Source: Sipunculus nudus (Eukaryota; Annelida; Sipuncula; Golfingiida; Sipunculidae). From it: 64,000 nucleotides of DNA. Shown here in pieces: positions 1 to 64,000 of this stretch (position 1 is the stretch's first letter; every line of letters begins with the position of its first letter). The stretch covers positions 9,523,664 to 9,587,663 of the forward strand of contig CM049315.1 in NCBI GenBank assembly GCA_026874595.1. Reading direction: 5' to 3'. The position numbers and the translations under genes are program-made. Under the pieces are notes generated by a model. It was not told where the DNA came from, did not search any database, and worked only from the letters and a program-made list of their open reading frames with translations.

Positions 1-182
1 TTGATTACACGTATCTGGTGCAGCGTTACACATGTGAGTTTGACTGCCTTTAACAAATTCCACGTCCCACTCCATCAAGGTCGCCTTGCATGTCATTTGT
101 TTGCCCCTAACAGCGCATCGCCATGTGACCGTTGGGCCACTTTCTTGGTGTACTGGTAGTCCGCGTTGTCAACCAATATGTC
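1..182 (-). CDS. FLYWCH gene exon 2 (partial, frame broken)
   Basis: Acceptor CACAG at 187-183. The exon holds the zinc-ligand part of the domain (WRC, TCKA, THMC). The reading frame of its first 50 bases and that of the ligand part differ by one base. The exon continues beyond the window. Confidence 0.5.
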
Positions 183-781
183 CTGTGGGAATATGTATTA
201 TATGTACATAATATGTATTTTATATATATAAATAAATATATATATAAACATACTATATAAATTTACCCATCTGTAATATATAATATAAAATAATACATTA
301 TATTGAAACAATATCCAACTCGGTTACATACTAGTATATTACATATGGTGCTTATACTCAGAAAATTGGCCAAGGTTTTAAACTAAATTAAAAGTATAAC
401 TTTACATATATTTTTGATTTCTACCCTTATAGTTATAGCATTACATTTTAAATTAAACGATTGCTTTCTAATATACGCTTATTAAATGAGCGATAAAGTA
501 AACCTTTATAGAATTATTTTACAACCTACCTTGCCGCGGTTCGAAGCCGATTCTATCAATTTGTAGCTCAGTCGTTCGCTCGGAACTGATTCAATTCGTT
601 GCGGGGCGGGAGGCCGGATCACTTTCGTCAAATGAAGATGGTTCCAAGAAGGAACCGAGGTCTGCGGCGTAAAGACTAGGTTGATCAACATTTGCAGTCT
701 CAGTGGTGTGTCCGGGGCTGCTGGTGCGTTTACTGCGTGCATGAGGTCCAAGGTGCCATCGACGTAGGACGGGAATCGCAT
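1..781 (-). CDS. FLYWCH zinc-finger gene, 5' part (two exons, runs off the left edge)
   Basis: Seen: a minus-strand ATG at 781-779 opens 84 codons ending ..ASNRGK at donor AAG|GTAGGT (exon 530-781). An acceptor CACAG|GAC starts a second exon at 182, in phase 0, giving ..RGK|DILVDNADYQYTKK. About 20 bases later a shifted frame continues TWRCAVRGKQMTCKAT..THMC to the window edge. The spacing of the aromatic residues, W-x-C, C and H-x-C fits a FLYWCH zinc finger, a DNA/protein-binding module common in lophotrochozoan genomes, often in expanded families or linked to MULE-type transposases. Odd: near base 125-135 the frame must shift by one base to join both halves, so this is either a pseudogene or an indel in the assembly. 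The first 40 residues match nothing I recognise. The identification rests on motif spacing alone. Confidence 0.55.
530..781 (-). CDS. FLYWCH gene exon 1
   Basis: 84 codons from ATG 781 to donor CAAG|GTAGGT (GT at 529-528). GC-rich against AT-rich flanks. The end of the exon (SYKLIESASNRGK) begins the FLYWCH domain. Confidence 0.5.
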
Positions 782-782
782 T

Positions 783-1416
783 GTGGATGACCACTCAGTG
801 ACTCACGGAATGACGGACAGTCATGTTGGTAAAGATTTTATAGATGCAGGGGTTCCATGGTTTATCACACCTTCACCTCGTCCTCCATTAATTACTACTC
901 ACGCTACTCACCTACTACTCAGTCGAGTACAAAATGAACGAGCAGGGAAACGGCACAGCGCGTTATCCGCTGGATTAATTCTTAGAGGCCTGAGCTCTTT
1001 GTATACCAGGTCAAGGTTTCTTGGTTTATCACACCTGAACTTCGAGGCGGGTGCTCTTGCACCTGACCATTTATTCACAGCAACAATTATCGCCGAGCAA
1101 GTAAGTGAAGTTTAAATGTATTTATTTCAAATGGATTCTACAAATAGCACAATGTACTGATTGACGTAGTTTTTATCATACGATATAATCATGATATATA
1201 TTATGATCAATATATACCCTATAAACATTACGATTGAAGTGAAAAGTGTAAAATTATAACATGATCAAACTTTATTAATGGTATATATTAGAGGATATAT
1301 TAAACATGTTTATATACTCATAAATCGGTTCGGTATACAAAGTTCATTAGAAATGCAGGAATTATATACACAACTTGAACACACACATATATAACTTTAT
1401 ATATAGAGAACGTGTG
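783..1416. other. Upstream flank of the FLYWCH gene
   Basis: The plus-strand reading frame at 783-1115 resembles nothing I know. A donor-like GCAA|GTAAGT sits near 1098-1105, and the phrase 'ggtttatcacacct' occurs twice (about 860 and 1024). It may hold the promoter or 5'UTR of the minus-strand gene. Beyond 1120 it is AT-rich without recognisable features. Confidence 0.3.
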
Positions 1417-1545
<129 letters not shown>

Positions 1546-1869
1546 TAATAGTTATTTTTTTTTCTTTTGGTTGTGCCTATTTATAAAATTACTTTGGACG
1601 ATTTGCTTCAAATACGTCACGACAATTGAAACCTGGTTTGTTATCCTTTCATATACATTTGTGAACGAAGTTACAGGACAAAGTTATGTTCTTTATTATT
1701 CAATGCAAGTACGTGTGTTGTAATTCAAGATTTTTACTTACGCATTTTTCTTAATAATATTACTAATCATATTTTGAATAATTTTTTATTTTTATTATGC
1801 CAATCATATTTCTGATTGAATAAGCTAGTTCTAATTTTGATGTAACCGTGTTTGTAGTAATTATAGGTA

Positions 1870-2035
1870 GCCCGGCGGCCGAAATGGTGCCCCGCCGCCC
1901 AAGTCGCGGCCGATATGGTTGACTGACCAGAGTCAGGGCCCAGCAGTGGCATCGTCGGGGTTGTGGCCGAAATGGTTGCCCGGTGGGCGCAGGCGGCCGA
2001 TATGGTCGAATTGAGGCCGAAATCGACCATATTCG
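1870..2035. repeat. GC-rich block with five copies of a GGCCGAWATGGT 12-mer
   Basis: The 12-mer GGCCGA(A/T)ATGGT occurs at 1877, 1908, 1965 and 1995, with a diverged copy at 2015, followed by an inverted half at about 2024-2032. It is CpG-rich in an AT-rich neighbourhood, about 250 bp upstream of the likely FAM114 promoter. Its reverse complement contains CCATWTCGGCC, which resembles a YY1-type core. It could be a degenerate minisatellite or a regulatory cluster. The open minus frame (1767-2030) looks like a by-product of the repeat. Confidence 0.6.
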
Positions 2036-2269
2036 TGGTGATTGATTTAGACTATAGTTAGTATGTTACGGTTAGCTATGTCTCCGCATAAAACGAATAT
2101 GATTTTCGTGCATGCAAAAGTTAACATTATAATTGCTTTCTGTAATCAGATTTCTTCTGTAAATGTTATGAAATAAAATAGTGATTTTTATTTGTACACT
2201 CATTCATAGATGATCACAAATAAGCGAGTTGATAGATAAATGTTACATAATTTATTTGGGATAAATTTT

Positions 2270-2300
2270 CCTTTTAGACCGGAAGTGAATTTCCACAACA
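2270..2300 (+). promoter_or_regulatory. Probable FAM114 core promoter with ETS/GABP-type motif
   Basis: ACCGGAAGTGA at 2278-2288 is a full ETS-family (GABPA-like) site, typical within tens of bases of the start site of TATA-less housekeeping genes. It sits just upstream of a plausible short first exon ending at a consensus donor (2392). Confidence 0.5.
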
Positions 2301-2392
2301 AACTTTGATATTATGTCAGACAGACTTGACGTGGCTTTACGCAGCTGTTTGTTCACGCTATATCATTTTGCTAGTCACTAGTTTAGGTGCAG
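2290..2392 (+). other. FAM114A2: Probable non-coding first exon of the FAM114 gene
   Basis: The coding exon at 7162 is preceded by an acceptor (TCATGTAG, exon from 7149), so an upstream 5'UTR exon is required. The best donor on the plus strand downstream of the ETS motif is CAG|GTAAGT with GT at 2393-2394. The 5' limit is a guess. Confidence 0.45.
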
Positions 2393-2653
2393 GTAAGTGA
2401 TAATTTACTGTGTATTAATACAAATATAATCAAAGTGTCCATCTCCAGAAATATTGAACGATGCCAAAGATTGAAAATACTAATGATCAACAATCCCTAT
2501 GACCCTGCCCATGGGTGTCCTGAGTCAGTGACAATTGGTGTCCTTAAATTTCATTAAAATATAAATCATCTGTAAGAGTTGACAGCCTTTCAGTGAACAC
2601 AGAATATCTTGCAGAATACTTCAGTTGTTGTACACAAAAATTCATTTTCTGAC

Positions 2654-2672
2654 TCCCCCCCCCCCCCCTCCT
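2654..2672. repeat. Poly(C) tract
   Basis: An uninterrupted C run of about 15 within FAM114 intron 1. Similar C runs occur at about 21971, 25245, 37577 and 55319. Confidence 0.9.
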
Positions 2673-2867
2673 TAGAATCACGTGTAGGTAGTACCTGCAT
2701 TTTGGAATGTGAAAAAATTTAGTTCCATTCTCTGTTTAATTTTGCAAATTTAATGTGGATATTTTCCAGCAGATATCCCAAACCTGCAGCCATCCTCGCA
2801 TGTCAGTGAAAACAAACTGTTGTCTGAGTCAGAATATACTCCAGTGAAGTTCATTGAATACAGGAAC

Positions 2868-3025
2868 ACTGGGCCCCAGAGACACTCGGCCCAGAGACAC
2901 TCGGCCCAAATGACTCTTGGCCCCAGAGACACTCAGCCAAACAGACACTTGGCCCCAGAGACACTCTAGCCCTAAGCAGTCGGACCAAGTGGCACTCGTC
3001 CCTAAGGCCAATGGCCCCAGATACT
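2868..3025. repeat. Degenerate short tandem repeat (CACTSGGCCCCAGAGA-like)
   Basis: About eight imperfect copies of a 16-20 bp unit containing 'gacactcggcccc'. All open frames crossing it are by-products. Confidence 0.75.
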
Positions 3026-3374
3026 TTGCCTACGGCAGAGGTCTGATTCAAGCCCCAGGAATTCCTGGGAAACCCCTCCTTAAGACAATTGTTCCTATAG
3101 TTATCCTATAGTTCCTATCAGGCTAGTTATCCCCTCACTTGATGAGCCACTTGGCATGGAGAGGTGCCTTTGTCGTAAACATATAAAGTTAGAGGCCACA
3201 AAGCAATCAAAGCTGAATTTTCGATGAATAAAAGATAATCATGGCACACACACACACAGTATTCATAAAAATATATGCACAGAAAGTAAAACTATGCGTA
3301 ATTCTGAAACAGTTGAAAGCAATATTTTATGAAAGTCCAAATAATGATTTATCAATATTAAATATAATGAAGAT

Positions 3375-4235
3375 TTATATAATGTACTCCAGGTGTGAAG
3401 ATCCCTCCTGCTGTAATATAATGTACTCCAGGTGTGAAGATCCTCCTGCTGTAATATAATATACTCCAGGTATGAAGATCCTCCTGCAGTAATATAATGT
3501 ACTTCAGATGTGAAGATCCCTCCTGCTGTAATATAATGTACTCCAGGTGTGAAGATCCTCCTGCAGTAATATAATATACTCCAGGTATGAAGATCCTCCT
3601 GCAGTAATATAATGTACTTCAGATGTGAAGATCCCTCCTGCTGTAATATAATGTACTCCAGGTGTGAAGATCCCTCCTGCAGTTATATAATGTACTCCAG
3701 GTATGAAGATCCTCCTGCAGTAATATGATGTACTCCAGGTGTGAAGATCCCTCCTGCTGTAATATAATGTACTCCAGGTGTGAAGATCCCTCCTGCAGTT
3801 ATATAATGTACTCCAGGTGTGAAGATCCCTCCTGCAGTAATATAATGTAATCCAGGTGTGAAGATCCTCCTGCAGTAATATGATGTACTCCAGGTGTGAA
3901 GGTCCCTCCTGCTGTAATATAATGTACTCCAGGTGTGAAGATCCCTCCTGCAGTAATATAATGTACTCCAGGTGTGAAGATCCTCCTGCAGTAATATAAT
4001 GATCTCCAGGTGTGAAGATCCTCCTGCAGTTATATAATATACTCCAGGTGTGAAGCTCCTCCTGCAGTAATATAATGTTCTCCTGGTATGAAGAACTTCT
4101 GCAGTAATATAATATACTCCATGTATGAAGATCCTCCCGCAGTTTTATAATGTACTCCAGGTGTGAAGATCCCTGCTGCAGTTATACAATGTTCACCAGG
4201 TGTGAAGATCCTCCTGCAGTAATATAATATATTCC
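3375..4235 (+). repeat. Minisatellite, 38/39-bp unit, about 22 copies
   Basis: The unit contains 'tactccaggtgtgaagatcc' followed by 'tcctgcagtaatataatg'. Units differ by C insertion (38 or 39 bp) and by T/A at 'ctgcwgt'. It lies in FAM114 intron 1. The minus-strand frame at 4030-4254 is a 13-residue periodic artefact of the 39-bp units. Confidence 0.95.
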
Positions 4236-4700
4236 TCATTAGTTGCTTTTTCATTTGCTATACATTTTCAGTCTTGGAAGGCCTTAAAGTACTATCATTT
4301 AGACTGGTACTTGTTGCAGTCACAAGCTTTTAGTTCACTTGTTATTATGAGGGAGAATTACTTCAGCAGTCACTTATTTATTGGTACTATAAAATATGGA
4401 CTTATTTGTTGAGTTACCTATTGTAATTCAGTATTATGTTCTGTTGAGTATGACCTCAGGGACAGAATTACATGGGTTCCAGTTCACACACATCCTTGCA
4501 AAAGAAAATGAAAGCTATGGCATATTACAGAATCAGCAATTGCATAGTACTGAGCAAACATGGATCACATAGTTACACCATATTTTCTTTCAGTAAACAG
4601 TATTCAACACCTGTTGGAGTTTTTTGCTAGTGTAAGGCCAAATTAAAAAAAAAAAAGCTCTATATAATTGCTGCTCTTATTTTTCTATATAATTGTAACT
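4236..4700. other. FAM114 intron 1 sequence without recognised features
   Basis: AT-rich single-copy-looking sequence between the minisatellite and the next element. No exon, RNA gene or repeat recognised. Confidence 0.5.
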
Positions 4701-4719
4701 GCCAAAACAGAGTTTTGCA

Positions 4720-5451
4720 GATACTATGTTTTCAGCCGGAAGCGGCGGCGGCGGTGTAGGTGTACAGAGAACTCCTCCGTAACCGCTGGGCAGAATTTTA
4801 CAAAACCCAGGATTATGTTCTGGTCACGTGAACTGCTGCGCCCCGATTTTGTTTTGACCTCTGACCTTTCCTCTGCGCTCTGCATCCTTTGTGCGTCTGT
4901 TATGACACATAAACCCACATATCTCAGGAACCATTTGACCGACCGGAAAAAGTTTTTGCCTAAATGTAGCCCTTGGATAGCTTTATAACATACATAAAAA
5001 AGGGTGGCGCCACCTGCAACCATTTTTGCACAGCATCTGTCTGTTTGTCTGCCGTGGGATAAAATCACTCATATCTCTGCACTGGTTTGACTTATCTGCC
5101 TAAAATTTTGCAGGTTTATACATCTTGGATAGCTTTCTTGATTTTATGACAGGTGATGCCACCTACATTCACATTTTTGCACAGGGTCCCTCTGTTTGTC
5201 TGCCGTGGGTTAAAATTACTCATATCTCAGCAGTGGTTTGACTTTTTGCATTTGTATACAACATTGATAGCTTTCTGGATTTTGTGGTAGGTGGCACAAC
5301 CTACATACACATTTTGGCTGCAGACATCCATGCTAATATGCAACATACCTCACTCTATTTCCCCTTGTTACTCAATCCATGCCTCACTTCACCCGTCCCG
5401 CTCTGATTTCGGCGGATACATGTAGTCGCTTGTCGACTACCTGTATTCTAG
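4720..5451 (+). mobile_element. HINE-like element D with about 150-bp core repeats and hairpin + CTAG 3' end
   Basis: Three imperfect monomers carry 'tttgcacag', 'tctgtttgtctgccgtggg' and 'actcatatctc'. The right end has hairpin GTAGTCG..CGACTAC (5432-5440 region) followed by CTAG at 5448-5451 and a T-rich flank, the layout of a Helitron/Helentron 3' terminus. The left boundary is uncertain. It resembles the ~270-bp monomers at 25440-25985 in sharing the 'ggcgccacctgcaa' phrase. No coding capacity: non-autonomous. Confidence 0.55.
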
Positions 5452-6014
5452 TTATCATTTTGTCTTGTTGAATTGATACCTAGTCCTCGGTATTATTGGT
5501 AAGTGCTGTATTGCTGCCATCTTTTAAAAATAAGCATGAAATATATTAATTTTGGGAAATTTGATTTCACAATTTTTCAGAAAATATTTAAAACTATTGT
5601 TGTTATGCACTATTTAAGAAATGAAGTACAGTTTTGTATCCTTCCTACAAGTGGGCAAAATTTCATGTAATTTTGCTCATTTTGTAAAATAGTAATATAA
5701 AAAATACCTGTAATTTTGTCCAAGAGTTGACAAAAATTATTTTCGTGCTGTGGCCTTAGTAAATGAACTATGTGGTTTGCCATGTAATGCCATAAGAGCA
5801 TTTTCATAATTTTCATGGCGTGTAGTAAGCACATCAAGCATAGGTTAAATAGTTTCATCAAACTTTCTTTCAGTACACAACAGTCATGACCTGTTTCAGA
5901 TTGATGCCAGTATAACTGATGGTCTCTTCTGTTGTAGCCTAAGTTGCAGATACAATTTTTTCTAATTGCCTCAGGGAAACAGCTCATTACAAAGGTCACT
6001 TGTAGATTTTATTG
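5452..6014. other. FAM114 intron 1 sequence without recognised features
   Basis: The minus frame of 129 codons (5610-5999) matches no family I recognise, has no splice context and lies in AT-rich intron. Treated as chance. Confidence 0.4.
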
Positions 6015-6248
6015 CCTCCTCCAGGAGGATGTGTGTTCATCCCTGTTTGTGTGTTTGTTTACAACATCAAGCAATCATGAATTGGATCCCGAATGCAGAA
6101 TAACTAAAGGCAAACACTTGGGGAACTAAGGCACCTATGAACATGGGAATTTGGCCCAGTTAGTATATGATAACATGAGTTGTTGGGTACCCACACTTAG
6201 GACCGCCCACATGGTGGAGGCCTGCATTCCTGAACAAGCATAATTCTA
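6014..6248 (+). mobile_element. Short HINE-like element E, copy 1
   Basis: Starts with ATTGCCTCC forming a hairpin with AGGAGGA, has a subterminal inverted GGAGGC near 6215, and ends ..ATTCTAG at 6248. The reverse-strand copy at 46594-46980 shares both ends and the 'ggtaccc' interior. About 235 bp here. Confidence 0.55.
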
Positions 6249-7148
6249 GAAATTCTAGTTACATTATACTTTATTTCAGTACAAAACAGTAAGATACAAT
6301 ATGGTCTAATTACCTGAGGAAAACAGCTCATTGCAAAGGTAACTTACTGATTTTAGGTCGAAAGCTTTTATATGTTGTTTTCTGAAGGGAGAATATTCCC
6401 TGTTATTTTTTTACAGAAACAAATATATATACAGCAAAAAATTGAATGAAAATTGTAACAGTTTTTGTCACACACTGAGGGAAGGGGACACCCACTGACA
6501 AAGTGTAAAAGGGATTGAGCCCTGGAGATAGAATATTAACATCTCATATGATTACATCATTATTTCTGCAAGAACCAAAATGAAAACAAATGGATGCTTT
6601 TGTTTATTGAAACATTATGCTGTGCAATAATATGATGTAAAATATATTAATATATCATAAGAGTAAGTTGTATGAAATAAATGAAAGTCTGCTAAATCTT
6701 TATTATTTTATAACATAAGTATTTCATTCTTTTTACATGTCAGTCAGTGTGTCAAATAAACTGAATTTTAATCAGTTTGTAAAATGCCTGACAATTTCAG
6801 TCATTTTATAAATTGCCTAAGTGAATCAGACCATTTGTAAATTGACTGAAATTTTCAGACAATTTACAAATTGACTGATTTTACATATTGACTGTAACAT
6901 ATATATTATGCACTTGGTTTGTAACATGAAAGGTTCTGTAATTTGCGTATCGGTTCCATTTCAGCTGTCTATCTTAACTAAGCATATTTTTTAACTTAGC
7001 TATATAATTATGAACTATAAGTCCTTTGTGTGTTTCTGTTTTGTATCTTACGTAAAAAGAAAAACTAATTTTCAAGGATACAACAGAACAGACTTTCAGT
7101 TGATTTAAAACACTGTACCAGTAATAAAACAATATTTTATTCATGTAG
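6249..7148. other. FAM114 intron 1, distal part
   Basis: AT-rich. At 6740-6900, short direct and inverted phrases of 'aaattgactg' / 'cagtca' / 'acaatttac' repeat several times, which would allow local hairpins. No exon seen. It ends with the acceptor of the first coding exon. Confidence 0.5.
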
Positions 7149-7161
7149 GCACTAGAGAATC

Positions 7162-7803
7162 ATGTCAGATTCAGAAGATGAGGCAGCGTTTCAGAGCGCA
7201 GATGAAGGAGAGGAAACATCCAAAACGTCCAAAACAAAACGGTCGATGAAATCTGAGGGAGATCCCCAGACAGGGGAGAAGAAGAAAGAAGCTGCTGCAG
7301 CAGAGGCCCAGCCTTCATCTGGCAGTGGCCAGTCACCAAAGAAAAATCAAAGTAAATCAAAAGGGAAGCAAGCCGAAAAGAAAAAGGCGGCAAAAAAGCC
7401 ATCTTCAAATAAACAGTCTGCCAAGAAAGCTGATAATCCAAGGACTGATAGTGATAAGCCAGATTCATCCTCCATGTCACAAACTGATAAAATATCTGAA
7501 AGTCCTACTGAGATTAATGATAAGCTTGCTGAATTAGACATTAAAGACAGTCCAGGTGACAGCGCTGCCACCTCTGTGTCAGAACCCGTGACCAGCCCAG
7601 ATAAGGAACCAACAGAAATAACAGAAGTAGAGAAGCCAGCAACAGATAGAACAGAGGAGCTCTCTAGCACTGAAGGTGTGAAAGAGAGTTCTGCCCCTGT
7701 ACTAGAGCAGCCATCTGCTTCTGCTGATCCAAATACAGAGCAGTCGTCCACTCCTGAACCAGAGAAACAAGCCCAAACACCAGCAAAGACAGCCAACAAC
7801 CAG
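7162..7803 (+). CDS. FAM114A2: FAM114 coding exon 1 (start codon)
   Basis: ATG at 7162, 13 bases after acceptor TAG|GC (exon from 7149). Encodes MSDSEDEAAFQSADEGEETS and the Lys-rich, Ser/Thr/Pro-rich N-terminal tail (214 codons). Donor CAG|GTAGTA at 7804. The frame remains open to 7965, but that extension is intronic and ends in a TA repeat. Confidence 0.9.
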
Positions 7804-7894
7804 GTAGTAAATGTTATATTATACAAGTCATGCAGAAACAGCTTTAGATTCTTTAAACCAAGTAAAATATCACAGGCACGCAATAATGTATATA

Positions 7895-7949
<55 letters not shown>

Positions 7950-10900
7950 GGCAGTAGTTCAATAATGATAGGACACATGACACACTAAAATTTTGTTATA
8001 TCAGTTCAGATTTTCAGCCAGTGTGGCTCCTCTTTGATGGAAAGTTAACCCAACATCATGTGACAGGATAGCTGAGTATACATTTATTTTAAATCATTCA
8101 GCTGGTCATATGACTACAAATTTGTCTCTGGCCAATGACCTTTCACCTTACACAATATCTTATATTGTGCTTAGAAATTATTAAATTTGGACATTGGTTT
8201 CCATGGGATAACCAAACATAGTCAAAGTATAGATACAAAGATATCTTATGATCTCATCGCAGTATATTGGTGCAAGGCACATGATTGTTAAAGCCTCACT
8301 ACAGATCACTTTGAATGGAGTTTAGATTTTGTATATTTATCTATTTATGAGATTGTATTATTTATCCTCTTTCAACAAAGTTGCAGGAGGGGATATAGTA
8401 ACACCTCCATTCCTGCGTCTGTCTGTCCATCCTGAATTGGCTTGTGGACAGATTTTAGGCCAAGCCATTTGACCATAACCTTTCATCTATACATATGGCT
8501 GGCTCACACACAGATGATGAACCCTATTGATTTTAAGGTCATAGGTTCAAAGATCCAGGCCACAGAACCCATTTCTTGAAAAATGTTGTGGACCAATGTT
8601 AAGCCAAACTATTTGACCAAAACCTTTCATGTTTCATGTATGGCTTATCCATCGACAGATGAAGAAACCCTTTGATTTTGAGGTCACGGGGTCAAAGGTC
8701 AAGGCTGAGGGGCCCACTTTTTTAAGAAATTTGTGGACATATTTTAAGCCAAACCATATGACCAAAACCTTTCACATTTGGCTCATCCACCCACAGATGA
8801 AGAACCCTTTCTGTTTTGAGGTCATGGGATCAAAGGTCATGGCCATGAGACCCACTTCTTATAAATGTTGTGGACCCATTTTAAGCCAAACTGTTCGACC
8901 AAAACCTTTCATTCTTCCCATATGGCTCACCCACCCACTGATAAAGAATCATATTGAGTTTGGGGTCAAAGGTCAAGGTCGAAGGACTATTTTCCTGATT
9001 TACACTGTAATACACCCAGTATAATAATGCTGCCAAGGGGAGGGAATGCTCTACTTTGCAGTACCCTTGTTTTTGTTTATTGTGATATTCATATACATGG
9101 TGACCATCTTATTTTGTTATATTATGTATTTGGTTAGAACAGATCTTATTTTTAATATTTATATATTGATGAGATTTGATTTTGTTTGTTATATTCATAT
9201 TCTGTATGGTTAGATTAACTTATATTTGTTGACTTATTTCAGAGTGGTGGCTGGGGAGGATGGGGAAGCTGGGGGTCATCTCTACTTAACACTGTCCAGT
9301 CTTCTGTAGATACCTTCGCTTCATCCGTAGGTGAGTGGATCACATCTTCCTGAACTTGTCAAAAGGACAAACACACTTTGATTGGCTTTATATTCATAAG
9401 GTTGAAATTTAATGATTTGACTTTTTCTCTAGGCCTTATTTATTGTACCTCTGCAAGTTGTTATGTTTTCGCAGGGTTATCTTGTCAGCTGGCGCCTATA
9501 AACAAAAAATTATGACCAGTTTAATAAAATTTTGTTGAGTGTCAGGTTAACACTTAGAGGTAATCTGTATCACCATGTTTTTAATTAAAAGGATCCTTTT
9601 CCATTGTGAGATTTCTGGTTATCCTTTTCTTGATCTCATCTGAGATATGATGGCCAGGTGGGCTGCCTTTGTGCTAGATTTGACCTGGTTGTGATGTAGC
9701 CATTGGGTTGGTTATCCATGATTAACATTATCTGTACATAACAGGATTGTTTGATTAGGATTCTGGCGGAGGTGTTCATGTAGGCTCTGACTACAATCCT
9801 AGTTTCACTTGTTATCTGCAGGAGAAGGATTGAATACAGTCCTGGAAACAGCAGAAACAGCACTGGGTGCTCCAGACCCTAAAGAGTTGGCAGCAGAGAA
9901 AAATAAACTTGCCAAAGAGGTCAAAGGTGACGCATTAGAGACCCCAGTGGAAGATAAAGGTATGGAGATTACTGTTCATGTCATTATATTTGTAAATATC
10001 AATTTGTTTATCTTCCTTGGAACAAGGAAAATCATTGGCTTGGTTCCTGAACTAAATATACCTGAAATGTATCATATTGCATTGTGAGTGATTAATTGTT
10101 TCACATGTTATATCATGAGATTCTTGATAGTGATAGCCCTGGTTTTAAACCCAGCTTTCTGTATCTATTTCCTGTAGTTCACATATGATGTGTTCATTTT
10201 CAAGATATACTGAGCAGGCTTTATAATATATACAGTGTGTAGCATATGATATATTCACTTTTAGGACATTCTGAGTTGATCCCTCAAAAAGAACCAGATC
10301 CAGATGAAACACACCAAGAAAAAGGAGCAGAGGGCAAATCCACTGAGGGAAACGGAAGCTGGCTGGGGTCGTGGGGTACTAAAAATAGCTGGGGATTGTC
10401 AGGCATCTCAGACATGGTGCAAAGTACAGTGAGTGTTGCAACTTGTCTTCAGTAGAATTGATCAATACTCATTGTTTTCTCCGAGGGACACTAGACAATG
10501 AACATTACAACAGGCTAGAAAACCATATACTATTTGAGTGTGCTCTGTTGTTAAAGGGCTCCTCTGTTCAAAGGGCCCCCATGCAAGAGTATTCTTTTTG
10601 ACAGAACCATCTTTAATAAAACATTTAATTGTTGCCTATGCAGGATCTGCCCTCTATGCTATCACATTTCTTTTTTCTGGAGCCTAATAATACATTCACA
10701 TACAAATTTGTGATAAAGATTAACATTAATGATGATGAGCAGGATATGAACAGGACAAGTTTCATGGTCAGCAAGTCACTTATTCTGAATTTTCCTGTTG
10801 TTCCAGAGCAAAAATCTGGTAACAGGGACCTTGGATGTCCTGGAGACTGTTGGCAAGAAGACGTTTGAGACTCTTGCTGAAGGGGACCATGGACTTAAGA

Positions 10901-13900
10901 ATGTAATTAAGAGAAGTGGCAACAAACAGAACCTGTCTCAGGTTTGTACCTTATAACTAAACACATGGTCACTCCAGCCTGATAATAGCAGTGTCAGCCC
11001 TTCACTTACCTTCACGAATGTTAACAAATTATGAGCATCTGTGTAATATCCATATTATGATAACTGGTGGTCTTTCAACTCCTGGCCATGCCTCAGATAT
11101 GCCTGTTTTTGGTCTTTAAGTTCTGGGATTGATGCTTAGTTTGTCCATATTTCCCCATAAATAAATCATTTAGTGAAGGACTTATCACAGTGGCCTGTAC
11201 CAGAAACTGCATGAACTTGAAACTGCCCATATGGAGAACCAGTACCAGGTGAAGCCATGGGAACCTGTTCAGAAGCAAGAACGGGTAATATACTAATATA
11301 CTAGAAATTCTAGAGAGACCACATGTATACATCCACCAAACTGTTGGTCATCAGGTCTGGAATATATTATCGTGTTAAATAAGCACAGGAATTACATTAA
11401 TCCAGGGATACTGATGGATATTTCATGACACATGTATGCCTTGTATTACAGCTAATGAACGAGTGATAATGATGGATATTTTATGACATGTATGACTTGT
11501 GTTACAGCTACTGAGGGAGGCCAAGGAAGAAGCCAGTGAAAGGGCCAAGCTGGAAGAAGAGTATGAAGAGAGCAGGAAGGCAAACTTTGGAGCCCTGTTT
11601 GATGAGAGTCAGGGTAAATGTCCACTATAACAGTGTTCATCTTACATTCAATCTCACTCTTTCCACTCACCCACTGCCTGCAGCAAGATATTTTGGCTTA
11701 GCCAGGCCTCTTCTTATTTAAACACACAATCAAGCATTATCATTGGTTCGAACATTCTTTACCCACTGCCAGCACCTTGGCAGCTGCATAATAAAATAAA
11801 ATTTGTTTACCACTGTGTGTAATGACTACTATGACGTGACAACTGGCAAGAAGTGTATGGTTAATGTAGTAATATTCACTATATCTGCTGATAGTCACCA
11901 TTGGCTTGTTCTGATTGTACTATCCACCAACAATATATAAGACCAAACAACAGACAACAAACAGCAAACCTATAATCAAAACGAGAGAAAAGTTCCATCC
12001 AAGCACTCTTGTTTCCTCTGTTTGTCAGTATCTCTTTCTGTGATTGTTTGTGTGTTGTGCTTTTTATGTGAATCACCATTGGTCGATGGCTTTAAGTCAG
12101 ATGAAACAGTTTGCGCATCATATCCAGAATTTATTTAAATACATACCACATGATTTCTCTAAGTAATAGCTCAAATTTTTTACCAGGTCTGGTTCACCTT
12201 GAAGCACTTGAGATGTTATCAAACCAGTGTGAGGTTAAGGTGCAGGCATTACTCGGCTCCTTACCAGCCCAGCAGCAGCAGACAATAAAACCAGCGCTGA
12301 TAGCGATCAAGGAAACCTTCCAGCTGGAAGACCTTGATGATGAAGGTGTGTGATGGTTACCTTTTTAGCTCAGCTGACTATAATTCATCTGAGCTATAGT
12401 CGTGGTCCATCGTCCGTCATCCGTCCGTCTGTCTGTCCGTCCGTCTGTTCGGATGTCCGTCCGTAAGACTGGCACGTTTCGACACTATTGGACATACAAA
12501 TCTGAAATTTGCCATACAGTTAGATGTCCCAAAAAATCTCCTACCATGCCGAAAACTGGGTCAATAGGACTTCATTCCTTCGAGATATTAAGGAAAAACC
12601 TCAATTTTTTATTAGAAATCTATTTTCACACTTCAGGACTACCTAATATCAAAATCACTCATCTGGTTTTCTTCATATTTACCATAAATATTCCTCTATA
12701 TAGTTCCTATGTACATGCCAGAAATTAAGTCAGTATTATTTAATTTAAAAAAGTTATGGGCCCAAACATAATGGACTTTGTAAAAAATCAGGAAAGATAT
12801 TTGGTCACTTAAGACCAAAAGTGTTAAAGGTAGGGACTTTTTTCAATAATACATCTTTAATTGATCAAAATTTAATTGTATACCAAAAATTCGATCAAAA
12901 TCTGTTAAATTTTTTTTAATATTGGCAAAAATAAAAAAAATTGGTACCTTAAATTTTGCCCAAGTTTGACCATGGCACGTTTTTTTTCCTGTAAGTACTG
13001 TGGAGTTAATTTTTCACAGCATGTTTTTGTTAGCATTTCGTCTGTTAACACCAAAAATTTGAAACCAGTTGATCAAAAACTGTAGATTTTATTCAAGTTT
13101 TCAAGCACCATGTCACATCAAGTTTACATCAAGCTAGTGTTATGCAGTTTTGCTAGAGCTCAGCTCCCCAGCTTCAGCTCTAAGTTCCTTAAATTTAGCA
13201 TACAGTTAGATGTCACCAAAATCCCCTACCATGCCAAGAATTTGGTCACTAGGACATTGGAGATATTAATGAAAAACTTCATTTTTCCATTAAAAACCCA
13301 TTGTTACACTGTAAGATTGCCTAATATCAAAACCACTTTGATCATATATAATATACATATTTTTCTATACATAAGCTATGCACATGCCAGAAATGATGTC
13401 AGTATTGCGTAATTGTTTTAAGTTGTGGGCCCAAACATAATGCACTTTTTAAAAAATCAAGAAATATATTTACTCCCTTAACAAGAGAATTGCTGAAGCT
13501 AGAGATTTTTTGTCAGGGATGTAACATTATTTAATCAAGATTCAATTGAATACCAAAAATTAGTTCTGAATTTTTCAAATTTATAAGTTATAAGTATAAA
13601 TATAAAATTAGTATCTTAAATTTTGCCCAACTTTGACCATGGCACGTTTGTTTCCTGAGAGCACTGTTGATATAATTTTCATATCATGCACACATAAGGA
13701 TTTCATCTTTGTAGTTTAGAAAGCTGAAAGAAATTGGCCGAATATTGTAGCTTTTATTAATGTTTATATGAGACCATGTCAGACCCAGGCTCAATCCAGC
13801 CCCTCTTCAGTCACCTGTATGTTGACCTTGTTGAACTTTCATCAGATTATGCATGCTTGAGCGAAGCATACACTTGGGCAGCCAGGCAGCTAATGCCCAG

Positions 13901-16900
13901 CCACAGTTGATCCAGGTGTCAAACCCAACTCATCTAGTAGTTGTTTTGAAAAACAAAATAACAATAAACAATAAATTAATAATTTTGTATTGGTTTTTTA
14001 TAACAAATTAAAAAAAAATTAATAGAAAAGGAATTTGTTAGTTGATGAGTAACAGAAAATTAACTTGCAGTTGCTGATGATGTAAGAATCTTGAATGGAT
14101 GGATAGAATGTCAATGTCAATGTTATTCCAAATAACACCATGCAGTCACCTATGGTATTTTTCAGTGAAATTTTAATGATAAAAAAATAAATCATATTAT
14201 TCATTACTAATCATTAGGGATCATATGAAGGAAATTAATGATAGACAAAGATGCAGTTGATAATATTAATCTAGATTCCTACTGTGTCTAGTGTGTAGAT
14301 TGATGTGAAAGTAGTCCAAAGTGAATATATTACATTTATTTTTATGCCCCCGCCACAAAGTGGCCGGGGCATATAGTTTTACCCATGTCCGTCATTCCGT
14401 CCTTCCGTCCTTCCATCCTTCCGTCATTCCGAAATCAAACTATGGACTTTTTTTCGCAATGCCTGCAGATATTGACCTGATTTTTGGTGTGTGGGCAGAT
14501 ATAGGCCAGTTACAGATCGAGTTCGCGTTTCGTCCCGGTTGACCTACTTTTGACCGTTTTACGGCTCCTAAACTTAGAAAATTTCATGAAAAATAGAAAT
14601 ATTCATGACAGATACACATGTACAGACTTTTTTTCGCAATGCCTGCAGATATTGGCCTGATTTTTGGTGTGTGGGCAGATATAGACCAGTTACAGATCAA
14701 GTTCGCGTTTCATCCCAGTGGACTTACTTTTGACCGTTTTACGGCTCCTAAACTTAGAAAATTTCATGAAAAATAGAAATATTCATGACAGATACACATG
14801 TACAGACTTTTTTTCGCAATGCCTGCAGATATTGGCCTGATTTTTGGTGTGTGGGCAGATATAGACCAGTTACAGATCAAATTCACGTTTCGTCCCGGTT
14901 GACCTACTTTTGACCATTTTACGGCTCCTGAACTTAGAAAATTTCATGAAAAATATGAAATTTCATGACAAATACACATGTACGGACTTTTTTTCGCAAT
15001 GCCTGCAGATATTGGCCTGATTTTTGGTGTGTCGGCAGATATTGACCAGTTACAGATGGAGTTCGCATTTTGTTCTAGTTGACCTACTTTTGACTGTTTT
15101 ACGGCTCCTGAACATAGAAAATTTCATGAAAACTATAAATTTTCATGACAAATACACATGTACGGACTTTTCTTCGCAATACCTGCAGATATTGGCCTGA
15201 TTTTTGGTGTGTGGGCAGATATTGACCAGTTACAGATGGAGTTCGCATTTTGTTCCAGTTGACCTACTTTTGACTGTTTACGGCTCCTGAACATAGAAAA
15301 TTTCATGTAAAATATAAATTTTCATGACAAATACACTTGTACAGACTTTTCTTCGCAATACCTGCAGATATTGGCCTGATTTTTGGTGTGTGGGCAGATA
15401 ATGTCCAGTAATAGATCAAGCTTACGTTTTGTCCCAGTTGACCCATTTTTGACCGTTTGACGCTGCTCTAACATAGAAAATTTCATAAAAAAGTGCACAT
15501 GTATGGACTTTTTTTTGCAGTGCCTGCAGATAGGGCCTGATTTTTGGTGTGTAGGCAGATAATGACCAGTTACAGATTGAGTTCTTTTTTTGTCTCAGTT
15601 GACCTACTTTTGACCATTTGACTGCTCCTGAACATAGAAAGTTTCATGAAAAATATGAAATTTTCATAACAAATGCATATGTACTGACTTTTTTTCCTCA
15701 ATGCCTGCAGATACCACCCTGATTTTTTATGTGTGGGCAGAAAATGACAGTTACAGATTGAGTTTGCGTTTCATCCCGGTTGACCTACTTTTGATTGTTT
15801 TACGGCTCCTAAACATAGAAAATTTCATAAAAGACACATGTATGGACTTTTTTTTACAATGCCTGAATATACTGGCATGATTTTTGGTGTGTTTCTTGAT
15901 AATGACCCGTTACAGATCGAGTTTGCATTTTGCCCTTGTTGACCTACTTTTGACCATACGACACCTCCTGAACTTAAAAAATTTTTTTATAATTTTACAA
16001 ATGTTTCTAATTTGCCCAAGGCGGGGGCATTCGTGTCGTTCCGACACATCTAGTTTTAATATAAATAAAAGCCATAAAACCAGGTACTTATGATCATTAT
16101 TTAAATTTGTGAATTTTGTATATTCTGAATTCTCAACATCTTTGTTTGGCTAAAACTGAATAAATACTAGACATGGTGCGAAGTCTTTGCAAATGTATTT
16201 GAATATGAATATGAATATGTACTGCATTACAAAATTTTATTGCATAAGAATGGGAATTCAGGTAAAAATGAATGTATTTGAATACCAGTGCAGATGCTTT
16301 CAAAATGTATTCATGAATGCATTCATGAATATATTCTATAATATTATTTCAATAATCATTTCAGTTATATTTTATTTTAAAAAATCATATGATTTTCTTA
16401 TTATTTTTTTAAAATAAAAATTATATTGGCACAATATTTGTTATTAAATTTTAATAAATAGTTAAACTCTTTTATAATATGTGCTGCTTATAAGTTATAT
16501 GGCCAAGTCAAAATCTGTGTAACAATAGCACTCCATTTGTTAATAAAATAAATTGAAATCAATTTTCTTCCCTGTCTCCAAAGATACTAATAAAATCATA
16601 CATAAGCTAAACACCAACAACTCATAATAAAGCTTATATTTATTACCACACAAAACAAGCATGTGCCTCTTTCCCAAATCATATTTTTAGCTCAACTGAC
16701 TATAAGTCATCTGAGCTATAGTCGTGGTCCATTGTCCGTCGTCCGTCCGTCCGTCCGTCCGTCCGTAGATGTGGCACGTTTTTAAACCGTAAGACCTAGG
16801 AATCCAAAATTCGGCATAATGTGAGATGTCCCCAAGATCTCCTACCAAGCCGAAAACTGGGTGTTTGCAACTTTGTTCCTTCGAGAAATTAAGGAAAAAC

Positions 16901-19900
16901 CTCAATTTTTTATTAAAAACCTATTTTCACACTTCAGGACTGCCTTATATCAAAACCACTCATCTGTTTTTCCTGATATTTACCATAAATATTTATCTAT
17001 ATAGTTCCTATGTACATGCCAGAAATTATGCCTGTATTATTTAATTTAAAAAAGTTATGGGCCCAAACATAATGCATTTTGTAAAAAATCAGGAAAGATA
17101 TTTGATCACTTAACACAAAAAATGTTTAAGCTATGGACCTTTTTTCCAGTAATATAACTTTAATTAATCAAAATTAAATTGTATACCCAAAATTAGATGA
17201 AAATCTTTTAAATTTTTTAAAATATTAATAAAATAAAAAATTAGTACCTTAAATTTTGCCCAACTTTGATCATGGCACGTTTTTTTCCTGTAAGTACTGT
17301 GGATTTAATTTTCACAGCATGTTTTTGTTAGCATTTCAACTGTTAACACCAAAAATTTGAAACCAGTTGATGAAAAACTGTAGATTTTATTCAAGTTTTC
17401 AAGCACCATGTAACATATTGTTTACATCAAGCTAGTGTTATGCAGTTTGCAAGAACTCAGCTCCCCAGCTTCAGCTCTAAGTTCCTTAAATTCGGCATAC
17501 AGTTAGATGTCTCCAAAATGCCCTACCATGCCAAGAATTTGTCAGACTTTGGCTCTCTCCAGCCCCTCTTGAGTCACCTGTATGTTGACCTTGTTGACCT
17601 TTCAACAAATTATGCACGCTTGAGGCGAGGCATACATGGAATCCAGGCAGCTTATGGCAAGCCACAGTTGATCCAGGTGTCCAACCCAACTCATCTAGTA
17701 GTTTTAACCAAGAACATATCAAAAAACAATAAATTAATAAATTTTTATTGGTTTTTAATAACAAATTAAAGAAAAATAGAAAAGGAATTTGTCAGTTTAT
17801 AATAACAGGAAATTAACTTGCAGTTACTGATGATATAAGAATCTTGTATCGATGGGTAGAATGTCACATATTCCAAATAACACCATGCAGTCACCTATGG
17901 CATTTTTCAGTTCAATTTTAATGATAAAGAAGTAAATCATATTATTCATTACTAATCATTAGGGATCATATGAAGGAAATTAGACAAAGATGCAGTTGAT
18001 AATATTAATCTAGATTCCTGCTGTGTCTACTGTGTACATTGATGTGAAATTAATCCAAAATGAATTTTTTACAGTTATTTTTTAATATAAATAAAAGCCA
18101 TAAAACCAGGTACTTATGATCATTATTTAAATGTGTGAATTTTGTATATTCTGGATTCTCAACATCATTGTTTGGTGAAAACTGAATTAATTCCAGACAT
18201 GGTGCAAATATTTTGTAATTGTATTTAAATACGAATATGATTTTGTACTCCATTATAAAATTTCTTGCATAAAGAATGGGAATTCAGGTAAAAATGAAAA
18301 TATATGAATACTCGTGCAAATACTTTCAAAATGTATTCATGAATGCATTCATGAATATATTCTTTAATATTATTTTAATAATCATATCAGTTATATTTCA
18401 TTTTAAAAAAATCATATGATTCTCTTATTATTTTTAATAAAAATTATATTTGGGACAATATTTGTATTTTTTTTTAATAAATAGTTAAACTATTATATGA
18501 TATGTTCTGCTAATAAGTTATATGGCCAAGTCAAAATCTGTGTGACAATAGTACTCCATTTGTTAATAAAATAAATGAAATCAATCCTCTTCCCTGTCTC
18601 CAAAGGTACTATCAAAATCATACATAAGCTAAACAACAACAACTCATAATACAGCTTATATTTATTACCACACAAAACCAGCATGTGCCTCATTTCTAAA
18701 TAATATTTTTTTATCATATATAACAGCTGAGCGTCGTGACCCATAGGTCCCTTGTTTATCATATATAACAGCTTAGCGCCGTGACCCATGGGTCCCTTGT
18801 TTTTTTTAAATAAAGGGAAACTATTTTAGCTTAAAAATGTGTGAGGTTTAATTTTCAAGAATTTTGTGTTCTCATTCATTTTGCAAGGTTTGATTTATTT
18901 TACCTCAGTGTTTGACAGGTTAACACATGCAGTCTGATCAAACAATCAGTGTATACTCCCCCACAGAGGGCCATTTCTTTTTAGTAATTACAAGTTATTC
19001 TTTGCAGCCAGTTGTTGGATGCTGATTGTACTACCAGATTTGTCTGTTAACTACAAAGTCTTTCCTGAATTACAACTGTTATAAAGAAATGTGACACTTT
19101 ACTCTGCTGTAAGTCACCAAAGACATATCTAACCCCTAACTTAAGCTACTTGTTATCAGTAATTGATGCCTTATTTAAAATTTAATATACCTGTTTTGAT
19201 AGAAGGACATTTTGTGCAAACCTGCACATGAATATTTTAATGTCAATTTGTGTAATCTTCAGCAGCACTTATGCAGTTTCTTTTTAGGCACAAATGTTGC
19301 AATGTAAAAATACTAATTGATAAATAAATTCATGAAGTCTCAGAGGTGTTCTTTAGTGTTCATTCGTTCTGTTCTCCATCCCTCCCATAATTACCTCTAG
19401 TTTAGCATCTGTATCAGCTCCTAATGTAAACCATCAAAATCTTGTTTTTTTCCACTAGCATATTACCTGTTCATTATTTTATGCTTGAAGACCAGTTTAG
19501 TTTCATTCAAAATATGATAGATGGTGCTTCAAGGTCACCCACTGGATACACTGGTGTGGTAGATGCTACTACAACTCCTTTGCTTAATACTGTACTGTCA
19601 AATTACTCATGATTTATAGGGAAATATGAAAAATTACTCCTTTAGGTCAAACTAGACTTCATAGAAGACATTTCAAGACCAAAACAATAATTTCTAACTT
19701 CCAAGGGGTGGTGAGTTGTGTGACAACGGTTGAGTGCCATACCGTCAATTATAATATAGATATGTGACGTTATTGTGTGTATTAAATATAAAATGCAGTA
19801 CTCAGCATAAATTGATCTTTCTTATTGTTTATCAGATGAGGTAGAAGACCAGGACTTTAATCTACTTGTGGGTGCCTGCCTAAAAAATCTTGCAATAGGA

Positions 19901-22900
19901 CTGAACCCTGATAAGCTTCTACAGGTAAGTCTGTCAGCCAGGGTACTAAATGTAAAAATCATTGATATTTAATTGGAGAACATTATTTCCACAGATCAGT
20001 GGTAATCAGTTAAGTAGTACTGTGAGTTAACATTCCCATAAAGTTTTTTAATAAGAAGTAAAAGTAAGATCTGACTTAAAGATGGAATATTGTTCAGTGT
20101 ATGTGTGTCAGAGGTACATTCTGACTGTTGCATTTTCATGTTATAAGAATAATCCGGTAATAACAGTTTGATGTGTCTCAGCTCTTTATGGTTGAGTTGG
20201 ATGTTTGCAGGCCAGAGACCAATCCCACGAATGGGTTAATACAACAACCGAGCGGGACTGGGAAAAGAAAGAGGCAAAGGTATGTACAAGGTCACTTCTA
20301 TCAAAATCAGTATGATATAAATTCTAGTGTAAAGTGCTGGGTTTGTTGATTGAATATTAATGATAGCCACAGGAAGATTGAGCTTGTAGTATACATCAGC
20401 TGAAAATATTTATGAAAAGCTTTTTAGCTCAGCTGACTATAGGTCATCTGAGTATAGTCGTGGTCTATTGTCCGTCGTCCGTCCGTCCGTCTGGATGTCC
20501 GTCCGTAAGACTGGCACGTTTCGACACAGTGGACCTACAAATCTGAAATTCGGCATACAGTTAGATGTCCCCAAAATCTCCTACCATGCCGAAAATTGGG
20601 TCAATAGGACTACGTTCCTTCGAAATATTAAGGAAAAACCTCAATTTTTTATTAGAAATCTATTTTTACACTTCAGGACTACCTAATATCAAAACCACTC
20701 ATCTGGTTTTCTTCATATTTACCATAAATATTCCTCTATATAGTTCCTATGTACATGCCAGAAATTAAGTCAGTATTGTTTAATTTAAAAAAGTAATGGG
20801 CCCAAACATAATGGACTTTGTAAAAAAATCAGGAAAGATATTTGGTCACTTAAGACCAAAAGTGTTAAAGGTAGGGACATTTTTTCAGTAATACAACTTT
20901 ATTTAATCAAGATTAAATTGTATACCAAAAATTAGATCAAAATCTGTTAAATTTTTTTTTAAATATTGGCAAAAATATAAAATTGGTACCTTAAATTTTG
21001 CCCAACTTTGGCCACGGCACGTTTTTTTCCTGTAAGTACTGTGGATTTAATTTTCACAGCATGTACACATAAGGATTTAATCTGTTAAAATCTGAAATTT
21101 GAAAATAAAAGCTGCAAAATTAGGCTAGTTATTGAATTTTTTTAGAGTCTCTTGTTGTATTCCCTTACATTGTCAAGCAGTCCACTTTGATGACTGTAGG
21201 TCATTCAGTGCACATCTCTATGCTCCCCAGGCTGTTGGCATAATTTAAGATGTCCCCAAAATCTCCTACCAAACCGAAAATTAGATCATTAGGACTTCGT
21301 TCCTTCGAGATATTAAGGAAAAACCTCCGTTTTCTATAAAAAAAAGCCATTGTTACCCTTCAAGGCTGCCTAATATCAAAACCACTGATCTGTTTTTGAT
21401 CATATTTAGTATTCACATTCTTTCATATATTTTCTATGAACATACCAAAAATTAGGTCAAATGTATGAACATACCAAAAATTAGGTCAGTATTGGGTATT
21501 ATTTTGAAGTTATGGGCCAAAATATAATGCAGTTTTTAAAAAAATCAGGAAATTTATTTACTCACCTAACATGAGAATTGCTGAACCTAGAGACTTTTTT
21601 TTCAGGAATATAACTTTATTTAATCAAGATTCAATTGTTTTCCCAAAATAAGATATGAATTTTGCAATTTTTTCAAGTTATTTGCATAAATAAAAAATCA
21701 ATACCTTAAATTTTGTCCAACTTTGGCACTGTTGATTTAATTTTCACAGCATATAAACATAAGGATTTAATCTTTTAAAATCTGAAATTTCAAAGAAATT
21801 GATTGGAAAGAATAGCTTTTATTCACGTTTTCACACACCATGTCAAGTGTTGTTTACATCTAGCCCACCTAGTAGTACAGCCTTCACTTGCATTATGTAA
21901 CACACCCCAGGCAGCTTGCCTTGGCTAAGCTTGGCCACTACCAGCAGGCTTCCCCTCTGCCCTGCACTGCCCCCCCCCCCCCGATGGTGCATAAACTAGA
22001 TGAATGTTATTATTTTCTGTATTTGATTCATTCTTATTCTAGGCTATGCTACTTTTTAGATTTTGTATTGTACCACCAGGGTTACAATGATTAAAGTGTA
22101 CATTAAATTGTGTCCACAAAGTGGTGTATTGCTGTGAAAGTGTGGATGTTTATCAGATAAGTAATTCCTTACTTCAGAAGAGTAAAAACTTCACCAGGTG
22201 TGAAATTGACTATTAATTCCAGTAATAAATTAAAACTGGGATAGTAATTAGCACAATGATATTGTTTGTCCCTCATTCAACCAACAGTGTGTATACTTTA
22301 TTTGAAAAGATGTTTTATTTTATCAAATTTACTGAATCTTTTATTTAATTTTGGTGAATAAAATTAAGCATGTACTGAAAACTCCAGTGTGCAAAACTTT
22401 TTAATTGTGATTCAAGGAATATTCTTGTGGATGCCATGTTGTGGCATTATTTTCTTTTAAATTCAGTTTAAACATTTATGATTTAAAAATAATAAAATAT
22501 ATGTGTATGCATAATATGACCCAATATGAGCTACACTCTGGATATATGATGATTGCAACTTTTGCAACAATTCTAATATTTAAACTTATAGTTTCAGTTT
22601 TTTACTCTCTATATATAATGATTGCATCTTTTGCAACAATTCTTTATTTTTCAATTCAATATTTTAACTTATATTTTCAGTTTTTTTATTAAAAATTTAT
22701 AAAACCTGCAAATAAAAAAAAATGATTCAGATAAAAACTTCTTAATGGAAAAAGTGGATATGCTTAAAACAAATAGGCTTATATATAAACTTAAATGCAT
22801 TATTCCCTTGAAAGTGAAATAAAGGTATTAGTCCATTCTGTCCACTTGCCTGTCCATCTGTAAATTTTCATATGCATCACAGTATCTCAAAACTTTACTG

Positions 22901-25900
22901 TTTTTCTTCATGACAGTCTTGTCAGAGTATTAGTTTGCAATCATATATTTAGAAATTTACTATAACCAAGTAGGAGGGCCCCTTTCCTCTTAGCTTTTCC
23001 TATTCTTATATTAATGCAAAACATTACAATAGAATATTTCTACATCCACCTTCGTGCTGCCCTCACTTTTCCCTTCTCCGACCCCATCCCAAAGTCAGCC
23101 TCAGTAATTATAAGCAAGAACAAGATGAATCAGATATATTCATACTTTAATATTTTGTATAACTATTCATCCATAGGTACTCATGTACATGCAAGAAATT
23201 ATGTCAATATTGTGTAATATGTAGACATAGTGGGCATCACAATAATGTACCTTGTCAAGACTTAAAGAGATATTGTGTCATACAGTCACAAATTCATAAA
23301 TCACTTCATCAGCATAGTTAACCATAACTTCATATCTGTCAAATTGAAAGCTTGCAGACTACCATACACTTTAGATCCTTCAACAAATAGCCTTATCATC
23401 ATTCTACTACTGCTTATTACTGCTGTCATTGCATTCATATTTGCTCACATATATCACGATTTTCAACCCCTCCTAAATAAATAAAAATAAACCACTATAT
23501 TTTAACTCTATTAATCCATCAGTCAGGTAATTTCTTTATCATTTACTCACATATTACATTACATTCCTTTATAATAGCCCAACATGTCCATGATATTCAT
23601 AAGCTTTCTTGACTCGATATAGTATCACAGTGGAGAAACATTTATAGTCCAATCACGATCAGCTGAGCACCGTGACCCATGGGTCCCTTGTTTATTAGCT
23701 CAGCTGACTGTAAGTCATCTGAGCTATAGCGATCACTCTTTGTCCGTCGTCCGTCTGTCCGTTAACCTGGCACAAATCGTAATGCTGGACCTAGAATCTT
23801 GTTATTTAACATAGTGAGAAGTCCATGAAAAATCTCCTTGGAAACCAGAAATTAGGGCTCTGTTACCCATATCCTTTGAGCTATGGGGCCCCAAAGTACC
23901 CTCCAGAATAGTCAAAAATTTCATACAAAAACTTCAATGCCTCATTAACTGCATCACTGATGGTCATGATTTTTGGCATACATATTGATCATGAGATGAT
24001 CCATCAGTTCCTGCAGACTGGTGGCGCCACCTGTATTTTTCGATTTTTTATGAATTTTTTCCCTTTTTTGAGACCTTTAAAAATGTGAACATCTGTTAAC
24101 TGGGCACAAATCGTAAAGACTGGACCTAGAATCTTCATTCTTGACACACTGAGAAACCTATGAAAAGTCTCCATGGAAACCAGAAATTAGGTCTCTGTTA
24201 CCCATATCCCTTGAGCTACAGGGCCCCAAAGTACCCTCCAGAATAGTCAAAAATTTCATACAAAAACTTCAATATCTCATTAACTACATCACTGATGGTC
24301 ATGATTTTTGGCATACATATTGATCATGATAAGTTTTATCAGTTTCTGCAGACTGGTGGCGCCACCTGTATTTTTTTATTTTTAGCTCAGCTGACTATAA
24401 GTCATCTGAGCTATAGTCGTGGTCCATTGTCCGTCGTCCGTCCGTCTGTCCGTCCGTCCGTCCGTAGATGTGGCACGTTTTGAAACCGTAAGACCTAGGA
24501 ATCCAAAATTCAGCATAATGTTAGATGTCCCCAAGATCTCCTACCAAGCCGAAAACTAGGTCTTTGCGACTTCGTTCCTTTGAGAAATTAAGGAAAAACC
24601 TCAATTTTTTATTAAAATCCTATTTTCACACTTCAGGACTGCCTAATATCAAAACCACTCATCGGTTTTTCCTCATATTTACAATAAATATTCCTCTATA
24701 TAGTTCCTATGTACATGCCAGAAATTAAGTCTGTAAAGTATAAATTCTTTAAGTAATGGGCCCAAACATAATGGACTTTGTAAAAAATCAGGAAAAATAA
24801 TAACTCACTTTACATGAAAAATTTTGAAACTAGAGTCTATTTTCTCTAATATATAACTATGTTTAATTAAGATTCAATTGTTTACCCAAAATTAGATCTG
24901 AATTTTGTAAATTTTTTAAGTTATTAGCATAAAAAAAAAATCAGTACCTTAAATTTTGCCCAACTTTGACCATGGCATGTTTTTTTCCTGTAAGCACCAT
25001 TGATTTAATTTTCACAGCATGTAAACATAAATATTTAGTTTGTCTAAATCTGAAATTTGAAAATAAAAGCTTGAAAATTAAGCTAGTTATTGATTTTTTT
25101 TTCTGTAGTCACTTGCTTTGATTACAGATGCAGGGTCCCACTCCAGGTCACTGGAAGTCAGCTATGCCAGGGTTTCTGATTTGTTACAGTCACTTGGGGA
25201 GATCCCCTGCTGTGACAGGTGTACAGTTATTCTCATATCATCACCCCCCCCCCCCCCCCCCCCCCCCGCAAACCCAACCCACCAAGTGTTATGCAGTAAT
25301 TGTTATTGTTTTCACTGTATCTCCTTAATTGTAATGCTGTTTCCACTCCGATATGCAAAAACTTTCCTTGAAAAAATAATTCAAGGTGTAATCCAGAAGA
25401 TGCAATGTTGTGTAATGTAGCATTTTTAAAGAAATCAATTTTCCTTGTGAGCAGGATATCTCTTTAAGGATTCACCGTTGGAATTTTTTTTCATCAGTGA
25501 AGATGTATATCGATAAAATCTCTGACAAGTTGGAAGATGGGTGACCTTGACCCATTTTTCTACATTTTAGAGCTGATTATAGAAAAACACTCAGAAGCTT
25601 ATATCTCAGGAACCATTGTGTGGATTTTCACAAAACTTATTATGATCATAGGGACTGATGGTCTGTACGAGCTGCACAATTTTGGTAGCGCCACCTGCAA
25701 TTTCTGATTTTTTAATGAATTTTTATCGGATTTTTCAATCTTGGCCTTTTGTGCAGGATATCTCCAAAGGTATTCAACACAGAAACTTCATTTCTTCAGT
25801 GCTATTGCATTATATTTACAAAATCTTGGTCAAGTTCAAAGATGGGTGATCTTGACCTACTTTTCAAGGTCACAGAGCTTAGTATAGAAAAAAACTTAGG

Positions 25901-28900
25901 AGCTTATCTCTCAGGAAGCATTTGGTGGATTGTTATGAAACATGGTACATACCTCTCCAATTTAAATTTATAACTGATTATCAGCTTTTGCTAATATTCT
26001 AGTTTCACAATGCAGTGCTTACAGATACTGGCCTAATGTTTGGTCTGTGGGCGCAAAATGATCACTTACAGATCAAGTTCGCGTTTCGTCCCAGTTGACC
26101 TATTTTTGACCATATGACAGATCCTGAACATAGAAAATTTCATGAAAGACAGAAATTTTTATGAAAAATGCACATGTATGGACTTTTTTTCACAATGCCT
26201 GTAGATACTGGCCTGATTTTAGGTGTGTTGCTTGATAATGACCTGTTACAGATCGTGTTTGCATTTTGCCCTTGTTGACCTACTTTTGACCATATGACAC
26301 CTCCTGAACTTAAAAAATTTTACAAAATTTAACAAATGTTTCTAATTTGCCCCAGGCGGGGGCATTCATGTCATTCTGACACATCTAGTTTTATGAATTT
26401 TTTTCTCTATTTTTGAGACCTTTAAAGATATGAACATCTGTTAACAGGGCACAAATCATAACAACTGGACCTAGAATCTTCATTCTTGACACACAGGGAG
26501 ACCCATGAAAAGTCTCCATGGAAACCTGAAATTAGGTCTCTGTTACCCATATCCTTTAAGCTGTTGGGTTCCAAAATACCCCCAAGAATAATGAAAAATT
26601 TGATTAAAAAAAAAAACTGCAGTATCGCAATAACTACAACACTGATGGTCATGATTTTTGGCATACATATTGATCATGAGGTGTTCCATCAGTTTGTGCA
26701 GACTGGGTGCTCCACCTCTATTTTTTTTCAAATTTTTATGAATTTTTTTCTCTATTTTTGAGACCTTTGAAGATGTGGTTTTCTGCCAACAGGGTACAAA
26801 TTGTAACAACTGGACCTAGAATCTTCATTCTTGTCGTGCAAGGAGGCCCATGAAAAGTGTCCATGGAAACCTGAAATTAGGTCTCTGTTTCCCATATCCT
26901 TCAAGCTAAAGGACTCCAAAGTAACCCTCAGTATAATTGACAATTTGATACAAAAGCTGAACTATCTGAACAACTAATGCAGAGATCACCATGATTCTTT
27001 GCATGGATATTGATTATGGAGTGTTTCATCAGTTTCTGCAGACTGGTGGTGCCACCTGTATTTTATTCAATTTTTCTAATTTTTTTCTCTATTTTTAAGA
27101 CCTTTAAGGATGCTTTCATCTTTTAACGTGGCACAAATTGTAACAACTGGACCTAAAAATCTTCATTCTTGTTATGCAAGGAGGCCCATGAAAAGTGTCT
27201 GTGGAAACCTGAAATTAGGTCTCTGTTACCCATATCCTTCAAGCTATAGGACTCTGAAGTATCCCTAAGAATAATGGAAAATATGATACAAAAGCTGAAG
27301 TATCTGTACAACTAATGCATAGATCACCATGATTCTTTGCATGGATATTGACCATTAAGTGTTTTCATTAGTTTCTGCAGACTGGTGGAGCCACCTGTAT
27401 TTGTTTTTAAAGTTTAGGGATTTTTTCTCTATTTTTGAGATAAATAAATACAGACACAACTCGCCGGTTGGTTAATCGGTTTGGTGCTTCAGTTGAATGG
27501 GTATATACTACCATTCGGATGATTAAATTTCCCTTTGCGAATCTCTTTCCAGTCAGCTAAGCGTCATGACCCATGGGTCACTTGTTGGCATATCTAATGT
27601 CTATTAATTTGAGGCACCTTCAAATTATTGACTCATGAGGTGGTCCTGTGCGTAGTACAAGTAGATTTTATCCAGTATCCTTGACCTCTTTTCTCTTAAG
27701 GCCAAAAACAGGTCCTACCATTATATATAACTGGAAGGTTCCACTGTATTTATATTTAACAAAAATGAGGTGTAACATAATATATGAGCTTACATGTGAC
27801 AGTCAGTGATTCAGTATGTCATCAATCATTTTCTATTAAAAAGGGGGGAGGGGCTCTCAAGTGGTCCTGTTTGTACATTGGGATGATATAATTTGCATTT
27901 TCACTTTTTTTTGTAATGTAATGTCAGGTAAGATTTTGCATAAATGTCAGTCTCTCTCTTCTGTTGACCCTCCACAAATGCCTGCCCTGTAAAGGACAGG
28001 GTAAATGATGTAGGTTCACCTGTCTTGTGTTTTTGAAAGCTACATTTGTTATGTGTTTACACAAAGTTGTACAGGATATGAATTTAATACTTTTGGTCAT
28101 ATGGGTAATGTTGATCTAGCATATGAGATTTAATTGTTTTCCAGGAGATCCACCAGAGGGCGATGCAGAGCCTGGCAGAGGTCAGTGCCAGGACAGTGGA
28201 GACATTCCATAAAGTTGGGGAGCTGGTTCTGATGAAGAAGGGAGATGTAGACACCAACATCACCAGAGCCAAAGAACTGGCCAGGTACTGGTCCACAGGG
28301 ACAGTTGATGTAATCAGTGCATTGTCCAAGAGTCTTTGAACACTGAGTTCACTAGAATATTCCATAATGTATCAGGACTAGGGTTTGAACGCTTGTGCAC
28401 ATAGTGATACAAAGTCAAATGTCATATCAGTATGATCAGGTGTCTCTTATGATATATGATGATCAATGTAAAGCAATCTTACATGTAATAAGTTTCTTTT
28501 CTAAGTGGTATATGGTGAAATAAGTGATAATATATATAATTATGAAGTCACAGTGACTAGATGATAACATGTAAAAAAAAGAAAATGATATCAAGTTTGC
28601 ATAACAGGCATAAATTTGTATATGCTTTTATAAACACAATGAAATACTATACCTCTTTTCTGCTGTGGTTACATGGCTTAGTTTGTTTGTATATGTATAA
28701 TTATGTGAAATGCTGTTTTGGGACACCTGATTTGACTGAGATGTAGTGCATGCACAGAACTTATAATATCACTGTAATACTTCTCTCATTATTTTCAGTT
28801 TAACACGAGTCATGGTGACAGAGGTTGGCATCCTCTCCAGCAGATTTTCTCGCTGTCTCAACACCACTGCCATTGTGAGTTAAATTTATTAAATGTTAAG

Positions 28901-31900
28901 CACTTTTGACCACACTTGGCAATGATTATTCTTCTTCATCGACCATTAGCTATTTGTATTGTGTCCTAGCCTTCAGTAATGCTCTGTCTGGTTGTGTTTT
29001 CTGTAAATCAGTACCCTGGGTTTGGATTACTTTTGCCCTTGTCCCAGAGGGGATGGTGAGCCCAATGCAAACTGAACTGTGTGTAACTGTTCATACATGT
29101 AAAGCCCTGTTCATGCTACACCCGTATTCACTGAATATGGTATCAAATACTGTTTTATTGTTCTGTTCACACTTCACTCTTATTCATTTGCATTTTAGCC
29201 TCATCTGTGAAACCACATCTTGATGTAGTTTTGATACCAAATTCATCAATACAGAACTCACACCAATGTATTGTGAACATGCATTAAAAGTATGTGTGTC
29301 AAATACCATTTCTGCAATGAATACACAATTCAAAGAATATTTACATACATGATCTATAACTGCAAAAAGAGCTTATAATGAGTAATGAATCAAATACCTC
29401 ATCAATATGGTAATGCTTGTTTTTTTTATGCCGTATGAACACGAAGCGAATTTGATATTGGGGAAATATATAAGACACACTTGTTGTGTGAAAACAGCTG
29501 AACTAAAATATTAAAGCACATTTTTACTTGAAAATTTCACAAAAGTAGAGGTCTTAATAACATCTCAATTCACCTGAAATGTGGTCTAGATCCAGGATAC
29601 AGATTCCAAAATTAACGTAAATAAATGTTAAATTATAGATAAGGCTTCAAGCTGCATTTGGCACTAAATCATCTGTCTGCATTCCCTGTCTCATTTGCTG
29701 TGATCTTTGATACAAGTCCTGCATCTAGCTCATATTTGCAGTAAATTGGTGAAAAAATTGTTGTATGATATCAGAATGTGCCAGGAATTGTCACAGGTGT
29801 GAACAACTGCAAGGTTTCAACACTTCTATAAGAATTTACCAGTAAGTTTCAGGTATTTGCAGGAAAAGTGACACGAGATATTAAAATCTCAAATGTCTTA
29901 CCAATGCCATACAAGTTCCTACTGCAAGTGAGATGTCCAAAAATCCTTACAACTACCGCAGACAAAGAAATACTGTATCTTGTGTACATTGGTGGCTTCT
30001 GATGTTATATATATATATATATATATTTATATATTATTCTCTCTTTGCCACAGGAAGCAACAAAGGACCAGGACTTGGTGAATCCCCTCATTACCATCAT
30101 CTACCTGGAGGTCAGTACCTGAAACTATTACACACCTCAGGATTTGCTTGATGTCCTAAAGTCAGGTTTATTACGTCTAGGTTACTCCTAATCTAGGATA
30201 TATAAATACTTGAAATCCAGAAGACATCCTACTGTCATTTATGGATTCGGGTGTGGTCCAAAAAAGTGTTATTCCTCGTTGAACTTAGGTTCAATCCTTA
30301 GCATGGCTATAAGAGTGGGCTGCCAAAGGCCGGTGGTTTTCTCCAGTTTCCTCCACCTCTACAGTCTACCAAATGCCACAGTCTGGGCCATGAAGAGTGC
30401 TTCGCTTGGTTATAACTATTTGTAAAAATCATGTAAAATAAATATGTATATATTTTATATATTTTTAGCTCAGCTGACTAAGTCAACTGAGGTATAGTAA
30501 ATGCACTTTGTCCGTCGTCCATCCGGCGGTTTGTCAGCAGGGTCCTAGAATCTTCTAAATGAATATCCAGGGAGATCAATAAAAAATCTTCTTGGAAACC
30601 TGAAATTAGGACACTGCAAACTATATCCTCAGAGCTATGGGGCTTGTAAATATCCCCTAGAATAATAAAATATTTGATTCAAAACCTCCAATATCTTGAT
30701 AATTAATGCATGGATTTTCATGAAACTTGCCTTGGTTATTGACCATGACTAGTTTTGTCAGTTCCTGAAAAGTTGTGGTGCCACCTGTATTTTTTATTAT
30801 TTTTCGAATATTTTTCTAATTTTTTAGCTCAGCTGACTTTCAGTCATGCTGGGCTATAGCGATGGGTCTTTGTCCGTCATCCTTCTGTCTGTCCGTCCGG
30901 ACGGCCGTCCGTCCGTTAGCAGGGCACAAATTGTAACTGTAGGGGATAGGGCCATGAACCCTATGCAGTCTTAGAGTTTATAAAAAGATCTCCATGCAAA
31001 CCTGAAATTAGGTCACTGCCACCTATATTCTCGAAGTTATGGGGTGTGTTTGCACTCCCCAGAATTAATCTTTGAGACAAAATTTTCATCCCAAACCTTC
31101 CATCTTTCACATACAGCTCACCTACCAACAGGGGAAGAACCATAATTTTTTTGAGGTCAAAAGGTCAAAGGTCAAGGTCACAAGAGCCTCTTCTTTGAAA
31201 AGCCTGTGGATGCATTTTAAGCCAACCCTTTCATCCCAATTCTTTGATCTTTCACATATAGCTCACCTACTAAGTTGGAGAAGAATCCTATAGATTTTGA
31301 GGTCACAAGGTCAAAGGTCAGGGTCACAGGATCCACTTCTTTGAAAAGGTTGTGGACACATTTCAGGCTAGACTTTTCATTCCAAACCTTCCAGCACTGA
31401 TATCGCTTCTCTGCCAACAGGGGAAAAGACCTGTTGATTTTGAGGTCAAAGGTCAAGTTCACAGCACCCACTTCTTGCGTGGAGTCGTTTTCAGGCAAAC
31501 TTTTCAATCTGTACCTTCCATCTGTCATATATGGCTTACCTACCAATAAGGGAAGAAGCCTATTGATGTTGAGGTCAAAAAGTCAAAGGTCAAGGTCACA
31601 ATATTTAATTGTTCTAAATGCTTGTGAGCATATTTCAAGTGTAACTGTTCAACCCAAACCTTCAGTATTTCACATATGCCACATCTATGCATCACTCAGT
31701 TTGACTCAAACTTCATATTTATGGGTCTTTTTGCTTGAATAAATAACTTATTGATTTTGGGGTCAGCTGGTCAGCAGGTTAAAGGTTGCAGGTCAAAGTT
31801 ATTCACCCATTGGTTGCCAAGTAATTACACCAGATTTAAGTGGTTAGTAGTTACCCATCATTTAGAAAGAATCCAGTTGATATATGGGCAAAAGGCCAAG

Positions 31901-34900
31901 GTCATAGGTCAGGGATGTTCACAATTACTTATTTTATAGACCATCTCTATTTTTCTTGTATATATATATAACCATCCCACTCCAGCTGGTACATCTCCCT
32001 GTGTGGCTGTAATTGTGAGTGACACTGGTGACATATGACTCCCTTTTGTATCAGCCTATTAAGTGATAAGTCTCAGTGATAAGTACCTCGTTACTTCATA
32101 ACAAAAACACGGTTGTCAGAATGCTTCAGCCAGGCATTAAGACTATGAGAGTATAGTATTAAGGTTTAGCTACTGATTTATAAGATGATGGGAACATTTT
32201 GCAGTTTATTTTATGGAATTCTAGCAATAAACTTAGTTTCCTAGATATCTGAATATTTTAATATATATCACTTATATAAAAGCAAGTGTTTGTCCTCATA
32301 ATATGTTGATGTGTACCTTGATTTAGGATGGCTTTTTGTTTTATTTCAAGACTCTTAGTCATGCTTTCTGCATTTCTTTTCTTTCAGGTTTGGCAGTTTA
32401 CCTACCCTGCTGACCCCATTGAAAAGCAGAGTGATAATAAAAAATATTGGACTTACACTTTTTACAATTGCATATCTATAAATCTGATATGAGGGCCTTG
32501 ACATGCCTTTTGAATTATTTTGGGCATTCATTACTGGATAATTTGCCCCAAGTTTGGTCTCTTATTGGAGAATGTGGGATATCAAATGTCATACTTGTCA
32601 GAAATCCATTATGTCTGCCAGTTAGCCACCTTAGAAATTCTTTCTTCAGTGGAGTTTCAGTAATTTTTCTTTAATGTTTGGTCCGATTTAGAGAATGTTT
32701 GTTGTCTGATTTCAGACTTGTCAGAAGTCCAATATGGCCACCAGGCAACCATCTTTTTATTCCTTTTGATCATATTATCTCAAGAACAGTTAAAGTGAAT
32801 GCAGTTGGATGTATATTTATGTAATCTTGTAAAGGATTGGGTCAAATATTTCTGAATAAATATTACCATCATTTATAAAAGTGTAGTACAGTTGGCTTGT
32901 ATTGAATAAAAATTCATACAGGAGCACCTGTTTCTCAATAATTCTTGCATGTATTTCCTTGATTTTTGCTATATATTTTGATTTTATATTTGCCCTTTGT
33001 GGTGTTCCTTTTGAGACTGACAGGTTTCAAGCAAGCTGTTGGAATAGTTCCTGATAGCTTAACAATCATGCATTTCCTCAGACCATCAATTCACTGTGTT
33101 TTAACCAGACATAGGTGATATATATTTCAGTTGTCATAGAAAATTTTCAACAAATTGGCAAATTGGTTCTTCAAAATTTGACTGGAAGTTGTGAATCTCA
33201 GTCCATGATGTCACAGGTCATGCTTGGCAGCTGAGCGTCATGACCCATGGGTCACTTGTTTAATATGAAATGACAACAATCATGTCAGTTTCTTAGCTGT
33301 GATTCCATCTAGTGTCCCAAAACCTGTTGTGTTTATTGATCACAAGTGGATGCCCTATAGTTATCATCCTGTCTGTCCGTCTGTCTGTCAATCCGTCCAT
33401 ACACACAAATTGGTTTCCAGATGATAATTCCAGGTTCGATGGACATTTGGATTTCATAATTAACTTAAATATGGCTCAACACTTAAGCAAGTGACTGTAT
33501 GATTTTTGGGTCATGAGGTCAATGGTCAAGGTCACAGGACTCACTTATTTAAAAAGATTATGGCTGCATTTTAAGTCAAGCTTTTCATCCCAAACTTTCC
33601 ATCTTGAACATTTAGCTGACTTGCTTGTATAGGGAGAGTATAAATGAATTTTGGGTCACATGGGCAAAGGTCAAGGTCACAGGGGCCATCTGTTAACAAA
33701 TTAGTTTCCAGATGATAACTCCAGTTTAGTTGGACATATTGGTTTCAAAGTTAACATATATGGCTCACCACTAAATTAAGAACCCTGTCAATTTTGGGTT
33801 GCAAAGGTCAAGGTCACAGGACATATTTCTTTAAAAGAATGTGTATGCATTTCAAGCCAAACTTTTCATCACAAACCTTCCATCTTCAAGATATTGCTCA
33901 CCTGCCAACTGGTGAAGTTTCTTTTTGATTTTTGGGTCAGAGGTCAAGGGGCCCATCCATTCACAAATTAATTTATGGATGATAATTCTGCTTTGGATAA
34001 ACAGATCTGCTTTCAAACTTGATTTATTAATGACCCACCACTAGGTAAGAATCGTCTTGATTTTCAGGGTCCTGAGATCAAAAGTGATGGTCACAGGAAC
34101 AACATCTTTAAAAAGATTGTGGATGCACTGTTAATCAAACTTTTCATCCCAAACATTCCATCATTCACACATAGCTTACTTGGCCAAAATAATTACCTAA
34201 AGTTACGAGGTCAAGGTCACTGCACCCACATTTTTTAAAGGATTGTTATAATAATCTCAATGCTGCAAGTTCAAGGATAATAACTCACAGGACATTCATT
34301 CTGAAAAAAAAATTTCTTAAAAAATATCCTTATAGACAAATTCAGCTGAGCGTCGAGACCCCATGGGTCCTTAGTTTGTGTTGCATCCCTATTTGAGCCA
34401 AGGCAGGTTTATTTCTCCAAGCTTCTTGAAATCACTCGTGTTTGGCTGCCATGTTATGTACATATAAAAACCTGGACATCACAGATTGCATATATAAAAT
34501 TATGGGTAACCACTGGTAATGATAATAAGTCATTCTTTTTGTATGGTTAGCTTCATAATTCAGTATACATTACAATCAACATGTCATGGACCTATTCTTT
34601 AAAAATATATCACAAATAAAATAATTGACACCAGTATTCATAGATGGTATTTGATTTGTTGAACATTTGAATTTTAGGGGACAAAATGATACTGGTTTGA
34701 TGATTATACAGTGGTATGCAAATTAGAAGTAGCAAGAAATTTAGCATTTTATAATGCCATCTCGGACCTTGTGAATATATGAAGTCAGTTATCAAATAAA
34801 CATTTTACATTTTCTTTCAGTTTTGAATGTTAAAAATTCTCAAATTGTCACCTCATGCTGCCTTTCACTTAAGAGTTACCTGTGAGAAGTGTTCCAATCT

Positions 34901-35450
34901 TAAATGTAAATTAGCTAAGCTATTGGAAGGTTTTTTCAAGACAAGAACTTATCCAAGGACAGAAATTTTGGATTAATACAATAGTTCATTTAGTGTCAGT
35001 ATTAACAGGAACATGTTATTGTATTTTCTCAGCACAGAAATTAACATCTCCTAGTCAGCCGTCCGGTAAATGTCATGCTGTTTAAGAGATTTGATATTTT
35101 ATTTCTTGTGTATAGAAATTAACAGATTCAATTTTTGTATCCAGGTCTGCCATCTTGCAAATGTCAAGCCATAAAATGTGAAAGGGGGCCTAAATTTCTC
35201 TTTTGTGTGAATGGGAATTTCCAGTCTGAGTGTGTGAATGGTACACTTTGCATTCTGACCTTGATTAGAAGACAAATTACAGAGGGTTGTGCCAAATGCA
35301 TGTCAGAATGTAAGCATGTAAAACATGGAATTAATTACATGATTTTGTGTGCCCCGTTTTCAGGCTGGCAACAGCAGTACGTACATCCAGGAGGCCTTCC
35401 AGCTTCTCCTTCCAACACTTCAGCAAGCTGTGCTGGAATCAATGACGTGA
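7162..35450 (+). CDS. FAM114A2: FAM114A family protein (FAM114A2/NOXP20-like), 13 coding exons
   Basis: Thirteen exons join in phase to 650 codons with stop: 7162-7803, 9243-9330, 9822-9959, 10265-10428, 10807-10941, 11508-11613, 12187-12345, 19836-19924, 20211-20279, 28145-28284, 28799-28874, 30054-30110, 35364-35450. Residues 1-214 are acidic, Lys/Ser/Pro-rich and look disordered. Tryptophan motifs follow, GGWGGWGSWGSSLL (about 216-229) and GSWLGSWG (about 322), then the DUF719 region with TLDVLETVGKKT, NFGALFDESQGLVHLEALEML (about 416-436) and an alpha-helical C-terminus ending LQQAVLESMT. Human FAM114A1 and A2 are 563 and 505 residues; the excess here is in the N-terminal tail. Vertebrate members are reported as Rab2-associated Golgi/secretory factors, and A1 (NOXP20) is expressed in neural precursors; the biochemical role is not settled. 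I cannot say whether it is closer to A1 or A2, and invertebrates probably have one gene. Introns of 5 to 8 kb are mostly repeats. Confidence 0.92.
7899..7950. repeat. (TA)n microsatellite
   Basis: Nearly pure TA dinucleotide just after FAM114 exon 1. Confidence 0.95.
8380..9072 (+). mobile_element. AGGTCA-type core array (N family), copy 0
   Basis: Starts with 'ttgcaggaggggatatagtaa' and a short GTCTGTCTGTCC stretch, followed by four to five ~140-bp monomers containing 'gaggtca..ggtcaaaggtcaagg', 'ttaagccaaac' and 'cctttca'. The same monomer type recurs at 31.1-31.9, 33.5-34.3 and, inverted, at 58.5-59.3 kb. No transposase. Confidence 0.6.
9243..9330 (+). CDS. FAM114A2: FAM114 coding exon 2 (tryptophan motif)
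   Basis: Acceptor TTTCAG|AG, donor GTAG|GTGAGT. Encodes SGGWGGWGSWGSSLLNTVQS and DTFASSV, the family hallmark. 88 nt, leaves phase 1. Confidence 0.92.
9331..9821. other. FAM114 intron between exons 2 and 3
   Basis: No recognisable repeat, RNA gene or extra exon. Confidence 0.5.
9822..9959 (+). CDS. FAM114A2: FAM114 coding exon 3
   Basis: Acceptor CTGCAG|GA, donor AAAG|GTATGG. Encodes GEGLNTVLETAETALGAPDP and a charged segment. 138 nt, phase 1 kept. Confidence 0.9.
9960..10264. other. FAM114 intron between exons 3 and 4
   Basis: Nothing recognisable apart from splice signals. Confidence 0.5.
10265..10428 (+). CDS. FAM114A2: FAM114 coding exon 4 (second tryptophan motif)
   Basis: Acceptor TTTTAG|GA, donor ACA|GTGAGT. 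Encodes an acidic linker then NGSWLGSWGTKNSWGLSGIS and DMVQST. 164 nt returns to phase 0. Confidence 0.9.
10429..10806. other. FAM114 intron between exons 4 and 5
   Basis: Nothing recognisable. The open frame at 10629-10868 starts in the intron and is out of phase with exon 5. Confidence 0.5.
10807..10941 (+). CDS. FAM114A2: FAM114 coding exon 5
   Basis: Acceptor TTCCAG|AGC, donor CAG|GTTTGT. Encodes SKNLVTGTLDVLETVGKKTF and ETLAEGDHGL, matching the family's conserved DTLE..GKKT stretch. 45 codons, phase 0. Confidence 0.9.
11400..11518 (+). repeat. Tandem duplication of the exon 6 splice-acceptor region (about 57 bp x 2)
   Basis: 11405-11460 and 11462-11518 align: 'tgatggatatttcatgaca' / 'tgatggatattttatgaca', then TTGTATTACAG / TTGTGTTACAG, then CTAATGAACGAG / CTACTGAGGGAG. 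The upstream copy carries a complete AG acceptor (11450-11451) and a degenerate copy of the exon's first 12 bases, followed at once by TGA. Confidence 0.8.
11508..11613 (+). CDS. FAM114A2: FAM114 coding exon 6
   Basis: Acceptor GTTACAG|CTA, donor CAGG|GTAAAT. Encodes LLREAKEEASERAKLEEEYE and NFGALFDESQ. 106 nt, leaves phase 1. A near-copy of this acceptor lies 56 bases upstream (AG at 11450-11451). Confidence 0.92.
11614..12186. other. FAM114 intron between exons 6 and 7
   Basis: AT-rich, no recognised repeat or exon. Confidence 0.5.
12187..12345 (+). CDS. FAM114A2: FAM114 coding exon 7
   Basis: Acceptor TACCAG|GT, donor GAAG|GTGTGT. Encodes GLVHLEALEMLSNQCEVKVQ, a strongly conserved DUF719 segment, then a Gln-rich stretch and FQLEDLDDE. 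159 nt, phase 1. Confidence 0.92.
12367..16688 (+). mobile_element. HINE-like element B, copy 1 (interrupted by element A1)
   Basis: The 5' end is AGCTCAGCTGACT..ATTCATCTGAGCT, an imperfect hairpin, followed by a CCGTCCGTC microsatellite (about 12410-12465). Two ~680-bp core monomers follow (12465-13080 and 13085-13760; shared phrases 'cctaatatcaaaa', 'catgccagaaat', 'gggcccaaacataatg', 'ttaaattttgccca'). A unique tail (13760-14343, 16054-16688) is interrupted by A1. There is no 3' terminal palindrome: the sequence runs directly into the 5' hairpin of copy 2, so the copies are tandem. No coding capacity. Confidence 0.65.
14344..16053 (+). mobile_element. HINE-like element A1, complete, 1.71 kb
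   Basis: Begins ATGCCCCCGCCAC-AAA-GTGGCC.. (hairpin) and has a CCGTCCTTCC microsatellite (14390-14430). Nine ~180-bp monomers follow, with 'gcctgcagatattggcctga' at 14461, 14641, 14821, 15001 and onward. It ends GGCGGGGGCAT (16020-16030), hairpin GTGTCG-TTC-CGACAC, AT, CTAG at 16050-16053. ATGCCCCCGCC and GGCGGGGGCAT are perfect 11-bp subterminal inverted repeats. Flanks are T-runs without a target duplication. The features (subterminal inverted repeats, 3' hairpin, CTAG, T|T insertion) are those described for Helentron-derived non-autonomous elements. Confidence 0.75.
16689..18799 (+). mobile_element. HINE-like element B, copy 2 (uninterrupted)
   Basis: 5' hairpin AGCTCAACTGACT-ATA-AGTCATCTGAGCT, CCGTCCGTCCGT microsatellite at 16737-16766, one core monomer, a second one largely deleted (about 17400-17560), then the same unique tail as copy 1 without the A1 insertion (the site at about 18075-18085 is empty). 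The 3' end is CAGCTGAGCG + palindrome GACCCATGGGTC + CCTTG-TTT, present twice in tandem (to 18754 and to 18799). GCTCAGCTG and CAGCTGAGC form subterminal inverted repeats. Confidence 0.65.
18800..19835. other. FAM114 intron 7, unique-looking part
   Basis: About 1 kb without a recognised repeat, exon or RNA gene before exon 8. Confidence 0.5.
19836..19924 (+). CDS. FAM114A2: FAM114 coding exon 8
   Basis: Acceptor TATCAG|AT after a 7.5-kb repeat-filled intron, donor CAG|GTAAGT. Encodes EVEDQDFNLLVGACLKNLAI and GLNPDKLLQ. 89 nt, back to phase 0. Confidence 0.9.
20211..20279 (+). CDS. FAM114A2: FAM114 coding exon 9
   Basis: Acceptor TTGCAG|GCC, donor AAG|GTATGT. Encodes ARDQSHEWVNTTTERDWEKK and EAK. 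23 codons, phase 0. Confidence 0.88.
20426..23690 (+). mobile_element. HINE-like element B, copy 3
   Basis: 5' hairpin (AGCTCAGCTGACT..GGTCATCTGAG), GTCCGTCGTCC microsatellite, a core monomer (20520-21060), and a second core monomer (about 21240-21840) carrying an internal duplication of 'atgaacataccaaaaattaggtca' fragments near 21440-21490. A C-run at 21971 and a divergent AT-rich tail follow. The 3' end is CAGCTGAGCACCGT + GACCCATGGGTC + CCTTG at 23687-23690. Whether the whole 3.3 kb is one insertion is inferred from the matching ends. Confidence 0.5.
23697..27584 (+). mobile_element. HINE-like element C, interrupted by a nested element
   Basis: The 5' end AGCTCAGCTGACTGTAAGTCATCTGAGCT lies directly after the 3' end of the previous element. 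A short CCGTCCGTC block is followed by ~285-bp core monomers with 'ggacctagaatcttcattct', 'gaaattaggtctctgttacc' and 'ggtggcgccacctgtattt'. It is interrupted in a T-run at 24383/26389 and continues 26389-27584, ending AAGCGTCAT + GACCCATGGGTC + ACTTG. The ends match element B but the core differs. Confidence 0.6.
24384..26388 (+). mobile_element. Nested, apparently chimeric HINE-like insertion (B-type 5' end, A-type 3' end)
   Basis: Starts with the B hairpin AGCTCAGCTGACT-ATA-AGTCATCTGAGCT and CCGTCCGTC repeats, then one B core monomer (to about 25100), a C-run at 25245-25268, two ~270-bp D-like monomers (25440-25985) and about two A-type monomers (25998-26340). It ends with A's GGCGGGGGCAT, a diverged hairpin and CTAG at 26385-26388. 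It splits element C exactly within a T-run, so both ends behave as true termini of a single insertion. Confidence 0.55.
27585..28144. other. FAM114 intron 9, distal part
   Basis: No recognised repeat beyond a short G-run at 27843-27852. It ends with the acceptor of exon 10. Confidence 0.5.
28145..28284 (+). CDS. FAM114A2: FAM114 coding exon 10
   Basis: Acceptor TTCCAG|GAG, donor CCAG|GTACTG. Encodes EIHQRAMQSLAEVSARTVET then FHKVGELVL and ITRAKELA. 140 nt, leaves phase 2. Preceded by a 7.9-kb intron made of nested elements. Confidence 0.9.
28285..28798. other. FAM114 intron 10
   Basis: AT-rich, nothing recognisable. Confidence 0.5.
28799..28874 (+). CDS. FAM114A2: FAM114 coding exon 11
   Basis: Acceptor TTTCAG|TTT, donor ATT|GTGAGT. 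Encodes SLTRVMVTEVGILSSRFSRC and LNTTAI. 76 nt, phase 0. Confidence 0.88.
28875..30053. other. FAM114 intron 11
   Basis: No recognised repeat except a short TA run at 30006-30026. The open frame 28906-29223 has no family resemblance or splice context. Confidence 0.5.
30054..30110 (+). CDS. FAM114A2: FAM114 coding exon 12
   Basis: Acceptor GCCACAG|GAA, donor GAG|GTCAGT. Encodes EATKDQDLVNPLITIIYLE. 19 codons, phase 0. Confidence 0.85.
30205..30440 (+). mobile_element. Degenerate SINE-like sequence
   Basis: Contains 'ggttcaatccttagcatggc' (B-box-like GGTTCAATCC) and downstream 'ggttttctccagtttcctcc', a phrase resembling the conserved central/3' domain of many molluscan SINEs. No clear A box or target duplication. 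Identification is tentative. Confidence 0.4.
30467..30835 (+). mobile_element. Truncated HINE-like element C copy
   Basis: 5' end AGCTCAGCTGACT-AAGTCAACTGAGGT, GTCCGTCGTCC, then one C-type monomer ending 'tggtgccacctgtatttttt', where the next element begins in a T-run. Confidence 0.55.
30836..33258 (+). mobile_element. HINE-like element N1 with AGGTCA core array
   Basis: 5' AGCTCAGCTGAC..GTCATGCTGGGCT and a CCGTCCGGACGGCCGTCCGTCC stretch are followed by five ~140-bp monomers (31070-31920), each with AGGTCA clusters. At 32400-33200 comes a different, AT-rich sequence with 'tgtcagaartccaatatgg' repeated twice. The 3' end is CAGCTGAGCGTCAT + GACCCATGGGTC + ACTTG at 33254-33258. The middle may include a second insertion. 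Confidence 0.5.
33259..34374 (+). mobile_element. HINE-like element N2
   Basis: Begins 'tttaatatgaaatgacaaca', GTCTGTCCGTCTGTCTGTC microsatellite (33370-33392), AGGTCA-bearing monomers alternating with 'ttccagatgataac' segments, and 3' TTCAGCTGAGCGTCG + ACCCCATGGGTCC + TTAG. The whole unit has an inverted, diverged counterpart at 58412-59573. Confidence 0.6.
34375..35363. other. FAM114 intron 12, distal part
   Basis: No recognised repeat or exon before coding exon 13. Confidence 0.5.
35364..35450 (+). CDS. FAM114A2: FAM114 coding exon 13 (stop)
   Basis: Acceptor TTTTCAG|GCT. Encodes AGNSSTYIQEAFQLLLPTLQ then QAVLESMT and TGA at 35448-35450. The larger open frame 35135-35662 is out of phase with the preceding exon and was not used. 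Confidence 0.88.
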   Translation, partial: AGNSSTYIQEAFQLLLPTLQQAVLESMT

Positions 35451-35695
35451 TGCTGTGCGGAACTGGTTCAAGAAGTCATTGTACTGCGCCAGCAGTATTA
35501 GCGGACCAGTCTAACTGTCTGCTCTGGTCATGTCATCTCATAACCATCAAAGATAACAGAACATTTGGAATTTCCAGCCAGAAAAGCAGGGGCAGCTGCC
35601 TTCAAAGTCGTCCGGGCTTTACCAAAAAAATAACCGATGTCTGTTCATCATGTGAAGTGTAACAGTCAGTCAAAAATAAAATTGTGATTTAGTGC
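35451..35695 (+). terminator. FAM114A2: FAM114 3'UTR and poly(A) signal
   Basis: The first AATAAA downstream of the stop is at 35675-35680, giving a 3'UTR of roughly 240 nt. The exact cleavage site cannot be read from sequence. Confidence 0.6.
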
Positions 35696-35793
35696 AAGCG
35701 CAACTATACTATGCGACCAATTCAAATATAATGCCTTGAGCTTCATAGCATGGATTATTTTCTATTATCAGCAGACTGCCCCATTCTACCTCA

Positions 35794-35858
<65 letters not shown>

Positions 35859-35863
35859 ATATA
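35794..35863. repeat. (TG)n(TA)n(TG)n compound microsatellite
   Basis: A TA core of about 45 bp flanked on both sides by short TG runs, downstream of FAM114. Confidence 0.95.
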
Positions 35864-36660
35864 ATTACACTAACAATAAGGTTTGCATTATAATCATGAC
35901 TGTTTATGAGATTGATTAATGATATCACCCAGTGAGCTTTGCATTTATTTTGTCGTGGTTTATTTTAAGATCTGATTAAATAAGTATCATTAATTGGTTT
36001 ATAATACTAAAACCTCAGTGTTTTGGTATATAGTTGAGACTAGTTATTTAACATAAAAAGAGCCAGACATTTACATGAAAGCATAGTTGCTCAACATGCC
36101 AAGTATGATTGGCAGTTGTAAGGTACATCAAGAAGTTTTAATGGAAAAGAGCGCATACTCCCCGGTTTATGGCTGGTGTGATGTTACATGTGGAATCTGA
36201 TAAGAACCTCTCACCCAGGTGTGAAACCCGACTCCCGTGGCTGTTGGTGCCAGGCAGTCCAGACTCACCACGGCCACCTGAGAACTGTCAACCTGACCTA
36301 AATCTCAGGCTGTTACTTTCAGCCTATAGGGCTCAGGTTTGTGGCATATATATGTTAATACATTATATAATATAAAGATAACCATTAAAGGGAATTCTAT
36401 AGCATAAATGTGAAGACTGGGGAATCTGACCATCATGTAGGAACAAGCTCTGTTTTTTTATGTCATTTAAACTGCTTCACTGTTAAACACTCATTACTGG
36501 TATTTATTTCTCAGTTCAAGAGTTCCAGCTGAATATTAGATATAATTTAATTTCTATTATGTTATGATTTTCTCCCGAGTTTTTGTTATGATTCTGACGT
36601 CATCTCTGTGCAGTTATTAAGGATATATAACTATGACATTTTTATATAATACATTGTTCT
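35864..36660. other. Intergenic sequence 3' of FAM114
   Basis: The GC-richer patch 36165-36345 ('tctcacccaggtgtgaaaccc', 'gactcaccacggccacctg') looks like a repeat fragment, but I cannot assign it. The rest is AT-rich without features. Confidence 0.35.
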
Positions 36661-36662
36661 AC

Positions 36663-36893
36663 AAGTATGGACTTTCTACAAGTATGTCCTGGGGTATGGA
36701 CTTTCTACAGGTATGTCCTGGGGTATGGAGTTCTACAAGTATGTCCTGGGGTATGGACTTTCTACCAGTATGTCCTGGGGTATGGACTTTCTACAAGTAT
36801 ATCCTTGGGTATGGACTTTCTCCCAGTATGTCCTGGGGTATGGACTTTTACAAGTATGTCCTGGGGTATGGACTTTTATAAGTATGTCCTGTT
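36663..36893 (+). repeat. Minisatellite, 29-bp unit, about 8 copies
   Basis: The unit holds 'tatggactttctacaagtat' followed by 'gtcctgggg', with minor variants. Frames crossing it (for example repeats of YVLGYGLS) are artefacts. Confidence 0.95.
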
Positions 36894-37569
36894 TGCAGAA
36901 TACTGTATCAGAATTATACCATAGACTATTGGTGAACACTGCTTTTATTGCATACCCTGTATCACTTTGCAAAAATTTTCACAGCCTAAAAATGATTCTT
37001 GGTCAAGAAAAATTGAACATTTGTTACCAGTAAAGGTACAGATTTAGGCACTTTCTGTACTTTGTACTAATAAGATGTCATTCATTGTGCCAAGTAACAC
37101 CCCCTGAAGTCAAACCAAGAACCAGTAATTTGTTATAGCAAATGTTGATAATCTAAAATATTTGATAATCTAAAGTATGCTGTTACAAAACAATGTATAT
37201 GAACTTGGGCATCTTCTGCAGAGTTACTCATATGATGGCAGAATGATGATGTTTGAGTGAGGACTGACAATTATGTATGTTGATAGTCTTTACTGTTTTC
37301 ATGAACAATAGATGATGTAAATGACAACAGTCTTCACAACAGTCTTCTTTGTGGAGTCCTGTGCAATACCTATCTAAAATTTTATAGTTATTCCTATGCA
37401 AATGTCATGAGCAAACTTGAATAATAAATCAGCATCATATATCAAGGTGTTGTCTTTCAATATCGAGCTAGATGTGTAAACTGTGATCAGGTCATAATTT
37501 CTGAACATTCCTGAGATATTTTGAAACTAGAAATCTGGCATCACAGTTACCATAGTATCCCAAGACAAT

Positions 37570-37595
37570 TAACCCGCCCCCCCCCCCCCCCCCTT
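37570..37595. repeat. Poly(C) tract
   Basis: Run of about 17 C in intergenic sequence, adjoining the start of the next repeat array. Confidence 0.9.
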
Positions 37596-37619
37596 TAAGA
37601 GTAGGTCCTATCTTCAGCA

Positions 37620-38900
37620 GCATTTACTCACACTTGGAAAGTGACCATACCATGCAAGATTTCAGGCCAATACACCAATCCAATACATCAAGTGCATCAA
37701 TGTATTCTGTAAAATCAGAACAGCAGGTGGCAACACCTGTCTGGTCCACAACAAAGCCATCGAAGACAGATAAACATATCATGGCTGACTCATCCATCCA
37801 CTTCTCGGCTATACCCAAAGCATATAGGTGGATGGACACCTACCAAAGCCAGCTGCAGATGGCTCCACCAGTCTTGAATACAAGATAGAAGTATCCAAGA
37901 TCAACAGACATGAACAATTTCAGCCTAATCTGTCCATTAGTTTTTGACATATGCTTACAGTACTGTCAAGTGGCAATGATGGGGTATTAATCAGCGTGAA
38001 AACAAGATAAGGACAGAAGGTGGCACCACCTGTCCTCTGCAATAGACAATACTATCCAAGATCTTATGTCAACTTGATTTTTGGACCAAGTCATGCATCA
38101 TTTATTGAGATATTTATGATTTTGTGTGAATTTTACTACATATGGCAATATTCAAGGTCAAGGCCACTTTCAAAGGAAATTTCATGACCCCAATTGAAAT
38201 ATGCATCATCCCATAACCCATATCTATGTATATGCATAATACAAATAAAATCTGTCCATTAGTTTTTGACTTGTTATGCTCACAGTACCATCAAGTGGCA
38301 ATGATGGCAGTATTAAACGGCATGAAAACAAGAATAGGATAATAGGTGGCCCACCAGTTTCCGGTACATGAAAACACTATCCAAGATCTTCTGTCAACTT
38401 GATTTTTGGATCAATCCATGCAAGATTTCTTGAGATATTAAAGATTTGTGTGATTTTCCCCCAAAATAGACCTTTTCAGGGTCAAGGTCACTCTCTTAGT
38501 AATCATGACTCCATTTTAAATAGGCTTCGTCTATACACATGTCAAGTTTTGTAAAGGTCTGTGAAACATTTTTTTGAGTTGCCTCACCTGAAAGAAATCT
38601 CTGCGGTGGCGGAGCCACCATGCCTTAACCATAACCACCATCCCCTTATCTGGGGATACAATAATGTCCTTTTTCCACTACCACCAGGGAGGTTATGTTT
38701 TCACCTGTGTCAAATACTACTGCACCATTTTGAGCCAAAGTTAGGTTTTGTTGGGATTTTTCGGTCAAATGGTTTCAAAACTTGCCAGTTGGATGTAACA
38801 GACAGACAGACGCAAACAGGAACAGACAGATGCATAAACAGACAGAAACACTCAGAACAATGGATCATAACTGCTAAAACTGAGCCACAATGACCTAAAT
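37620..38900 (-). mobile_element. HINE-like element with ~320-bp monomers, probably minus-oriented
   Basis: Two to three monomers share 'ctgtccattagtttttgac', 'tcaagtggcaatgatgg', 'ggtggcaccacctgtcc' and 'tatccaagatctt' (37930-38250, 38250-38570). Toward 38810-38860 comes a GACAGACAGA-type microsatellite, which on the reverse strand is the GTCTGTCT block found near the 5' end of the other elements. Termini are not clear. Confidence 0.45.
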
Positions 38901-38904
38901 TCAA

Positions 38905-39859
38905 GAATTATTTCAGGATCTTTCTAGGTTTGGAAAACTGTTTTAATACAAAGGTTCTTTTAAGGCACTTTCTGGAGTCTGGAGAAAAACCCGGAAAGCT
39001 GCTATTTTCATTCATTTATTTTTGCCAAAATAAACCCTCTGAAATGTCAATGGAAAAAAAAGTATGAAATAGTGAAACAAATCCTTGTCACGCCAGGCCT
39101 CATTCCCAGGGTAATACTCACTCTACACCAATGGCAGATCAGATTTTTGTGGGCAGCATGGCTCAGATACTGTGGTTGTCTTTTTGTTTGTGAGGGTTTC
39201 AAATTTAAAATATTAACAGGAAATAGGAAACCTTTCTCAATATGAAGCGCCATCTACAAAAGAGAACTGTCATTTTTTACGGTAGCCTCAACGGCATGTC
39301 ATGTAATATATCTTCAAAGGCAAAATATCAATATTTTAAATATTAAAAGATCTTTAATGATACTCGTAAATCAAAGACTGATATTATGAATTATTTTCAG
39401 ATGTTTAACATTTTTTTGCCAATTAATGAAAACTTGTTTGATGTCCCCTTGGGTCCTAATTAAATTGTTTACCCGCACATCCAATAATTCATGGATAATT
39501 ATTAATATTTCATGTAAATTACCCTCTGTCACAATAATAAAACCCTATCAAAACAATTTAAAGTGAAATTTTCACAAATTTGACCCAGCAAATATGAAGC
39601 CAACCACAGTATTTGTAATAGCACAGGAAACGATTGGCTCCTTTTCTGTTTTGCCTGCCTTCTTTTCATGAATGACTGAGGAATTCAACAGTTCTGCATG
39701 CTCCCTTTCAACAAATATTGGTAGACTCAGAAAGTTTTAAATACCTCTCCCCCTCCCTCCAACAAATTAATGACCTAAAACACAAGTGAATATTTTGGGT
39801 ACTTGTGACAAAACACTGTAAAACACCCACTAAACTCCAAATGTGACATCAGCTGTTCA

Positions 39860-39860
<1 letters not shown>
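38905..39860. other. Intergenic sequence between the convergent genes
   Basis: AT-rich, no recognised gene or element. Confidence 0.5.

Positions 39861-39949
<89 letters not shown>
39861..39949. repeat. (TA)n microsatellite
   Basis: About 89 bp of pure TA near the 3' end of NUP58. Confidence 0.95.
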
Positions 39950-39954
<5 letters not shown>

Positions 39955-40036
39955 CTTTTATTATTATGTGAAATGTTAGCTGATAAATCTACAATAAGTA
40001 TTTATGAAAGAATTATTTATCAACTGATGGTAGTTT

Positions 40037-40421
40037 TTTATTCTCTAAAATTGAAGTCAAGTAGGGGTTTTGTGGCATTGTGTCACAAGAACCTCTATGG
40101 TGTTTTGGTAGAACTTGTGTCCCCTTTTAACACATATTTTTTAAATTTAAAAAGTACCTTTTGTCCAAGTGTGCTTACTTTTACATATTTTTAGAACTTG
40201 CCCAGTTACTTTTACATCCACCATATTGTCCAACAATGTACTCACAAGTTGTTCTCTGAGACTCGGTGCATTACAAATATACTATCTATTGGCTCAGATC
40301 TCTACGTGAAAACGCAATTTACATTGTCCGTTGTGTCCATGATATATATTATAAATGCAAGTGTATCTTCTATTTGGATCTTTGCACAGTCAACACATCT
40401 TTTTCACAGACTGATTTCCCC
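40037..40421 (-). terminator. NUP58: NUP58 3'UTR with candidate poly(A) signal
   Basis: On the minus strand the first AATAAA after the stop is at 40042-40037, giving a 3'UTR of about 400 nt. Another is near 39960. Which one is used is not visible. Confidence 0.45.
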
Positions 40422-40618
40422 TCATGACCTCTTTCCCCTTTTGTTTCCCGCGGGAGGTTTCTGTAGGGGGAACACTTGCCCTTCGGGAGCTGTCCCTGCT
40501 ACGGGAGTTGCTGTACCAGTTGGCTGTGTCTGCTGCTGTGGTGTGCTGAACCCCCCTGTGCTGCTGCTGCCAAACAGGCTGCCAGATGCCATCCCACTGC
40601 TGCCACCAAAACCTGACC
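40422..40618 (-). CDS. NUP58: NUP58 exon 12 (stop, basic tail)
   Basis: Acceptor CTGCAG|GG. Encodes SGFGGSSGMASGSLFGSSST, a Gln/Thr-rich stretch and VFPLQKPPAGNKRGKRS, with TGA at 40424-40422. Separated from exon 11 by a 4.4-kb intron with a SINE and a large minisatellite. Confidence 0.95.
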
Positions 40619-43600
40619 CTGCAGAGAAGAAGCACCCGATTTACTAACTTATGATGCTGTCAGTATCAAGAAAAGCGTCCAATTTACAAATTATGTTAAA
40701 AATGCCATGAGAAATCACTTGGTTTACTAACTGATGACAAAGAAAAAAGTTGAGAAATTAGGCCAAAAAAAATTAAAGGCATGGTTCTCAGGCACCGCCC
40801 GCATCAATTTTAACCCCCCCCTTCAAAAATTTTTATTTTGATTTTCAACAGAAACTTGCCGATTTTGAGCTGCAGCCACTCAGATATTTCTTTCAAGTAG
40901 ATAAAATCATGCAATTTCCTTTGTTATGTAGTGCTTTAGCTTGTTTAGCAAAATAAATCTGTTATTCTCATGTCTTTGACAATTTTATCGAAACATACAA
41001 AAAAATAAAATAAAAAAAAACCGCCCGCCTGCATTGATTTCTGAAAAAAAGTGCCTGAGAACCATACCTTTTTTTTATTTTGGCCTAAAGCAAATCCGAT
41101 GTAGGACCAGTAAAAAAAAAAAGGCAAAGGACGGCATCTCATAACTAATGACGATGTAAAACGAACAGACATCAGTTTTAATGCAGAGGATGCCAAAACA
41201 GTTTACATATTGAGCAAAAATTTGTTAGTGAAGAAGCAGAAATGCAAGAAAAGAAAATGCATGAAAATATTTTTTGTTGTTGGAGGCAACCACCATTTTT
41301 TGATGCTTGCTTTACATCTGCAGATTTCCATTCTGGTTTCAGACTACGTGACAGGGCAGTATCACACACTTCCTCTCATTTTATATCCTGGCATTAACCA
41401 GGCCCGGTCACTACTGCACCTGCAGGCCCTGGGTGTGTAATTGTTCCCACTGCTAGGTCATACCACTGAGGAACCTCAGAAAGGAAAACTCATTTGCAAG
41501 TGAAACACAGCCGTTGGGCATGACCTTCCCATTAAGCCTGCAGAGCATTCACCCTGGGTGGGGGCTGGCCATGAAAAATCTCACCGCCGAGGCTGAGATT
41601 CAAAACTCACAAACTCCAGGCTTTGAGTCCCTTGCTCTGCCCTTGAGCCACAGAACCCAGTTCTAGATGTGAAAATTGAAGATAATAGTTTTGAAGAAAC
41701 TGATGTTTCTTGTCAATGGTAGGTAGGACAGACAAAGTAGGGTTTGGATGGTTACTGGTATTTGGGAATTTCAAGGTACCTGCCAGCTACAATGTTAGTA
41801 TCATCAGCTTCTCTGTTATAGTGATATCAGGATATACATTATAATACATTATTTTTGGTTCACATGCATGCACCTGAAGATTATTTTCTGAAAAAAAAGG
41901 CACCTCTAGGGTCTATGTTCAGAATAAGATTTATATTTATATTTTACTACTATATAAATGATTCATCTTCATTAACTGGAATTCTATAATTAACTTATTA
42001 TTAAAATATAACAAAAATACAAGGATACAAGTATGTTTAAAATGATAATAATCAACAAATTGATTTATTCATGATCTCCAAAAACTGTGTGATTCTCTGG
42101 TTTTTAAGAAGTTATAGAAAACATAACAAAAAGTCCTTGCAAACAGGATTTGACTACAGGGGCAGGGGTTCCCACAGTCAAGATCCAGCCACTGACTTCA
42201 TGCAACTTATCATCACTTAATGTTAAATGCTGTGATACTGACACAGAGATAACCATAGTTACCCCCCAAGTCTAAAGTCATGACTGTAATTGTATTGGCA
42301 ACTGTTATTATTGATAGCTCATCAGCTCAAAGAATATTTCATGAATAACAGTTTAAAGCTTAATATAATTTATTTAAATTTTTATGGGTTATTTCAGTTC
42401 TGACATCTGTCATCTATTCAAGTTAATTCAGAACTTATTTGCCATGTATTTTCAGTAGTGCTTTTATTGTTTGTTTCTCTTGCTTACAAGCACAAGTTGA
42501 AATACTCATGATATAACTATAAAACAATATATCATGACACATTTTATATAATTATCATGATATATAAAAATTATATTGTCCTAACACTAAAACAGATACA
42601 GATCTGGGCAGGTGAGTATAAAGAAATGGCCTTCAATATAAAATATGGTTGCCAATGGCAAAAATGTATATCACTGCATAAATTAATGATTAATACAAAC
42701 TTGGCCTTTCTTAAAGCTGCAAAAAAATATGATAAAATTTGAAAATGAGTTTTAATCCAGAATCAGGTATACCCCTGCAAATTATAATGGATTTCCTAAG
42801 AAATTATCCAGAAATCATTGAGTTATTCAAAAAGAGTTAAAAGCAAAATGGACAAGAGGAGCTACAAGCAGGAAGAGACAAGAGGAGCTACAAGCAGAAT
42901 GGGACATGAGGAGCTACAAGCAGAATGAAACATGAGGAGCTACAAGCAGAATGAGACATGAGGAGCTACTAGCGGAATCGGACATGAGGATCTACAAGCA
43001 GAATGGTACATGAGGAGCTACAAGCAGAATGGGACATTGGAAGCTACAAGCAGAATGGGACATGAGGAGCTACAAGCAGAATGGGACATGAGGAGCTACA
43101 AGTGGAATGGGACATAAGGAGCTACAAGCAGAATGAGACATGAGGAGCTACAAGCAGAATGAGAAATGAGGAGCTACAAGCAGAATGAGACATGAGGAGC
43201 TACAAGCACAAGGGGACATGAGGAGCTACAAGTGGAATGGGACATGAGGACCTACAAGCAGAATGGGATATGAGGAGCCACAAGCAGAATGAGACAAGAG
43301 GAACTACAAGCAGAATGAGACATGAGGAGCTACAAGCAGAATTAGAGGAGGAGCTACAAGCAGAATGGGACATGAGGAGCTACAAGCAGAATGGAACAAG
43401 AGGTGCTACAAGCAGAATGGGACATGAGGACCTACAAGCAGAATGGGATATGATGAGTTACAAGCAGAAAGGGACAAGAGATACTAAAAGCAGAATGGGA
43501 CATGAGAAGTAACAAGTAGAATGGGACATGAAGAGCTACTAGCGGAACGGGATTTGAGGAGCTCCAAGCAGATTGGGACATGAGGAGCTACAAGCAGAAT

Positions 43601-46600
43601 GAGACATGAGGAGCTACAAGCAGAATTAGAGGAGGAGCTACAAGCAGAATGGGACATGAGGAGCTACAAGCAGAAGGGGACATGAGGAGCTACAAGTGGA
43701 ATGGGACATGAGAAGCTACAAGCAGAATGAGACATGAGGAGCTACAAGCAGAAGGGGACATGAGGAGCTACAAGTGGTATGGGACATGAGTAGCTACAAG
43801 TGGAATGGGACATGAGGACCTACAAGCAGAATGGGATATGAGGAGTTACAAGTAGAATGGGACATGAAGAGCTACTAGCAACATGAGACATGAGGGTTAC
43901 AAGCAGAAAGGGACAAGAGATGCTAAAAGCAGAATGGGACATTGGAAGCTACAAGCGGAATGGGACATGAGGCGCTACAAGCGGAAGGGGACATGAGGAG
44001 CTACAAGCAGAACGATACATGAGGAGCTACAAGCAGAAGGGGACTTAAGGAGCTACAAGCAGAATGAGACATGAGGAGCTACAAGCAGAATGGGACATGA
44101 GGAGCTACAAGCAGAATGGAACAAGAGGTGCTACAAGCAGAATGGGACATGAGGAGCCAGAAGCAGAAGGGGACATGAGGAGCTACAAGTGGAATGGGAC
44201 ATGAGGAGCTACAAGCAGAATGGGACATGAGGACCTACAAGCAGAATGGTATATGAGGAGTTACAAGTAGAATGGGACATGAAGAGCTACAAGCAACATC
44301 GGACATGAGGGTTACAAGCAGAAAGGGACAAAAGATGCTAAAAGCAGAATGGGACATTGGAGGCTACAAGCAGAATGGGACATGAGGAGCTACAAGCAGA
44401 ATGGGACATGAGGAGCTACAAGCAGAATAGAACAAGAGGAGCTATAAGCAGAATGGGACAAGAGCTGCTACAAGCAGAATGAAAAATCTGAAAGAAACAA
44501 CAATATCAGAAAGCCCCCCGTTAATATAGCAAAGATAAGCAGATCAATGATAAAGCTGATATAACGAGGAAAGATCAACAGGGAGTAAGCCTAAAGTTGT
44601 TTTCCTACAAGTCCTGACTGTAAAATTGTAGTCTGTATAAAAGAGTAAATGTGGATCTCCAAATAATGATTTGCACACTTGTAAAATTTTTGGTTATATA
44701 CTGACTTTATGTGTGGACATTGGGCTATTTATTTCTGTGCATTTTACATATTATCATATTTTAATTTAATGTAAGCTGTAGTCACTTTTTTATGTAGCAA
44801 TTATATAAAGAAATGGAAAATTTCCAAAAGTACGAATTTCATGTCACATGTTTTGACATAATAAACTGGGAAACAAAATCTATGTAGAATACATATAAAG
44901 AATACAAATATACAATACAGGCTTGTAGGAAGGTTAGTTTAATACTGCAAACCATGCGGGTGGCAGGGTTATCTAAAGAAAGAAGTTTCCTTACCACCAC
45001 TAACCTAGTGGTTTGCTGGAGCCAAAGCCAAATGTAGTTCCTGTAGCAGCAGATGTCTTGGCTGTACTGCCAAACAGGCTAGCCCCGCCTCCAGTCCCTC
45101 CCCCTGCAGTGACATGACAGGTGTCAATCAAGTTTTCTCTCCTGTCAGGTGACTGTCTATATCAAAATGTTCATAACTGCTTGGCCTGATATGTATGTAG
45201 CTGCATGATGCAGGTTTGACCTTTGATCCTCAAAAATATACACAAAAACCCTTTTATAGAGAGATGTGGGTCAAGGTATAGGCCAGATATGATTTTTATG
45301 ATAATAATATTCAAATGTAAATATGAATGAACAGCATTTATAAAGGACCGCTTTCAGCATTAAATCAAATGATATGAGATTATAGCCACCTCAGCAGTAC
45401 AAAAATATTCTATAAAAATATGTCATTCTTGAAAATATAATGCTCTTCTTGGTAAAATATACCTAACAAGGCCTATCAGGCAGTAAACTAGTAGTTTGCT
45501 AGTTTGCTTGTACATGACTTAAGGCATGAGTAGAAGCTCACTCCAGGTAAAGCATTTGTACCATAATAAGCGTACTTTGTTGCGTTGCAAAGAGCACTGA
45601 CATATCACTTCTCAGTGATAATATCACACAGCTTATTGAAATATTTAGACTGCTTAAAAAGAATCCTCTTAGTGGTATGAATTAAGCTCAAACAAAGTAA
45701 AGTTGTAATGATCCACTGATATACCAATATGGTAGAGGTGTTAGTTAGCCAATCAGATCCAAATAATTGTGGTTCTTTTTATATTCATGAGGTTAAAATT
45801 TTGCAATTTATCAGTTTTTCGGGGTTTCACGGGGGATTGATTTTTCACAATCTCACAATACAATGAACTACACAGGGTATATCCTTTATTGTATGAATTA
45901 TTTAATATATTTGTTAAAGTATTTACAGTTTGCAAAGGACCCTGGAAACATCAAATGATAGGAAATTCCTCTTAATTATAAATCTCAATAACAATATCAG
46001 TCTGTGATTTACAGATTACCATAAATGTTTCTTTTAATATTAATAATATCATACTTTTGCCATGTGACATTGCAGGCATTGGATATATTGAAGATATGCC
46101 AGTGAGACTGCGTAATACACAAATATTCACCTTTGCATCTGGGGATGCACACAGGAATTATTTTCGCAAAGATTTCCCTTTCACAAATTTTGTGAATTTG
46201 AAATCCTTGTAAACTAAAAGCCAAATGCAGTAACTAATTTGTGACTTAACCCAGATGCCAAAAGCAGCTGGGTAAATGTCAAAATTCTGTTGGATGGTCA
46301 TATTTTGTCAATATGTCAATACAGGGACATCTGATGACAATGATATAAGTATGACTATGTATCAGGATGTGTCGGTCAACCTGTGTACTGTTACAACCCT
46401 CAAAATGACACTCACCAAGTGAAAATCCCGTGGATGAGGAGGTACCGCCGGTCAGACCAGATGATGTTACAGAACCAAACAGACTTGGAGCTCCAGAGGG
46501 AGCCTGCCCCGTGCTGAATGATGAGGCACCTGCAATGCACAAGAGAAACATCAGCTCCTACTACCACAACTCTGTCACCTACACCTTGAGTAACTAGAAA

Positions 46601-49600
46601 TATGCATTCTCACAAATGCAGGCCTCCCCCATGTGGGTGGTCCTTAATGTGGGGTACCCTGTGTTTTCATCCATTTATTGGCCAACATTCCCAGGTTCAC
46701 TGGAGCAAATGTTCCCAAACAAGTATTTTCATTCACTTCCTCTGCCCATATTCCCACTTTCAATCTGGCATAGGTAACTGCAAATTTGTGAATAATCCTC
46801 CCTCAATCCGGATTATGATCCAGATCCACACCAAAATCTAATCAATTCTTAACTGGCCCATTCCTGAGGGGTCCTGAAAATATCATGGGATTCCATTCAT
46901 GACTGCATTAGTTATGTGTAGAACAAATACACACATACACAGACAGGAATAAATACATGTCCTCCTGGTGGAGGCAATAATAAACTGGATACGGCTACAT
47001 TATACCCGAAAACTATGCACATGATAGGTCTCTACAATATAACAGTCCTCCTTGAATTTGATCTGGATCCATATTCTTGAATTCACATGGTAAACAAATA
47101 CTGATTTTAGTTTCACTCCCTAGATGGCAGCACACACTATATCCGGAAGCTGTAATTTAGATGGGTATTATCAACCGAAAGGGAATCACAATAAAACAGG
47201 ATAAAGGTCTGCAGTCTCCTCACAATTTAGGTGTATATAAACAGTGTCACCTGCTGGTTGTTGTGTTCTGTTAAGAACAGACGCCATCGCCATAGCTGAG
47301 GCACTGACACCACCAGTGAAAGAAGATGGTCCAATGGTTGTTGGCGGTTGTCGTGTAATGGTAGACTTATCCACTGCCTTCCTCTTCTCAAATATGTCTG
47401 TCATATCACCATGGAATACTCGCCGGTAGTTTAGGTACTGCTCTTTCAAGTTCTGCCAAGTAATTAAAAATAAGTGATGATCCTAATTATAACTTAAAGA
47501 ATTTTCAATATCACAGCATACATAAATATGTGAAAGTGATAAGCTTTTCATTATATAACTTTATTTTGCTTTTGTGTTGTGGGGAGGGGTTCCCTATTAA
47601 ATTACATTAAACCATTCATGATCTATTACAAATGAACCTCACATTTCCCATTCTCCTTTGCACTCTTCAAAAACTCAAAATAAGGAACCAAAATTTACTT
47701 CTAACTTCAGAAAATATATTATTCCAAATTTTTAAAATGATACCGTGAATGTACCCAGCTGGATGGCATTCACTCATCCATTAAGGTAAACAAATATATA
47801 TAAGCACAGAGGACACATAATACACCAAGAGGTCTTCCACTTTAAGATTGAATATTATCAATGCCAGGTTTTAGCTCAGATGGGTAACAATTATTGTTTT
47901 TTTTTTATTTAACAGTACCTGAAATGCCTGCTATACATACCTTGACAGCTTCATGGACAACTTGTAGCTGAGCTGCCAGGGCCAGAAAGCTTTTATGAAG
48001 TCTGGTAAAAAGCATGGATAACTCTGAAACAAAGCAAGGGCAAGGGTCTATTATTAATGCCATTCAAAAAATATTTTGTACTGTAATCTAAAGTGTCAAG
48101 AGATAATACAACATTTTGTATAATACGGTAATACTGCAGACTGGTGGTCAATTTTAAAATGAACACTATTCACAAAACTTACTTCTGTGGTCAAGGTTTT
48201 GGCTAGGTTGTTGAAAGTTATTCATCCGCTGCTCATGGTTCAGTTTTAAAACTGGTAGCTACTTTTTATCTTGCCTTCTTTATATTCTGTCAGTATTAAC
48301 ATTATTTTCCCCCCAAGATAATATGACTACTTTACATATGTTTGCACATAATCATTTGTGATCAACTGCATGAAAATGCAACAATTTTAATTGGCCAAGA
48401 AGAAAAGGACCAATCTCTTACAAACTGATTAACAAGTGTTACACTAATACACAACCTTGAGGAGATCGTGCTGCTGGTTGATTTAGTAGGGCCAAGTGAC
48501 TCTCGAGTTCCTCAATTTGTTGTCTGTACATCAACATCCGTACCTCAAAGTCTTCAACTAAACTATGGAAATACCTGAAAAATAAAGAAAGTAAATCCAT
48601 CACTAAATCCATCACTCTGTAAACACGGTCTGTTATGCAGACTTTTAATTATTTCCAGTTATGACCTCCATGGTATTATTAAATAATTTTACTTTTGGCT
48701 CTATCATGGGAATTATACTTATGTATGAAATATCTGCAAATATTGTCTCAGATTTCCTCACCCTGCAGGTGCTGTGTTCTCGTACTGAAGTCCAGGGGGA
48801 GTGTCTTTAGTTCTCTGGCAGATCTCAGCATTCTTCAGCTCCTGAAACAATATCATTCAGATTTTTCTGTTACCTTAATTATTTCTAACCTGAACTCCTC
48901 ATGCAGTGGTTATAAACTGCAGTCGTTCTATATCTCCTTCATTTTAACAGCTGCTTTGTGTAGCAAGTTTCTCCAGGAGGGCTGACACACAGGGCAAAAT
49001 AATGTGGATTTAAAATCTGTTGGATGCACAATTTAATACCACGCATTCATTGGTCTGATTTCAATTCTTTGGCCTCTGCCAGCCCTGGTTGTGAAACCCA
49101 GTGAATCTTGCTATACAAATCAGTGGTTAAATCAAAGGAAATCTGGAAAGACTGTGGTGTATAACCACTGCATGAGGAGTGAAGGTATAGCTAGAATCAT
49201 TAGATATATATCCCTGAAGTAAAGTTCTCCATGACAGGAAATGATGACTCCATGGATAGTTACCAAGCAGAAATCAGAAATGATGTGGCAGTGATTGGTA
49301 GAATATTTTGGATGAGTATGTTCAGGCCATTTTTAATGTCACAAAATATCTAATGTAAATTAGGTCTGTCTTTCTGGATACCAGTTCTATTGTTACCAAA
49401 TTATGGTTTCCAAAACCAAAAATTTAGGTTGCTGAACACACTCCTCAATGAGGGTCATACAGATTTTCCTCAAAGAAAGAGCTTAGTGATCTCCTGAACA
49501 TATCTATAAAGGTATCTCCAGCACCCACAGCCCACACAATGGACACCTAGTTTTCAAACAGGTGGGGTGCCTTCCCATTATTTAAATACTTTTGAGTGCA

Positions 49601-52600
49601 CTTGTGGGTTTGAGATGAGAATAATTAAAAAATAAATAAATTATACACTTTTGAGAAATTAATTAAGCACTCAGAAGACCCCTGATATATGACCTTAGTC
49701 TTTAAGTATCTGAAGGAAAAATTTATCTGGTGAGACATTAACCATGAGAACTTCAAATATAGCAGCTTGATACTTCTCATAAGAATCGATTTATGAATTG
49801 AATATATTTTCTTCATATAACACAGTAGCAAAATGAACAAGTTTTCAAATTACTCACTGGAAACACAGATTATGATAATCTATCAGCATATTAAAAGGCC
49901 AATTTTTAAAGGTCTTTTTTAAGACATGGTAATATTTCGGTAATTGATTTTTTATCCCAGTTATCCTAGTAAAGTTTATAAAATCTTATCATAAAATATA
50001 AAGATAATTATTGCACCAAAGAACTTGACATCTTCATCATATACTCATGGCCTGACTTCAAGCTGACAATTGTTGTCAATATATCTCCAATCAGCACCTC
50101 AGCAGACTGTGCTTTGAGTTTAGTGACAGCCAGCTCCAGAAACTTACCTGAGCAGACTGTGCTTAGAGTTTAGTGACAGCCAGCTCCAGAAACTTACCTG
50201 AGCTGACTGTGCTTTCAGTTTAGTGACAGCCAGCTCCAGAAACATACCTGAGCAGACTGTGCTTAGAGTTTAGTGACAGCCAGCTCCAGAAACTTACCTG
50301 AGCAGACTGTGCTTTCAGTTTAGTGACAGCCAGCTCCAGAAACTTACCTGAGCAGACTGTGCTTAGAGTTTAGTGACAGCCAGCTCCATAAACTTACCTG
50401 AGCAGACTGTGCTTTGAGTTTAGTGACAGCCAGCTCCATAAACTTACCTGAGCAGACTGTGCTTTGAGTTTAGTGACAGCCAGCTCCAGGAACTTACCTG
50501 AGCAGACTGTGCTTTGAGTTTAGTGACAGCCAGCTCCAGAAACTTACCTGAGCAGACTGTGCTTTCAGTTTAGTGACAGCCAGCTCCAGAAACTTACCTG
50601 AGCAGACTGTGCTTAGAGTTTAGTAACAGCCAGCTCCAGCAACTTACCTGAGCGGACTGTGCTTTCAGTTTAGTGACGGCCACTGCATTGCGTTGTAGAC
50701 TGTTAGACACCAGAGCCAGTAGCTGTCTGAGGTTGTCCACCTCTTCCTGTACTTTGTACATGTCACGTGATGACATTCTGGCTATTTCTTCACGCTCAGC
50801 CTTCTGGCTCTTCATGTGCTTTCTGTAACAGCAAACCCACAAAAACAATTCATGAGCAGGATAGGGAACAAATCATAACAAAACACAAAACAAGTACTGT
50901 GAGACCTTGTTGTGTCAATGTTAAAGGGGCCAACTGAAATAGCAAAGGTTTAGCCTAAGCTGGTTCAATTTTATTCAACTTGAGAGTATTTAATACATGG
51001 TATTACTGCATATTGGAGACCACACATGGCAGTTGATATCACAGAACATACTAGAAAGAACTGTACACATAGGATAACACAACCAAGTAGATTAAGCATC
51101 AAATTGTGGAACAGGCATTGAATTGTGGAGTTTGACAGATAGCAGAATGACGAAAGACAACTAGATGTGTCGGAACGACACGAATGCCCCCGCCTGGGGC
51201 AAATTAGAAACATTTGTTAAATTTTGAAAAATTACAGGAGTACAGGAGGTGTCGTATGGTCAAAAGTAGGTCAACAAGTGCAAAATGCAAACTCGATCTG
51301 TAACGGGTCATTATCAAGCAACACACCAAAAATCAGGCCAGTATCTGCAGGCATTGTGAAAAAAAGTCCATATATGTGCATTTTCCATAAAAATTTCTGT
51401 CTTTCATGAAATTTTCTATGTTTAGGAGCCGTAAAATAATCAAAAGTAGGTCAACCGGGCTGAAACGCGAACTCGATCTGTAACTGTCATTATCTGCCCA
51501 CACATAAAAAATCAGGGTGGTATCTGCAGGCATTGAGGAGAAAAAGTCCGTACATATGCATTTGTTATTAAAATTTATATTTTTCATGAAATATTCTATG
51601 TTCAGGAGCAGTCAAATGGTCAAAAGTAGGTCAACTGGGACAAAACAAGAACTCGATCTGTAACTGGTCATTATCTGCCTACACACCAAAAATCAGGCCC
51701 GTATCTGCAGGCACTGGGAAAAAAGTCCGTACATGTGCACTTTTTTATGAAATTTCTATGTTAGAGCACCGTCAAACGGTCAAAAGTAGGTCAACTGGGA
51801 CAAAACGTGAACTCAATCTGTAACTGGTCATTATCTGCCCACACACCAAAAATCAGGCCAATATCTGCAGGTATTGTGAAAAAAAGTCTGTACATGTGTA
51901 TTTGTCATGAAAATTTATATTTTTCATGAAATTTTCTATGTTCAGGAGGTGTAAAACGGTCAAAAGTAGGTCAACTGGGACGAAACACGAACTTGATCTG
52001 TAACTGGTCAATATCTGCCCACACACAAAAAATCAGGCCAATATCTGCAGGCATTGGGAAAAAAAGTCTGTACATGTGTATTTGTCAAGAAAGTTCATAT
52101 TTTTCATTAAATTTTCTATGTTCAGGAGCCGTAAAACGGTCAAAAGTAGGTCAACCGGGACGAAACGCGAACTCGATCTGTAACTGGCCTATATCTGCCC
52201 ACACACCAAAAATCAGGTCAATATCTGCAGGCATTGCGAAAAAAAGTCCATAGTTTGATTTCGGAATGACGGAAGGACGGAAGGATGGAAGGACGGAATG
52301 ACGGACATGGGTAAAACTATATGCCCCGGCCACTTTGTGGCGGGGGCATAAAAATAAATGTAATATATTCACTTTGGACTACTTTCACATCAATCTACAC
52401 ACTAGACACAGTAGGAATCTAGATTAATATTATCAACTGCATCTTTGTCTATCATTAATTTCCTTCATATGATCCCTAATGATTAGTAATGAATAATATG
52501 ATTTATTTTTTTATCATTAAAATTTCACTGAAAAATACCATAGGTGACTGCATGGTGTTATTTGGAATAACATTGACATTGACATTCTATCCATCCATTC

Positions 52601-55600
52601 AAGATTCTTACATCATCAGCAACTGCAAGTTAATTTTCTGTTACTCATCAACTAACAAATTCCTTTTCTATTAATTTTTTTTTAATTTGTTATAAAAAAC
52701 CAATACAAAATTATTAATTTATTGTTTATTGTTATTTTGTTTTTCAACATGTGTATTTGTCAAGAAAGTTCATATTTTTCATTAAATTTTCTATGTTCAG
52801 GAGCCGTAAAACGGTCAAAAGTAGGTCAACCATAACGAAACGCGAACTCAATCTGTAACTGGTCTATATCTGCCCACACACCAAAAATCAGGCCAATATC
52901 TGCAGGTATTGCGAAAATAAGTCTGTACATGTGTATTTGTCATGAAAATTTATATTTTTCATGAAATTTTCTATGTTCAGGAGGTGTAAAACGGTTAAAA
53001 GTAGGTCAACTTAGACAAAACATGAACTCGATCTGTAACTGGTCAATATCTGCCCACACACCAAAAATCAGGCCAATATCTGCAGGTATTGCGAAAAAAA
53101 GTCTGTACATGTGTATTTGTCATGAAAATTTATATTTTTCATGAAATTTTCTATGTTCAGGAGGTGTAAAACAGTCAAAAGTAGGTCAACTTAGACAAAA
53201 CATGAACTCGATCTGTAACTGGTCAATATCTGCCCACACAAAAAAAATCAGGCCAATATCTGCAGGCATTGCGAAAAAAAATCTGTACATGTGTATTTGT
53301 CATGAAAGTTCATATTTTTCATTAAATTTTCTATGTTCAGGAGCCGTAAAACGGTCAAAAGTAGGTCAACCATGACGAAACGTGAACTCGATCTGTAACT
53401 GGTCTATATCTGCTCACACACCAAAAATCAGGCCAATATCTGCAGGCATTGCGAAAAAAAGTCCGTACATGTGTATTTGTCATGAAAATTTCTATTTTTC
53501 ATGAAATTTTCTAAGTTTAGGAGCCGTAAAACGTTCAAAAGTAGGTCAACTGGGACGAAACGTGAACTCAATCTGTAACTGATCATTATCTGCCTACACA
53601 CCAAAAATCAGGCCAATATCTGCAGGCATTGCGAAAAAAAGTCTGTACATGTGTTTTTGTCATGAAAAATTCTATTTTTCATTAAATTTTCTAAGTTTAG
53701 GAGTCGTAAAACGGTCAAAAGAAGGTCAACTGGGACGAAACACAAACTTGATCTGTAACTGGTCTATATCTGCCCACACACCAAAAATCAGGCCAATATC
53801 TGCAGGCAATGCGAAAAAAAAGTCTGTACAACTGTTTGATTTCAGAATGACGGAATGATGGAAGGACGGACATGGGTAAAACTTTATGCCCCGGCCACTT
53901 TGTGGCGGGGGCATAAAAATTATGAGAATAGTAACATACAGCAGCTCACAGGAACATCAGAGGTTCATGATAGCCCTAAACAGCATGTTCTGAGTTTGTT
54001 TATTTTCAGACCTGAATACAGAAATCCTAGATTTAAATACAGAAGGCTTAATGAAAACAAATCTACCCATCCAACTTCTATCCAGATCTTCTTTTTATCT
54101 ATTTACCTTTATAGTACCTGTCTGTCTAGATATAAAGGTAAAAGGTAAAGGTTAGGGTTTATAGTCTGATATCACTGAACATGTCAGTCTCATCCCACTT
54201 TACACTAGATATGATTGTACCCTCTGACATCTGAAATGGAGCATAAGGGATGGACAATTTTGTGTGAGCATGCCTGAAATGCTTCATTTTAGAGAATGTG
54301 TAACAATTTGGTCCTACATCTTCAACAGAATGAAATATAAAATGGGATCACAGGCTGGAAGCAAAGCTGCTCGTTGTATTTTTATTTCACACTTTGGTGA
54401 CCTTGATACTACTAATAAAACTAAATATAATACCTGAACTGTTCCACTGCACCAGAAATATCTGCTGGTAGTGCGACTTCTTTGACAACTTTACTGTCAC
54501 TGTCATACAAACAAAAGAAGGAAAAACAGATTAAAATATATTTTACCATAACTTTAATTTATACTTTACCCTGATGAATTATAACACCACATAACACATT
54601 ATTGACCCTGCACGTTTTTTTAACATTTTCTGTATTGGAATCTTTAAAAATAATAGGCAATGATATTACGTTTCTCTGGAAATTCTGAACTTGTATTCAC
54701 AAACTTCATGAATGAATAAATATACAGGGAAAGGAAAATATATTTAACAGTTTTCATGACAGATGAACATACTTAATGCTTTTCCACATGCACAACATTT
54801 GGAAGCCAATGGTCATTGATGATTCAATTATGGAAAATCTGTTATCTGTTCCAAAGTTAATCAGTCTTACATTTTTGATTTTATGCCTGGTAGGTTAGTT
54901 TAAACTTGTATTGGTGATTAGATTTAAAGATCTGAGGAAAACAGATCATTATCTCACCTTGTCTTGCCTGTTCCTGAAACTGTACCTGCAAGAAAGACAA
55001 TTCATTTTAATATAGATACAATAACAGTCACTAAATGTGATGAAATCCCTTGGAAGTTAATCTGATTTGAGGATTCTCAAGAAGCAATGAGTGATGAGAC
55101 TGGCATTTCTCACTTGCACTGAACATTCAGCTTATAAAGATAATACAATAACAGAAGTTAGAATTTCACTGTGCATTATATCTGAATCGATTCAATATTT
55201 TGTATCAAGCTATCTGTCTGAGACTTCAATAATTCTGACTTCTGTTTTCTGAAAACATTAACTGCTCAACTGATTACTAAAGATAAACACTACTTTACCC
55301 ACAGATTACTTAACCAAATCCCCCCCCCCCTCCAAAAAAAGAAATCCAACAATAACACTGCTTGTTTTCAGGTGCACAAATAAGCATGAAAAATTGCTCA
55401 TATGGTTTTGTAACAGTGGTATTTCCAGGTGCCCATCAGTGTATATGCATGTGTTGTATATGTATAAAAACTGCTACAAGAGCGATTTCCTTGCACAAGG
55501 TCTACGTGAACACAGTAATTCTGGTTAACTGACAACACTTTAACATCTAGATTGGGAAGAACTGCAAAAGTGCTAGATCCTCTGTACCACCTTTAGCAGT

Positions 55601-57883
55601 TCACACAAAAATGCAAACATGTAAACAGGATTTTTTTAATATAAACACACGGGGTAACACAGCTTGACAGATTAAAGTTAACAGGATACAGATTTAGATG
55701 TAACTTGTACCTTTACCTGTCCCGGTTGTGGATAACTTTGGATCAACTCCACCGAGGCCTTTTGTCGTGGCTGAGGCCGTGGCACTGAATATGTTCCCTG
55801 TGTTTGCTGCAGGCTGTGTGCTTGCTCCACCTGTAGAAGGATGGTGTGAATTCAGGTATTTTTATTAATACGGCACAAGATTAGCATGTTATTTTAGAAC
55901 TGCTTTTCAAAAATGGTTCAGAACTTATTGGCTTAAAAAGATGCATCAATTTTGGGTGAATGTAAGTATGTTTAGTGAATTAAAAATGCAACTCTGATAA
56001 TAACAGTTTTTTCCACCATATAATTATAAAGAATAAACATTTTTTTGTAATATTACAAGTTTTTGTACCAAGTGTGTCCAGTGTTTTTCTATGATACAGG
56101 ATGATCTGTTGTGTAATTCTCTCAAACATGTTTCTGTTGACATAGTATGTTGTGAAGACTAATAACAATGCTCAAATACTGAAAAATGATAAATAAATGA
56201 AATCACGACAACCAAAATTCATTTAGTAACATGATATAATGTAACCAAACTATGCAAACTTAAGTTTGCTACATTTTTAATATATATATATATATAAATA
56301 TACACACACACACAGTAGAACGCCTGCTAACAGCCACGCCTCAATAACGGTCAATACGTGTATAATGGTCAGATTTTCCGGTCCCAAATTTTTTACGTTA
56401 TATTTCATTATCATTTTGTTGTCAATTACGGTCACTCCTCTATTCCATATTACGGCCAGATCTCTCAGTCCCGCAGGCCGGGAAACGCTTCAATTACGGT
56501 CATGGGCAGTGACTCCGTAACAAGGGCTCAACAAATCGAGCGGCCGCTTCTGACCTTATTATCATTACACAAGTGTCCCCTCTCACATATTCCTGTCTAT
56601 TAATGAGTGCCTGGATAAAGGTAACCAGATGACCGTGACTGAGTTGTTTGACACAGCTAGCGTCTTACTACCCAACTCAGCCTCATTAGTATGCATAATA
56701 GTAAGGCATGTGTTCTGACCTGCGTGTATGTTTGGGAATCAGTCGTGCGAGTCCGACCTTAATCAGGGTGTTTGTCATTTAATTAACGAATGACAACCAG
56801 CGGGTCCCAATAAATATGTCAGCAGAAAAACGTTAGACAAATTGTGGATCTTTAAACTTTCTTTAATGTCCTTGTGAACACGTACATCAAATGACAACAG
56901 TGCGGCAAACATCGCACAATTTACTCATATATGAATAATTATGAATGCAAAATAAACATTGTTACATGTATTAAATGTTATGCATACTCTGTCCCAATTC
57001 CTTTGACCATTATGGCCACTAAGAAAAGACATGAACTTGCTCTCAAAGAAAAGGTAGATCTGATCAGGAAGAGTGAAAGGAAAAGCAGCTGACAGAAATC
57101 TATGGTGTCCATCGAACTTAAGTTCAAAACATATTTGTATATATTGTTGGTAATTGTTATAAATAGGGCTGACGTGTTTGTAAATTTATTTTTTATTCAT
57201 AATAGTAATTATACTAATACTCTGTGTATACGCATTTTTGTTGATTGCAATAAAGATTTGAACTTGGTTTAGTGTTACATTATAACCCCCTATCCTGGTC
57301 AAGTGCTGTATAACGGCCACTCCTGTATTAAGGCAACTTTAATCAAGTCCCGATGGTGACCATAATACAGGCTTTCTACTGTATATATATATATATATAA
57401 CTATGGTAAATATTACTGAATATGTAAACAATACAGTGACCTACCAAAGTTAAACCCAGAAGCCGTGGTGGTGGTGTTTGCACCAAGAGTAAGACCGGTT
57501 GCTGTCGTCCCTGTTGTAGTGGTTGTGGTGCCAAGCTTTACTCCACCGAGTGAGAACCCAGTAGACGCTGTGGTAGTGGCTGTACTCCCCAAACTGAACC
57601 CACCACCAGTGGTTGACGTGGATGGTGTTCCTAGTTTAAAGCCACCACCCAGTCCAGTTGTTCCTGAAGTTGCTTGTGTGGATGTTGCCCCTAATGTTAA
57701 TCCAGTTGCTGTAGTAGTCGCAGGGGTAGGTAATGCAAACCCTGTTTTGTTCTGACCTCCGAGACCTGCCGTGCTCAAGTTTCCAAATTTAAAGCCACCA
57801 GTGCCGCCCCCTAGTGACAAATTAGGGGCTGCTGTGGCTGGAGCCTTTGTCTGGCTCAGGTTCCCAAATGAGAAATTTGCCAT
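40422..57883 (-). CDS. NUP58: Nucleoporin NUP58 (p58/p45, NUPL1), 12 coding exons
   Basis: Exons in order of translation: 57883-57445, 55830-55717, 54985-54958, 54499-54434, 50822-50648, 48841-48762, 48574-48456, 48023-47941, 47452-47251, 46529-46416, 45103-45005, 40618-40422. They join in phase to 572 codons with stop; human NUP58 is 599 residues. Residues 1-190 form a Thr/Gly-rich FG domain (FSFG, FKFG, FKLG, FSLG, FNFG). Residues about 195-420 are helical with the conserved RMSSRDMYKVQEEVDNLRQL, ELKNAEICQRTKDTPPGLQY, MYRQQIEELESHL and LKEQYLNYRRVFHGD segments, the part that in vertebrates pairs with NUP54 and NUP62 in the central-channel complex of the nuclear pore. Residues about 435-555 are a second FG region (SLFG three times, FGFG). 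The tail PPAGNKRGKRS is nearly invariant in the family. FG repeats bind transport receptors. Convergent with the FAM114 gene. Confidence 0.95.
40619..41384. other. NUP58 intron 11, part next to the last exon
   Basis: Contains an inverted pair: 'atggttctcaggcac' near 40781-40795 and 'gtgcctgagaaccat' near 41051-41065, with 'aggccaaaaaaaa' and 'ttttggcct' farther out, i.e. a ~300-bp potential hairpin or TIR-bearing MITE (about 40760-41092). Confidence 0.5.
41385..41667 (-). mobile_element. tRNA-derived SINE (minus orientation)
   Basis: On the minus strand from about 41662: TGGCTCAAGGGCAGAG (A-box-like, close to tRNA D-arm) followed about 40 nt later by GTTTTGAATCTC (B-box-like). A ~200-bp body runs toward 41385. 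The layout is that of a tRNA-derived SINE head with an unrelated body. No target duplication identified. Confidence 0.6.
41668..42842. other. NUP58 intron 11, middle
   Basis: AT-rich, no recognised element. Confidence 0.5.
42843..44484 (+). repeat. Large minisatellite, 26-bp unit, roughly 63 copies
   Basis: The unit contains 'gggacatgaggagctacaag' followed by 'cagaat', with variants (gtggaatggg, gaaggggaca, attagaggag). Higher-order blocks of several units recur, for example 'attagaggaggagctacaag' at about 43341 and 43625. The internal open frame (43237-43512) is an artefact of the repeat, since 3 x 26 bp = 26 codons. It lies in NUP58 intron 11. Confidence 0.97.
44485..45004. other. NUP58 intron 11, part next to exon 11
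   Basis: No recognised feature. Confidence 0.5.
45005..45103 (-). CDS. NUP58: NUP58 exon 11 (FG region)
   Basis: Acceptor CTGCAG|GG, donor CTAG|GTTAGT. Encodes GGTGGGASLFGSTAKTSAAT then TTFGFGSSKPL. 33 codons, phase 1. Confidence 0.9.
   Translation of the reverse strand, partial: GEGLEAGLACLAVQPRHLLLQELHLALAPANH
45104..46415. other. NUP58 intron 10
   Basis: AT-rich, no recognised element or extra exon. Confidence 0.5.
46416..46529 (-). CDS. NUP58: NUP58 exon 10 (FG region)
   Basis: Acceptor TTGCAG|GT, donor CTTG|GTGAGT. Encodes ASSFSTGQAPSGAPSLFGSV and TSSSTGFSL. 38 codons, phase 1. Confidence 0.92.
46594..46980 (-). mobile_element. Short HINE-like element E, copy 2
   Basis: On the minus strand it begins ATTGCCTCCACCAGGAGGA (hairpin), has subterminal GGAGGC, then hairpin TGCATT..AATGCA, and ends TATTTCTAG (CTAG at 46597-46594). 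It pairs with the copy at 6014-6248. Confidence 0.6.
47251..47452 (-). CDS. NUP58: NUP58 exon 9
   Basis: Acceptor TGGCAG|AAC, donor AGCAG|GTGACA. Encodes NLKEQYLNYRRVFHGDMTDI and the linker to the C-terminal FG region. 202 nt, phase 1. Confidence 0.95.
47453..47940. other. NUP58 intron 8
   Basis: Nothing recognisable besides splice signals and a short poly(T). Confidence 0.5.
47941..48023 (-). CDS. NUP58: NUP58 exon 8
   Basis: Acceptor TTTCAG|AG, donor AAG|GTATGT. Encodes ELSMLFTRLHKSFLALAAQL then QVVHEAVK. 83 nt, phase 0. Confidence 0.93.
48024..48455. other. NUP58 intron 7
   Basis: Nothing recognisable. Confidence 0.5.
48456..48574 (-). CDS. NUP58: NUP58 exon 7
   Basis: Acceptor TTTTCAG|GTA, donor CAAG|GTTGTG, a weak donor. 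Encodes YFHSLVEDFEVRMLMYRQQI then EELESHLALLNQPAARSPQ. 119 nt, phase 1. Confidence 0.93.
48762..48841 (-). CDS. NUP58: NUP58 exon 6
   Basis: Acceptor TTTCAG|GAG, donor GCAGG|GTGAGG. Encodes ELKNAEICQRTKDTPPGLQY then ENTAPA. 80 nt, leaves phase 2. Confidence 0.95.
48842..50090. other. NUP58 intron 5, part next to exon 6
   Basis: Unique-looking sequence between exon 6 and the exon-derived minisatellite. Confidence 0.5.
50092..50690 (-). repeat. 50-bp minisatellite derived from the NUP58 exon 5 end and its splice donor
   Basis: Exactly 50-bp periodicity. The plus-strand phrase 'acttacctg' (GTAAGT donor on the minus strand) ends at 50150, 50200, 50250 and so on to 50650: 11 copies, of which the one at 50650 is the real exon 5 donor. 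Each unit contains about 36 bp matching the exon end (encoding AVTKLKAQSAQ in the right frame) plus about 14 bp of intron. One copy has a changed donor (GTATGT, near 50250). The rest keep GTAAGT. Confidence 0.95.
50648..50822 (-). CDS. NUP58: NUP58 exon 5 (coiled-coil)
   Basis: Acceptor GTTACAG|A, donor CTCAG|GTAAGT at 50647. Encodes KHMKSQKAEREEIARMSSRD through VAVTKLKAQSAQ, the best conserved helical stretch. 175 nt, phase 0. Its last 36 bases plus the donor are the template of the adjacent 50-bp minisatellite. Confidence 0.95.
50830..51160. other. NUP58 intron 4, part next to exon 5
   Basis: Nothing recognisable. Confidence 0.5.
51161..52349 (-). mobile_element. HINE-like element A2, complete
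   Basis: Minus orientation: 5' ATGCCCCCGCCACAAAGTGG (from 52349), GGACGGAAGG-type microsatellite (plus 52262-52310), six ~180-bp monomers, 3' GGCGGGGGCAT, hairpin GTGTCGTTCCGACAC and CTAG (51164-51161). Same ends as A1. Confidence 0.72.
52350..52747 (-). repeat. Copy of the element B tail, lying between A2 and A3
   Basis: Reverse complement of 13946-14343, apparently without gaps, including a 61-codon chance frame that is identical in both copies. Together with the first 226 bp of A2 it forms the 624-bp inverted block shared with 13946-14569. Confidence 0.85.
52748..53914 (-). mobile_element. HINE-like element A3, 3'-truncated
   Basis: Minus orientation, 5' end ATGCCCCCGCC.. at 53914, CCGTCC/CATCATTCC-type microsatellite (53840-53875), six ~180-bp monomers. 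It stops mid-monomer at 52748, where the element B tail copy abuts. No 3' hairpin or CTAG on this copy. Confidence 0.68.
53915..54433. other. NUP58 intron 4, part next to exon 4
   Basis: No recognised feature. Confidence 0.5.
54434..54499 (-). CDS. NUP58: NUP58 exon 4
   Basis: Acceptor GACAG|TGACAG|T is a tandem acceptor 6 nt apart (AG at 54501-54500 or 54495-54494). Both keep the frame and differ by residues DS. Encodes KVVKEVALPADISGAVEQF. Donor TCAG|GTATTA. 66 nt, phase 2. Confidence 0.88.
54958..54985 (-). CDS. NUP58: NUP58 exon 3 (28-nt micro-exon)
   Basis: Acceptor CTTGCAG|GT, donor CAAG|GTGAGA. Encodes TVSGTGKT. Needed to move from phase 1 to phase 2; skipping it would break the frame to exon 4. 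Confidence 0.85.
54986..55716. other. NUP58 intron 2
   Basis: Poly(C) run at 55320-55330. Otherwise nothing recognisable. Confidence 0.5.
55717..55830 (-). CDS. NUP58: NUP58 exon 2
   Basis: Acceptor CTACAG|GT, donor ACAG|GTAAAG. Encodes ASTQPAANTGNIFSATASAT then KGLGGVDPKLSTTGT. 38 codons, phase 1. Confidence 0.9.
56313..57381 (+). mobile_element. pogo/Tigger-like transposon relic (about 1.07 kb)
   Basis: Terminal inverted repeats CAGTAGAACGCCTG (left) and, on the reverse strand, CAGTAGAAAGCCTG (right, ending 57381), beside TA-rich flanks as expected for TA-targeting Tc1/mariner/pogo elements. From ATG 57012 a short frame reads MATKKRHELALKEKVDLIRK, the start of a CENP-B/psq-type helix-turn-helix as in pogo/Tigger transposases. 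It then breaks at a stop about 26 codons in and no catalytic domain follows. Internal 'attacggtca' / 'ataacggcca' motifs recur near both ends. Non-autonomous deletion derivative inside NUP58 intron 1. Confidence 0.75.
57445..57883 (-). CDS. NUP58: NUP58 exon 1 (start codon, N-terminal FG domain)
   Basis: ATG at 57883-57881, 5 nt after acceptor TTTCAG|GTAAA (exon from 57888), so an upstream non-coding exon exists. Encodes MANFSFGNLSQTKAPATAAP and the Thr/Gly/Leu-rich FG domain. Donor TTTG|GTAGGT at 57444. 439 nt, phase 1. Confidence 0.95.
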
Positions 57884-57887
57884 TTTA

Positions 57888-58411
57888 CCTGAAACAAATA
57901 CAAGCCTTTTTCTGACAGTATATGCAACCTTTTTTTAAGGATTTCAGACCAATTTTTGAGGCCTGGACCCCCCCTTTTTCTGGAGCTTCAGACCTTTCTT
58001 TTAGGTTTTGTCATTAGTCCTCCTTGGTTGGACCCCTCCTCCATGTCTTGGATATGCCCCTGAAAATTACACCTAGCTGGGCCTTTGTGTGTGTATTTTT
58101 AAACATTTTATATGAGTTTGGAGGTCTAGACCTAAATTTCCTTAGCACAGTGGATATAACATTATAAAATTGCAGCAGTGCACTTGAGTCACTCTCCCTG
58201 CTTCAACACTGTGGTCACCCAGCTGATACGCTGTTCTTGTATACACTGCCGGCTAGAGCCAGGGCTCTGCATATAAGGTAAATCCGTGGGTTCAATTGTA
58301 ATTTTCACTAACCAAAGTTTATTCTCAGATAATTCACATATTTACCAATTATAATTTATATTATCAGTAAACCAGATTTAAGTCACTGCATTTTTGGTGT
58401 AACTACAACAA
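57888..58411. other. Sequence upstream of NUP58 coding exon 1
   Basis: Intron between an unseen 5'UTR exon and the coding exon. No promoter features recognised. The NUP58 start site must lie farther right, possibly beyond the window: a strong minus-strand donor AAG|GTAAGT occurs at 63987/63986 and a weaker AAG|GTAAGG near 63001. Confidence 0.4.
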
Positions 58412-59573
58412 CTAGGGACCCATGGGTCTTGATGCTATGCTGAATTTGTCTATAAGGATATTTTTTAAAGAAATTTTTTTCACAATGACAGTCCTGTGAC
58501 CTGAACCAATGACCTTGTGACCAAAAAATCTTAGAACTTATTATCCTTGAACTTGCAGCATTTAGATTATTATAACAATCTTTTAAAAAGTGACCTTGAC
58601 CTCTGACCAGGTAACCTCAAAATCTACTAATTTCCTAACTTTGGGTAAGTAAGCTATGTGTGAAAGATGGAAAGTTTGGGATGAAAAGTTTGATTTACAG
58701 TGCATCCACAATCTTTTTAAAAATGTGGCTCCTGTGACCTTCAACTTTGATCTCTGGACCCTGAAAATCAAAACGAATTTACTTAAATTGAGGGTCGTTA
58801 TTAAAACAAGTTTGAAGCATCTGTCTATCCAAAGCAGAATTATCATCCATTAAACTAATTTGTGAATGGATGGGCCCTGTGACCTTGACCTATGACCCAA
58901 AAATAAAAAAGAAATTTCACCAATTGGCAGGTGAGCAATATCTTGAAGATGGAAGGTTTGCGATGAAAAGTTTGGCTTCAATTGCATATGCATTTTTCTT
59001 AAAAAAATTAGTCCTGTGACCTTGACCTTTGACCCCAAAATTGACACGGTTCTTAATTTAGTGGTAAGCCTTATATAAGTTAAGTTTGAAACCAATATGT
59101 CAAACTAAACTGTCCAGAGTTATCATCTGGAAACTAATTTGTGAACAGATGACCCCTGTGACCTTGACCTTTGACCTTGTGACCCCAAATATATTTATGC
59201 TCTCCCTATACTGGCAAGTCAGCGAAATGGGCAAAATGGAAAGTTTGGGATGAAAATCCTGGCTAAAAATGCAGCCATAATCTTTTAAATAAGTGAGTCC
59301 TGTGACCTTGACCTTTGACCTTGTGACACCCAAATCATTAAGGTTCTTGCTTTAGTGGTGGGCCATATGTAAGTCAAGTTTGAAAACCAAGAGTCAATAC
59401 AACCTGGAGTTATCATTTGGAAACAAATTTGTGTGGATGGACAGACAGACAGACAGACAGACAAGGTGATTACTATAGGGCATCCACTTGTGATCAATAA
59501 ACACACCAGGTTTTGGGACACTACATGTAATCACAGCTGAGAAACTGTCAAACTGACATGATTGATGTCATTT
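58412..59573 (-). mobile_element. HINE-like element N3 (inverted counterpart of N2)
   Basis: The minus orientation shows the same order as 33259-34374: 'aaatgacatcaatcatgtca' start, 'aaaacctggtgtgtttattg', GTCTGTCTGTC microsatellite (plus 59440-59463), AGGTCA monomers, and 3' palindrome GACCCATGGGTC + CCTAG. Here the terminal tetranucleotide is CTAG (58415-58412), where related copies have CTTG. Confidence 0.6.
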
Positions 59574-60083
59574 TATAGTAAAAAAAAAAAATAGAACAAT
59601 AATCGTTAAAATATAAAAAATTCAGGTGGCGCTACCACTTTTCAGGAACTGACAAAACTAGTCATGGTCAATATTCAAGGCAAGATTCATGACAATCCAT
59701 GCATTAATCATAAAGATATTGCAGGTTTTGTATCAAATTAAGGATTATTCTGGGGGCTAAGATCTCATCTCCCTCCCGTGTGCAGCAGGCAGGTGCATTG
59801 ATACATGCGGTCACTCACCGTCACTTAGCTAATTAGCATCTTAATAAAACCACTTTTATCCATATAATTGCGCTTTTTTGTATAGGTTAACAACAGCAGT
59901 GTTTGCGTCTTTGCATTCACATCATACATAAAGAACTCCCTGATCTTTGCAAGGCTGTGGTTTACAACTCGGTGACATTTCGCGTGGTGATATTGAGCTA
60001 GAGCTGTTAACGGTGCTAACAGCTGGGAATCCCCTATAAAAGTCCACTATAGGCTGGAGGTTTATAGAGCACTGGATGGGATA
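59574..60083. other. Sequence between N3 and the hAT-like element
   Basis: Begins with a C-type fragment (59620-59760: 'caggtggcgctacc', 'tcaggaactgacaaaact'), then a GC-richer stretch 59765-60075 with a donor-like minus-strand ACG|GTGAGTG at about 59818. It could be an untranslated exon, but this is not provable here. Confidence 0.35.
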
Positions 60084-60431
60084 CAGACATGGGGTCTATT
60101 ACAGTTGTTCTATTACTATTACTATTACTATTACTTTCAATTTCTGATATTACTATTACCACATTTTATCTTCTATTACTATTACTATTACTATTACTGG
60201 GGTATCTATTACTATTACTATTACTATTACATAAACTGATGGGAGGATTCTAGACTTTGCGCAGCCATGAGTGCTATAAACTAGCACTGCCATCACATTT
60301 TTATATTATATATTAACATTAGAAGCACCTATATCATCCAGTTACCTACACAATTTTCTTATACTGTGTCTGTCATTAACAATAAGTCTAATGATACTGG
60401 AGATCTTAATTATTTCAGCTTCTTTAATTCT

Positions 60432-60500
<69 letters not shown>

Positions 60501-62225
60501 TATATATATATTTTGAAACCTCAGTGATTATTGGGGCATTTCAAGTCGAAATTATAAGATAATTGTATGAACTCTTGAATACATGTAATTTAAAAGCAAC
60601 CCATTGTAAAGACCCTGGCATATGTAAAATATTGATTTATAATTATATGCATACTTGTACATTTATTATTATCTTCATATATATTTCACATAAATTTATT
60701 TTATAGTACATACTTCTGTTAAGATTTAATCTTCTTTCGCATAATTAATAAATAAAGATTTTCAGTGTAACTAAAAATGGTCTCCAAAGGAATTATTCAT
60801 GATTATGTCATATTAATATTTAGTATCAAACCTGACAATTTAGTCCTTTATGTATGTATCAGGAGAGGAATTTTGGTAGGGCTGTGTCCTGTTTCTACTG
60901 TTTACATCAAGATTCTGGACAGATTCTAAACTGGAGACAAAAGTACCCCATCTTCTTAAGTGTATATATGTTCGTTTGGATATGATGCCATGTTTTATTT
61001 TATCACATAGTACATCTTGAGAGTGAACAGAGAGGTGGTAAACTTTACAATAATGGTAGCATGCATGGCTTTTATTCTTCAGGCATGCCCTTCTTCATTG
61101 CAGCAAAACCAGCATAGGATAATTTAGGAATATGGAGAGTGATTTAAACTTATATCAATTTTACAAAACAAATAAAATATTATTTATATAACTTTCACAA
61201 TTAATTTGGTATTCAACAATCTTATACTTTAAATTTTTGTACATAACAGGATCTAATTATTTGATATCAAAATTTCAGATATTAAATAATAAAATATTAA
61301 CAGTTACTTATATTCTCATATTATATAATCAAATAAATTAATATTTTAAAAAAATTGTTCATTTAATTTTCAAAATATAAATTAACATAATTTTAGATAC
61401 TGAATGAAGGTCTGCAAAATTGGTACTACGAAATAACAGAAAAGTATTAAAAGAATTATTTTAAAAGAATATTAATATAAATTAAATAGATAATACATGT
61501 GCCTGCAGTATGACTTTATCAAAGTGATTGTAGTACTGGTATGAGTTTATATAACATTGTAGGCTTCCATACGTTATGGGTAGTGAAAACACCATAAGCT
61601 TATCATGAACATTTTGGGTCTGCACTGCAACTACATCTGGTTCCATATTCTATTTTTCTTAAATGTGTGTTATTGCAATCTGTATGATTAAATTGCAAAC
61701 TGGCTCGTGAAAATAAATCTAGGTACATTTCAGAATATGCATATGGATTGATGGATGTGAGATAAGATGTACATGTCAATATAATAATACACAATTTATC
61801 TGTCTCATAACATCAAACATTCCTCTGTTTATCCATGGTTTACCAATCAAAGTTCAGATTGTGCCAGGTTACCTATTTGGCTGTGACCTGCTCTGTCCAG
61901 TACTCTTATGTAATTAGCACCAGTGGTCACCAGCAGTGTGGCAGCTGGCCCATGCTTGCCTCAACAATAGGCACTTCCTGGGCAAATGCTGGACAAGAAT
62001 TGAGTGTGTCCAGCATTATTTGCTGATATGCTTCATGATCAAGAGGCTCACAGGAAGTAATAGAAAGTAATATGTATTACTCTATTACTTTGCCTTCTGT
62101 TTCTATTACTATTACTATTACAGCTAAAATTTTTGAGTCTATTACTATTACTATTACTATTACATGGAAAAAGCTGTAATAGTCTATTACTATTACTATT
62201 ACTTATTACTATTACCCCATGTCTG
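60084..62225. mobile_element. hAT-like non-autonomous DNA transposon, 2.14 kb, with (TATTAC)n arrays
   Basis: Perfect 12-bp terminal inverted repeats CAGACATGGGGT (60084-60095) and ACCCCATGTCTG (62214-62225), flanked by a perfect 8-bp direct repeat ATGGGATA (60076-60083 and 62226-62233). An 8-bp target duplication with CAG-starting TIRs is typical of the hAT superfamily. Just inside both TIRs, and again at about 60175-60230 and 62100-62160, are runs of the hexamer TATTAC. The interior is AT-rich with a TA microsatellite at 60434-60510. No intact transposase seen. Confidence 0.85.
60434..60510. repeat. (TA)n microsatellite inside the hAT-like element
   Basis: About 75 bp of TA with one interruption. 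Confidence 0.95.
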
Positions 62226-62233
62226 ATGGGATA

Positions 62234-63140
62234 CCTGATCCAAAACCCCAATCTCCATGAAACTTCAGAGAGTCGACAACGGCTTGACGATGGCCACTCT
62301 CCTTAACAGTCCTATCATAAAGACTATCGTGGAAGTTTAATTCATTCATAACACATAAGGAAAATAACCAGATATAACACAAATCAACCGATAGTCAGGA
62401 AAAGTGCACTTGAGAATGATCTAAGCAAAAATAGTTTGCCTTAGCATCACATAATAATGTGAAGCATATTTTCAAATATCTAACCCTGTGACCCAGACAC
62501 TACGTCACTTTCTGTTGGCTTTCAGCTTTCGACTTTCAGCGATGAAATGCTGGTATAAATAATTTAGTTATAATTTTGAGTGTTTTTTTAAGACATACAC
62601 ATAAATGTAGTGAAGAGGGTAATGTTGTCCATTCCAGTACATTGGACAAGTATTGTTTCAAGGCAAAGTACATAAACATGGGTATTTTTGTGGTGAGGAC
62701 TTCACAGAATAAGTAATATTTTGCAGCATACACATGTGAAATGTAAACAGGTGTTTCCTTGAAATGTAATAAATCTAATTTTTTTAGTTTGACAGTTGAG
62801 ATAAGCAGTTCCTGCTGTCCATCTGTGCTTAACAGAGAGAGATTCATTTTGGGGATTTCCCTGGGTTTTTCTCCAATTAACACATCATACCCTCCATCAA
62901 CCTCCAGCACAGAATCAAGATATGTTGTGTTTATCCTTGACATTCATGACAAATCTTCTGAATGATGCATCATACGTGCCACCAGGTGATTATCCTTACC
63001 TTAGACCAGGGGATCATGGCCAGAGAAGCTTAACTTTTAAAGTGAGTACAGTTTATAGGCACCAAGTGAAATTCCTTGGTCATGATTCAAATAAATTAAC
63101 ATTATCTGCCCAAAAATGCATGTTTCCCTGTCATACACAC
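62234..63140 (-). other. Unassigned region with a 135-codon minus-strand frame
   Basis: Minus frame 62943-62536 begins MSRINTTYLDSVLEVDGGYD and holds a fairly protein-like stretch (VLIGEKPREIPKMNLSLLST, ISTVKLKKLDLLHFKETPVY), then becomes Cys/Leu/Ile-rich, as chance translation would. Just upstream in another frame is GGTYDASFRRFVMNVKDKHN. A CRE-like TACGTCAC lies at about 62503. I recognise no family. It may be an exon of an unknown gene, a decayed transposon ORF or chance. Confidence 0.25.
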
Positions 63141-63539
63141 AATACTTGAATGAATACCATTTTTTGTTCGGTAGAGGATTTGAATTCTCTAGTTTACTTG
63201 AAGCTTTTTAATGAAATTTTATGCGATGGGTACCCGTGGAACTGGATACCTACGCCACAAAATTTGCACAACGGGTGTAGCATAAATTGTTTCCTGACAA
63301 AGGCCGATACATATTATTTTCCTGAGAAATTCCTGTATTTCATTTTGCTCATAACTGGAGTCTATTATAATAGAGGAAGGGGTCAGGGAACCTGGGTTCC
63401 CCGCCTGAACAAGGGTGATGGGGCTGAGCCCCCACCTATGCTAAATTCTCCAGTTCAAAAAGTAAATGGTTCCCTATTTTTGCGATAGATGGGGCTTCAA
63501 TGGCAGATATAAATGAACAAAAATCGCCCTTGCTGGTAT

Positions 63540-63625
63540 CTCGTCTTCACGGCTCACTTAGTAACGTGTAGGGCCCCTTTGTCTAGAGTAGAGATCGTAG
63601 GTTCCATTCCCCATTCAGGCTTCTT
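63540..63625 (+). mobile_element. Possible tRNA-derived SINE head
   Basis: GGTTCCATTCC at about 63600-63610 resembles a tRNA T-loop/B box and is preceded by a tRNA-like 'gtctagagtagagatcgtag' stretch. The A box is poor. Very tentative. Confidence 0.3.
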
Positions 63626-64000
63626 CTGATATTTAGTGGTTGTTTATGTTAAATAGTTGATATGAGTGTAGGGAAAAAGAGGAGTTAAAATAGAGAGTGA
63701 GAGGAGATAGTTTTACTTATATTTTCATGTTCCTCAATAGAAGCATATTAGCATAGCCTGCGTTCTATAGTGGCTCCCATTTTTATATATGTTCACTAGA
63801 ATGGGGCTATGAGGGTTGGCTAATTATGAGGAAGACATTTCGAGGTGGACCACAGGTGGTTAGTGTAAACCGTATTTGACACTATGGTGACAGCCTAAGC
63901 CAGACTTTAAATCCATTCATTATCGCCCGCATGAATGAAATTGTAACGAATAAATGGATCGCCCCTTGGTGTATCCGATAACTTACCTTATGGTTTATAT
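63626..64000. other. Right edge, no recognised gene
   Basis: Only a strong minus-strand splice-donor match AAG|GTAAGT (exon side ending at 63987) stands out. It could close an unseen 5' exon lying beyond the window. Confidence 0.35.

Follow-up and report, generated by a model that had tools for sequence, protein, structure and literature searches.

Results

A tandem array of 5' splice sites begins at the end of NUP58 exon 5

The end of exon 5 of NUP58 in the Sipunculus nudus DNA analysed here (a stretch of 64,000 nucleotides, referred to as the window) is the first copy of a 50-bp minisatellite that repeats the exon's 5' splice donor through the adjoining part of intron 5. It is probably, in our view, a neutral minisatellite of the type that has been termed a mirage in amphioxus, and one that is tolerated because the first of its donors prevails. 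The repeated-donor array itself is real: twelve copies of the unit lie on the minus strand starting from the exon 5 end, the true donor is in copy 1 and is followed by ten intronic decoys, and the ends of the donor-bearing copies (Table 1; 50647 is the first intronic base of the true donor) are all separated by exactly 50 bp. The unit is composed of approximately the last 34 exonic and the first 16 intronic bases, held in a 50-bp register. The exon closes with GCTCAG at 50648 and the intron opens with GTAAGT; CAG/GTAAGT is present at 10 of the 11 donors and CAG/GTATGT at the other. Eleven extra copies of the unit are thus found within intron 5, ten with an intact-looking splice signal, and the twelfth copy of the array, at 50097, has lost its donor (GAG/GTGCTG) and diverges from the unit in its last bases. 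TRF reports 94% matches and 0% indels across the array. A previous reading of the sequence alone had described the exact spacing, the eleven donors with ten decoys in the intron, and the ten GTAAGT and one GTATGT motifs, all of which are borne out by the listing of copies (the GTATGT copy is that at 50247); it had also placed the last exonic base at 50648 and the start of exon 6 at 48841, and both borders agree with ours.

Table 1. Positions of the NUP58 gene features and of the exon 5/intron 5 array, numbered from the first base of the window.
Feature	Positions	Strand	Copy end	Method
NUP58 coding span, 12 exons (gene model), 571 codons open throughout	40423..57883	-
NUP58 exon 5, 175 nt (ATG exon = 1); final ~34 nt form the exonic portion of copy 1	50648..50822	-
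50-bp tandem array, 11.7 copies	50096..50682	-		TRF
True donor CAG/GTAAGT (copy 1), conserved protein when spliced here	50642..50650	-	50647
Decoy donor 1 CAG/GTAAGT	50592..50600	-	50597
Decoy donor 2 CAG/GTAAGT	50542..50550	-	50547
Decoy donor 3 CAG/GTAAGT	50492..50500	-	50497
Decoy donor 4 CAG/GTAAGT	50442..50450	-	50447
Decoy donor 5 CAG/GTAAGT	50392..50400	-	50397
Decoy donor 6 CAG/GTAAGT	50342..50350	-	50347
Decoy donor 7 CAG/GTAAGT	50292..50300	-	50297
Decoy donor 8 CAG/GTATGT	50242..50250	-	50247
Decoy donor 9 CAG/GTAAGT	50192..50200	-	50197
Decoy donor 10 CAG/GTAAGT	50142..50150	-	50147
Twelfth copy, donor lost (GAG/GTGCTG)	50084..50133	-
TAA reached on true-donor read-through, within GTAAGT of decoy 1	50594..50596	-
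NUP58 intron 5, 1806 nt	48842..50647	-
NUP58 exon 6, acceptor TTTCAG/GAGCTG	48762..48841	-

We count 12 occurrences of CAGGTAAGT in the window, including 10 inside the array, against 0.59 expected from shuffled sequence, and none of 100 shuffles reaches 12. The 599-bp array matches only itself in one assembly of 1.43 Gb (1,426,538,692 bp in 153 contigs), although this search skips very common words and a single match is not proof of uniqueness. A 19-base segment of the unit has no exact counterpart among viral contigs, and with the same search tool no NUP58 relative was found there; a search of Rfam at gathering thresholds returned no match within the window.

The first donor makes the conserved protein

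The earlier identification of the gene as NUP58 is confirmed by Pfam family PF15967 (Nucleoporin_FG2), which covers the first 473 residues of the product (E = 1.7e-104), and by alignment to vertebrate proteins: 203 residues, beginning at the end of exon 3 and reaching into exon 9, give an alignment without gaps to NUP58 of Xenopus (E = 1.8e-66) and human (E = 6.8e-62). Because this gapless alignment takes in the exon 5/6 junction as joined at the first donor, donor 1 makes the conserved protein, in agreement with the role that the sequence-only reading had assigned to it.

None of the decoys can do the same. Use of decoy 1 would add 50 nt and shift the frame, with a stop no more than two codons from the junction, and use of any of decoys 2–10 would include the TAA listed in Table 1, which lies 17 codons beyond the true donor. 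A premature stop thus follows from all ten, and conserved NUP58 needs the first donor. Both the truncation by any decoy and the stop about 17 codons into read-through had been predicted, the latter being exact. It had also been proposed that the decoys still encode AVTKLKAQSAQ in one frame; this is so for six of the ten, but the copies at 50597, 50347, 50247 and 50147 have an in-frame TAA.

Decoy donors are as strong as the true donor and vary like the rest of the unit

We compared the donors by a donor scoring matrix and by pairing with the U1 end. On this basis the exon 5 donor has the top score of the gene's eleven donors (12.75 bits) and the most favourable duplex energy of the ten tested (-12.1 kcal/mol, the others ranging from -6.7 to -11.1). 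Exactly the same two values are shared by nine of the ten decoys, the GTATGT copy being weaker (9.8 bits, -8.3 kcal/mol), and the full nine-base pairing to U1 is identical in 10 of the 11 donors. With ten of eleven donors equally strong, sequence strength cannot explain a choice of the first, and position must. We do not rely on secondary structure hiding the decoys, because the accessibility ranking changes with the size of the folding window: the nine bases of the true donor are predicted to be more accessible than those of all ten decoys at 80 nt (with copy 4 within twofold), and are again the highest at 150 nt (copy 10 within twofold), but at 240 nt two decoys rank above the true donor.

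Variation among the decoys falls in 7 of the 50 columns of the unit, one of nine in the donor and six of 41 elsewhere (Fisher p = 1), and in 1 of 90 donor cells versus 12 of 410 other cells (p = 0.48). Tested across the decoys, stronger conservation of the donors than of the rest of the unit was not found; the donor columns vary like the others, and the decoy donors are therefore under no visible constraint. The decoys are on average 95.7% alike and the exonic copy is 89% like them, as would be expected if the array turns over internally while coding holds its edge copy. Compared with the decoy consensus, the exonic copy differs at four coding positions; the three internal differences are synonymous and the one at the edge is V to L. 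The variants CTGAAA, CTCAAA and CTCTAA reappear in copies that are not adjacent, a distribution consistent with unequal exchange within the array, and duplication across a short TGGC microhomology would be a plausible origin.

Alternative explanations for the array

The sequence-only reading had suggested that donor choice tunes NUP58 output, with regulated or stochastic use of decoys leading to premature stops and nonsense-mediated decay. The stop that follows from every decoy and the nine decoys that score exactly like the true donor are what such a mechanism would use, and copy-number variation between individuals would make it a graded dial, but we think it unlikely. The decoy donors show no excess conservation, the F7 and amphioxus precedents considered below are reported to splice from the authentic donor, and the stop is not of a new kind, since a transcript that simply retained intron 5 would run into the same TAA. 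As it stands, the proposal is unsupported by the column counts and by the precedents alike.

In a second alternative, every unit would work as a dual-specific or recursive splice site, and the array would remove itself stepwise to leave no trace in the mRNA. All ten decoys do contain AG/GT, they are preceded at about 25 nt by a branch-like CACTAAAC or TACTAAAC, and human tandem repeats are described as enriched in dual-specific sites (PMC10809524). As acceptors, however, the decoys compare poorly with the true NUP58 sites: the upstream AG is 5–9 nt away in all ten, versus 24–74 nt in nine true acceptors, and the pyrimidine fraction is 0.41–0.59, versus 0.59–0.88, although the two ranges touch at 0.59. 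The nearby AG and low pyrimidine content make recursive or dual-specific splicing unlikely, and the length of intron 5 is not a multiple of 50, unlike introns of the UBC type. We rejected this explanation on both acceptor features and intron length, and regard it as very improbable; with decoy donors that are not extra-conserved and are poor acceptors, neither regulation nor recursive splicing is supported.

An assembly artefact has to be considered, as tandem repeats are error-prone and one assembly lies behind the analysis, but the decoys differ at seven columns in a patterned way, the array gives one match in the 153-contig assembly, and unrelated arrays of the same design are found elsewhere in it, so that an artefact is extremely unlikely. 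We likewise give almost no weight to the array as a platform of extra U1 sites that favours exon 5 recognition or suppresses early intronic polyadenylation: intron 5 does contain eleven donor-like sites of at least 9 bits, the true donor included, versus 0–2 in each of the ten other introns, but the true donor is already the highest-scoring of the gene, intron 5 has no AATAAA and two ATTAAA, and the decoys lack a conservation signal.

Similar donor arrays are present in other genes

We searched the genome for three occurrences of MAGGTRAGT separated by gaps of 11–41, which limits the periods recovered to 20–50 bp. There are 1358 matches (634 + 724), compared with 251 for the reversed word, counts that mix the number and the size of arrays. 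Among the matches listed, and within 265 Mb (C1, C2 and C3:1-55.6 Mb), we recognised 25 further donor arrays, grouped by eye on the assumption that the matches are ordered by position; at one of the 25 loci (L056) TRF finds no tandem array. Each gene has its own unit sequence and period, within the 20–50 bp limits of the search, and the arrays therefore look like separate births rather than one spreading repeat.

At least five of these arrays begin at an exon end that is supported by homology. They are in genes for an ABCC transporter (L042; Pfam 5.9e-6, slightly below the gathering score, and PDB 3.3e-10), an aquaporin (L044; 4.2e-13), a leucine-rich repeat protein (L049; 6.1e-18, a match that stops a dozen residues or more short of the donor), TOM20 (L050; Pfam 5.1e-12, PDB 5.5e-18) and XPD (L055; PDB 1.5e-8). 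By codon count, the PDB alignments of ABCC, TOM20 and XPD stop at the first donor or one residue beyond. In the ABCC gene the next exon, RFYICCSRQLQRIES, continues the protein after TTTTTCAG from the first donor; no continuing exon was found by motif in the few kb analysed around the arrays of the aquaporin, TOM20 and XPD genes. The PDB search took in five upstream peptides, with no downstream control, and gave three clear matches, one marginal match to a PH-domain exon (L040, 0.0012) and no match for L045. At the other 19 loci, 13 were scanned without a clear match and six have either no 30-codon frame across the array start or no TRF array. As a weak control for the homology, Pfam matches below 1e-4 are found for 4 of 30 upstream frames and 0 of 19 downstream frames (Fisher p = 0.15).

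In the ABCC-type intron (G000:C2:8509621-8517185), an array with a 42-bp unit provides 40 donor-like sites that score 7 bits or more, and since its units end in a pyrimidine-rich ACAG/GTAAGT, dual-specific splicing looks more plausible there than in NUP58. At the aquaporin-like locus the exonic donor, AGG/GTGAGT (11.0 bits), is weaker than several AAG/GTGAGT decoys (12.5 bits), such that strongest-donor and first-donor rules predict different outcomes. A long regular array of AAGGTAAGT at G000:C1:1041371-1046191, with steps mostly of 58 bp and nearly 80 places listed, lies outside the gaps of the triple search.

Is there an excess of donor arrays?

As single words, MAGGTRAGT (51217) and its reversal (52617) occur at equal frequency. 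In triplets with gaps of 11–27, genome-wide matches number 522 for the donor word, 80 for the reversal, 73 for a permuted word and 42 for the permuted reversal. Counted as arrays over 265 Mb, there are 13 for the donor word (13 of the 25 fetched loci) versus 3 for the reversed word (binomial p = 0.012) and 1 for the permuted word, a comparison that covers gaps of 11–27 and in which the reversed word is the control with an equal single count. Within C1:1-76.5 Mb, the donor word gives 4 arrays versus 6 for the control with gaps of 11–41, and 2 each with gaps of 11–27. We regard an excess of donor arrays in the genome as likely but not settled, and gene-rich regions, the choice of control word and grouping by hand could all contribute to it.

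Other repeats and features of the window

A second large minisatellite, of about 64 copies of 26 bp, is located in NUP58 intron 11 (window 42834-44481). Its units read acceptor-like on the gene strand (CCCATTCTGCTTGTAG; 51 sites of the three forms searched, with a mean pyrimidine fraction of 0.72), and it touches no exon of the gene model. Arrays of approximately 180-bp repeats are present at 14445-15832 and 51256-53830, those in NUP58 intron 4 adjoining ATGCCCCCGCCACAAAGTGGCCGGGGCAT. The plus strand has a 269-codon open frame at 7156-7965 that includes MSDSEDEAAFQSADEGEE and presumably resembles FAM114 proteins, and some interspersed repeats in the window may resemble those of bivalves.

Discussion

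The explanation that we favour for the NUP58 array is that tandem duplication of the exon 5/intron 5 boundary would have given birth to a minisatellite whose copies fall within intron 5, that the spliceosome would take the exon-proximal, first transcribed donor, and that all of the decoys would leave with the intron lariat. The array would then persist because its copies are intronic and the first transcribed donor is used. On this reading, nearly all splicing of the RNA would start from donor 1, and the array itself would serve no function. The same architecture is present in other genes of this genome, which counts in favour of a neutral minisatellite. Other points count against it. In vitro work with duplicated donors is reported to favour the intron-proximal site when both are bound by U1, which would predict decoy use here; the excess of donor arrays (13 versus 3) is not explained by pure chance placement; and at three of the sister arrays (aquaporin, TOM20 and XPD) the motif search found no continuing exon.

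Choice among equal, closely spaced donors has mostly been studied with engineered duplications and with F7. In the NUP58 array, identical donors follow one another naturally at an exact spacing within an essential gene, and the outcome is scored by survival of the protein. With its sister arrays, standard RNA reads would be enough for a direct test of the first-donor rule. If better controls uphold the excess, it would also point to a bias, so far unexplained, in the sites at which minisatellites are born or persist. It is possible, although we lean against it, that 5' splice sites are hot spots of minisatellite birth or retention in this genome, such that genes, including housekeeping ones (NUP58, XPD, TOM20, ABCC), each have their own array of consensus donors following the true one, and would jointly amount to a natural experiment across the genome in which, among equally strong donors, the one transcribed first wins.

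Several known systems share features with the NUP58 array. A literature search by title and abstract start found, within the terms used, no NUP58 minisatellite and no mirages outside amphioxus. A duplication of a segment across an exon-intron boundary is described in PMC4974935, and the duplicated segment in NUP58 also crosses such a boundary; in contrast to that case, no new intron is evident in NUP58, where intron 5 interrupts the conserved protein and adds no residues. Dual-specific splice sites are reported in the tandem repeats of UBC and VCX3A (PMC10809524), and there, as in NUP58, each tandem unit has AG/GT. In UBC, however, the repeated unit is coding sequence and intron length is an exact multiple of unit length, whereas the 1806 nt of NUP58 intron 5 are not a multiple of 50 and the decoys are without acceptor features.

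Human F7 intron 7, with 37-bp repeats, is closer. Oriented scanning is said to use only its most upstream donor (PMC6627357, which cites Borensztajn 2006), and in both genes the authentic donor belongs to the first repeat, with further repeats and donors behind it that are nearly identical. In NUP58 the gene is another one, the unit is 50 bp and there are eleven donors.

Amphioxus mirages are minisatellite-like duplications of exon-intron boundaries, reported for the globins BflGb6 and BflGb9, for Adh3, and in PMC3902484 for PGBD5 and troponin C. In PMC3087553 and PMC3902484, mirages are described as having AG/GT signals on many repeats, concerted evolution with distinct edge copies, and copy numbers that vary between haplotypes, and regular splicing seems undisturbed by the globin and Adh3 mirages. 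The NUP58 array resembles them in that a tandem repeat spans the boundary with AG/GT on many copies, and in a homogenised cluster with the edge copies set apart. It differs in keeping the donor in exact register in 10 of 11 intronic copies, and whereas splicing and length instability are reported for the amphioxus mirages, the NUP58 array is known here from DNA. By this comparison it appears to belong to a known kind, the mirage-type minisatellite, with amphioxus mirages and F7 intron 7 as its probable closest parallels.
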